Below, in pieces: positions 1 through 64,000 of a DNA stretch of 64,000 nt. The position numbers and the translations under genes were made by a program. The number at the start of each line of letters is the position of its first letter. Position 1 is the stretch's first letter. This DNA comes from Apostichopus japonicus (lineage: Eukaryota; Echinodermata; Holothuroidea; Aspidochirotida; Stichopodidae). The notes below the pieces were generated by a model, which had not been told where the DNA came from, did no database searches, and saw only the letters and a list, made by a program, of their open reading frames with translations. The stretch covers positions 28,256,984 to 28,320,983 of the forward strand of contig NC_092564.1 of NCBI RefSeq assembly GCF_037975245.1, written 5' to 3'.

Positions 1-2140
1 TGGGGGACTATCAGGTGTGTAGGCTTAATGATAGGCCTTTATAGCTAACCAGATGTAGGCTCAATGATACAAGTTCTGATGTGTGTGTGCCGCTGTTTTT
101 TACTAACTTTCAATCAATGTGCATTCAATTGCAATCAAATCAGTCAACTCATGTACAGTACAGTTTAGTCACCAGGGAATACATATTTGGGGATTTTAAG
201 GTCTAAGAATTATGAAGAGCCCTATACCAAAATCACAAATGGGTCACCTAAGGGAAAAGTTTGGGAAGCAGGGTTTAACACCATTACAGGCAACTTGCTT
301 ATATTCACTTGTTGAATTCACAGTGCATAGATATTAGATATGGTGTGAAATTACTGAGTATATTTCTTGTTATGATGCAGTCGCCTGCAAGACTTTCTCC
401 GGTGGTCATGCTACAGTACCCACAGTACCAAACGTTCCCCCCTTGGCCAGTTATCATGGTTTCTATGCTACTTCTACACTCAAGAAGAAGTGGGCTTTAT
501 GGTCTGTTGAAGTCTTGAGCTGAATATATGTGCTGATTGTGTATCCAGTTTTAACTGGAAAATTCACATAGGAAATGACCTTTGCCTGATCTCACAGACA
601 TTGTCTGCATGATATTTCAATAGATGATTCCATCATGGAAATAGCAAAATATGCTGGTAGTATCCATTTACACAAGTCTAGCTTTTTTACTTCTCTGTCT
701 CTCTTCTTTTTGTAAATAAGGCAGATATTTCAGTTCTAATATTGGAATGATAGCAAAATTAATGTTTTTGGTTACAAGCATATGACAGAGATGAATGAAA
801 AAAACCAAGGGGGTGGGGTACTGATGGTTTAATATTACAAGGTGTTTAATATGTCTACTGCCTTGATTAGACATAGATCACAATAGAAATATATCATAAA
901 TATATTGATGAGATACATATAATTATATTCATTTAATCAGCTGCATATGTAATATTACTTCACATGGGATACAAGCACTCATAACACAATGACTCTAATA
1001 TTCCAAATAATATGCTAACACAAACTGACTCTTTGGCATAAAATATGACATTATGTCATGACAAGTTCTGAGTTATTGTCAAGGAAATGTCCATAATATC
1101 AGTGACTGTTCTTAACTTCTTGCTTCAATTTCTGAATTTCTGAATTAATGTGCTGTAAAAAAAGATGACATTGATGATAACTAGTTTTTTTTTTTTTGGC
1201 AGTTCTGACTGGAAGTTTACATGTTGTAGCTGTAGTCTGACACTTCTGGTTAACCCTTCTTGATTTTTGTTTTGTTTTTATATCTTTCTTGATCTTTTTT
1301 AACATACAAATCCATGTGAAGGTAAATATCCAATGACAAAAGGAAAATCAACAATAATAGATCACAGCACAGTTATGAAAGGTTTTGCATGGATGACGTA
1401 CATGCACTATCAATATTGGTCGATATTGCACACAACATCAGGCTTGGATCAGTGTTCGTAAAGTTTGCCCCAACTGCCAATGTGTGCCGACCAATATTGT
1501 TGGTTATCGCAAAAGTTGAAGTTTTCTTTTCCGAGCTAAATTCATAATTTGGCCCGAGAACAAAATACACATACCAACTTCGTGTTAGCGAGCATAATTA
1601 GCAACTTTGGGGACTTGAAAACGTGTTACACTTGACTTTTTGTTTCTATTCAACTGGCTTAAGGCTTGTTTATAGTACTTGGCAAAAGTGAAGGTATATC
1701 AGCTAGCTTACCACAGTATTACCCAACCTTAACATTACTTACACATAAACAGCAGTTTAGTTTGCAGTTTAATAGTTATGTGGACACAACTCAGTAGTTG
1801 TTTAAGTTATTACAATTACAAGTTACAAGCACGGTTTCATTTCCTCCACCATGATACAGTATATCAAGCAGAATAGGAAATTCCACAGGATTTATTCTCA
1901 TCTTTTTCTGCCAATTTGAGGTACGAATTGTAATGTACAGAATGTACCTTGCAGATCGAGCAAACATGCTTAAGTACTGTACTCAGACACATACGGAGAT
2001 CTATGTACTTACTTTACGACCACAGCCTCTGTAAATTCTTGACAATTCCAAAATCTGTAAAGAAAGAAATATATGTTGAAAACATAAACAGCACAGTGAA
2101 CAATTATTCAAAAATACTGTATGTTTTAGGTCCATGTGAT

Positions 2141-2278
2141 AGCCAACTTTCCCCCTCTCCCAACTTTCCCCCTCTCCCAACTTTCCCCCCCCTCCCAACT
2201 TTCCCCCTCTCCCAATTTTCTCCCTCTCCCAATTTTCTCCCTCTCCTAATTTTCCCCCTTTCCCAACCTCCCCACATT
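2141..2278. repeat. Pyrimidine-rich minisatellite, 16-17 bp unit, about 8 copies
   Basis: Tandem copies of CCAACTTTCCCCCTCT on the plus strand, drifting to CCAATTTTCTCCCTCT and CTAATTTTCCCCCTTT at the distal end. Almost pure C/T on one strand and G/A on the other. Open frames on both strands here are products of the repeat. Confidence 0.9.
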
Positions 2279-2699
2279 TGACACTCCTTCCAAGTAAGAC
2301 TTGAATAACTCATGAATTAGAGATATGCTCACAAAAATGAACATTACATAAACTTATGAAGAAGTTCTCAACAATTCTCTTCTACTCCAAAAATTAGAAA
2401 CATTTACTATATTCAATTTTTTTTTTTTTTTTTTTGAGGCACTGGATTAGATTTATTTCCAAGTTGGATTCAAAACTTGCTGGTCAAAGGATGCATACAT
2501 AAAAAGAAATTTGTTTACTTGGAAATCATTGTGTGAGGAAACATATTTGATATCGGTTCAAGATTCAACTACTGGACAATTAGCTGGCATGTACTTCAGG
2601 TCTTGGAATTCAACACTTGTAGAAGCAGCACACAATCACTTCAAAAATTAAATTGAGCCCTACAAGTATAGAATTATCATAGTAAGCCAGTCTCATATT

Positions 2700-2890
2700 T
2701 CAAATAATGGAATTACAGAAGGGTAGCCTGACAGGTGCAATCACAAGTTCCATCTTGTGACCAGGTAAGTTGTGACTGACATAAATTAGTAGCCTGTCAT
2801 GGATGGGAAATTGTATATATCCGCCTTCCCTCTCGTAGAGAAATTTATATTTGCACCCACCAGAATGTAGAGTCACACCCGGGTCAAAGG
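2700..2890 (-). other. Possible isolated coding exon, unrecognised
   Basis: A minus-strand frame beginning after a possible AG acceptor (..gtgcttaag) encodes about 65 residues including VTFDPGVTLHSGGCKYKFL and MELVIAPVRLPFC, then stops at TGA. Residue composition is protein-like, but no family is recognised and no partner exon is visible nearby. It could be a terminal exon of a gene not otherwise seen, or chance. Confidence 0.2.
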
Positions 2891-5800
2891 TCACCTTAAG
2901 CACACTATTAAGATGACAACAACATTGTATCTTCAAAATTACACATCTATCTTTTGAATAATGTGATGTTCTACTTTTTCAAAGAAGACAATAAAATATT
3001 TCCAAAAATCACCTTAGGCCATGTTCAGTGTCCCTTGAAACGAAGATTGTAAAAACAAAGGACTAAGATAACAGGAAATAGGCAGTCACTCCCTTTACAT
3101 CATCAATGTGCATACTCAGCTAATGTTTATTCATAAATGAAACTAGACTCAAGAAACGACACATTAAAATGATCGATCTTTGATGGACTTTGACAGGAAT
3201 TGCAGCTATTTTCATGACTTCTAATGCATATTGGAGCCCTGTATTGGAGTAATTAGGACAATGTTGTTCCTAGGTGTCCGTAGACCTTTAAATGAACCTA
3301 CTGAATGAACTGATTGCAAACTAATATTCACAGACAAACGGTATCATGACCAATGTTTTCGTTGTTTTTGTTTTTGTTCTTGCCCAATCACTTTACCAAT
3401 TAAATGATATTGGATGGTTTAGTACCTTTCACAGACTGATATAGCTCTGTAATTGCTTGCATTAATTAGCACTTATCATCAACGGGCATCCTGGAAAGAT
3501 TCCAACCAGTACCAATAAACAGGGCTTTTTATATACACAGTGATCACTTACCTCCATTTATCGGTTAAGAATACATCAATTTCTGCTACAAGTATTTACA
3601 ATAGTTGTCAAACTGTGTTTTTTTCCAAAATATTGGATAAAAGGATTCTGGAGACAAACTAATAGCTTGTGGAGGTGAAAGTGTCAATTGTCACAACTAC
3701 ATAATGTGAAAGGATAGACAGACACCAAGGCAACCACAATTAACAATCATTTCTTATGTCATGTGGGACAAAAATAATTTGCGGCTGATAAAATTTGACA
3801 ATTCAGGCATGAAAAGTAACTTACTAATGGGTTTCTATGTTATTGCTTAAGTATGCTACTGTAGTTGACTCTTTCAGAGTGTAGTTTGCTTAAATCCAAA
3901 TTTCAGTTGACCAGTTCTTTTTTTAGAGGGGGGGGGGGTTGGCTAGGACACTTACATGGAGAAATCATCCCCACTCTCACCCTCCCTCCCCACCTCTTCC
4001 AAGATCTGAATGTATTCAAGCTTCTCTTACTATACAGCTGTTGTAATGACCAACAAATTTGGTAACAAGGAATCATTTAGATGTAACATTTTGACAAGGT
4101 CTGTAATTATGCATCGATCACTATTTATTGATTCTTCATGCAAAAAAAAACAAACAAGAAAGAGAAAATACAAACTGAACAAGGATGCAAAAGAAAGTAA
4201 CATGCTGTGAGCGATGAGTTAACATCATTGGCCTATCTCTTGTCTAGGAAGGGTGGGTGGGTGGACGGATGGATGGGTAGGAGGGATGTTTATGTACGAA
4301 AGGAACACTTAACACTTCTGTCAGGGTTTAATGTTTAGAAATGTCACATTAATTTAAGCAAAATACAAAGCCATCATCTAAGAGTTGATTTGTTTACCCG
4401 AGAAGAGAAGTCGGGAAGTTGTATGTAGTGAGTGTAAGCAGCAGGCCAAGTATGTTTATAAAAGAAGATCATTATACAGTGGCATCAACGAGTTTGAGGC
4501 TACACAAAGTTATTAAATCAAAGATTTATTGTTTAAAGCGAGGATTAAAAGGTCATCAGTTGGAAATTATTAGAAGAACTCAGGACTCTTTTAATATCCT
4601 TGAGACATTAAAGACCTATGACAATGTATGCAGATAACATTCGATACCAACACCACACCATAGTTAAAACACAATGTATTGGGTTAAAACTTTTAATTAA
4701 TAAATTATTTTCAGACTCAAGATTCTTGTGGGAGAAATAGAAATTCTGCTTTATGGTGTTGTAAACATCTTTTAAAATCATTTAAAATCATTATACTCTT
4801 GCTTTATATGCTATTGTATCGGCAACACAGAAACTCGTGCGGTGGCACTTATAACCATGCATACTCACTCACTCTGTACACAGTCCCGATCATGAAGTCA
4901 TTACGTCAGGGGTAGCTTCTCTCAGAAAACCAAGATCAGAGCTTAGTTTTGAAAAGTTTTCGTTACAGAACAAGGATATTCAACAATTGCAATAATTTAC
5001 AAAGCAGATCATATTGCACACAATTAAAATTTCCTTCCAAGGTTTCTTGCTCAATATATAACTGTAGGTGAGAATCTATGTTATGCAGATAAATATCAAT
5101 TTTCATAATACGTTTAAAGTTCATGTCTGAAAATAGCTGACAGTGAATAAGGAAATGTACACAGATGGAAAACAATTTGGTTGTGGCTGTCAATCAAAGA
5201 AGCAAAACAGACAAATCTATGAGGGTAATTACAGGACAAAATATCACAAGATAAAGTTTATCCATGAGGCGCTCCATCAATTGGTACAACACTGTAGTTG
5301 TCATACACACAGAGATAGCCGTGTACCACCCTGGAGTTAGAAGAATCTCTTCTAACTTCATGGTACCACCCTATAATGAAACTCTACACAAATGTGTGAT
5401 AATTAGGTGAGGAAATATCATATTTCAAAAACCAGAATATTGTAGGTATGCAAGCCCTGTGGGTTAAATAAGCAGCTACTATACTATTAAATTTCACAAT
5501 ATGATTGCAAGTTATAGGTTTTCTGAAAGTAATATTCAAAGTATGATTTTCAAACATAAAGATAATACTTTGTGTATATACCATTTTAATAGAACTTTAT
5601 GACTACATTTGGGATTAAATTATTGTAAATTAAGATTTGTATTGTGATTAGAAGTAACGTTAGAGACAACAACCCAAAAATTGAATATTCACATGTATGA
5701 AAATTTGTCACACTTGTTGCCTATTAATAACTGTAAATCTTGCAAATTTCAGAAAATACAAACGCTTTAAAAGACAAAGGGCAAAAGATTTACGGTACAA

Positions 5801-6564
5801 ACCATGCTTTGACTTTACTTGCATAATTAAGCTTATTTTCCATACCGCGGCAGCGTACTGTACAGGACGTATTGTACAACCAGAGCCTGGACCTTCGTTG
5901 TGTTTGGACCTCACAATATTATTCGTAAATGCGTTCCTTGCAAAAGTAAGGAATGTTTTAAGAGTCTCATCATGATGGTTTTACTGTATAAAGGATTGAC
6001 CAACTGGTACTTACTACACTGTTTGGCTACTACACTGGTTGGCTATACCAGTACATTCTTCATCATACCATTATATCAAGTTTGACATACTTCTGCACCA
6101 TTGTCTGGGCTCAATATATCTACTTCACACCAAATAAATCTTCATGCAAGACTTTCTAGTCTACATCAAATGAGAATGAGCTCTAGCTTTAACCCATGGA
6201 TGCATGTCACTATACCAGTAAATAACCAAAATATTTAGAGAAAACAAGTAATTCTGACAGCTTGTTTGACCAGTGATTCTACTTTCTCTCCCTCAAATGT
6301 TTCTTCATTGGAAGTTGTTTTTCTCTCTCTTTCTCCATCTCTGTCTTTGATGCTTTTAATGTCAGGAAAATGTATTGTAGATGGAGATTCAGCTTTAATG
6401 GAATGATTGGTTTCAATAGGTGAGATTTTACCAAGATTATGTTTTCTAAAATGTATAAGAGCTTCCAAACACTGAGGGTGGCAGGATGAAAAAAAGGAGG
6501 GAGGTGGGAGGTAAGACCAGAATGTTCACCTGGAGATAACGGTGCTAAAATGATTGCCATGCGC

Positions 6565-6630
6565 TATAAACACGGTAGAGCGGAGTGTGCAGTTGTTGTG
6601 AGGAGACAAGGCAGTGAGGTGTGAAGCAAT
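6565..6630 (+). repeat. Dispersed element, copy 1 (diverged)
   Basis: Contains CACGGTAGAGCGGAGTG followed by TTGTGAGGAGACA, shared in the same order with the copy at 10.1 kb and more loosely with the one at 14.6 kb. No ends or target duplication can be defined, so the class is unknown. Confidence 0.4.
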
Positions 6631-7649
6631 GTCAGCTTTGATGGAATGTTTTCTCTCATGTATATTATTTATCCCTTCTACCCTCCATGTAACCCTGAGA
6701 ATCGTTACGACACAGTTAGTAAATGGTACTCAGGGGTTCATTCCATATGTTTTTAAGGCGACCGTCAGATTTCTACATTTTTCCAAAGGAAAAACTGCAG
6801 TCACAAAAAAAAACAACTAGACATAAATCATTGCAAAAACTCTGACCTGACAGGAATTCAAGGTACTCGATACTCGTTCTAGTGTCAGAATATTTTGTCA
6901 TCCTTAATTTAACATTGCACTGCTAGAAACATCACACAGAATGTAAACCCTACTCAACTTGGACCAAACTAAGTCATTTGTCAACATCTCTCTATAGTCT
7001 ATAGTCTATACTAGAAAAGGGGGGAAGAATGAAGTAAAAAATAATAAATAAATAAATAAAAGGAAAAAGGAAAAAAAAAGGAAAAAGACCTTAGCTCAAA
7101 TAGTGAGGCCTTCATCCTCAAGTACGGTACTCGGATGGAAAACACAGAAAAAGCTTGAGGTTTTCAACTTTTTATACAAACATCCCTGATTGAACCTCTC
7201 TCAAGTCCTCTGTAAATAGAAAGCTTTTTACATTTACAGCCAATCTCAACCTAATAAATATTCCTAATGTGGAAGGTGTCAGTTTATGCACCTTTAGGTA
7301 TCTGAATTGACTTGAAAGAGTCCTCATCTGGTCATTCTTCAAGGCACACACATTTCAGCTTGCGACCTTTGCGATCTCTGTCAGTTACTATCAATTTACG
7401 AAAACATACGAGCACGGTACAATAGTATGGTTCGCTGGTATCGTACGTATCACAGTTGTTTCGCCTAAAGTTGGACTTTTTCCATAAAACAATCATTTCC
7501 ATTTGGTCTTGTTTTCTTTGTCACATATTCTGGCAGTTACTTAGTTGAAAGAAACTTAACTGTGACAACGTCGGCTGAAATCCAAAGATGATATTTTATA
7601 ATGTCATGACCAGTTTCAGAGATTAGAACATCAATAAAACATCATGCTT

Positions 7650-7795
7650 TTGCTCTCCCCCCATCCACCCCCTCCCCCACTAAACATTGAAATAGCCCAC
7701 CCTTCCCAAATATCTTTCCCAACCAAATCCCATCCTTCCCCAAGTTATACTCCCTAATGCCCCTTCCCCCCTCCCTCCCTCCTTTCCCATCCTCA
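7650..7795. repeat. C-rich low-complexity tract
   Basis: Runs of C with scattered T and A on the plus strand, for example CCCCTTCCCCCCTCCCTCCC, forming a purine/pyrimidine strand bias over about 140 bp. No coding meaning. Confidence 0.7.
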
Positions 7796-8569
7796 AACAC
7801 AACCTCACCTCACATAACTAGTTCATTTCTTCATGTCACATACTGCACAAAGCATATACAGTACATATTATCGAATAATTTAAATAACATCGGTATAGAA
7901 TTATCTTCTTCATAAAGGTACTTTGTTCCATGGCCAACAATATTTTTTCCCATTTAGTTTCTATCTATGAATATCTGTGAATATCGATGATACTGTATAT
8001 TATACCAAGCCGAGGGTGTGCCTTTGCAGTTGAAGAAGAAGCTGAAGATAGATGGAACTAGTGTATCCAAAAGTGCTCAATGGTTCAGTATTTTTCAGGC
8101 AAAATGGCCTCAATTGGGGCATAAAGGGAAGCAGAGAAATATGAAACTTGTATCTCAAAGGAAAGGTAAAAAAGTCACTCGAGGCCAAATCATACCCACT
8201 CTCTTTAAAATGCTATTCCTCATTGTCTATGATATTATTCTGGTTGAAATTAGAGATGAGGGCTGACTTTATGAAGACATAAATCAAACTTTGACTTGGG
8301 TCAACTGAAAGCCTCTACTTGACTTGACAAGCAATGGGACCACCGATTCAACAGCCCGGTGATTCGACCCCCCAAATGGACTCAAACTAATTCAGTCCTA
8401 TCATTTTTCACCTGTTTTCATCGTAAAACTGGTTCAGGGAGAAGCAAACCACCCAATAAAATGGAATTTAGTCATCAACATACTTGTAAATGAAATTTTG
8501 CATATTTCTAATTCTCTTACAAGTACAGTAAATGGAGCATTATTTGCTGTTGTTTTCTTTTCATTTTGA

Positions 8570-9060
8570 TCCTAACCAAAGTTTGAAGTTCTTCCAAGCT
8601 TTACTCTAGCATTATGCAATGCTTAAAGAGTTTTTAGACTTAAGCTCTACTAACCTTAAAGACTTTTGACTTCCAAAGAAAACTCTTTAGCTTTCTTCTA
8701 CTGACTATCCACATACCAAGTATGAAGTTCATCCAAGCTTTATTTTGGAATTATAATATTTACAAGGCTTTCTTCCTTGACCTCTATTGACCTCAAATAA
8801 CATTTATCCTGAGCAGATATTAATGGATTTCTCTAGTCTATACGTGTATCCAAAACGTGAAGTTCATCCTATCTATCCTTCAACCAAGTTTACAGGGCTT
8901 TCAGAATTTGAGCTATGTTGATCTCACAACATACTGACCTCCATAAAAACAATGAGGTGAATCATCACTTTGGATCCACATTCATGTATGAAGTTCATCC
9001 ACCACATTCATGTATGAAGTTCATCCACCACATTCATGTATGAAGTTCATCCACCCTGTA
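8570..9060. repeat. Degenerate repeat field with the motif TGAAGTTCATCC, ending in a 3 x 26-bp tandem
   Basis: The motif TGAAGTTC[AT]TCCAAGCTTT recurs at about 8585, 8722 and (diverged) 8859, each followed by a TTGACCTC-like segment, so units are about 130 bp and badly decayed. At 8976, 9002 and 9028 three near-identical 26-bp copies (CCACATTCATGTATGAAGTT...) follow directly. Confidence 0.7.
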
Positions 9061-9107
9061 CAGTGCTCTTGGAGTAATCATTGTTTACAAACTACAGTAG
9101 GGTATCA

Positions 9108-9170
9108 CATACACACACACACAGTCACATACTGTACGCAAACACATACAGTAAAGTACGCACCCACGTA
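9108..9170. repeat. Short CA-type microsatellite
   Basis: An ACACACACACAC core followed by imperfect CACATA and CACCCACGTACACA units. Confidence 0.8.
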
Positions 9171-10084
9171 CACAACATCACCCATTGCATACATGACTTT
9201 TGCCTTGGCCAAGAAACCAAAACATCTGACATTAACCCAACCACAAGGAAGCAATCCGATATTTCGATTGGACATTAAATAATTCTGCGGTTTAAATAGA
9301 AATACAGTAAGTCAATGGCATACATAAAACAAATTCAAAACTGACATGAAACAATATTCTAGGTTGATGGTGGTTAATAACTTTTTAGGTAACCTGGAAG
9401 GTTAACTAACGTTTAAAGCATTCTTTTACTTTTTTTTTCATTATCACTGGTACTGTACCTACTGAGTACTTGATCTCTATAAGGCTCCTGGCTATAAATG
9501 CACTTATTTCAGGTTAAAAATGCAAATCAATTTAAATCTTTGCCTATTTTCCCCTCACATCAACTACCTACAAAAACCAACTCCATCTGTGAGGTCAAGT
9601 GAGGAATCACGTCAATAAGTTTTGAGTCTGCCCTTTGGAGAGTCTAGGCTACTTCAACTGTACCAAAGATCAGACCAAAAAAAGATCAACATAATTTCAC
9701 AGGTTTAATGTTAGCGATTACATTTTTAAGAGATGCTAACATAGGATTATCTCATTTTTCTATCTACTCCAACCCAAGTTTCCCATCTGAGGACTAGTGG
9801 TAATTTTTTTCAATGCCACCATTCAAATAATTTCTTCAACAACAAACTTCAGCAAAGGAAAGGAACCACACAGTGTGAAGTAGGAATATTCCCAACGATG
9901 TCACACGGTCGCCACTGAAGTCTGTTCAGAAAGTAAAGGATCAACTGCGGGCATACATTATCGTGAACAACACAAGCATTACACAGAACCAGTTTAAAAG
10001 TGTGGTTTAAGAATTAGTGAAAGGACTTTCAAAGCAATGGAAATGGAAATGAGAAGGGAGGACATTGACGGGTGGTTTTACGGA

Positions 10085-10180
10085 TATAGAGGGCGCAGTG
10101 TTCAAATGTTACCAGTTCATTCTAGGCACGGTAGAACGAGAGTGCTAAGTTTGTGAGGAGACAGGTAAACTTTGAGTTTA
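10085..10180 (+). repeat. Dispersed element, copy 2
   Basis: Contains ATGTTACCAGTT, CTAGGCACGGTAGAACGAGAG and TTGTGAGGAGACA. The first part matches the copy at 14.58 kb (GATGGTTACCAGTT...CTAGACATGAAAGAG) and the second part matches the copy at 6.57 kb. Confidence 0.45.
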
Positions 10181-12444
10181 CAGTGCTCAGTCAGTTTTGT
10201 CCGGCCAATAGCCATTGCTAACCATCAAGCAGTACAGTTGTAATTTATAGTTATTGTCCCTGTGCAGTTAGATAATGAGATGTGCTTGAAAATTTCATGC
10301 ACGATAGGCTACATGCAGTAACAGCTATGTACGTATATTGATGGTGGTAAAGAAGACATTTGTCCATTACTGACATATTCTGAAATTATTATTATTTCTA
10401 TAGTATTATATATTAATCCAACAGCCTGAAATAATAAACACACAGTATATTCCCAAACATGCCCAGAAACTTGGACAAATCCAAGATGAACATCACATGG
10501 AATCACTGTACAGATCTACAGTAGCATTACTGCAAGCTTCATTGTAATTTGTAAGATTATTTAGCAACAGGTGCCATTATGGCAGTTTCAAACATGTCTT
10601 GGCAACTACAGTAGCCATGGTTTTACTCTGTGTATATGACATGCACTGTGCTGGGCTAGTGAATGATACTAGACTGGTCACTGCACAAAAATCTAGTTAA
10701 TAATAGTCTTTTTGAATTTATTTATAAATCTCAAAAAGTTAAAATAATAACTATACACAGGTTTGTGAAAATGACTGCTTCTAAAAGTTATGAGAAAGAT
10801 TCCAAATTAAAGATCTTCTACCTCACACAGTAATAAAGTAAGTGAAAGGAATATTCCAATGACTGACAATGTGATACTTATATGAAAAATACTAATATTA
10901 CAAACTGTTAGTTTAAATCCCTGTCGTATCACCTTCTCCCTGACTCAATAGTATTGAATGTAACCTATTTAAACTGGCTAAACGCAGAATTGGAACCAGG
11001 ATTTTAAAAGTTGTGACCCCGACTCCCCGGGACCCAACATCTTAAAAATGCTCAGAAAAACTTGCGTTCCTACAGTCTTCCATGAAAACATGCACTTTAA
11101 AATACTTCTATACAGGAACACACAATACTTATTTATAACAACTCCTTACAAAACATTGGTTTGTGTGCAATGGAAGCGAGTGTTATAGGTCAATAATGTG
11201 CACGAAAACAAACATCAAATGATGATAGGTGTAACTAGTATACACCAACAAAATTACTGTCAAATTCTGAAGCAGGAAATTTTGTCGTAGACTTGTTACC
11301 ACAGATGCTGGCCTAACGTTATGATATTTGAGTGCACACATATGATAGCCTATAGCACAAACTTTGCTATCTCTACACAGGGAACAGTAACATTACAAGT
11401 AGTTCCAATTAAACAACATACTTAGAGTTCATTGAGCACTATACTGTAGGTACAAGTATTTTTGCAGACAACGGTAAGGGACTATTAGCCAATCAAATCA
11501 CAGAAAATTTGGAATAGGATCATTGACTATTTTTAGCATGAAATTCTCTGTAATCGAAATGTCGTTTATTATGTACTTCGCCCTTGATTGTTATGATTTA
11601 TTTGTCTTCGAACAAATTCAATCATCTTTACAAAGGATTGGAAGAAATATTGGTTCTTTTGAGGAGAAGTTGTGGTTTTTTGAAAAGAAAGATATTCATT
11701 CAAAAACATGTTTGTTATATTTTGCATAGGCCTAGCTGTGAATGCGTGTACATAGTTGGGGTTTGTTTCCCCCAAAAAATGTTTGCTTCCGCAAGGGGGC
11801 AAAATCAACTTGAAGATTTTGCGTCCCTGGATAAAAGATTGCGCCCCAGACACAGAATCCTGCGTTCAAGCTGTAAATCCTTGATTTTTAACTGGAATGG
11901 ATCATGGTAGGTTGTCTATGACATATATATTATAGTGGAAAATGTTCTGTAAAGACTTTACTTTCCTATTACTGTAAAATCGTCTTGTTGTTTTGTCCTT
12001 GAATCCTAAAAAGATTTCGAATGTTTGCTTAGCTGACAAGCTTCTCTGTATTCAGAACTTCATAAAAATTCAGTTACATAACAAAGTGAGTTACATATTA
12101 GAAAAGATAAACACAAAAAGGTCTTCAGCTGAATTGACATGACGACACTGATTCAATCTGTTATTGCCAGATCGCATTCACAATATACCACCAAATTTTC
12201 AAAAAATAAACAAAATGATATGGGAATTTGATTTTCGCCCATAATTCCCAGAATGTGTCCAGCACTTTTACTAAGCAATCAACTTCAATGAGAGCTTTAA
12301 TTAAACTTGACAGATACATGACATATAATCATAATCATGTTACAGTGGTCCATTGTCAATACACTACTATTGTAGCAATCTATGAATATGACAGATCTAG
12401 CAGCGAATATTCATCTTGAAGTGGTCACTACATACTAGCAGTAA

Positions 12445-15400
12445 TTAGCAGACCATGTGTGATCCAAATGCTAGAGATATACACTGTAGTAAACACACAC
12501 CCAGATACTTTCGGGTACAGAGTCCAAAATACTGTATCTTCGGGTCTCCTGGTGGATTTTTCTTGAGCAAACACTTGAGCACAACTTTATGATGTTCCAT
12601 CATTTCCTGCTGCAGGTCTGCTACAGTCTGTTCTTTTCCAGGTTCTCTTTGCTTTTCCACTTCATGTTTGGCTAAAATGAGGATCATCCTCCTGTAAATG
12701 CCAATTCTCTGTTTGATGAGCGCTTGAACTTTACAGTAAGGATGAAACTACTTCAATCTCCAACAACAGGTAACAATTAGCAAGGCTACTTGATGGTACT
12801 ATATATGGCATAGCAACGGGGTGCACCTATAAAGATGTTATGGTGGGCTACAATTTATCTGAAGGAAACTGTAAATTACTGTAAATTACAGTGAAGTATT
12901 TCCTGCTGCCTAGCACCCATATTGTCATGACAACAAGCACTGAAAAAAATTGACATTTTTCATGCCATCCCCATTAAACATTAAAATACATCATGTGATA
13001 TTTTGATGTTTTAGTAGTTTTGTTGTTTGTGCTACTATATTCTTAATTTTGTTGCTGAACATTGTTGTTCAAATGCAATTTAATTTTGGGAAATGAAGTT
13101 GATCCCTACTACACATGAATCTTCTCAACATGTACTGTGCATGCATCAGCCAGCCATGAAAATGTCTTCCTAATACACACCCATGTGCAATAAAAATCAA
13201 CTGCCGAGTGAGAAAATCAACACACTGGGAACGTTTACTTTTAATTAATGATATCAAACAGTAGACCTGTATCAAACACATGCTCCAGTTAAAACCAATT
13301 GTTATATGCAATACAGGCCCACCACCCTCTTGCAGACAATCAGAGACTCCACTCCGGTTATGTGCAAAGTAAATATCTCTTCTAAAAGACAACTACTTTG
13401 TAAACATTTGTTAACTTGAGTTGACAGCCTGTTCAAAGCTAACAAATTTTGTGACTTCATTCAAATAATTCCCTGGGAAGGGTATCCTTGTTTGGTTTCA
13501 TAAAAGCTGAGCCTATAACCAATTATAACAATTTCAAAAATATTAAAAGCTGATCATTTTAGAGTAAGCAATTTATTCTCTCTAAATTCAGAGCTCTTAA
13601 ATTGCCATATGATTGATGTGACGCGCCGAATGAGACGACTCTTAGGGAACTTTGCAAAGAAAGACTCAGAGACGACCGTTCCGAACCGGAGCCTCAGTTA
13701 TTTTTGGAAAAGCGCAAAACCTCTGAAATTTCTCATCTATCTATTCAAACTTACATTTCGGGAGGAAAGGCTTCCTTAAGTGCAATTCCGATTTTGTACA
13801 CTTTTCCTAAGTGTGTTGCTATGGCAATCATTTTTCGATAAGTACTTGTAAAGCAGTGGAGATTTAATTGCTGCTTTACATTAGGAGCAAATCAATTCAC
13901 GAAAGGGGAAAACCTATCGACTGTATTAACTAATGTTTAAATGGCATGAAATCACTTTGGGACACTTAAACAAAAAATTGAGTATACAATGAAATTAACA
14001 TTCTCTCATGTTGAAGGAGGAGTAGGTTGAATAGAGTAGTGAAAAATTTGTAACATGGCAACGATAATAAATTGCCACAACATAGTTTATTCTGAAGATG
14101 GTAGAAATTTGCCAAAAAACAGGAAAAAATTTATTCCATATCCCATCACATAATGCTAGGCAAAATGGGCAGAGATATTGCAGAGGTGTAGCAGTTTTTG
14201 TATGTACAGAATCCATGGTACTATTTTATAAGAGACAAAACTGCTACATAATAATTGAACACTAAATTATTCTATGTAAAACCCTGGTAAAAATATATCC
14301 AATTGGATGTTTTAATAAACACTTTTAGAAACATGACGTCAAGAAGGGGGGTTTGCAACGTGCGATGTGAATTAATTTTTTTTCCTCCGTATGAGTATCA
14401 TTTTGTCTCTCAATACTTATGTTAACTCCATTTTTCTGCATTATTACTTTAGTGCAGAAGGGAGAGAAATTAAGTTTTTTAAGCTAGATACGAAGAAAGG
14501 GTTTCTAGACACTTTGCGTGGTAGTATTCGAAGGAGGAGGGGTGCAGTGACCGGCCACTAAGAGTGTAACAGTGCTCAGATGGTTACCAGTTTAACCTAG
14601 ACATGAAAGAGTGAGAGAGTTCTAGCTTACATTGTTTTAGGAGGCAAGTAAGTGAAGCAAATCCCCAAAACCTTATTGGCTTGGGTATTTACAAATGGCG
14701 ATACTTACCTGTCTCCCTTACCACTTAACACCTATCTACCCTAGGCTATTAACATTCTTGCACTGCACCCCCAGTGACCCTATCTAAGGTCACTGACCTC
14801 CTTCCAAATCTCCCATTCTGAATCCTATCACACTTGCACATACTGGAGGCAGGTAAGCAAAGTAAATATTATATTTCAAATTGGATTCATTATGAGCGAC
14901 TAAACTACAATTCATGTTGGGCCAAGTGCTGTCTTTTAGAAAAAAACCAGCACACAAATTCAAAAATTCTTGCAAATGTTGTAGAGAAAATGTTATTCTA
15001 AACTTTACAATTTAATGCATTTGTCCCGGCAAGCTGGATGATTTTAACCTTTCTTGACTACAAACTCAAATGTCTGATTCTGATCAATTCTTCCGCAAGT
15101 TTCTTGTCCATGCTTTGTCGGAACGGATGAGACCGTGTCATGGAAGTAGATAAATATAGCATCTTATGAATCAATTCAAATCCTGCAAAACAGACACATC
15201 CTTCAATAGGTTTTAGTGATTGAGCCATACATATTATACGGGGGAATAGAAAGGAAGTTAATGGATGATGAAGACCTACAATATAAGCATGTAGTACTGC
15301 ATTAGCCACTAGCTGACAGTAAACTGTGATTACAGTCTCCTGTGGCCTCTTCCCTCAATGTCTGTGAATCTGCTGCATCATGAGGAATAATCTGGAAATG

Positions 15401-18400
15401 ATGGGCTTGTCATATACCGCTGTCAATGTACAACACATAATAAAATAATAATGAGGTAAAACAATCTCATTCTTCACATGTTTTCACTGCAATTCATTAA
15501 TGTTAACTTGACTCATACTGTATGAAGTAATAAGAAAATGGGTGGGGGATTCAGAGAAAAGAATTCCTCCTCTGTTTTTGTTTTCTTTCTATTTTTTTGG
15601 GTAGCGCTAATTACTTTAAACCCATATTTTTTTTTTCCAGACTCGTGGGGTGAGGCTGACCATCCCGTGTAGCCGAAGAGGAAGAGAAAGTGAAACAAGC
15701 AGTGAAATGCACGATACCAAAGATACTAACAGAATTGAGTCAAAATATAATTTATGCAGAGTAAACGGTCAGGAAAACTGCTATAATGACTAGCTTCCTC
15801 TAGGTATCTGTTTTTACATGCCTAATATCTGTACAGGCAACATTTCATACTTTCCAGGTAGCTTTAAAGTTGTAACATTTTAAGAAGAAATAAACACACA
15901 GTCACCTACAGTAGCATATTATATCATCTAGAAGTCACCGATGATTATGATGAACAACTCTTCCATTTATCTTAACAAAGTCTCACTCCGTTTGGAAATT
16001 AATGAATCTATATGTCTGTGAGCTAGCATTTTTTCAATTTTTTCGACTTGTGATGTCATAGAGATGATAAAGGAAGAAACCTTACTTTTTCCTTATTTGT
16101 GTTGTCATCATTTCAAATTGGGTGTACACAGTGACATCACTAAGCCAGCAATTATGTCATATTAGTACAAACATAAACAATTCGTTATTAACAATTTAAC
16201 AATTAATTTGCAGGTCCCATCATGACAGAAAATAAGCATTGTAATAAATAAATTGAAGTCATCATAAATTCAAGCATAAGTCATCAGTCTATTTTGTGGT
16301 AGACCATTGAAACTGTGATATCTCCCAATTGATTTTCTTAACTGTACATACTGTATCTCTATCATGTATTTGCTTCTCCTTTAACATTGTGACACATTTC
16401 AAAAGTATACTGTTTAAATGACATTTTAAATTGTGAAATGTTCTCATAGAGTCATATCATCAAATCATATGCAATACCCTACTCGATGCAGTTCCCCCTC
16501 CTTCCCATCCCCTTCTCACCAGATGCACAGATGAACATTGTGTGTGACCTGCATCCCTTCACCAATGTACACATCGAAGCAGTAAAAAAATACCAACATC
16601 CCCATTTACAACTCCTACTGTATATCAAACATGATTGTAACTGTTGTACACATTTTACTCAAATATATATGTAAATTAAAAACCAAGACATCTAATTGTA
16701 CAGGTAGATTCTCCATCATTGGGACTTCCTACCAACTAATATAACTTCATTCTCCACTCCCCATTTCCATCTAATATTTTCTATTAATAACAGCAACACT
16801 CTGCTGATAGCCAGAGAACTACAAAGATCCAACACAACTTTTATGAACCACCACCAACTGTTGCAAACATTTCATTACCTGTAGTGCAAAACCCTACAAT
16901 CTGAGCTCTGTCCTGATTACACCAACCAGTCATCTAACTTGCTAATATACTCAGATAGAGTTTCATTAAAATCATAAATCACAGGCTTAGATAGCTACTG
17001 AATGTTTGGGTCCAGCTGACATGATATACTGTCTATTTACATTCATGGGTAGAGATACCTTTTGCACGCAGAATTTGAAATTATATACATATATTTATGT
17101 ATATATATAATGTATATTACAGCTTCTCAATCAATGACTTTGTGACTGACTGACATCAAATTTATGATCAAAGGATGGCTTTATGTACAAAATCAAGTTT
17201 GATTTGCCTTAATACAAACAAGTACTGAAGAAAATGACTGCAATAAGTGCAGGCTACAGTTTGAATTTGTCTAACAATTTCCACTTAAATTGAGATAGGG
17301 CTCATCAATCAAAGTGACTGTTCTGCCTATTCTAGCATCATGAAGACATGGTCAGCTCTTCCTAGGCAATAAAAAATCAGTAGGCTAAAATAGAACCGCT
17401 TTCTTACACTCAAAATTTGTAACGGACACTTGTTGGGGAACCAAAAAACAGGGCATCACACTCAAAACTCTTTCTATATAAAAAGCTGAACTTTTCATTT
17501 GTGAATGGATATGTCAACAATTTGAGGAAATGATGCACAGAAGACCAAGATGTGACAAGCTTGTGATGTGTAAATTTGGTATAAAAAAAGCAACAAAGAT
17601 ACATGAAAACTGCTGCATAATTGCTGAGCTGTAGAAATTTTACACAACGTCAAGTGTGTTTAATTCTGTACCCTGGAAAGGGGATGAGATGTTATTTCCA
17701 GGGTAGGGGTCTAACGTGAGGGGGTGACCTATACCCTTTGTGGAACTTTGATAAGATGGAGGGTGCTTAGATGCTAAATGGTGGTAGTATATATTTTGAA
17801 ACTTTGAAACAACATTTTCGATACTTTAGGTTATTGTACCTGTAATATATGTATATTTGTACTAGACACTTGTATATTTTTTTATATTCTGTAAACCAAA
17901 TTTGGTGGAGGCGGGGATGGGGGGGGAGGGGAAATGAAACCTCCTCATTTTATTCTGGGAAGTATATGTGCATGGTGGCGCCCCATTGCCATCTATGACT
18001 AATAAGTTATTTTAGGGCATGTTTCCACATCTAAGTCTGATTCATAGTATTCTGCTGTGCTGTCATTGCACTGATGATCATGAATTCTCTCACATTAATT
18101 AATATCATTAATATTTTCTATACACAGCATACTACATGTCCTCATTAAAGTGACCTTGTATGTACACAACAGCACTTGTGATACTTTGAGTATCATACAT
18201 AATTCAAACAATACACTATATACTGACATTGATGGTACAGTACTTAGTTTTCAGAGTGTGGATCCCAAAGTTTCAACTTGAAAAGTAGAGTAGAGTAGAT
18301 CCCACTTTAGCTGCGTATGACAAGACTGATTGAGCGGACAAGTAGAGCATTGCTGTAGCTGCACTGTGTCTCATCCGTACAATAGATAGAGTATTATTAA

Positions 18401-21400
18401 TAAATTTACAGCAGGATTTGAATAGAACGGCGGCCAACAACGTTCACAATCATGATACACGATACACATATCTACATGTTCCACCTTCCCCTTTGTGGTT
18501 TTGTAATTGGACGGAACTAATTACCAAACAGTATTAGGCCTGACAATGAAATATTAAAGTCCAAATAACAGTGCTATTCATTTTGCTTTAAGTAGTTATG
18601 GGAAGAACAAATTTCAAAATTTGAAGTAAACATTTATTTCTTAGAACTTGTGACTAAGAATATACTGAAGCAAGAGTGTCGGGGTGACAACATTTTTTGG
18701 GATTAGATTAGAATCCTTGGAAAGATACGAAAGAGGAACAAGGCTGAATTAGCTGGGAGCGGTATCTGGCCAAACAAGTTCCCTTCATATTTTCACGTAC
18801 AAGTTAGACAATTCTATAAAAAAAATTCACTTGAGGTTCCAGCTTAGCCAATTTTAGGAAGTGTAGTTGAACCAGAAAGCCAACAGGCTTGTTGACTCCT
18901 TACCCAAAAAGCTGGCAATAAGAAAAGCACACTATCAATGATACGATCATACTGTTTATATTACAGTAGGTATATCACAACAAATATTGGCTCATAGATC
19001 TGTATTGAGATTAGCTTGTTTACGATACTTACTTCCTCAAGCAACACACCTCCCAAGATTCAATTGCCCATGCACGGAATAATTTAAAGATATTTTGTCG
19101 TCTCAGCGGAATCCAACTATTAGTGTATGCCAGATTTTGAGTGAAGTCACGGCTTTCCCGTTCCTGAAGTTAGATTGAGAGCCGATAGTAGTTCATATAT
19201 GAATAGCAAACCCAAAACAACAGCACAGTAACGATGAGAACTAGTTACGGAAACAACATACAGGGAAAATATGGTGTCTGGCATCATCGTTTTTAGCAAT
19301 TTATACTGCCGGTTCAGCAATATAAACTGTCGATTCCTCATCTTTAAAGTTAACGATTTGTAACATCAGTTATGAAGTCTCAAACTTTGTCTGTTATAGA
19401 ATACTATGGTTCCTGTGTAAGAATCTGCTATAATCTGCTATGTATCTGCTATATATCTGCTATATATCTGCTATATATCTGCTATATATCTGCTTTGTAT
19501 CTGCTATAATCTGCTATATATCTTTTGACTTGTACAGTAATTTCACCATTTTGCGATTTTGTTACTGAATAACCTATTCCCTGCCATGTAGTTTAAATTA
19601 CCATTAATCATTTGCCAATATACAACATTATCAGTCCATTATCAGAAATTTGAACTACAGTTCTGAAAGACTTTACCAAATAGTACTGCAGGAGCAACCC
19701 AGTTATTGTGCATATAAATACAAACCACAAATTTGCCTCCCATGCCAGATGCTCTCTGACAAAACAAACGTTTCTTTTTCTTTTAATCTTTTCAATAGCC
19801 CTAAGTTCAGCAGGCCTGAATATCAGCCTTTTCCATTCACGCAATCCTTTCAAAAGCAAACTATTGTTGCACAAATGCTGACTTTTTATTGTAGCTAATT
19901 TGGTTCTTACTTATTGCCACAAATTTACCGATAATTCTTTAATTTACCGATAATTCTAAAGTATCTCACACAATTGTGCTTATAAATAATCATAGTGGAA
20001 AACACTACATGTAAAAATAGAACAGAAAAGAACTGGGGGTAAAAATGACTGAAATCAGCTAGACAGTGTATTACAGTAAGTTGCCTATAGATACCTGTAT
20101 ATATTAACAGCAAACCTACTGTATGAGACTCAGTTATAGTATCTTTCTTTTTATGTTTGAAGGGATCTTCTTTCTTTTGTTTTATCTTCATTGTTTTATT
20201 GCAATTAAAAGCTGCAGGTGAAAACTGGGCAATTGGCATTGTTATTAAAAATTGCTGTAGAATGTGTTATATAACCACATCTTGTCTACAATGGGAAACT
20301 TTTGGCTCAAAATATTCAGTTGTACACATTTAAGGATAGTTGGGCTGTACATGTTTATGATACTATTGTCAACTGTATTGTTAAGTACAAACCTGTAGGT
20401 TGTAGGACATAAGCTGGGCAAAGGGAATTGCCAGCAAGCATCTTGTTGACGATCGAAACTGATGGAAAAGTGAACCTTTGATGTGAAGAATGTTCTCAGT
20501 ACTTTCTGAATATTTTAATTTGAGTATCCACATGTATAGTGTGTATAAACTGATTGTATTTATCAATTAACAACATGTATGAACTGGCTATTTTTGTATT
20601 AATTTTTTTTCTTCTTTTTTTTTATATATTTTTATTGGGGGGAGGGGGAGGAAGGAGGTGGAGGGGTCAATATATGGAAAGGCTCTATCAGTGAAGCCTT
20701 AAAATGCAAGAGTTTGGTGGCATGAGTACACTTTACAGACATAATGATAAAACAATGTTGTAGTTGTAGTTGTTCAAAACAAATCTCAGTGAGTTCATGC
20801 AATGCATTGAATCTGCTGATTAGATGGTCAATACATTAACTTCAAAATGTGTAGCTGGTGAGGTAACCCTGGCTAAATCAGGGGGTGGGGGTGAGGCAAC
20901 ACTGACTTCATTAGAGAGCTTACAGTATATGGTCGGAAAGACTCAATGTTAATGGTAGTAGAGACAATTCCATATGGTTATACAGTGAAGCTAGCAGAAT
21001 GGATAACCACAGGTACAGTAACTGGAACACAGAGGCCTTCCAAGGAACATTGCAGGATTGAGCATTCACCAATTGACATAAATCATGGATGACTAATTTG
21101 AAATTTATGTAAATTCTACAACCAAGAAATTCTTACCCATATGACAACCAGATGACACTGTTCAACTGAATCATATGTCAGTCCACTCCATTTATGTTGA
21201 TGAGTCTGACGTCATGAAAATACACCATTTATTGTAACCAGAGGCCTTAATAATCCTGCCAATAGGCCACATTTCTGATCCAGTACAAGAAAAAAATTCT
21301 AAATGTCAACAACAATGTTGTTCAAACTTGAACAAATAAATCTTCCTCTTGATAAAAATTGTGGATCTATTGACACAAAACAATGTTTCAATCAATGAGA

Positions 21401-24400
21401 GCACCAAATGTTAAATTTTTGCTATTTACATTTTTGTTTTCAAATTCACTGACTTTGAGGATGTGATGTATGCAAAGCAAACTGTGTGAGAACACAAGTT
21501 ACATACATTTGTGTTGTTCTGACAACACCCTGCAATACATACATTTGGCCAGTATGTGACTGTGCCCTTATCAGTTTTATTATTTTTCTCTTCACATTCA
21601 AATCAGCAAACATTTATATAGTGCCAATATCAACAACAGTTGTTCAAAGGCCTATAAAGACAATTACATGAAATTATTTACAATGTACACTTGTTCAAAC
21701 AGATTAAATATTAGCAGTTTACTGAATGTATACAGTCTCAGCACATTCTTGATGTAGTTTGGACGCGTGTTACATTGTTATAGTAGGACTGAAACATGAG
21801 AATTACCGATCAGCAAATGACACACTGAGTTTTTTCGGTATGTACAATAAAATGCGGTGAAGATGTAGATGATCTGAGTTGTATGCGTGATGGTTATAGC
21901 TGAAGTAAGTACAAGATGTATAAGGTGGCGATTGTTTATGGTAAACTTTATACACAAGAAGGTCTACCAGATCTGATCTTGATATGCTGTTGTATGGGGA
22001 GCTAGTCAAGAGCAATGAGTTGTAGTGTGATTAAGTCACAATTCTTACAATTGACAATGGCATTCTGCAGACTAAGTAGGATCAATATTATTCGGTTAGA
22101 TCAACTGACCTAATCTAAGACTTGATATCAGCTAGTGTTCATCCAAGACCACCAGATGGATCTGGGTTTCAAATGAGCTTCTGTTGACTTCCCAACCCTA
22201 GGGAAATACTGAACTCGACCTAACTAAAGAGTACATATATAACTAGTAGAATACCTCCTATAACTTCAAATGAGGCACTATAAATAATACTTACGGCATT
22301 TAATACCACCTACTTTCCTTCTTTCCACACTTTCAATCTCCACTTTCCGTTATCTTCTAAAGAGCAATGATGCCCAAATTAGGTACATTATCCCAGAAAC
22401 AAATTTGTTGAGAACAGCATATGTTTACAAACGGTGTGATAGTCTGCTTCTGATGTGAACAGTGCAACAAACAATGTTTTTTGGTTGTGATATAAAATCA
22501 CAACCATTTCATAGTTTTAATACATACTATCTAGGCTACCTTAACTAATGATATCTTCAACTTTGGTACTTGCATTTGACAACAAATCGGGTTTGGTCTT
22601 GTTCCATACTTGTAAAGCTTAACTTAGGCCTAATTTGATATAAATAACCTAGCCGAAGCTTACAAAAACATCCGGTAGTAAAGACGAACCCCTTATGTAG
22701 CCACGGTAACGTTAGGCCTTAGTTATGGTGTATCATATCTGCGCGCTAAAGTTGAAAGACAAATTTTCTGTGGTCATTGCCATGTCCAACGTTGGCCTAC
22801 TGACTGCGAGGACGCTAAAGTTGCTAAACTGAAGATAGGAAACCCTTAAAAAGATAAGTTTCAACGACTGGTAATATGTTTCCAAAAGTGATACTTACTA
22901 TTCTTTCTTCGGATTCCAATACCAGTTGGCTTTCTCCTGTGTCTCCAGGTTTCTAAGAACACAATACAAAGCTGTTTTAACTTTTAGCTTTGAACTTCGC
23001 TCGCAACGATCAAACAGCTCACTGCCATTGGCACTAATCCTGTCTGTACGGCCGGGTACGTAATGTAAATTGTATGTAGAAACACGAAGAGGTGAATGCA
23101 GACGACAGTACGTATTACATCAGTACAGTTATCAATGAATGAACTGTTGTGTGACGTCAATCTAACGTAACCAGAAGCCTATTGTACGGCGCTCTTTCAG
23201 TACAGCTTTCCTTGTTTATATGGCTATATCAAATGACCTACTGTACTAACAGTTGTCTTGCGTGAAAGAGTGCGTTTCATTATCAGAAATAGAGCTAACA
23301 CGACCTAATGTAATAATGCTTTTGTAGCATATTATTAGTTAGCATCAGTTTTTTCTGCCTTTATGTGATAGAGCATAATTTAAAGTACAGATGGTGTGGG
23401 AAATTGATGGTGATATCAACCATATTAGAAAATATTTGGTTAAATGTTGATATTACTCCGAGTGAGGGATGGAAGGGTTGGGGTTCCGTATGCGAGAGTG
23501 GCTCCTCTTCTAGCTCAAAATCTAAATGATCATGATATGGAAATTGGCAAGTGCCATGACAGGATCTTGTACACAAATATGAGATAAATCTAGACAGGTT
23601 CCATAGCTATACATCTGTTAGTTATCGAAAATTGTCACGTGACATCATACACAACCCCGCTACTCATCAACGTAGAGATGCTGTCCGAAATGTTCATACT
23701 CCTATAAACGAAAAACTGTTGAGTATCGCTTGTGCAATTTCAGTCTTTGGGCTGTCATCATATACAGCTCTAACTTGTTAACGATTGATAATTTAAGATA
23801 CTTTGTTTTATTATTTATTATATATGTTTTGTTTGTTTGTTCAGATCCTTGATTTCAAGATCAAATCAAATGACAGTTGTAGCAGATATTGATCTATCCA
23901 ATTATACCATAATTATCTGCTTCAATAACATTTACGTATATATGTACACGCCAATGAAACACCAAAATTTGGCTCATTTTCATTTTGTTTTTAACAAACA
24001 TGATGTAATAAAAGAATATATTTCCCAATCAACACGTCATGCATGTATCTAACTACATCATCCTAAAACAAACAACAACAACAAAAGGCGCACATTGAAA
24101 GCTACGCGGCAACTCTATGACGTCATTCAAATATATCACTTACATAATCAATTTTCAATATGATATTGTTATTATTGGAAGGTTCAAAATGCCGTCCAGG
24201 TTACCTGTTGTATTAACCAAGCATGATAGGTTTATGGATTTATCTGATTCATATGTGTAAACAGAGGGATAAACGAGAAACATAGAACAAAGTTTTTAAA
24301 TACACTTCCAAATCCACCTGTATGTAATATTTTTGAATTTTCTTTATGCGTACTGTTGTCCTAAAGAGGGCGCCCTTCACATATTATAATAACGCTCTCG

Positions 24401-27355
24401 TTCTTATTAATGTTCCTATCAGTATCAGGGGCGTATCCAGGATTTTCCAATAGGGGGGGGGGGGGGGCGCCAGGCATGAATGATCGCCGTCCTGGGGGAT
24501 GGGTCTAAGGGGAGGGGTGTACAATTTTTGCTTTCAAAGAAGGGTTGAAATGCAAAATGGTGTCATATGCATGGGCGGCGATCCGTACTTCCGAGTAAGG
24601 GGGGGGGGGGGGGATATGACCTTGTTAACTATCTAAGCGTAGCGCCACCATGAGTTGGCGCGAAGCGTACAAGAAAATTTTGGGATTAACAAACCCTCTA
24701 GATGGCCGGAAACGGCACTTCCCGAGGTTTCCAAGCGGCATATACCCAACTTTAAAATAAGGATGTCATGTCCGAAATATCTCATAATCAGGATTCAAAA
24801 TACTTTTTTTTAAATTTCGGGTGTTATTTTGGGAAAATTGCCCCTGTCAATCTTGTTTCAGGCGCAACGTTAGAATGTTCGAGAGCTCTGTTATATTATT
24901 CGATGAAGAAAATGGCCTCATGCAGGCTATTATAGGCCTATACACATGCAATACACAATTACACATGGTTACATTCCTAGGTACCGATTGCTAGGGCATC
25001 CAGGTGAAACGCGTATTAAGCATTACCCTGGTTACATGAGATTCTCAGCTGTTCGAGGGAACATGTACGTGTGTAGGCCTACTATAGGGCCTATATGAAT
25101 ACTATGAGGGTGCATATATGTACTATATCAATACCGTGGGCGCAATAATACATTTTGTTGTTATAGGGCCAATGAAGCCTACAGTCAACTATTTTTGCTT
25201 TATAAAGACGCTTTATTTGAAAAGATCGCACTGCGTTTATGGTAGGCGAGAAATGAAGCTAAAACAGAGCCGTACATTAACGAAGATGCATAAATGTAGG
25301 CATGAAAATATTCTTATCCCTGGCATTTGGTGGGGGGGGGGGGTGATATGGTGCATTACATCCCCTCCACCCATTTTCATGGGGGGATATATCCCCCCTC
25401 CACCCAGGATCGCCGCCCATGGCCATATGTGATCCATTTTTCGACCTTAATAATAAGCAACATTTCCAGTAAATATGGACACAAAATGCACAATTTAGTA
25501 TGGCTGGCATGTCATTTAGTGTTTATAGTGATAATACAAACACAATTACCATCTATGTTTCTAAAACTATTATGCCGCCGAACTTCGCCAGAACCTTTTT
25601 TTGGCAAACAAAAAATAGAGCATACGGGAGGGGGGGGGGGGGGGTTGAGCGATCACCGACATCTCACATAAAGGTCGTCATCAATTTTTTTTTTTTTTTT
25701 TTTTTTTGCTAAACTTTTTTTTTTTTGGTGACGGCCAATAGGGGGGCGCGCGCCTGTTGCGCCCCCCCTGGATACGCCCCTGAGTATAAACTGGAACTAG
25801 TTCTTATCAGAGCCGTATATTTATAAATACTGATTATACTGATTATTCGAGCCATTCAATCTGTTTGACATCAGCGTAGACCTATACCCTCGATCAAGCT
25901 TCGGGAGTTTCTCTAGAAAAAGTTTTCTTAATTCAAATTCACATTATACTGGGTCTTTTTACAAATTTGGGGATGATCGGAGACAGTACATGAACTTCCG
26001 GGGACACTTTTAATCCGGGGACTTTCCCTGGAAATCTAAGACGTCTGCATGTCACCTTAAGGTGAATGGTTCATTACGTTTCTCAGTGCTCACATGAAAA
26101 AAACATTTTCGCTCACTAATTTAGCTTACGTTGCTATGACAATTATGCAATCAGTTAAACATTGTATATTTAAGTTGCGGTAGGCTTTACTATCCTGACA
26201 GTTCGATATTATCTCGAGCCCCCCCCCTATAGCCCCCCCCCAATACAATACAAACATACACAAGCAACACTTCACTGTAATTTACTCTGAACAGTAGGAT
26301 CATATAGAACAATATAGGAGTGTTGGCTATTTTTGATGCCTGGGCCAGGGAGCTGCTATATACGTGGACACTATGGGTATACCGTGACTGTTTGCACAAT
26401 AGATTAAATCATTGGTTGGAAATCCGCGGACGATGGCACGCTTTCGGAAGTTACGGTAATTGTTAGCAAACAAACACACTGAACCAGTATAATCTATATG
26501 AAACCACTTAAAACGCTTGAATCGTTTGCAAACAATTACCTATCATGCACGTCCATTCACTGACTACGATTAGAAAGTTGTGTCAAGAAGTACAAGACGA
26601 TAGAGTCCATTTAGAGACAGAGGCTCTAAAAGATAGAGTGCGGGAAGTGTGCGGGTGTAAGTATTAGAGCGGTGGTGGCTGTGACAGCCGAGCCCGGGGT
26701 TGGATACATACAGGGAACTGCTTTACTACCTTTCATGCATCCCCGCTTAAAACAAATATACTATACTCTAAGAAAATGAACATGAATATCGTTGAATAAG
26801 TTGGCTACCTCGTCTATCCCCCTCTCATGAGCCACAACCTGTTTCACCTGTCAACACTCCTGTGACGACACTGTCCGATTTTTAGTTTGCTTAGTCGACG
26901 TTACACACAAAATAATTTGGAATATTTCTTTTGACTGGATGATCTGCAGTCTAACAATGGTTTCACTTACACCTTCTATAGGCATATAACAATTTATTGG
27001 TCTACTAAAATCATGTGATTCGATCAAACGACAGAAATGTAAAAGAAAACCAAACACAAGACACCGTCCCTTCCCCCAACCTTAAAGTGAAATTATTCTT
27101 TTGTGTTCAGTGAGTAGATATAACTCCGTGATTACAGATATACTTGCTCAAGTTATGTTACTACTTTTGGAGAAACGAGAATTCATCCCAGTCTAATAAA
27201 GAGACGACAGTAATTAATTTCGTGGTGAGCTACTGCACATTGAGTAACACACCATCATATATCTGTGAGTTATAACGATTTGCCTCCTTAAATACTCGCG
27301 TCTTTGGACAGCCAACTATAGTGAGTAAACTTACCCTACAAATCTTTGCAAACAT
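12445..27355 (-). CDS. Unrecognised multi-exon gene, tentative 9-exon model (about 294 aa)
   Basis: Proposed exons, 5' to 3': 27355-27335, 22952-22899, 20505-20393, 19815-19770, 19163-19033, 18369-18306, 16933-16879, 15182-15066, 12728-12445 (stop). Each lies between an AG acceptor and a GT donor, and phases match at all eight junctions. The best supported are 20505-20393, 19815-19770, 19163-19033, 15182-15066 and 12728-12445. The exons 18369-18306 (donor gtggga), 16933-16879 and the 7-codon first exon were partly chosen because they fit the phase. An in-frame TAG precedes the ATG at 27355. The product is mostly helical-looking with no clear transmembrane segment: a basic stretch PAELRAIEKIKRKRN, an aromatic segment FKLFRAWAIESWEV, and a glutamate/lysine-rich C-terminal helix with VADLQQEMMEHHKVVLKC. 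No family was recognised and no function is claimed. An ATTAAA at 12296-12301 could serve as polyadenylation signal. The last exon could instead splice onward at weak donors near 12500. Confidence 0.42.
14560..14660 (+). repeat. Dispersed element, copy 3
   Basis: Contains GTGCTCAGATGGTTACCAGTT, CTAGACATGAAAGAGTGAGAG and TTTTAGGAGGCAAGT in the same order as the copy at 10.1 kb, at roughly 70 per cent identity by eye. It lies in an intron of the tentative gene. Confidence 0.45.
19420..19525. repeat. 11-bp tandem repeat TCTGCTATATA, about 9 copies
   Basis: TCTGCTATATA is repeated with small changes (TATAA, TATGT, TTTGT). It lies in the proposed intron between exons 19770 and 19163 of the tentative gene, about 260 bp upstream of the latter. 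Confidence 0.85.
22898..23119 (-). other. 73-codon open frame overlapping exon 2 of the unrecognised gene; possible alternative first exon
   Basis: One minus-strand frame is open for 73 codons, from a TGA at 23120-23122 to the TAG at 22898-22900, and ends across a good donor (gtaagt) at 22898. It has no ATG. Its protein-like segment includes NGSELFDRCERSSKLKVKTA. The phase that fits the downstream exon (AAA at 22952 onward) is a different one, so this frame is probably 5' UTR of an alternative transcript starting near 23.1 kb, below the CRE at 23152. Coding in this frame cannot be excluded. Confidence 0.25.
24426..25782. mobile_element. Outer non-autonomous DNA transposon (TIR CAGGGGCGTATCCAGG), interrupted by a second element
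   Basis: The left end CAGGGGCGTATCCAGG (24426-24441) is matched by its exact reverse complement CCTGGATACGCCCCTG at 25767-25782. Both ends are flanked by AGTAT (24421-24425 and 25783-25787), a 5-bp target duplication. The CAGGGGCG end resembles hAT-type termini, although hAT elements usually make 8-bp duplications. No transposase frame is visible. Long G-runs and a T-run occupy much of the interior. A second element is inserted at 24570-25421. Confidence 0.8.
24570..25421. mobile_element. Inner hAT-like non-autonomous element nested in the outer one
   Basis: Terminal inverted repeats CATGGGCGGCGATCC (24570-24584) and GGATCGCCGCCCATG (25407-25421) are perfect. The flanks GTCATATG (24562-24569) and GCCATATG (25422-25429) are an 8-bp target duplication with one difference, the size hAT transposases make. 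Near the left end it carries GCGTAGCGCCACCATGAGTT, which also occurs inside the 276-bp MITE at 48622-48897, so the two share a family core. No transposase coding is visible. Confidence 0.75.
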
Positions 27356-27441
27356 TGGCCGCCTGTGCTAATCCTGCTCGGAGCTGATCGATGATTTGAT
27401 GACGTCAATACGTGTCATGTTATACCAGCTGTGGAGAGTGA

Positions 27442-27461
27442 CTCTGATGACGTCATCAGAG
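27442..27461. promoter_or_regulatory. 20-bp perfect palindrome centred on a CRE
   Basis: CTCTGATGACGTCATCAGAG is its own reverse complement, with the CREB/ATF octamer TGACGTCA in the middle (27448-27455). A second TGACGTCA lies at 27400-27407. Both sit 45-100 bp upstream of the ATG proposed at 27355 on the minus strand, a plausible place for a core promoter. A further TGACGTCA lies at 23152-23159, just upstream of another open exon-like stretch. Confidence 0.4.
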
Positions 27462-30400
27462 GTGTTTGATTTATCAGCTCATGGGGGAACGCATTTATAT
27501 CGTCCTTCATCGCAGGCCTGATAAATTTAGGAAATCGATAGAGCAAAGAGGTATCCAGCGTGATATAGACTAAAACGGTGTAATATACTTCTTCTGTCCA
27601 CATACCACGGTGTTCAAATATTGAGCTTAAAATCTCCTTTCTGAACACAAGATAAATATAGCTACTGCTCATTAGTGTGTTGAATAATTCCTTCTGCAGT
27701 TTTCATTTTGTTTCTGCAGACTTTCGTCCGTGAGGAAAGCAGACCTACATCACTATAGACGCAGTCACATTTGTGCAGTGAGGTGAAGTTACAGATTTTC
27801 CTTTAAGGCGGTCCTGACTTGGGTCGTGAGAAAAGTCATTTGTATACATTAACATTTTATTTTAACACAGAGTCATTCTAAAGAGAGAGAGCGAGAGAGA
27901 AATTAAACTGTTAACAAACTGTTTATGTACAGCAAAAAGAAAGAATACAAACCCTGTGTAGGTAAATATATAAAATAGAGGGCCTCATCAGCAAACTGAA
28001 ACAAAAACAGACTAAGGACACGTATCCTTAAATGTAGTCAGTATAGGCCCCAAATTTTAGCACGCCACAATTGCTAGAAGTTTCCAAAAAGTACTTTCCT
28101 GGAGGTCTTCACTCAATAAGTTGCCATTTAGTAGTGTTTCTAGATAGCACAGTGTGTATTCAGCGGTGCCAGGCTGTTCATTGAACGCAAATGTCCAGGG
28201 GCCCCCAAGGGTTGATTCTGAGCCTATGGATCACCACTGACAGTCATGTGTTTGCTTGAATAATTGAATACGACATGCAGACGCTTTGTTTTGTTTTATT
28301 TCACAGACTGTTTCTCTTGTTGATAAGTTAACTGCCCAGTTCAATACCAAAACAGTCATGGTGTGTTTTCTCAAATGTTACATTTATGGCTCTGCGTCCA
28401 TTGCGGCACTTCAATCGAAAGGTAAAAAAGCCCAGCTCTCACTCGTGAACCAGGGCCCTTGAACCCTAAGCACCCGTCGTAACGTGTATTTTATTGAGTA
28501 GATTACATCTAAAAGTAACATGCCTAAAGTCAGAGTTTCAGTACAGGAAAGGTTCTCTGTTTTTTTTTTGTGATGACAATAGCAGAACCATTGTATTAGT
28601 TATTTTATATGGAATTTGAAGTAACTGAACTGCAGTGACTTTCACATGGGGCTGTATGGTACAAATACCAATGACTGAGTTTCAGATACTCCAGGATCTG
28701 GATAAAAGACACCCAGAAAATCGGTTACCCCATATCGATTTTCATATTGTAGCTGCAAGTTCCAACATGACCAACAACCTTTAGTCTCAGCTTAACACTA
28801 GCAGCAACTGATAGAAATTATACACACAAAACTGTAGCAGTCCAGAACTGTGTAGAAACTGATGTGTATGTCCATCACAACAAGTATGAAATATCAATAA
28901 GTACAAAGACATACATATAATATACACACAAAACTGTAGCAGTCCAGAACTGTGTAGAAACTGATATGTATGTCCATCACAACAAGTATGAAATATCAAT
29001 AAGTACAAAGACATACATATAATATACACACAAAACTGTAGCAGTCCAGAACTGTGTAGAAACTGATATGTATGTCCATCACAACAAGTATGAAATATCA
29101 ATAAGTACAAAGACATACATATAATATACACACAAAACTGTAGCAGTCCAGAACTGTGTAGAAACTGATATGTATGTCCATCACAACAAGTATGAAATAT
29201 CAATAAGTACAAAGACATACATATAATATACACACACAACTGTAGCAGTCCAGAACTGTGTAGAAACTGATATGTATGTCCATCACAACAGGTATGAAAT
29301 ATCAATAAGTACAAAGACATACATATAATATACACACAAAACTGTAGCAGTCCAGAACTGTGTAGAAACTGATGTGCATGTCCATCACAACAAGTATGAA
29401 ATATCAATAAGTACAAAGATTAACATATGATATAAATGATTTCATTGTTTACTTTCCTTTAAGTTACTTTTAAAAAGCAAAAGAGTGAATTTCAGGAAAA
29501 GAAAAGTGAAAGTTACAACATAATCATTAGATGATTTCTAACTGTAGTTGACCTCTTTGGAAGATAATACAAATTTTGAGACTTTAGAGCAGCTATGCTT
29601 ATAAATGTTAATGAGTTAGTTATTTTGGCAAAATAATATAAGGCTAAATTTACATTATGCTTCAAGCATTCAGCTACAAACGATGGATAAATAACTCTAC
29701 CGAAAATGAAAGAAAGAAAATTCATTAGAAAAGTACATAATATCCTTTTATGACTTGCTATAACATTGTTTCTCCTCCAACAACAACTGGACTGGACACA
29801 AACTAACATTGTTCATCCCAAACAGAGAGATTATCAATAATAGGTAAAGGAAGCAGCCTCTAGACTGGTTACACGAACTAAAATTGTACGTCCCAAGCAG
29901 AGTGTTGAAAAAAGTAAGGATAGGTGAAGACACAAGTTGAGGTTATACACTTACAGGAGTAGCAAAACCAGGAGTGGGTGAATACAGAAAGATACCCCTC
30001 CCCAGAAACCTAAAAGGTGTGCCTTCATAATTCATGTATTACAAGTTTGTGTATGACACGTTTGATTTTAAAGGGAGGGTATCGGGTGTACAACTGATTT
30101 TAACAATTTAATGAGGTAGAGTGATTTTCGAGATGGACTCAAAGAGAACAGACAGGATTCCAACGCCGAAAAGACATGAGTATACAAATGAGTTGAGTTC
30201 AAAGCGCTAAGAGATGCATGGATTGTTCTAAAGTCTGTATCTGAGGAGATGAGATCTATGATAGCAGAACACCCTATCGATGGAAAAGGCCAAAGACACT
30301 TAAGAGCAAGTATGAGCATTTTATGACGGCAGAGGATAAATATTCTAAACTACTAAACGCCTTTGTCCTTTCATATTTTTTCAATGGAAGGCCCGTCTAC

Positions 30401-30487
30401 GATTTCATATAGTTTTTATAATTCTGACAAGTAGAAATACATAGATTCCATCTTGAAATTGACCTTCTTTTTCAGCTGCTGGTATTT
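27462..30487. other. Intergenic region between the tentative gene and sulfite oxidase
   Basis: Apart from the 102-bp minisatellite and a short GAGA run (27.88 kb), no gene or element is supported. The first few hundred bases below 30488 are probably the sulfite oxidase 3' UTR; no good AATAAA lies close, and a possible ATTAAA lies near 30103. Confidence 0.5.
28817..29425. repeat. 102-bp minisatellite, six copies
   Basis: TACACACAAAACTGTAGCAG recurs at exact 102-bp steps from 28821 (28821, 28923, 29025 and on) with only a few substitutions between copies, which points to recent expansion or homogenisation. As 102 is a multiple of three, one minus-strand frame stays open through all copies (28787-29416, 209 codons) and encodes a 34-residue repeat containing FHTCCDGHTYQFLHSSGLLQ. 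It lies between the sulfite oxidase 3' end and the proposed 5' end of the downstream gene. Confidence 0.95.
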
Positions 30488-33400
30488 TTAAACTTTAGAC
30501 AGGGCTCTGACATTGATTTTCACCCATGAGTTGTTCATTACTCCTCGTAGATTCCAAATTTGTTTAAGGTCTTCTGGCATTGTATTGCAAGACTCATCCC
30601 CTGGAAGAGGAAAAAAGAAAGAGGGTTAACAAATTTGTTAACATTCTCTCCACATGTCCGTACGAAGCATTTACAGGGGTGAAAATAAAATGAGTTATGG
30701 CCAAGATCATTGAGGGTGAGTCCCATGTAAAAATTGAATTTCCTACCTTAAGTGGTGCATTCTGGGACTTATTTAGGCTGTAAAGTAGGTCTATATTTAT
30801 GTAATTAAATTAAGTTGTGATTATATCTACCTTATATCTACCTTAAAGTACTATTGTCTCTGTGTACATAGCAGTGTTACATCTTGAGACTGGTATAGCA
30901 ATTTGACCAGTTTGCTTAGCATTATGCACATATCTCCAATATCACACAAATGTTACCCTGGTGCACAGACTAAGTTTCTCTTTTGAAAAAGTTTAAACAA
31001 CCATCTCTTGTATTGTTTGACGATATCAATACCTTATACAAAATTGAAAAACAGCTTTATGGTACAATTTTCATACTTCAAAAGCAGCAGTTGTTTTTTT
31101 TTTTTTGTTTTTTTTTCATACTAAAGATCAAACTACATTGGGGTCTAACATTTTACCACCAGTTGATAGAAATAAAATTAGAATATAAATGCATGTTCTG
31201 ACTTCTTGGTGACTAAAATAAGCATTATATTGTTAACACATATTTATGGCTCACCTGAACTTCCTTTCATAATCTTTCTGTTATTTTTGCATATTTTTGG
31301 GGGGGATTTTTGTTTTGAAAATCTTCATTTCAATAGCTTTCTTACCATCCTGTTTGAAGGTAAAATTGATCACTGTTTCGTAATATTCACCCTTTCCCTC
31401 CCCATTCCCATTGTCCTCCCCTTAACCCACCCCCACCCCCCCATAAAAGGAAACTCTGGTCTAACATACAAAGATGAATGTTAAGTCAAACCTTTATATA
31501 AAAAGAGGCGTTCAAAGAGTTATCTTCTACTTTCCCAAGTGTAAGGTATGTTTGTTTTTCCAGTTAATGAGGAAACCTCAGACTATTTAACAGCTGGTGC
31601 ATCATCATGCGACATGACAGCAAACCAGATCTTGTAAATATGGGAGAGGAAACTTACATGCACGGCATATTATTGTACAGGGTGCTGGCATAGACATCAC
31701 AGGCAACTCCCAAAATTCCCAACTCCATTTTGTCAAATGTGAGCCAGTTTTCTGGTTGTGAAGATCCGAAAATAATCGAGCTGTCTCCCAACTTGATCCG
31801 TTATCCAACGAAACGTCTACCCTTGTTATTCTGAAGGAACGTAACAAGCAAAAATATAGTAGTTATCAACAAGCGATTCGATTTGAGTAAAATCACATCG
31901 CACAGTTTTTCACCGGACCTCAACATATTCGCATGTAACATCGCATATATCTTATCCTCTGCTGCTTGAGGTGTGTTTTAAGCTTTGTTAGCATTTACAC
32001 AGATATTTTCATCAAAGATCAGGCAATATTCTTCATACTTCGCATCCAGCATAAGAAATCTACCACAGAAACTCCTTGGATTTAGAGCCCACGAATGATT
32101 CATTAAACACTATATGATTGCAAAATGCTGAGAAAACTTGAGTTCTATACCGCATAGCTGTGTTCAGTTTTTACATTCTGACATCAGTCGAATACTCTTG
32201 TTGGTATTTTATGGATACTCAAAATGGCACTCAAAACACTTCATTTCCTTGCAAGTGAGACAGGTCTCCCACTGCCAGCACTTGCAATTATCATGAATGG
32301 GTTGAATGTTTGGTCGATGCGGCAAGGATCAACAACCAAATAATCTAACTCTTTTAACGATATGGCAAATGTTAACATTGCAGTAACAATTTGTATACTA
32401 ACACATAAATACATATTAACAACTGTAAGACATAGTCACACAACACCATACAACAGTATTACACTCCAATCTACACCAATTAGGTCACGTACATATTAAC
32501 AACTGTAAGACATAGTCACACAACACCATACAACAGTATTACACTCCAATCTACACCAATCAGGTCACGTACATATTAACAATGGTAAGACATAGTCACA
32601 CAACACCATACAACAGTATTACACTCCAATCTACATCAATTAGGTCACGTACATATTAACAACTGTAAGACATAGTCACACAACACCATACAACAGTATT
32701 ACACTCCAATCTACACCAATTAGGTCACGTACATATTAACAACTGTAAGACATAGTCACACAACACCATACAACAGTATTACACTCCAATCTACACCAAT
32801 CAGGTCACGTACGTAACGATTCTATAGGTTTAAATAAACAGGTTAAATACTAACAAGTTGATAAACAACAAAGAGTAAATATAGATTTAAGTGATTTCCA
32901 GGATTGACTGAAGAAGCAGTGCATAAGATGAAGGACACTTGATTTTATCTCAACAAGAAGTTTATCAGATTAGGCGAGGACAAGGTGAAGGAGTCAGGGC
33001 AAAGAATAACGGGTACTTCCCTTTATCTGCCCTAATCCCCTCCCCCCCCCACCCCTCAGCTTCTCCCACCCAAAGATCAAATTGCAACACTAAAGTTTCA
33101 CATTGCGATGGTGAATACTTGAGTGTCTATTTTGTTTTGAAGATGTAAAATCAACTGACCGTCTACCCCCGCCAGTCAGGGCGTATCCTTTAACGGTGTA
33201 TTTCCCAGCGGGTGAGATGGCTTCCCCATCTGCTGGCTGGCAAATTGCAGCTTGTACTGACATCTCCTGGATGGGTGGTGCTTTGTCCCACCAGTTGTCC
33301 ACAACGTCCCAGTCAACCTAGAATCAAAGTGAGTAGTGGTCTGATCACATGCTGACGCAAGACTCAGCCGTCCCAGACCCAGACAGGATTGCTGCCTTTG

Positions 33401-36400
33401 TAAGTAAATTTGACCATTATAATGTGTTTTTTTTTTTCAAAAGAGAGAAAAGCTAGATGTACGACCACCTTGTGTGTGTTGGCACTGACTACTTGGTTTC
33501 GACTTTTAAGATATGAGACACAAGTGGGGCTCTCAGGCCTTTCCAGAGGAGACCCAATTATATCAGTCAAAGCTATAACATATAACAACTGATCAAAGAA
33601 ACACAATTTGCATAGCCCACTACTTTAAATTTGTGTCCCACAAATTTTAAGGAATTCGACCTCCCCCCTCTTCCAACCATTAAATTCTTTTGCAACACTT
33701 GGAAACTTGTGGCTAATTATTACCTAACATAAGATCGAAAAATTTTGCATTGTATCACTTACATGAAGTGAACAAGTTATATAAGCTTAATATGATATAA
33801 CTTACATGAGGTGAACAAGTTATATAAGCTTACTATGATATAACTTACATGAGGTGAACAAGTTATTTAAGCATACTGTGATATAACTTACATGAGGTGG
33901 AAAAAGCTTATAGTCCTTCACTTGGAAATAGTTTGTCGATTCATGGCTCAGGATTCGAATGGTTTGAAGCCATTTGACAGATCTGTGAAATGAAACATGG
34001 GTGCAGCCATTGAGAAAGATTCACAATTAATATCAAATGACGTAAACTTGTGATGCGCCAGACCCAACGGTTGGGTATGGCTGGACCGGATTTACGGCCA
34101 ACAGAAATGAAAAATCAGTAAAGAATAACAGGACAGGAGAATAAGTTCTTCCTGTTTCATGAGTTGTAAATAAAAATTGTAGTGAAAGAGGGGAAAAAAG
34201 ATCAACAATCATTGTTTACATTATTAAGTAGGTACTACATGTTGGAAAAAACATTTTTTAGTAATCAGAATGTTTCATTAACAACATGTATTTTTGCAGT
34301 TCCCCAAAAATCACAGAAGAACAATTTATCAAAAATTACATTTATAGTTTTATAATTTACATTTTTAGTAGTGACCTCATACCTCCTGTATTTGCCCACT
34401 CTGATTAGGTTATTCTTATATACTGCCACCAATTTCACTTATTAGCTTGCAGACAGTTCCCATTATCATATGACTCAAGAATATATTCTCTGCGTGTTTT
34501 GTTCATCTCGCCTATTTTTCCCGCCCTTTTCAAATTACCATAATAACGGTAGCTCAAACCTGTCATAGCATTGTATAAAATAAGTTAAAAGATTAATTTC
34601 CTTACTTTAACAAGTTTTTAGCTGATTTTATTTTAGAAAAGGATGTTACTTGAATTTAAGTTATAGTAGCAATACCTTCTTGAGAGGGTTTTTCAGGCAG
34701 ATTTGACAAATTATCAAGCAAAGATTATTATTGTAGATCTGGCCGGAGCCACACACACTATTATCATACAGCGAAAAAGTTCAGGCCGAAATTGGACCAG
34801 CCTGTTTATAAACTGTTTGTTCATAGTTTGCATTACCTGTAATATTAATTCTAACTGGAATATCAGAATTGTTGTAAAAGTAAGACATTGAATGCTACCG
34901 GAATATCCAATATAAACACTGCTAGGGTCACAAGGGTCATTAGCCTTGCCACCCAGAGTATGTAAACATGGCTACAAAGGCTTTCAAAACATTTATTTCC
35001 TGGAAGTGTGATCCTTCACGAGATTCACAGTTCACGTGGAGTGTTAAGTTAGACAATGGGAAGTCTCAGCGGGAACAATCAACAAAAAGATCGGCAGTAA
35101 ATAAAAGCTTGTTTGAGGTTTGCAACAGAGTCACCGATACATACTTGACCTTTCCGGCTTTAATTTGGAGGGTAAAACTGACGACATTTAAGGTGTTTGT
35201 CGACTGAAACAGAGAAGATGCCAATGCTATGCACTGAGTAAAGGGGAATTGCAGCAGAAGTAATAATACAATACACAGCTGGGACAGTGACTAATAAATG
35301 GGTGCATACCTTGCACCGATATAGCCCGGCACTATCACCCTCACAGGATATCCATGATCCCTTGGAAGTTGATGGCCATTCATCTGGGTTTCAAAACAAA
35401 GATGGAGAAGGTAATAGGCGGGGAAAAAAAGGAACGTTGGTGCTTAAAACAAACTTACAGTTTCATTTACAAGACATCATTCTAATAGTAACCACATAAA
35501 CATTGATAAACTATTTTGATATTTATCTATGATTTTAGATAACATACCTCACATGTATGAAAAATATGATGTCATATGTTTAAGCGCTTTGAAACACTGT
35601 ATTAAGCGCTATATAAATGTAATTTATTATTATTATTATTATTCTGCTCAAAGCTTCATAACAACTGTTAGCAATTCTACTGTCTCTTGTCTGTGGTTTG
35701 TACAAGCTACCATACCTTTGCGCACACCACCTCACCACCAATCTTTTCCAATTTCCCAATATTTTCAGAAATTTACTGACATACAGTCTAACTTCTCCTA
35801 GTCATTGATGTCTGCCATTCAAAAGTTCTTATCGTTCCAATGTTCGTTATTCATATATCTATGTTGAGGTCTGAAGTTAAGTCTTTGATAAAAGTGACCT
35901 TTATACTAAAACATGAAAGTGTGAAATCAGTAGAAGAGCAATATTAACATTGTACTTATAAATAATAATTAAAACCCATCCTCATTACTAATAGACAATT
36001 CTAGTAAAGACAAAGCACATCAGTCTGTGATTCACTTAAAAGAATTGTACAAATATTTGACTACTCAATGTAAACAGATTGCTGAAAGGGATAAATATAC
36101 AAAGAGAGATAAGGACTCCACTACATATACGCTGTCAGCCAGATGAACACTTTATAAAATTTTACACCAGGCAGACCAACTATGAAAGAATTACAAAAGG
36201 TGGATGAGGGAATAGTAAAACAAAAGGAAGAAAAAAATAGTCATAAAGGCTTTAATTAATTAAATAATAAAGGCTTTAATTAATGGGAAATGTCTGGCTA
36301 TATATCTAATGTTAAACATTCATCTGTACTCAAGATCGGCTAAGGAAAATTACTAGTAAGTAAACTCTTATCAAACCTATGGTTCTCATCTAGTCTTAGC

Positions 36401-39400
36401 AAGAAAAAATAACAAAATCAAGTTTTCTTGTAGGTATATCAGCTTCATACTTAAAACAGAAACTTTGATCGCCAATTTTATCAAACCTAGCAATCTGATC
36501 AATGACACAAAAGATTAACACTGGTAATATGATATGTTATGATATCTATATATATGTTACCTGTAGAGCAAGTATAGTATCTCCTTTGGGATCCCTGAGA
36601 ATACAGTTTGCGAGAGGAAACAGCAGAAGGAGAGAAACAAAAACAATGGGAATCATGAAATAAAAAAGTATAGATTGAAGCATTGACCATACAGCATAAA
36701 AGGATGTAAAAAATGCAACCATCGTTATTGATCTATATGCTGCCGTGGAGATAATTGTCATGAACAACTAAGAAATAACAGAGTGATAGTTAAAAAAATG
36801 TTACCTTCCCCTACCCCCACCCTCCTGTCCCCCATGGTACGACTTTATTAGAAGCATCAGATATCTAAAGTTCATAGTGCAAGATTGTTTTTATTTCTTA
36901 TTATAAAAGATCATTTCAGATTGTGACTAAGCTGCCCAATTAGCGATACATTTGCCAGAACAATTGACTATCGTTGGAAATTATTTGTGAAGGAAATTTT
37001 CTCTTCTTCGTCAAGTTCAACAATGCGCTACGCGTGCTCGACAGTTCCGGTTCAAGTTTGAAGCAAACTATTATCATACAACGAGAAGATCTGTTGTCGT
37101 GACCGCTGTAACGACACTCTAAATATTCATATATCCCATTGAACAACCTGTACTATAAAGAATAGTTACTAATATTGTCCTAATTAATGCTATAATATCA
37201 GTCCTGGTACTATTAATTACTAGCCCAGTATTATGATCAGCAATAAACACTGTTGAGGGTTGTTCTTGCAAGAGCAGACTTGACTGATTAATTCCCTTCG
37301 TCGCCATTCTCATTTTAACGTACATTCTCATTTCAAACGGCCATCATCAAGACCACCCGCAAGTGGGAAAACCCCGGAAATCAGTGGGGAGATGCTGGTA
37401 CTCACATATTGTGTGACTATGAATTAGCTTTTAATTGCTTTGACTTTACGTATAATATTATACTCTATGTAAATCGGTTTCGGAAAGTGAAATCCGCTGA
37501 ATGTAGTAAAACTGTTGCTTCTTCCAGACAAAAACGAAAGCACTTACATTGCTTTGACCATTGGAATTGATGAACCATATCCTCTGTTGTCCTTGCAGAT
37601 ATCTACTCCCTCAAATTCAACATGAAGAGTATCCCAAATGGATTCAAGCTTGAAAAACAAAGAGGGAACAAAATACAAATGGACACAACCGAATGCTGAC
37701 ATAGAAGAAAAAGTCGCTGCCGAGGGAAGGATAATCATAATAATCATGTTCCAGAGACAATCCCTGAGATAAGTGTAAAAGGCAGGTCGGTTATATTTTT
37801 TAAAGTCTCCAAATGAACTACATTACATAGCTAATGGCCCCTACTCCCCACACAGCTAAAACGAAATTAACTTCCGTCAGGGTTTGTGTGGAGCACTGTG
37901 GGCAGTGTGCGGGTTGTTGTGATAACTATAGTATACTGTAACCGCCCCCCTCGCCCCCCATAACTCATGAGTTAGGAGAATTTAATTTGTGGACTGGGTC
38001 ATGGTAGCTAGTGGTGAATACCAGCTATAGGGATCAGATTCTAGCAGACAACATTGTTGCACTTTCAAAATTTAATACTGTCAGCTATTTAATTCTTCTA
38101 CCCCTTGTTACATCACAGAATATTCTAACATGTGGCAATATGGTGACTTACCCTATGCACACATGTAAATTTGTGGTGACTTACCCGATGCACACCTGCT
38201 GCTAAGAGGACATCTTGGAGTCGAGGACCTTTCCAGATGGCGTTACTGATGGCAGCATGTCCCCAAGGAACTCCCTAGAGATATAACCAGGTAGCAGACA
38301 AATACAAGTTCAAATAGTGATACAAGTACCTAGTAACCGTTAAAGTTACGTTATAGATATTATCAGACGTCCGGCTCCCAATTTTCGACGTTTGGTTTTG
38401 AAAATTAAAGCATAACATTGCACTACAGTATTCAAATGATATTGAATAATTAAGTGATAGATTTTACACATTAACTGCCAATTCTGGGAGAGAGGGCCAG
38501 CGATACAAATCAATTAAAAATAATGCAATTTTTCATTCATTTGAACCATCTCCAAATTCACAGGCCCAAGTATTATTGTTAAGGAGACATGCATCGAGGT
38601 CATGACTATTGGACCCAGATATCAGCTAGCTGGCAAAAAAACAAAAAAATGGCTACATGTGTCAAACAGTATTTTCCTAGAGGCTTAAGAAATTGTTTCT
38701 CATGTTTCTACATGAAGGATGGACAAGACACTGACCATTCTACATATATAGTAAATGAGGCTTCTCTATAATAACAACAATAATCAGCATCACATTTTAA
38801 GATGGAGGTTAGGTGAAATATTATCTGTAATTTGCTGACAGGTTTTAGATGACGAAATGCCTCAGGGTATTAAACTGGTCGACCGGGTATTGCAGTGACT
38901 GTAATTTTGAAAACCACAAGTTGCAAATGGTCTAGCTGACCTCACATCATATTTACACAACGGATAAAACTGAGAGACCAATGTCAGCATAACTCATCAG
39001 GGTTTTGCAAACTATGAGAGTGTTAGCAAACTTTTGTTTGGGGGGGTGGAGGGAATAAGATGCGGAAGGGGAGGGAATAAAATGCCTACCAAGACTGTGT
39101 GGTACTAACAGGAAAGATGTTCAAAGTATGTAGAACCTTGACCGAGTTAACAATTCGCCTCCTACGATTGACGTGCTAAACTATAAGATATGCAAACTTT
39201 ACCGAGCCGGTGCATTTATGACGATGGTCAGGCAGAGACCGCAAGGTTATAGTTCTTTTCTCATGTACTACTACACAATATGACCTGCTGTTACTACTAC
39301 AGTATTTTAATACAGGAATACCTACCCTTACTTTCTTTATCTTTGACATTTCAGTTCTCCGATTGCCTGCACACTGTCAAGGAACAAGAAAAGATTGCAG

Positions 39401-42400
39401 GCTGGAATTATCACATTGTTCATATAATGTGAACAAATGCAAGGAATATCCTTGACATCATTATGTCCAGTCAATGCCCTAGTATCTTTAGACATCACTG
39501 TTTATCTTCAGGCATCACCATTTTACTTCAGACATCACTAATTGTCTCCAAGCATCATTATCTGTCTTAGACATCACTACTTGTTCTTAGACATCACTAC
39601 TTGTCTTCAGATATCACTATTTGTTCACAAACATCTATTTGTCTTCATGTATCATTATTTGTTCTAAGGCATCAGTATGTATCTATAAGCATCACTTCTT
39701 GTCTTTAGGAATCACTTTTTTGTCATTTCATCGCTATTTGTCTTAGGCATCACTATGTATGTATCTACAGTATAAGCATCACTATATATCTGTAAGCATC
39801 ACTTCTCATCTTTAGGAATCACTATTTGTCTTTATTTCATCGCTATTTGTCTTAGGCATCACTATGTTTCTTTAAGCATAAGGTGTCACTACTTATCTTT
39901 AGGAATCACTTATTGTCTTCAAACATCACTAGTTGCATATGACAAGCCATACTTACCATAAGGGTGGCCATAACTGTAGCCTGTGGAAAGTCATGCTCAA
40001 GTTGATACATAGTGAGCTTCAAGTCCAATGGAACCAACCCAGTCACTGTGACCCTGTTAAATACACATAAGGGATATAGACACAATATCTAGCGTTATAA
40101 ATCATGGAATCAAAAAGTATTTCGATGCCATACCGACATGCATATAGCATAAACAATGGCGTTACCAATCATAAACAAGCGCAGACAGCTATCTCAAGTG
40201 CCTGATTGGTTGAAAATCCATGTCATAGAATGGTGGTTGCCATGTATTCATTCTTTCTGTCTTTCCAATGTTTCGATTGGTTGATCATCCATGTCCTAAA
40301 ATGGTGGTTGCATGTATTCATTCTTTCCAATGTTTTGATTGGTTGATAATCCATGTCATAGAATGGTGGTTGCCATGTATTCATTCTTTCTGTCTTTCCA
40401 ATGTTTCGATTGGTTGATCATCCATGTCCTAAAATGGTGGTTGCATGAATTCATTCTTTCCAATGTTTTGATTGGTTGATAACCCATGTCATAGAATGGT
40501 GGTTGCATGTATTCATTCTTTCAATCTTTCCAATGTTTCGATTGGTTGATAATCCATGACATAGAATGGTGGTTGCATGTATTCATTCTCTGTCTTTCCA
40601 ATGTTTCGATTGGTTGATCATCCATGTCCTAAAGTGGTGGTTGCATGTATTCATTCTTTCCAATGTTTTGATTGGTTGATAATCCATGTCATAGAATGGT
40701 GGTTGCCATGTATTCATTCTTTCTGTCTTTCCAATGTTTCGATTGGTTGATCATCCATGTCCTAAAATGGTGGTTGCATGTATTCATTCTTTTCAATGTT
40801 TTGATTGGTTGATAACCCATGTCATAGAATGGTGGTTGCATGTATTCATTCTTTCAATCTTTCCAATGTTTCGATTGGTTGATAATCCATGACATAGAAT
40901 GGTGGTTGCATGTATTCATTCTTTCTGTCTTTCCAATGTTTCGATTGGTTGATCATCCATGTCCTAAAATGGTGGTTGCATGTATTCATTCTTTCCAATG
41001 TTTTGATTGGTTGAAAATCCATGTCATAGAATGGTGGTTGCATGTATTCATTCTTTCAATCTTTCCAATGTTTCGATTGGTTGATAATCCATGTCATAGA
41101 ATAGAATGGTGGTTGCATGTATTCATTCTCTGTCTTTCCAATGTTTTAATTGGTTGATAATCCATGACATAGAATGGTGGTTGCATGTATAGATTCTATC
41201 TGTCTTTCCAATGTTTCGATTGGTTGATAATCCATGTCATAGAATAGAATGGTGGTTGCATGTATTCATTCTCTCTGTCTTTCCAATGTTTTGATTGGTT
41301 ATAATCCATGACATAGAATGGTGGTTGCATGTATAGATTCTATCTGTCTTTCCAATGTTTCGATTGGTTGATAATCCATGTCATAGAATGGTGGTTGCAT
41401 GTATCCTTTCTTTCTGTCTTTCCCATGTTTTGTGTTGATATGATTCGGTCATGACAATCCATACTGTACTGGTCAAATAATTGTGATCCAATGTTGGTAG
41501 AAATGTTACTAACCCATCAATTCATCTTCAGACATTCCCACCTAACCATTCCACCTCTTTCCATCATTTCATTTAAATTATTCATGTCACTAAACCTCAT
41601 CTTAACCTTCACCAGCTCATTTGACTGACATTTTCCATTTCTATTTATCCACATTTCACCCACTCTGCTACTCCTCTTTAACCCTTGTTTGCTCCCAGGA
41701 CAAAGTAAACTAAAACTTTAGGGAGTAAATACAGCTCAGAGAACTGTCAACCTGATCTGAAGGAGGTCTACAAAGTTCAATGTTGTACATACGTTGAAAC
41801 AACTCGATTTAGGAGCTATCACCATAATTATATTTTTTATTCATAGTATATTTGTAATTTATCAGTTTCTTGTCCCCATAAAGTGGCATGGTTATACGGT
41901 ATTGTGATGACCAAAGACTATCGCTTCAATAACATTAATTTCTGTCTACACACATATATAAATATGTATATATATATATATATATAGGATGTACTATATT
42001 GTGACTGCATTATGTGAATGAAAACCTATCAATTTAAGTAGCGACTCTACAGAGTGTGCTCATGATGTGTGGAGCTTTACCCGGTACCCAGATGGATGGA
42101 GCCAATGGGTGATAAAGTGTAACATTCAAGTAAACAAACAAATTCAGTGCCAAACAGATCTGGGTTTGTTTCTGCCAACAGAAGATGAACGATCCTACCC
42201 CTAAATGAGGGAACAATGATCTATTCTGTGATTCCAGAAATCTTCTGTTGTCCATTCAGTCAGAAGGAATGTTGTAGTGATTAAATGTTTAAAACTCACT
42301 CAATTCTACAAACATGGGCATGACATGACTATGCAGCATGGTACAAATTTATAAGTAAAGCGAGAGTCATTGTAATGTTTCTGTAGGACCTACACATAAT

Positions 42401-45400
42401 AACATCATGTAATGTCAAGTTTTGGTTATCGGCTGTGTCTTGTGAATTGATGTAACTAGATATTTAATTGTGAACTTTGTAATACATGCTGTCCCTATAT
42501 TATTCTACATTACAGGATTACTATAATTTTCAAGTAAGTTTGTAGTGCAGTGCCTGAACTTCACAGAGATTGTTTGCTAAGAAGAGAGCCCTATATGGTC
42601 ACTGACATTTTACAGCATACTTAAACTTATTGGCCTTATATCTTAATATCTCAGAAAGATTTCCCAAATTTTAAACTTCTCTAAAGTTATTTGTTGTTGT
42701 TAATTCAGCCGTAAGCAATTCTTTGAGTCATGTAACCTTATATGACACCTCTATAGGGCATTGTAATGTACACATCCAACTGAATCAACATTGTAAGTAT
42801 CAGTACGTCTGTATACTGCAGCTGTATATACAAGGCAGTCAAATCTGTATTGAAATCACTATCCACTATCACACTGGAAGTGAAATTTTTATTTTTATCA
42901 GCATATTTCACTCTTTTCTGAGTCTGTCATTGAACGATGAATTTGCGATTTTTTTTATACCTGCCAATCAATAATCAATCAATAAACCCGAAAAGAAATG
43001 GCCAATACATATGTTGTTGCCACCAAATACAGTATTAAAAGGGCTGAAAGCTCAGTAGAGTGCTGGGCTTGTGAACCCTTGGAGAGGTTACTGGTTAGAA
43101 TCTGGCTCTAGCCATACATTTCTGTGCTTTTTTCCAAAGCCTAATAAATGGGGAGATAATACATCCTCTGAACTCGATCCTCATTATTTTCCTACTTCAA
43201 CATCTGGATTCATCTGGATATCTGGACTCTGTGAAGTTCACTAGGTCAGTGTTACACTATTGACATATGTAGTGTATCAAGTACAAAGACAACTACCCAA
43301 AGTTTTATCAGTTCTGGGAATAATGTCAGTTTACATTGGGTATGTAGATCTGATTAACACCAACTCACACAACGGCCTTGAAATAGAAGGTTGTTTTTAA
43401 TGACAGTGAGCTGCAAATAAAGTGTCTGTCAACTAATGAACAGGCCACCACCTCTTCAAGTCAAGTACTCATTGATGACAGATTATAAACTAGTTAAGTA
43501 CTGATTGCCAGGTTGTTGATTAAACCCGGTTAATTGGTAAGCTCATGGCAATCTCCTTTGATTGTATTGGTGTATAAACAATGCGGAAGTATGGGTTCTT
43601 TGTTAGTTTCATTCTTCACATTGTGACGTGACAATACATAATTACTGACACACTCGTTGCCACTTTCAATATTTCCACCGTGGCCCCAACGAAAATGGAA
43701 CGTCCGGGAAAACAGCATTTTGGCTGCTTTTTCAATATTTCTTTAATGGCCTAGTGCCAATTAAGAGGGACAAAATGGTCCCTGAAAATTGTCATTTTAA
43801 TGATGTTGTTATCTTTAAAACTTAGGCATTATCACTACCAGCCCAACAAAGTGTTAATTACTGGTTAACTTACTTCAATGATGTTGCAAGAAGTAGTAGA
43901 TTTAGGATTGTTCAGACAATGGGTTCGTGCACAGTGTTGTGAATAGGATTCTATGCATATATACATGCGCTAATGTTTTGTACAAACAGACCTGCCCAGA
44001 GTAACCCAATGATGTACCACACAAGTTTTGTCCGATCAAAGACACAACATTCACGTAGGGCGCCACCATTTTCAATCGGTTTTAATTTAGGAGATTCTCC
44101 GATGCCAAATGTCGACCAGTCTGTGCTAACTATATGTCTACTGCGTAGATGAATTGACTGTTTGCTTGCTTTATTCTTATGTCAGATATTATTATGGTTG
44201 CCAGAGTGCGGTTACGCTGATCAGTTTTGCATTTGACCATTTCATCTGTATTTGGGTATCAGTGATGGGCTTACAGACCACGTAGAACAAATGAACAAAC
44301 CTTCATTTGTTTATGTCTTGTGTCTGCAGTCTACCAAACAACTGGAACACCCCCCCCCCCCTACAATGACTATGTGTGGGAGGCAACAAACATGTATGCC
44401 CAAGGGCGTTGGAACCGGGGTGGCTGGGGGGGCGCCAGCCCCCCCAGTGAAAAATATGGAGGGGCGGAAGTATCATTCCGCCCCCCGCTTCGCAAGTCCG
44501 AAAACCCCTTTTTCATATCCAAATAAGAAAAAAAATCTCATTTGGAGCACCAAATTGCATCTAAGGCCAGGTAAAAATGCAAAATTATATACAAAATGGA
44601 GTGGGTGGGCTGAAGTGTGCTATATTGCACCAAATTGCATCTGAGGCCACCTGGAAATGCAAAAAAGTTCCAAAGGGGAGGGGGAGACCCGCCTCTTAGA
44701 CCCCTCCCAAAGGCTGGCCATCAGTCTTCAGCCCCCCCCCCCCACTCAAAAGTACCTTCCTACGCCACTGTGTACGCCTACACTTTGGTAAACATGGTGG
44801 CAATTTCAAACTACCTATCACAACCTGACAAGGTTAAGCTAAAAGACCCCCAATTACAACAAACTGCTACAACCTAAGCCTAATGGTGTGTAGCAACTAT
44901 CTACTCACAATGCTTCTAAGTCTATTTCTGACACACTACACACTTGAACACCAACATTTCATTAATTAGCAAACTCTAGAATGTGGGAAATAACGATAGA
45001 AACTATTACTACACTCCTTATCTACAGTACAACTCTAGTATATAGCGAAAACAACAATCTGTTATTAACTGCCTCAGGCAAGACACTGTTGTAATGTTTG
45101 GTATATAAACATAAAGGACAAAGTTTTACCACTGTAGCATCAATGCTTTATGTGATAACTATATATATATATATATATATGTATGTATATGTACCACAAT
45201 ATCATGAATCCACAACACCTGTACAGTATATTCTTATCATGCTGAAGTACCTAACAAAGTGTACATTACTGCAATTTACAATTTAAAACTATCAGTATTA
45301 GGCCTACATCTAGCATAAAAGTTCCTTGTAGATCAATGACACCATACTATAAAATGGCCTTGTTTTTTGTATTGTTTTTTATGTTTCACCTCGTTTAAAA

Positions 45401-45838
45401 TGGCTCACGGTCCCTCTTCTAAAGACCATCTTCATGTACGATGTACATAATGTCATAATATAATAACTTAACATTCTACTTTAAACTTAAGCAGCTCTAA
45501 CTGCTGGAATTCGGATTCACTTTATCTCCCTCATATCGCTTCTAAAACTTTACATCTTTTCCCTCACAGATTTCAGAATATCCTGTGATGTGAAGGAGGA
45601 GACAAAACAGGGAAAGAGATAATACTGTAGTGTAGACATACATTAAGGGTGGTGCAACTTACACATGGTCAGAGCCATTGAGGACCGGTACTGGTGCATG
45701 ATTACGTATGTAGAATTGGTCGGTGGGTGTTACAAAATGTTCCCGAAGAACGCTTATCGGCGGTTCTGCATTAAATGGTCGACTTTCATTGACAGTCATG
45801 TTGCTGGCTCTCTTGGGTTCATGGTTGTAAGCTGCCAT
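30488..45838 (-). CDS. SUOX: Sulfite oxidase, plant-type (no cytochrome b5 domain), 11 coding exons, complete
   Basis: Oxidises sulfite to sulfate at a molybdopterin-bound molybdenum; last step of sulfur amino-acid breakdown. Coding exons, 5' to 3': 45838-45663, 40053-39957, 39373-39326, 38274-38185, 37648-37548, 36594-36561, 35383-35310, 33982-33892, 33317-33160, 31830-31658, 30600-30488. All introns are GT-AG, all phases agree, and the joined product is 384 aa. Visible motifs: [10 protein letters not shown] (residues 42-51, substrate arginine), CAGNRR (92-97, Mo-ligand cysteine C92), [10 protein letters not shown] (188-197), WNLRGV near the C-terminus. The molybdopterin domain spans about 30-205 and the Mo-co dimerisation domain about 235-380. 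The ATG at 45838 was chosen because the first exon runs straight into the Mo domain. No heme b5 domain or clear mitochondrial presequence precedes it, unlike vertebrate SUOX; the length matches plant sulfite oxidase (about 390 aa). The protein ends in SKV, a weak match to a peroxisomal SKL-type signal. A non-coding 5' exon upstream is possible. Identity is secure; localisation is inference. Confidence 0.93.
32411..32813. repeat. 80-bp minisatellite, five copies, in a sulfite oxidase intron
   Basis: ACATATTAACAACTGTAAGA starts at 32411, 32491, 32571, 32651 and 32731, an exact 80-bp period with only single-base differences (for example TTAGGTCACGT versus TCAGGTCACGT). Lies in the intron between exons 33160 and 31830. 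Confidence 0.95.
33757..33905. repeat. 43-bp tandem repeat carrying the exon 8 splice donor of sulfite oxidase
   Basis: ACTTAC (GTAAGT on the minus strand) occurs at 33886-33891, 33843-33848, 33800-33805 and 33757-33762, exactly 43 bp apart, each within a near-identical unit that also copies the end of exon 8 (CACCTCAT, or CACTTCAT in the last). The first is the donor used in the model; the other three lie in the intron. Reading on from the first donor meets a TAA within the second unit. Confidence 0.9.
35540..35642 (+). mobile_element. CR1/L2-type LINE 3' tail
   Basis: TTAAGCGCTTTGAAACACTG then AAGCGCTATATAAATGTAAT followed by (TTA)n is the typical 3' terminus of L2/CR1-clade LINEs or SINEs that borrow it. 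Only the tail is recognisable. In an intron of sulfite oxidase. Confidence 0.65.
39478..39935. repeat. Degenerate ~20-bp tandem repeat (CATCACTATTTGTCTT)
   Basis: More than 20 diverged copies of a unit like AGGCATCACTATTTGTCTTC, with variable spacing. It ends about 20 bp from the donor of sulfite oxidase exon 2 (exon end 39957) and fills most of that intron. Confidence 0.85.
40200..41425. repeat. 1.2-kb satellite-like array, about 18 copies of a 60-75-bp unit with an inverted CCAAT box
   Basis: GATTGGTTGA recurs about 18 times (for example near 40204, 40274, 40336, 40408, 40469, 40539, 40608), each followed by a segment like ATCCATGTCATAGAATGGTG. Spacing alternates between about 70 and 62 bp, and two subtypes (TTTCGATTGG...TCATCC and TTTTGATTGG...TAATCC) interleave, indicating a higher-order repeat. 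It lies at the 3' end of sulfite oxidase intron 1, starting about 150 bp from exon 2. The short open frames within it are repeat products. Confidence 0.95.
41955..41990. repeat. TA microsatellite
   Basis: TATATATATATATATA stretch in intron 1 of sulfite oxidase. A second lies at about 45162-45180. Confidence 0.85.
43035..43150 (+). mobile_element. Possible tRNA-derived SINE head (diverged)
   Basis: AAGCTCAGTAGAGTGCTGGG resembles a tRNA A box, and GGTTAGAATCTGGCTC, about 45 bp on, resembles a decayed B box. The expected cloverleaf is degenerate, so it is a SINE or pseudo-tRNA rather than a working gene. Confidence 0.45.
44401..44770. mobile_element. 370-bp hAT-like MITE
   Basis: The left end CAAGGGCGTTGGAACC and the inverted right end (CAGTGGCGTAGGAAGG on the minus strand) are imperfect inverted repeats. 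The flanks TGTATGCC (44393-44400) and TGTACGCC (44771-44778) form an 8-bp target duplication with one mismatch. The interior is rich in G- and C-runs and repeats a GCACCAAATTGCATCT segment at about 44547 and 44626. It lies in intron 1 of sulfite oxidase; the open frames over it are not genes. Confidence 0.75.
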
Positions 45839-46084
45839 CTTCACAGACAGACAAATTAGAACTGCTGAACTGATGTGGAAATAATATTAACAATATATAT
45901 GATATAGAAAGACTTGAGTTGAAAGTACAGTGTCTTTTCCATTAAAAACCTGCACGAGTCTAAGCTGAGCTGGGTTTTCATACAAAAAATTTAACAAAAA
46001 TGGCTCAATAAAAACCTTGGAAAGAAGTCTTCACTTCGGAAAAACAAGCAGCTTCAGTGTTCACGCCACCTTACCTGAGACAGC

Positions 46085-47390
46085 GTATGGGCCTAAGCCA
46101 GCCTAATAGACCAATAAGTTTGCTCTCATACATTAATAAGCTCTTAGAGAACACCACTAAATAATGTATTTGTCCAATTCCAAAAAATAACCATTGCTAT
46201 TTATGATTACCAGTTCCGCTTCAGAGTAGATCATTTAATTCATCACGCTTTAATTTGAAATCATTTATAGACATGATTCACTTTGACCTTGATATCGGAA
46301 ACAATGTACAAGTTTGGATAATACCTTGATCTCAAAAAGGTTTGTTATAGTTGATCATTCCATTCCTCTAATGAAACTTTCTCATTATGGTATTCATGGT
46401 AAGGCATATATGATATTCTATCAAGCTACTTATAGGAAACAGTGTAGTATATGTTTATATTTATATACCTTAATCATACCTACTCTCACTATTTACATGT
46501 CTCCACCCAGTGTTTCACAAGGGTCTGTTCTTGGGACTTGTTGTTTCTTATCTATGGAAATGATACTACGAGAGCCACCCAGTTGTTTCAACATGTCTAT
46601 TTGCTTGGATAAGGATTGTACTAAGCTATTCAATCAAGTTAATTGTACTCTTAGCCAGCTTAAGTTGCGTCTAGCAAACTTACTTTACATGTTAGCAAAT
46701 ACAAACTACACTATTTTTCATGCCAGTATAATAACAACCATGCTTGCTATGTGAGTTTCAATTTGGATCGAATTGAAATTAATAAATCTTCAAGTATAAT
46801 ATATACTCAGGTTTATTTATTGATGATTGCCTATCCTGGCAGCATTAAGTGGGGTTAAGTACACTGGTATGTTTAATCACATTAAAGATATCCTACCAAT
46901 TTTAACAGCAATTCAAGTTTACTAATATTCTTTCATATATTCTAAAATTTCATATGCTATTGAAGTCTTCGGAACAGTTTTGTACCATGAAGCCATTTCA
47001 AATTACGCAAAATATGTTAGTTAAACTGCTCACTGGCAACAGAAGCACTCTTCCACTAATTTACTTTACAAGAAATCATATTACATGAAAGTCAGTGATA
47101 TTCACACATACTATACTGTGTTTGTGGTATAATTTACAAGTGTTGTAATGGTTGCTTCCGACTGTTGTATACAATTGTCTGAGTAACTATAGAAATTATA
47201 TAAATTACACATAATTTTAATTTAATTTCAATTACCCGACATAACACCCACCATGGCAAATTACTTCTAAATAACAGCTAAAATGTAAAATTTGGCAAGT
47301 CATCCCAAGTGATATTAATATTAATCATGTAAAAGTCTGTTCTTTTCAACAAAAATTCAAACGACACTTAATTAATCAGTATTGGTATTA
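46085..47390 (+). pseudogene. Decayed LINE reverse-transcriptase (ORF2) remnant, CR1/Jockey-like
   Basis: Plus-strand translation, jumping between frames, shows the RT blocks in order: NRPISLLSYINKLLEN (about 46105), YQFRFRVDHLIHHAL (46210), a remnant of the AFDTVDHSILL block as FVIVDHSIPLMKLSHYGI (46335), VSQGSVLGTCCF in place of VPQGSVLGPLLF (46515), then a thumb-like segment QNMLVKLLTGNRSTLPLIYF (about 47000) and a terminal FKRHLINQYW (47360). The catalytic YADD box is not recognisable, and frameshifts and stops are frequent, so the copy is dead. Confidence 0.8.
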
Positions 47391-48107
47391 CTCATAATGC
47401 TCTCTAGTGTTGTTTCCCTTTCTGTGACTTCCATAGTTTTCTCATTGTTCCAATTGTATTTTTCTTTCCGGTTAGGCCTTCTCTTTTTCTTCTGGTCACC
47501 AGCTCTGATGAGCTTTCTTGTTTTTTTTTTTTTTTTGTAGTGCCAATCAAAAGTGTAACTAGCCTACACCTGTTTCTTATCATTTTGTCATTTATTACAG
47601 TAAGTGCATTTGAATGGAGCTAAACATGCCAATGTATAAAAAGTAAGCGAAATGAGGAGTACACCACTATACTGGGCTAGGCCTAGGACACTAACTTTAG
47701 TTATTAGCACATTAATATGGCTAACTATAGTAAAATAGCTAACTTTTAATACACCGTGATCCTTTCCATTTTTAAATCTAAGACAAACCTTGTAAAGCCG
47801 CCCTCTCACCAAAACTAGCTGTAAAACGTTGGTTTATATCCTACACTGTCTACATCAGTTCGTCGACCAACGGCTGTTTCGACACGCTTACGTACGTCAG
47901 GCCTACGTGTACGTGAATTGTCGTCTGCAATGTACACACACCAATACAAAATTAACATGAATCGAATGTGTATTATCTTTGAACTTTATCTAGGTTACTA
48001 GGCCTAGGTATTCACACATTGAAGGACTCATGAAAGCTCCCTATAGCTATATGTATTACTTGACGGGTCACTATCGTGAAGTTGGAGGCGCTAGCACCTT
48101 TCTAAAT

Positions 48108-48137
48108 CAGAGCCGTATATCTAAATATACGGCTCTG
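48108..48137. repeat. 13-bp perfect inverted repeat with 4-nt loop
   Basis: CAGAGCCGTATAT (48108-48120) and ATATACGGCTCTG (48125-48137) surround CTAA and could fold as a hairpin. One arm (CAGAGCCGTATAT) recurs alone at 25808-25820, 26 bp past the outer transposon, so this may be the terminus or collapsed remnant of a MITE. Confidence 0.8.
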
Positions 48138-48621
48138 TCTAAATGTACAAAAATGCTGATAGTGCCATCAGTTTGCACGTGAAAAGTTTTCAATAACCTT
48201 TGACCTTCCGCGAGTCCAACACTTTGATCAGCTCCGATCCACAGAATTACTAAGCTCCGATCCCGGTAGTAAGAAATTAACTTTTATTGTATTATTGTGT
48301 GGACTGTGGAGCGATACCCATATCACTATATCAGCTAATGAAAAGACACCGTTAGTACATGTATGCCTTACTGTATCATGTATGTGATTGGTTGCCATAC
48401 ATACAGCATATACTACTTACTAGAGCTATACAGTATATCCATTGCTAAAAGTAGAACGCTATTCTCAGTCCACACCTAATTCATGCCTAAAGCGCAAAAT
48501 AGTCCCAACGGAAGGGGGAGGGGGGGGGGTTGAGTGATTTTTTCGGGTTGGTGGCCCCATGTCCATGTAGTTAGCAGGCTGTCAACAGTTTTGTTAAATT
48601 TATAATGTACATGAATATCAG

Positions 48622-48897
48622 CAGGCGCGTAGCCAGGAATTTGCCAAGGGAGGGGCGAAACTGTAGATTCGGCATTGCAAACTATCTAAGCGTAGCGCCA
48701 CCATGAGTTGGCGCGAAGCGTACAAGAAAATTTTGGCTGTAAATGCCTCCCAGGTCGCTGGAAATGGCACTTCCCATGCCTTGTTAGTTGCATCTTAGCA
48801 TTTTCTCTTTTGAAAATACTAGCGATATCATAAAAAAAAAATTTAAATTAAAAATATGCTCAAGGGGGGGGGGGGGGGGCGGCTGCCCCTTCGCCTG
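48622..48897. mobile_element. 276-bp hAT-type MITE with perfect 8-bp target duplication
   Basis: Flanked on both sides by AATATCAG (48614-48621 and 48898-48905). Short inverted ends CAGGCG...CGCCTG extend imperfectly into CAGGCGCGTAGCC and its partner. It contains GCGTAGCGCCACCATGAGTT and the following CGCGAAGCGTACAAGAAAAT, almost identical to the interior of the element at 24570-25421. No coding capacity. Confidence 0.88.
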
Positions 48898-49687
48898 AAT
48901 ATCAGACTCCGCAATAGATTGAGGGAGGATCAGACCCAAACTCGGTGTTAAATTAGTACTCAGTACTGATCAGCGCGGACTTTTAAGTTTCATTCTTTGC
49001 TATTCGTGGATTGTGACACAATAGAAGCACATGCCAGTTAGAGATATGTTACAGCACTATGCAAAATCTTTGAAGACACGGCTTATAGTTTCACGCATGT
49101 TCTTTCCTTTAGCAAACCTCAACTTGCAACCGTGGGTCTAATAGAGTAGCATCATGGCGTCCAATGTAAAATCGCAGCGGTTCAAAATCAAATGATCTTG
49201 TTTTAATCCTGAACACAGAGTGACGTGAAAATAGTAACCGGTAACTATGTGCGCTTCTTTGAAGCGCACATAGTTTTGTGTACAATTTGCACGAGTAACA
49301 TCATGTTATTTGAAGACCTCGAAATATAGTCGGTCTCACACATAGTTAATTTATGATACCGGCTCGCAACTCCAGCAATTACACTTCTGATCCGTAATGT
49401 AAACCCAGCGTCATTTAAATAACACCAGAAAGAAATAAGAACTGGGCAAATATTGCGCAATCTTAAAATGACAGATAAAAATTGTTTGTGTTACTAGGAA
49501 ACAGTTTTATGACACTGTATAACCTATCTGAACAAATAATAATAATAATCAGCAGTTATTTGTACGATGCTCAAGTGACCACAAATGTAGGAGAAACCCA
49601 AAAGGGCTTATGGATTACAACTTTCACGTCGGGTGGCTTCCAATTTAACATTTTAACTGAAATTTGGAATCATTAATTTAGAAAGTC

Positions 49688-49838
49688 ATTTCAGATGGAA
49701 AAACCGTAGATTGCTCTTGGATGAAAACCCCACCTTACTATGACTCTGTCGGGTATCGAACCTGGAACCTCCTGAATGCTGAGCCTCATGGCTTCAAATG
49801 CCACCGCCTTTATACACTCTGCCACAGCACCAGTATGA
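49688..49838 (-). mobile_element. tRNA-derived SINE, family A
   Basis: Minus strand: GTGCTGTGGCAGAGTG (A-box region), GGCGGTGGCATTTGAAGCCA, a B box GGTTCCAGGTTCGATACC, then a shared body AAGGTGGGGTTTTCATCCAAG. It matches the copy at 58286-58420 over its full length with scattered differences. Acceptor-stem pairing is poor, so it is not a working tRNA. Confidence 0.8.
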
Positions 49839-52167
49839 CAATCAAGATATATGAACTTTTCTGACATCATGTCAGGATCCCAATGTAGTCTTGTGATACC
49901 ATTCATTTATAGGAGATGATAATTAATACAAAAATCCAGTACCTTATAGCAGCCTGCCACAATTGTTTGCAAGAATTTTTAGATATGAGTGGTGTTATTA
50001 AAAATGCTCTTCATTTACAGTTTACAGACAGTGAATCCTTGAAATCTGTCACACTCTACAACCTTGGGAAATGATCAGACCTCTCCCATTCCTCTTTCTT
50101 GGTGGAGTGCAAGTAGTTGCACAGGTAATTTGCAAATAATGTCAAGCTCATCAGTCAGCAAGCAGATGTTACTGTTTTTTCAAATTTCTGTTTTCTATAG
50201 TTGCTAGGTCTCTGGGATTCTACATTTTGCACAATATTTTAATCGACATGGCATTTCCCCAGCAGATAATGAATATTTTGTTTTGCTATACTAAAATAGC
50301 ATTTCTTAATATTGCAATAATGGTCTACTAACATGTTCATCTATAAGAAAGTCATAACAACATGCAATTATGGAGAAATTGAATCGTTGAAACTAGTAAA
50401 GACAATTCCGTCCTACTCAATATTCATGAGATCCTGAATAACCTAACAGGGACCCTTCCTGGTTCAGAGTCTGTCACTGCAGCAAGCAACAAGTTGCAAA
50501 CAAAAAATGACTGACAGTTCTGGAAATTTAGTGTTTTCAAAACATGAGCATCTCATACACTAACACACCCACAAGCAAAATCTGGAATGCATTAAGTTCT
50601 GGGTGAGTCCAGCATATTGAAAACAAGTAAAGAAAAAAGAATATGCAAATCTCTCTTTTTTTCTCAAAATGACTCTTTTATTTCCCAAATCCTACATTAT
50701 TAGATCTATCTATTGAATTAGGTGAAATATATGAAAAAAAATTATGACAAGAGATTATAATATGATTTTTGAATAGAGTATATACTGTCTACTTTAGATG
50801 CACCATTAATTGTTGACAGGTTTGTCTTCTTTGATGACGGTGAATATAATAATAACGGACAATGATGGCAACTGTAGTCACAGCAGGATGTGTGTCAGAT
50901 GAGCCAACACCTTTGCATTCTTCAAATTACTGATTAAGTCCATTTCAGTCCAAAGATTGTTTACATATTGAAGGAGATAAATGCTCCCTTTGTATATGAA
51001 CATTTTCCATAAATCAACAAGTATATAGAGAAATACTACGAGCAGTATTAAAAGCATAATTTCAAGATTGCCATCAAAATTAGGTAATATCACAAGCTGA
51101 ATTTTAATATCTTATTTCACCATTTCTTGTAAGACTCACCAGCATCATAAACATTTGACCTCATGAAAAGGTCTGGAATACAAGAAAAGTTCCTTTTCTG
51201 AACAACTTCGATAGTTTATATAGTGTTGGAGGATGACATCATGACATTTTATGTGGAAAACCTTTCAACTTTCGGTAACAAAAAGTTACCCTGGAAATGG
51301 CTGACAGTATGTATACGATATTATTACTTTTTTTTTTTTTTTTTTTTTTTAGTTCTGACGGTATTAATATCTACCATAATGCAAGGAAGCATTGATGTTT
51401 TATTTCACCTAATGGTAAACCTTAACTTTTAAATTCATACATTTCAGGAAAATTATTCAACTGCATTAATGCTTTAGCATTCCAATAATAAGATTTCAAT
51501 ATTTACTTTACCTGTACATTTCTGAATCTCGAGTAATATTTCTCAGCTCATATGCAAAGTCATTATTTTCTACATTTGACATTTAAAATATAAAGTCAAG
51601 ATTACTTTAAACAAAGACAAAAGGGTGTATTACAAATGATTAAAATACTCAAAATATGAAAGACTTTGACATGAGATGATAGCTGATAGAGCACTCCATA
51701 GTTGAACTACCTCAATCATGGCTTCATATCTATTGCCAAGAAATGTTCTGTGAAATAAGAAGAGATAATGTTGACAAGGATATTTGTGTGCTTGAAAAGG
51801 AAGTCAAAGTTGGCAATATTTCGTTTGGGGTATATTTATCCGTAGAAATAAGTCTGACATTCACTGAATACTGAGCCAAAATCACAGACTGAACATTTAT
51901 TAATAATAAGCAGTCAAGTTTATTGCTTGAAGATCATGTGATGATTAGTATGCATTCAAGGGCAAATCCATGATTTTAAAGGAGGGGATGTGGCTCTGAG
52001 GTCATTAAAGTGTACTCTGATTGCAAGTTCCTTCGCCATTCCTCCTCTGCCCCACCCCCCTTCCCCGGCCACAAAATGGTGTATTCTGAGGCATATTTAG
52101 GCTATACATTAGGCCTCTACTTATATCTACATACCAGATTGTGTTAATAACTATTCTATTTATATAT

Positions 52168-52173
52168 TTTATT
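52168..52173 (-). promoter_or_regulatory. Polyadenylation signal AATAAA of the EGF/SEA gene
   Basis: Reads AATAAA on the minus strand, 77 nt downstream of the TAG at 52250-52252. The position fits a short 3' UTR for the membrane-protein gene. Confidence 0.55.
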
Positions 52174-52249
52174 GTTGTTACAGGTTGTTATTTTTGAGGG
52201 GGGGAGGGGGGAATCAGTTGTTTTGCTCATTCACCTGTTGATGCCGTGA

Positions 52250-55200
52250 CTACCAGGCTGAGGTTTTCAGATCTCTCTCCATATCTGAGTACGGTGGTGG
52301 ATCAGATGATGTTCTTGACATAGCATCCATCTCCATAGATTCAGGAATAGTAGCCATCTCCACAGAATCAGGGACACGCTATGAAAACAATTTTATTATT
52401 AGAAATCAGGTATTGGCCTCAAATATTAATTTCTTTTGAACTTCTAGAATTAAAGAAGTATTCATTTCAATGACACAGGTTGCAAATATAAATAATATAA
52501 TCAACAACCAGTTATTCAGGATATCTTAATATTTGTACATTGTTTGACAAGTTACAGTTTGGACATTATATGAAATAACACTGGTTAAAATCCATAGTTA
52601 AATGAATAAATATTTTGTTGTTTTTGCGGCAATAAAGATTATCAGAATCAAAACTAAAAATAAAGATGTTATATATACATACCCCTTTTTGTATACTAGC
52701 AAACTCTGAACCATCAGCGACCAGGGGTACCTCAAATTCTTGTCTCTGAGAAGAGCCCTCTGTTTCGTCATCAGAGTAAGCATGATTATATACTGGAAGG
52801 TTTTGACCATGCCTACTCATCCTCTCCTGTTAACCCAAAAGTAAGAGATGTTACTTTAGAAGCCAGCTTGTTACGTACTTAATCATTCGCTATATCTAAA
52901 CACTGAGAAATCACTAAAACAACTGTCGGCACACTACCACTCATTACTAATCAGATGAAAATAGAACATGACTGATAACTTATATGCTCATGTAACCAGA
53001 AGAGACCGCTACACAACCATCGATTACAATAACCATCATGTAACCAGTGGTGAACTGGTACACCATCATTATAGTAACCATCATGTAACCAGAAAAGACC
53101 GCTACACAACCATCGATTACAATAACCATCCTGTATTACAATAACCATCCTGTATTACAATAAGTGATGATCGGGTACTCAACTACCAATTACAATAACC
53201 ATCATGTAACCAGTGGTGAACTGGTACACCATCATTATAGTAATCATCATGTAACCAGTGATGATCCGGTACTCAACTACTGTAACCGGTGGTGATGATC
53301 TGGTATGCTGCCCCTCAACGTGAATACAATGGCATCACTTACATTCAAGAAGTCTGCATGACGGAGCACATCTGTTAGATGGCTTAACCGTTTCTCGTCG
53401 TGTCTGATATTCTCTTCACTGTAATCCTCCAGCTCATCCTGCATCTCCATCTCCTCCTCAGCCAATTTCCTTGCGAGCATGTTCCGCACCACTCCGATAT
53501 CCCTGATCGGTCTTCTGTTGGGATAACGCCTTTGATGAGCCATCCGTTGCATAGCTTCCCTCTGCTGTTGCTCCCAGGCACGTTTCTTGGATTGCATATT
53601 GAATACCAAGAAACAGCAGCAGCATGCACTGAGAAGAACCACCATAAAGACTACTATAACCGCTAATATCACCAGCAATGAGGCTGGACTGTTGGTTCGA
53701 TCCTCTGGAAGCACAGATGGAGTGGTAGCTGGTTATGAGTAGACACAAAAAATAATTCAAATAAAAATGTCAAAAAAGACCAAAACAATGAAACAGATAC
53801 AAAAATGAAGGTACTTTGTCTAACGTCAAACGAATGTCCAATTAGGAACTAACAACTTCTCTTCTTCACCTACAGCTTAGACTTAGTAACATCCAATAGG
53901 ATTAATAGTGCAAGACCATAGGATTAATAGTGAAATACCATAGGAGCAATAATGGAATAAAATAGGAGTAATAGTGAAATACAATAGGGTTAATAGTGAA
54001 ATACCATTGGATTATTAGTAAAATACAATAGGAGTATTAGTGAATTACAATAGGAGTAATAGTGAAATACAATACGATTAATAGTGAAATACAATAGGAG
54101 TAGCGATAGAATACAAAAGGAGCAATAATGGAATACAATAGGAGTTATGTGGAAACTATGGGGAAAAGACATGAAACAAAACAGGGGCAAATAATGGAAT
54201 TGAAAGGGGAACACAATAGGATTGAAGAGTGGAAATACAATAATGGAATACAATAGGAGTAATAGTGGAAAACAATAGGATTGAAATTAAGATACCAGAA
54301 GATTTATAATGAGGAAGAAACTATGGTTTGTACAAATTACCTGTATTCAAAAGTTTTCAGGTTGCAACTAACTAAGGCAAAAAAACAAACCCTAGAAAAG
54401 TAAGTTCCAAATCTGAATCAATTTGGTAATTTTAAAATTATTATTCCATCCCGATCACCTAATACTCATTGCTTTATTCTATTGATATCAAAAGTTAGCA
54501 TATGAAAGCAAAAAAAAAAACTATTATAAATAAGTTTCTATAGGTCCTTGATTGTTATTTCCTGAAAATGACTTTTGAAATAAACTTTTTGGGGGATAAT
54601 GTAGACACAAGTAATCCTCAGAATGCATAAAAGTACTTTTAAAATAACTTCAGCAATAATTAGGAAGTGACATACTTGTTACTGAGCCAGACAGATGACA
54701 ACGGTCACCAGTAAATTCAGGGGGGCATCTGTAAAACAAAAGAGAGAGACAACATTGAATAGGTTTCCAAGATCAGCTTGCTCACATTATGATCAGATCC
54801 TTGTATTCTCTTGCCATATATTCCAACTTGCACACTTCGTTACTCCAACAAACTGTATTTAACTGTTCCTAAACCACGCTTAAATGGTTACAGAAGCTTC
54901 GAATACTCTGCCTCTTATCTCTGGAACAAGTTACCAGATCACATTCCAACATGCTATAAACTTTCTACTTTCAAAAGTCTACTTAAGACCCACTTTTTCA
55001 CTTGTTCTTTTGTAAATTAATTTACTTTCTTTGTTAAGGGCTTTGAGCAGTGACTTTTGTTTACTGATTTGGCGCTATATAAGTCTCATTTTTTATTATT
55101 ATTATTATTGATCAATACATGCACACTGGCAACACGTAAGAGATAGATTCCTTAACCAGCTTTTGCATCTGGTCATCAATCTATGGCATATTTTATACCA

Positions 55201-58200
55201 AAGACGATCTAAAGAGCTTTTAGATCAAAATGAGATTCACGTGGATCAAACTAAGACAGCCTTCATCGTCAAGATTGTTTCATTTTTGCTGTCCAGACAC
55301 ATTTTCATAAATTAGTACTGATCATGTCCAAAATACAAACTAGCAGATATATTCAGATATATGCTCGAGGCTATCCTCATTATTTGAAATGATAACTTGA
55401 CTATTCAAGCGTTATATGAGTTGATTTGTTTTATGCTGTTTTCAGTATCATATAAGTATACAATGTTTACCAAATTCAACACAAACACCTCCTTTTATAA
55501 AACTCATCATTCAAAAACCTGCAATTCATTGACCTCTTACCGAGATTTTCTGGTAGACTATCATTCTTATACCAACAACTGTATCAACTATGTAAACTTG
55601 TTAACCTTGCTTTATTTATGTGAGTTCAACTTCATCGCTCAAACATCAGAAGAGGGAAAACAAACCTGGTTAATACCAAACAGATCAACCTTGGTCTATA
55701 TCAATCGCATAGGCTTGGGTTCTATTGATGTACTTCACTTGATTAATATCAATCCGACAAACTTGATTCATGTTGATCACCTAAACTTAGTATCTATAGA
55801 TCAGCTATTTCATTTGGTTAATATTATTCAGATACGCTTGATGACCATAAAATGATCCCATAAACTTGGTTGACATAGAGCAGAACAATAGTTAATATGT
55901 TAATCAGATTGACTTGCCTTTCTTAATTTTATTGATCAGTTTGGTTAGTATAATACAGATATCTATCATAAGGGTTCATTCTATACATTCTGTGTATAAT
56001 ATAATGTTATGTTATGTTATGTTATGTTGTTATGTTATGTTTTCTGTATATCTTATTATATCATGTTATTATGTTAGTCATCATGCTTGTCCTATACAGT
56101 TCACATGTGTTACTCATAAGTGAACTGACCAAGGCTGTGAGTCACAAACACATCTATATATATGTTCACACCTAGCTATGTTTATTACCCCTGGCCTTGC
56201 TGTACCAGGCTTGCCTCATCTCTGGCTGTAGTCAGGGTTACCTCCCATGGAGTGGTCATGAATCAAGTATTTTCTTTCTAATGTTATTATTTTGGAGTGT
56301 TTAAATAGGGACATACTGGGAGCTGAAAGTTCAGTTTACTACTCAGCACTTCAGAGTACAAGTTTATTATTATCATCAGTATTTTGCTTTTCTCTACTGT
56401 TCATGTTCATTTCTTTTCAGTGAAATCTATTTTATACACTTTGCACTTTAATAAGCATTTCATTTCTTATCAAAAAATAATTCAGTCAGAATCCACCAAT
56501 AGGAGAGGCACTCCTGAAATTAATAAACGGTCAGCTACTATATACCCTGTGTCATAGTGTTTTATTAATTAGTACATGGACTTGTTATTAATTAGCACAT
56601 GGACTTGTTATTAATTAGTAAATGGACTTGTTATTAACTATCCCCCTCTGTGATACGTTTCCAACCAAAGATCCAACTAACCTGCAGACATAGTTATACA
56701 CTTGTGGATCTTCAATACAGCTTCCTCCATTCAAGCAAATTAAGTTCCTGTTACATCCATATCTTGAAGTATCTGCAGATAGGGTGTAAATAATTCAAAG
56801 AAACATGCATTTGAACAAAACAGAACTGACTGTACTTGATGGTGTCAGATTAGGTGGAAATATTTACAATAATAACTATTGAAAACAGAGAAGAAATAGT
56901 AACAATATATTTATTTCTCACCAAAAAAAAAGAAGAAAAAAGCAAAGAGTTAATGAGCTGGCATGAGCAGGAATCGCATCCCTAACTGTGCAGTTAATAT
57001 GTTGCTGTTTTCTGCAGACTTGTCCAGAAAAAGTTGTTTTTTAAACTCTGGTTCAATGCCACTGTGAACCAGTAGTCACATGTTTGTTATTGAAACATAC
57101 GATACGATTTCTACGTGACAAAACTGGGGATGAGCATACCAAAAACAAACAAACATCTTGAATGTACACATTGACATTAGATGATGAAGTTGATAAATGG
57201 TACTATCACAAAAGCAGTATGTGTGTTTTGGCAATTCACATTTCTGGATAGCGTCAACAAGGTTGAGAGCCATAGAGACCGTTCCGATAGATATTTGCGA
57301 TTATGAAGGTTGAATTTGAACCATGGTACTTGGGAACATAACATCTATATCCAACCATTTCATTTCCGGATGTAAATTGTACATGCTTTTAATAGAGGAA
57401 GTGTCAGAGCAAAAAGGACTTGTAGCTTACACTTCGTATACAGTGGCTACCCATTCATCAATGTTGGACTTGTTTTGTTACCACATAAAAAATATTTTCC
57501 AATGGGAATACTGTGACTTAGTTTCCTGGATGGAACACATGTAATAAACTGTGTACAATTCTAGGTTTAACCGATCCTTCTCATATCCACTGGACCAAAC
57601 CACTGGTTCAATCGCTGGATATTAGCCAAGTGCAACCTAGCAAACTGATCTTTATTCCCCCGGCCATTATTGCTAATGTCAGTTACCTTCATGTTATCAC
57701 TTCTAATATTTTAAAGTGTCTTATCTGTAGATCTCGGAAATCAACTGTTCATATTGACATTGTCAACACAAATCAACTTGGAGCCTAATAAATGGTTTCC
57801 ACTATCAAAGATGAGTTTTGATAAAATACAATAAACAAGAAAACAAACCTATGAAGCTTATGGAAGACCCATCGATTGTTAGACTACGAGTTGCAAGTCT
57901 GTTGTAAAGATAAAGATGTTGGCCATCGTCTCTGGCTGCTTGTAGCATTGCCGTCTCCAAGTCTAAGGATTGTAGGCTGCTACGAGCTACGACGTCAATA
58001 ACAAAATATGATATGATGGAACCTTCCTGGAAAGCCAGCATAAAGCACTGGATGAAATCCTGACCAATGGCTGGATTCTGTGTTATCAGTGAGTGGGTGT
58101 ACTGAAGAGAAAGACAACAAAGGAACAAATGAATGGAACATATTAAGACAAGGGAATCTATTGTCACCAGAGTACGCGAGTTATGTGTATATCCCTCGCT

Positions 58201-58846
58201 TCTCTCTGGAGAGTTATGGGGAAGGTAGTTGTAGGAGGACGGGGATGGATGTGTTCAATAATAAACCATCGATTGTGAGATACCGGTGCTGTGGCCGAGT
58301 GGATAAGGCGGTGGCATTTGAAGCAATGAGGCTTAGCAATTTGGAGGTTCCGGGTTCAATACCCAGCCAGGTCATAATTAAGGTGGGTTTTTCATCCAAG
58401 AGCTATCTACCGTTTTCCTATATATATAGTTATATATATTTATATTTGAGGGCATTGTGGTCAAGTGGTTAACGCAGTGGACTTGTGATCTAAGGATTAC
58501 AGGTTCAAGTCCTGGCCAGACCATTGCGTTGTGTCCTTGGGCAAGGCACTTGCCCAATGGGGGGCAAGTGCCTTGTTTAAATGGGGACTTGCGAGGTAAC
58601 TTGTGTATAAGTTGCGTGAGCCGGTTTGTGGCTGCACCCTATGGGAAGTCCCCCGGGGGACACGTGGTTGTGGTGCACTGTGGTGCCCCATGAGAGATTG
58701 ATAGATTGTGCACACTTTGGTGTGTGGGTGTGACAAGTTACCAATGACCAGGGATAAGTCGTGTGAGAGGGCCTTGGTCCTGAACAAGACTGTAAACCTT
58801 AATAATATATATATACATATATATATGTATATATATACATATATAT

Positions 58847-58877
<31 letters not shown>

Positions 58878-61800
58878 AAGATATATATATAAGGATATGC
58901 CCTACCACATCACCAGATAAGATATAGTGTACAGACTACCACCTACCACATCACAGAAGTGCTGTTCATAATCTCTGAACAACCGAGAACTGAGATCCTG
59001 TAGGCTGTTCTGGAAGGTTGCAAGCTCTGTGCTGGAGTTGATGGCTGTAACTCGGACCTTACCACGGAAACGTTTGAACTCTGCTTGACCTGAGGGAGAC
59101 AAGGTAAAGTAGGTGATAACAGTCACATTACGTCAACACTGCTGATCCTCAGTAAACATTAAACAAACGCAGTAGTAAATTATGCTCTTTGATAAACAAA
59201 GGCTCCAAGCAATTAATACAGTAAATTAAACAAACACCTGTTATTTGCTAATGGGTTTGAAGACACAGTTTAATTGAAGATAAGGGTCAGGGTATGAATG
59301 CTGACTTTGTTTGCCAAATCAATGTCTTATCTTCTGCTATGTTCACATGCATTACTGTGGTATTTTAGAAAGTTGAGTAACACACTTTGCTATGCTATAC
59401 TAGAGGGATTATTCGTTCCAACTCTTACTAAATAAAATCTATGATTTACGTCCTTATTCTTCATTCATGATGTTTCTTTCATGGTTTGTACAATTTCCAT
59501 TTATCCAAAGGATAAACCAATAGGCACAAAACCAACTATCAGCTCTGGCTTGAGATGACAGACATCTTTGTGAAGAACAACTCCTCCAATCTTGTTTCCA
59601 TATAGATAGAGATGTCAAGGTACAATGTGTCGTGACTGAAACCACTGCCATCATTAGCTCATGTTTAAATATGTTACATTCAGCATTTACACACAAAAAA
59701 ACAAAAAAACAAATAAATGTAATTAATGGATAAAAACATAACTGAAGCACATGCGGCTCAAGAATGTCACATTTAGACTCGATCAAGTGTTTAGGATGGT
59801 GTGTGAAATAAAAAAAATAAAAATCTGTAAACTTCTTGCAAATGGAATATGATTTTCTGACAGTTGTTGATGACAGTTTCCTTTATCACAATGACCAAAC
59901 ATGATGGTTGGGTTTGTGTCTCCTTTATAGGATATTTCAGCTCTTTAAGAGAAAACTACTTTTCTTGATTTTGCTCCAAAAATGAAAAAAAAGAAGAATT
60001 GACCAAGAAATTGTAACAGAAAGCACTTAAGATTAATACCTGTAGATATACATTCCCCATTCACTTCAGTGAAACCAACTTGACAATTTTCACAAGTGAA
60101 GCGGCCTCCTGGCTGGTAAAGACATCTTTCATAATTTCTGAGGTGGCAATTGCTGAGACCAAGCTGGCAGGGGTCTGCTAAGCATTGTTCTCCTTCCTCT
60201 TTATATCCAGCGAGACAATCTTCACAATGGTATGTATTGTCTGCTGCATCATACACACAAGTCTGATAAGACCTTAATGAGCAGGTACTCACTCCATTGA
60301 AACAAGGGTTGTTATCTGTGATGATATTAAGACAAAATTAGTTAATGGAAATCAACTCAGCCACAAAGCATTTATTTTACTCTCAGAAGGAAATAATGTA
60401 TATAAAATGTAATATAAATATAAATATATATCTTATATTATATATAACATATAACATACAATATATAATATGTTATACAATATATCATATATAATATGTA
60501 ATATATAATATGAAATAATATCAATAGTCCAACAATGTTTAAGGGTACCCTATATTAATACTATATTCTGCTATCATTGTGGCTCTTAGATAAACTTCCA
60601 ATATCTTCAAACAAACTTTTCCGTAATGTTACTTCTCTGAGGTCTTGTCAATCCTACAAATTTTTTGGTTTGTCATTATTTATGTAATGGCATTTCAATC
60701 ATATTGCTGTTTTCCTTTGCTTTATTATAGTAGAACTACATTTGAATTAAAATGAAGCCAAAAGACACAACGATACAATCTGGCCAGGACTGGAACCCGC
60801 AATCCTTAGATCGCCGAGTCCATTGCCTCAACTACTCGCCTTCTTCACAGGTTTCCTTCACTAGTTACATTGTAGATCTTCAACCAGTAGATATAGCATG
60901 AATTGCAGCATAGCTATTGTGATATTTAGTTTGCATTAAAGTGTTAGACTCACCTGTATCTCCTATACAACGGCCGTTCTCTAACCTGAAGCCCAGCCTG
61001 CAGTCCTCACAGTGGAAACGGTTGCTTCCGTCTACTACGCAGCTATTGAAGTTCTGTTGTGAACAGATTCGGGAGCCTTCGTTGCAAGGGTCTATAATGC
61101 AGGTGTCTGCATCTTCCGCCACGTAGCCGTCGCTGCACGTTTCACAGAGGAAGTCTCCGGATCCGACAAACACACAGACATCAAAGTGCCTGGCACTGCA
61201 GTCGTTGTTTCCCGTCTGGCAGGGGTCAGCGACACAGACATTGTTGACCAGTTGGAAATACTGAGGACATTCCTCACATTGGTATTGACCAGCGCCGGAA
61301 TAGACGCAGCTTCTGAACATCCTATCAAAGCAGTCATGGCTGCCTGTTCTGCAGGGATCAATATCTATAATGAAAGATAAACAAAGATAACAATTGAAAG
61401 CTCATCAAGAAAATTGTTCTGTTAAAATAAAATGTGAAATTGAATGACAGATAAGATAATTATAGGGATATCGAGGTAGTGAGCATTAAATTGCCCTTCA
61501 GGGTTTTCATTTCATATTTCCAATAATATGGTAGCTTGTTATTCTCATTACTTTTTGTTAGATCTAATGTAACAGGGATGTCCTTCATTTCTATTTCGTC
61601 TTTGGTGATGAAAGTTAACGAATTTCTTTGCATTTTTCTTCTTAAATTTTAGTTTCTCAACAAACTACAATGACCACAGGAATAACCTGTAACATCTTGA
61701 CTGGACTTTCTTTATGTTTTTATACATTTTGCAATAATTGTGATTGTAATACACAATGCTTTTCTGTTTGAACTGTGTATGCCTCTTAGTTCAATTCTTG

Positions 61801-64000
61801 AAGTTGAGTGACGCTTGGACGCTCACTTATGTATTAAAATACAAAGCAAATTTTCTGCTTTAAAATATAAGCCAAACTCTGTTGAACTCTAATTGCTATT
61901 ATTGTACACAATCAACTCTAAGGGTATCAATATCATTAAAATGACATTAAATCATATTCTACAATGAAGCTAACTTGGAATATAATAAACTGTGAACAAG
62001 AGGAAACTCATTTCTCTGTTTATGAGTTAGAGTAATATTATGCAGCAGGCATACCGGGCACTTCAGCTGTTGCAGAGAACACCATACTGTCAGGAGGCAC
62101 CAGCCTCTTATTGCGACCACTCAGCCCACTGTTGAAGGCATCGAGTATCATGTCCGCAGAGAGGGCACCTGTTTTGTCCGAGTCCACTCGGAGGGTCACT
62201 AGTGCATATCCTGACGTTGATTTGGTCATTGAATTTATTCGGGAGTTGAGAATATCTGACGATATAGAAGAATCGTCGAGTACATTCTGGATCTGTGATG
62301 AGAACCAAATTAGTACCGATGAATGTTAAAGAAAATGTAACATAACATGAAGAATCCATTGGAAATAATGTAACATATATGAATCCAATGAAAATCATGT
62401 AACATACATGAAAAGGCTACGTATTATCTCAGAGACGAACATAGTTTAATGAAGGAAGGGTTTCCATTAATTAGTTCAGAGATTTAAGTTTTCAGTTACT
62501 GTGGGACAAGAAGAAGTTTCAAAGTCACACCAGAATTGGTTTGTTCATGTAGGTGAAGATAAAAAAAAACCTAAGTTTGTCTCTAAACTAAAGAAAACTG
62601 ATGATGGTGATGAATTGTAGGTATATTTACGAAGAAACGTAAGCGTGAATCAAACAGTAAATAAAGTGACCAGACAGTAACAGATACTGGACTTATTTAC
62701 AATCGATATGATTAATTATTTTATAGCTGCTAGATGGAACATATTGATGATGAAATCACTCACATCCTCTGTAAGTTGATCTAAGTCACTCTCTTTGATT
62801 AGATGGTAGTTCACGTTTGTCTGTAGACCTTTGATGTCAGTGAAGATAATATTGAGTTGAAATGTGTCCGCATCTGTAAGCGAGAATAAGGAAGTCATCT
62901 CGTTAAGAAATAAATACAAAATAAATACAAAATTAATACAAAATAAATACAAACAAGAATGAAACCATCACTTCCGATGAGACAGATATATATTATAGTG
63001 GTTACAACTTGATAACACTTTCACAGAGATGAGAGGTGTACATTTCATACTTACCTTGACAGCTTCCACCAGCATCATCTGTGAATCCGTACTGACAGAC
63101 ACACTGATTGGTGCCTTGACGGTTTAGGCAGATTTTGTTCGGTTCGCCAGCACACGGTACACTGGTCTCACATTCATTAATGTCTGAAACAGACAGAGAG
63201 AATAAATTAAGTCATTACACTGATATCATAACTGATGCATCATAAAATGACATCACGACCTTAACAGAATAGTTGGGTACGGTACAGTATCTTTGAAGAA
63301 ATTAACAGTCGAGACAATATTATGACAATAACAATAGAACCTACCTAAGCAGGTATGACCATCTCCATGGTAACCACTTCTGCAGGTACATCTGTAGCTA
63401 CCAATTTCATTATCGCAGTCTGCATATTCATGACAGCCATGAACACCCAAATCGCATTCATCGATATCTGGAATATAAATTGAAGAAGGAAATGTTTGTG
63501 TAAGTATTATAAGTTGACATTGGGTGTTATGATCATTGTCATATCAGAAATAAATATGAAAAGTAAATTTAACCTTATTAATATGCAAGGTATATCAAAC
63601 AAGTTTTCAAACCCGCTGTAGAGTGTGATTCATACTATAGAAGATGGCACACACAGGTTCTAACATAGTGAAGATGTATTTTCAGACAAGTCAGTGTTTG
63701 ATATAGCAAGTGCAACATACATGCTGGCACATAGCAGTAAAGGTCGAACACTTCATGTCTGGTTAGAGTTATGATGTAATAACAAAACTTCATGTAAACA
63801 TCTATGTTGCTGCTCTGTGGCAATAATCCCCCAGTTAACTGGTCATTCCTACAAACCTACCTGTACATGCACCCAGGCCTCGAGCTACCCCAGCACGAGA
63901 CTGTAGGCCAAAGCTGAAGAAACCACTATTACATTCACATGAATAGGAACCACCCAAGTTGATACAGGTGGCGTTACTGTCACAGTCGTGGAAGCCTGCT
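52250..64000 (-). CDS. EGF/SEA-domain type I membrane protein with PPPY tail; 3' 14 exons, 5' end outside the window
   Basis: Exons, 5' to 3': >64000-63861, 63467-63345, 63183-63055, 62873-62764, 62292-62055, 61364-60954, 60315-60040, 59089-58947, 58101-57849, 56772-56682, 54728-54676, 53728-53343, 52826-52683, 52378-52250. Phases agree at every junction, giving 874 visible residues. Order: three EGF modules (about 1-130; the second and third begin with the calcium-binding pattern DI[DN]EC), a SEA-like domain (131-246), five six-cysteine repeats (247-475), a second SEA-like domain with GSIIS at its core (476-607), one EGF (608-655), a transmembrane helix (about 672-698) ending in four consecutive cysteines, then a charged tail of about 175 residues with PPPY at 859-862. 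Exons mostly follow module borders with G|AY junctions, as in shuffled EGF genes. The architecture recalls membrane mucins and IMPG2-like proteins, but no ortholog is recognised. It is likely a cell-surface adhesion, mucin-like or receptor protein (inference). A polyadenylation signal lies 77 nt past the stop. Confidence 0.85.
52985..53290. repeat. Composite tandem repeat in an intron of the EGF/SEA gene
   Basis: The blocks CATCATGTAACCAG, TGGTGAACTGGTACACCATC and GACCGCTACACAACCATCGA recur two to four times in varying order, with a unit of about 85-95 bp. It ends about 50 bp from the exon donor at 53343. Confidence 0.85.
53890..54290. repeat. Degenerate ~21-bp repeat (ACAATAGGAGTAATAGTGAAAT)
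   Basis: About 17 diverged copies of AATAGGAGTAATAGTGAAATAC-like units. The open minus-strand frame over it is repeat-derived. In the intron between exons 54676 and 53728. Confidence 0.85.
54790..55112 (+). mobile_element. LINE 3' end: last codons of ORF2, 3' UTR and ATT tail
   Basis: A plus-strand frame ending at 55020 encodes a typical C-terminal block of CR1/Jockey-type reverse transcriptases, including FEYSASYLWNKLPDHIP and TFKSLLKTHFF. It is followed by TTAAGGGCTTTGAGCAGTGA, GGCGCTATATAAG and (ATT)n. It is 5'-truncated and in an intron, opposite in strand to the host gene. Confidence 0.85.
55660..55985. repeat. Degenerate repeat with TTGATATTGATCA-like units
   Basis: Repeated AAACTTGGTTGATATTGATC-like segments (for example AGATCAACCTTGGTC, TTGATTAATATCAATC, TTGATTCATGTTGATC, TTGGTTAATATTATTC) at about 27-bp steps, strongly decayed. 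Followed at 56005-56045 by a (TATGT)n microsatellite. Confidence 0.5.
58286..58420 (+). mobile_element. tRNA-derived SINE, family A
   Basis: GTGCTGTGGCCGAGTGGATA (A box), GGCGGTGGCATTTGAAGCAA, GGTTCCGGGTTCAATACC (B box), then GGTGGGTTTTTCATCCAAGA, the same body as the copy at 49.7 kb. In an intron of the EGF/SEA gene. A second, different SINE follows within about 30 bp. Confidence 0.8.
58448..58805 (+). mobile_element. tRNA-derived SINE, family B, with the conserved CCTTGGGCAAGGCACTT core
   Basis: GGGCATTGTGGTCAAGTGG (A box) and GGTTCAAGTCC (B box) form the tRNA-like head. Then comes GTGTCCTTGGGCAAGGCACT, a core found in many metazoan SINEs, followed by an imperfect inverted copy (TGCCCAATGGGGGGCAAGTG). 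The element runs on to AACAAGACTGTAAACCTTAA and abuts a TA microsatellite. Confidence 0.8.
58803..58890. repeat. (TA)n microsatellite next to the SINE tail
   Basis: Interrupted TATATATA/CATATATA stretches over about 85 bp, ending roughly 55 bp from the donor of the exon that ends at 58947. A similar AT-rich tract lies at 60417-60520. Confidence 0.85.
60778..60842 (-). mobile_element. Fragment of SINE family B (head only)
   Basis: Minus strand GGCGAGTAGTTGAGGCAATG...GATCTAAGGATTGCGGGTTC matches the head of the family B SINE at 58448, including a B box GGGTTCCAGTCC. In an intron, opposite in orientation to the 58-kb copy. Confidence 0.65.

Follow-up and report, generated by a model that had tools for sequence, protein, structure and literature searches.

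A putative heme-free sulfite oxidase gene in Apostichopus japonicus

The window analyzed here, a 64,000-nucleotide stretch of Apostichopus japonicus DNA, contains a sulfite oxidase gene on the minus strand, which runs from 45838 to 30488 and has 11 coding exons. The gene probably encodes a functional animal sulfite oxidase without heme, which likely uses oxygen, acts outside the mitochondrial intermembrane space and belongs to an old heme-free lineage.

Gene structure and catalytic domains

The gene was rebuilt independently from open frames and reading of the exon junctions. All ten introns, 0.5-5.6 kb long, have GT-AG borders and compatible phases. The joined coding sequence measures 1155 nt and encodes 384 amino acids and a stop in an unbroken frame. 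An earlier note, made from the same DNA, had described a complete 11-exon model. Our reconstruction bears this out, with matching outer coordinates and clean splice sites and phases. The exons are listed below.

Exon 1, 45663..45838, minus strand: candidate start ATG 45838 in context GAAGATGG; short N-terminus; PFNAEPP motif; substrate arginine R45 (chicken R138)
Exon 2, 39957..40053, minus strand: acceptor acag, donor gtaagt
Exon 3, 39326..39373, minus strand: CAGNRR containing the Mo-ligand cysteine C92 and R97
Exon 4, 38185..38274, minus strand: W111 (chicken W204)
Exon 5, 37548..37648, minus strand
Exon 6, 36561..36594, minus strand: 34-nt microexon; TILALQ, compared to VLLAYE in chicken and Arabidopsis
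Exon 7, 35310..35383, minus strand: H192 and R197 (chicken H283 and R288)
Exon 8, 33892..33982, minus strand: SVKW; DYK containing Y231 (chicken Y322)
Exon 9, 33160..33317, minus strand: beginning of the dimerization domain
Exon 10, 31658..31830, minus strand: dimerization domain
Exon 11, 30488..30600, minus strand: WNLRG containing R366 (chicken R450); C-terminus ALSKV; stop TAA

Exon 6 was located by scanning the region between exons 5 and 7 for AG..GT/GC segments of fitting phase. This produced one clear candidate, the 34-nt microexon, with a score of 36 versus 6 for the runner-up. The donor of exon 8 falls inside a 43-bp minisatellite.

Pfam matched two families in the 384-residue protein, Oxidored_molyb (1.5e-55) and Mo-co_dimer (3.1e-39). 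Nothing else scored above the cut-offs, and Cyt-b5 is absent from the matches. The best PDB matches of a rough exon join are the sulfite oxidase chains 2a9d (4.4e-74) and 1sox (1.9e-73), followed by 1ogp (7.7e-67). We take the first two to be the chicken enzyme and the third to be the Arabidopsis enzyme. In BLASTP, the identity of the protein is 47% with chicken sulfite oxidase and 44% with the Arabidopsis counterpart, compared to 49% between these two. Nitrate reductase was considered and rejected, since the protein contains only the two Mo-family domains, is not followed by a b5 or FAD/NAD reductase domain, and ends with the stop at 30488.

Catalytic residues were compared in an alignment that took 77 of 80 bacterial relatives (340-600 aa). 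All six named residues are kept: R45, C92, R97, W111, Y231 and R366. Their equivalents in chicken are R138, C185, R190, W204, Y322 and R450, which we take to be catalytic residues, both in role and in numbering. A C185S mutant appears among the PDB entries. In human sulfite oxidase, Arg160 is described as an active-site residue in the accessible text of PMC10574614. The earlier note had reported a substrate arginine, a Mo-ligand cysteine and a dimer domain. According to the alignment and Pfam all three are present, the first two as R45 and C92.

At 146 columns of the alignment, 70% or more of the bacteria have the same residue. This residue is replaced at 29 columns in the A. japonicus protein, and the chicken and Arabidopsis enzymes have 32 and 40 such changes, respectively, which argues that the gene is not a decaying copy. 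A pseudogene was rejected, since the conserved columns are kept and the joined frame is unbroken. A few substitutions stand out. Chicken Q184 and Q439 are replaced by methionine, at positions where 72 and 76 of the 77 bacteria, respectively, have glutamine. In the microexon region VLLAYE is replaced by TILALQ, changing LAYE to LALQ. These substitutions suggest that the kinetics or the electron acceptor may differ. Judged from its sequence, this is a complete and believable gene for a heme-free sulfite oxidase.

The N-terminus and the search for a cytochrome b5 domain

ATG 45838 is likely the true start. Its sequence context appears good by eye. Upstream of it, the frame stays open for 48 nt, to 45886. 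Two AGs in this open stretch would give exon starts at 45864 and 45861. Their scores are 1.8 and 1.2 on a rough acceptor scale, on which the ten modeled acceptors of the gene span 0.4-12.5. AGs further upstream score higher on this rough scale, 3.5 at 45949 and 2.5 at 46074. These could only produce a 5' UTR exon, because an in-frame stop separates them from the ATG. Exon 1 together with the upstream open extension, searched alone against Pfam, matched no family.

Residues 1-30 contain three basic residues, three acidic residues and four prolines. Provided that the start is correct, this count of charges and prolines is unlike that of a mitochondrial presequence, in agreement with the earlier observation that none is evident. 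The N-terminus aligns with the start of the heme-free Arabidopsis sulfite oxidase, and also with the linker between the b5 and Mo domains in the chicken enzyme.

Several searches were made for a cytochrome b5 domain. Tblastn with the chicken b5 domain produced chance matches only, the best with 20.4 bits and an E value of 0.65. The 45-64 kb part of the minus strand contains no HPGG motif. A b5 profile was built from three b5 domains, two of them provisional sequences. When both strands of the window were scanned with it, no frame out of 3,519 (minimum length 12 aa) scored above 4.2 bits. As a positive control, five pieces of one yeast b5 domain, also a provisional sequence, were mixed into these frames. 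Each piece spanned the HPGG and was 25-60 aa long, and they scored 27-45 bits. Every control fragment held the HPGG, so the demonstrated sensitivity applies to HPGG-bearing exons, and a b5 core cut by an intron could escape. The absence of b5 signal on either strand over 64 kb, with a working control, supports the earlier claim that the enzyme is heme-free, and a predicted protein without a heme domain is supported.

Same-strand frames further upstream were taken by eye as another gene, which ends near 52.6 kb. The features in this region are listed below.

Upstream interval, 45839..52568, minus strand: no cytochrome b5 exon and no HPGG motif
Transmembrane-like frame, 53280-53732, same strand: sub-threshold Pfam matches only
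EGF_CA (calcium-binding EGF) exon, 63256-63543, same strand: part of the presumed upstream gene

Cysteine-rich frames in the presumed upstream gene are unnamed by Pfam. The end of this gene is located about 6.7 kb upstream of the start of the sulfite oxidase gene, which leaves limited room for missed exons.

The size of this interval bears on a different reading of the gene. It could encode an ordinary mitochondrial animal sulfite oxidase, with the b5 domain and presequence on exons outside the window or overlooked by the searches, such as exons dividing the b5 core or situated far upstream. The open frame up to 45886 leaves room for this reading, as do the AGs at 45864 and 45861, whose scores are within the range of the modeled acceptors. 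The match of the residues after the putative start to the chicken b5-Mo linker is also in its favor. So are the known animal enzymes, which bear b5, as far as the accessible text of the sources goes. The Drosophila enzyme is recorded as mitochondrial, with Moco and heme as cofactors (PMC5817353). C. elegans SUOX-1 is 49% identical to the human enzyme over 471 positions (PMC3216388) and has been assayed through cytochrome c reduction (PMC9793310), and together the alignment length and the assay imply a b5 domain. However, the 64 kb gave no b5 signal with a control sensitive to HPGG-bearing fragments, the upstream strand lacks HPGG, the neighboring gene judged by eye is close, and the trees described below fail to pair the protein with chicken. 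We consider missed exons unlikely.

We also considered whether the contig comes from a non-animal eukaryote, in which a heme-free sulfite oxidase would be less surprising. Such enzymes are a named class among eukaryotes, according to the accessible text of PMC6400420. However, introns of 0.5-5.6 kb, an EGF_CA exon and repeat-rich sequence with 36.5% GC appear metazoan, and a non-animal origin is very improbable. Scans of the window for tRNA and Rfam families gave 0 hits each and provided no lineage marker. The window carries repeats and a non-LTR-like frame.

Phylogenetic placement

Of 257 bacterial relatives, 80 were kept. For the trees, 74 of the 80 remained after a length filter of 350-470 aa and the removal of L050 and L077. 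The main tree, the tree with a human sequence and the AU tests used the first 40 of the 74 bacterial rows. Five further trees used 74, 12, 30, 19 and the same 19. The eukaryotic rows were the A. japonicus, chicken and Arabidopsis enzymes, plus in one tree a provisional human sequence. A search of viral contigs gave 146 pattern matches and 0 relatives.

The three eukaryotic proteins form one clade apart from the bacteria, with support of 100/99 in the tree with 40 relatives, and the same is observed in the five further trees. In this clade the A. japonicus protein is located outside the chicken and Arabidopsis pair in 7 of 7 trees, which share rows and hence are not independent. The support for the branch excluding it is 99/91 in the main tree. 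In the five further trees, which varied the bacterial rows or used a less complex model, it is 89 (SH-aLRT alone), 99/93, 94/79, 92/87 and 85/51. The tree containing the provisional human sequence has the same order, with 97/92.

AU tests rejected neither alternative placement. The p value is 0.0605 for grouping the A. japonicus protein with chicken and 0.0596 for grouping it with Arabidopsis. With the provisional human sequence included, it is 0.475 for grouping with vertebrates and 0.462 for grouping with Arabidopsis. The earlier note had named a tree with plant, bacterial and animal enzymes as a check. The outcome is divided: none of the seven trees nests the protein beside chicken, but the alternatives are unrejected by AU and the eukaryotic rows are few.

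Shared letters were also counted. Letters that differ from the bacterial majority are shared at 18 positions by the A. japonicus and chicken proteins, at 23 by A. japonicus and Arabidopsis, and at 26 by chicken and Arabidopsis. For shared letters that match the bacterial majority, the corresponding counts are 30, 13 and 27. The 30 shared with chicken against 13 with Arabidopsis, like the higher plain identity to chicken, speak against the favored reading. The end branches in the main tree are 0.74 for A. japonicus, 0.70 for chicken and 0.97 for Arabidopsis.

These results can be compared to a scenario in which the gene is a paralog of the animal enzyme whose b5 exons disappeared more recently and whose sequence evolved fast, making its outer position in the tree an artifact. 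The AU values of 0.06 with chicken and 0.475 with vertebrates do not reject it, and chicken is slightly closer in identity than Arabidopsis. However, the end branch is near that of chicken and below that of Arabidopsis, and A. japonicus and chicken have fewer derived letters in common than either other pair. We regard this scenario as unlikely. Together, the trees and the shared-letter counts are evidence of moderate weight against a recent b5 loss from a vertebrate-like enzyme. That the protein is not an ordinary animal sulfite oxidase with recently lost exons is favored but not proven.

Proposed function and comparison with known systems

Homology with the chicken enzyme suggests how the A. 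japonicus protein may work. Sulfite would be oxidized to sulfate at a molybdenum-pterin center held by Cys92. The substrate would be surrounded by Arg45, Arg97, Tyr231, Trp111 and Arg366. The electrons would most likely be passed to molecular oxygen, yielding superoxide and peroxide, by analogy with the plant enzyme. Oxygen is the likely acceptor because the predicted protein lacks the b5 domain through which electrons would reach cytochrome c. The apparent lack of a presequence suggests activity outside the mitochondrial intermembrane space. The enzyme may be cytosolic, or peroxisomal should the SKV end be recognized. Its descent is most likely from an old heme-free eukaryotic lineage, rather than from a vertebrate-type enzyme that recently lost its b5 exons.

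The last residues of the rebuilt protein are ALSKV, as the earlier note had read them. SKV fits a broad PTS1 pattern, which is also found in 1 of the 80 bacterial frames. The broad pattern of a zebrafish survey fits 2,638 of 46,848 zebrafish proteins (5.6%). In the accessible text of this survey, zebrafish Fndc5 is listed with an SKV end, mouse Fndc5 is peroxisomal via its PTS1, and human ACOT1 is cytosolic although its end equals that of ACOT2, SKV (PMC8919083). Validated plant signals include SKV, according to the accessible part of PMC3427985. No PTS2 pattern is found in the protein. The SKV end is weak evidence for a putative peroxisomal signal.

The published background, in the portions of the sources that were accessible, separates two types of enzyme. 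Plant sulfite oxidase has no heme, is directed to peroxisomes by an SNL end and uses oxygen as electron acceptor, and the animal enzyme is described as mitochondrial and heme-bearing, with cytochrome c as acceptor (PMC10574614). Human sulfite oxidase deficiency is grave (PMC10574614). A b5-bearing enzyme is present in the green alga Chlamydomonas (PMC6321594). This suggests that b5 may predate animals and that its absence may reflect a loss. Molybdenum use was observed in all Metazoa examined in one survey, whose accessible text does not mention a b5-less animal enzyme (PMC6147048). In the literature searched, as far as its text was accessible, no heme-free animal sulfite oxidase was found. 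The earlier note had suggested that the enzyme may have been overlooked. This is partly correct: heme-free eukaryotic sulfite oxidases are already a published, named class in the accessible text of PMC6400420, and since the class is named, only the occurrence in an animal would be new.

A wider proposal can be made, which we hold as possible but doubtful. Some animals may keep an ancient heme-free sulfite oxidase, whose lineage would predate the divergence of the plant and b5-bearing animal enzymes. It would use oxygen independently of the mitochondrial respiratory route, possibly inside peroxisomes. It would have gone unnoticed beside the mitochondrial enzyme or as its replacement. If this is true, such an animal could remove sulfite by a peroxide-producing route that needs neither heme nor the respiratory chain. 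Such a route could persist when respiration is blocked, for example by sulfide. The gene would also bear on when eukaryotic sulfite oxidases gained or lost the heme domain, which is reported in the green alga (PMC6321594, accessible text) and absent in Arabidopsis.

Among known systems, Arabidopsis sulfite oxidase (PDB 1OGP) is similar in being heme-free, with Mo and dimer domains only and a short N-terminus. The lengths are also similar, 393 aa compared to 384, and both proteins have a C-terminal extension ending in a possible PTS1. The identity is only 44%, however, and the two are not closest partners in the trees. The SNL end of the Arabidopsis enzyme targets peroxisomes, as stated in the accessible text of PMC10574614, whereas A. 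japonicus ends in the candidate SKV.

The vertebrate mitochondrial enzyme (chicken, PDB 1SOX) shares the Mo and dimer domains, 47% identity and the six catalytic residues. Unlike it, the A. japonicus protein shows neither the N-terminal b5 heme domain nor a presequence. Bacterial SorA, SorT, SoxC and GTDB relatives contain the same two domains, with 38-45% identity in the best segment among the 80 kept of 257. With the three NCBIfam equivalogs for bacterial sulfite dehydrogenases, the protein scores 140-186 bits, well short of the cut-offs, which are 420-600.

The domain make-up agrees with that of the eukaryotic sulfite oxidases without Cyt-b5 described in PMC6400420, whose accessible text does not list animal members. 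The A. japonicus protein would be a new member of this published class, noteworthy for its likely animal host and its position in the trees.

Tandem repeats at the exon 8 donor and in intron 1

33753-33912, minisatellite with a 43-bp unit, spanning the 3' end and donor site of exon 8

The final 21 nt of exon 8 in the predicted heme-free sulfite oxidase gene (minus strand) fall inside this minisatellite, as does the splice site. The donor is tandemly repeated: on the minus strand, CACCTCATGTAAGTTATAT, which contains it, occurs three times without mismatch, with start positions 33795, 33838 and 33881. A separate tandem array is found in intron 1 (40204-41430; reported periods of 333 and 70 bp).

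Open frames outside the gene

28819-29434, 102-bp unit repeated six times, with an open frame on the minus strand
54793-55017, plus strand, non-LTR-like frame
52569-63543, minus strand, frames upstream of the gene

The repeat frame stays open through 210 aa because 102 is a multiple of three, and it matched no Pfam family above the cut-off. The plus-strand frame looks by eye like the tail of a non-LTR retrotransposon open frame; Pfam returned zero matches to it. The upstream frames, on the same strand as the gene, include an EGF_CA/EGF_3 exon. Further frames there were judged by eye to be cysteine-rich and transmembrane-like. The same-strand frames perhaps belong to one cell-surface protein.
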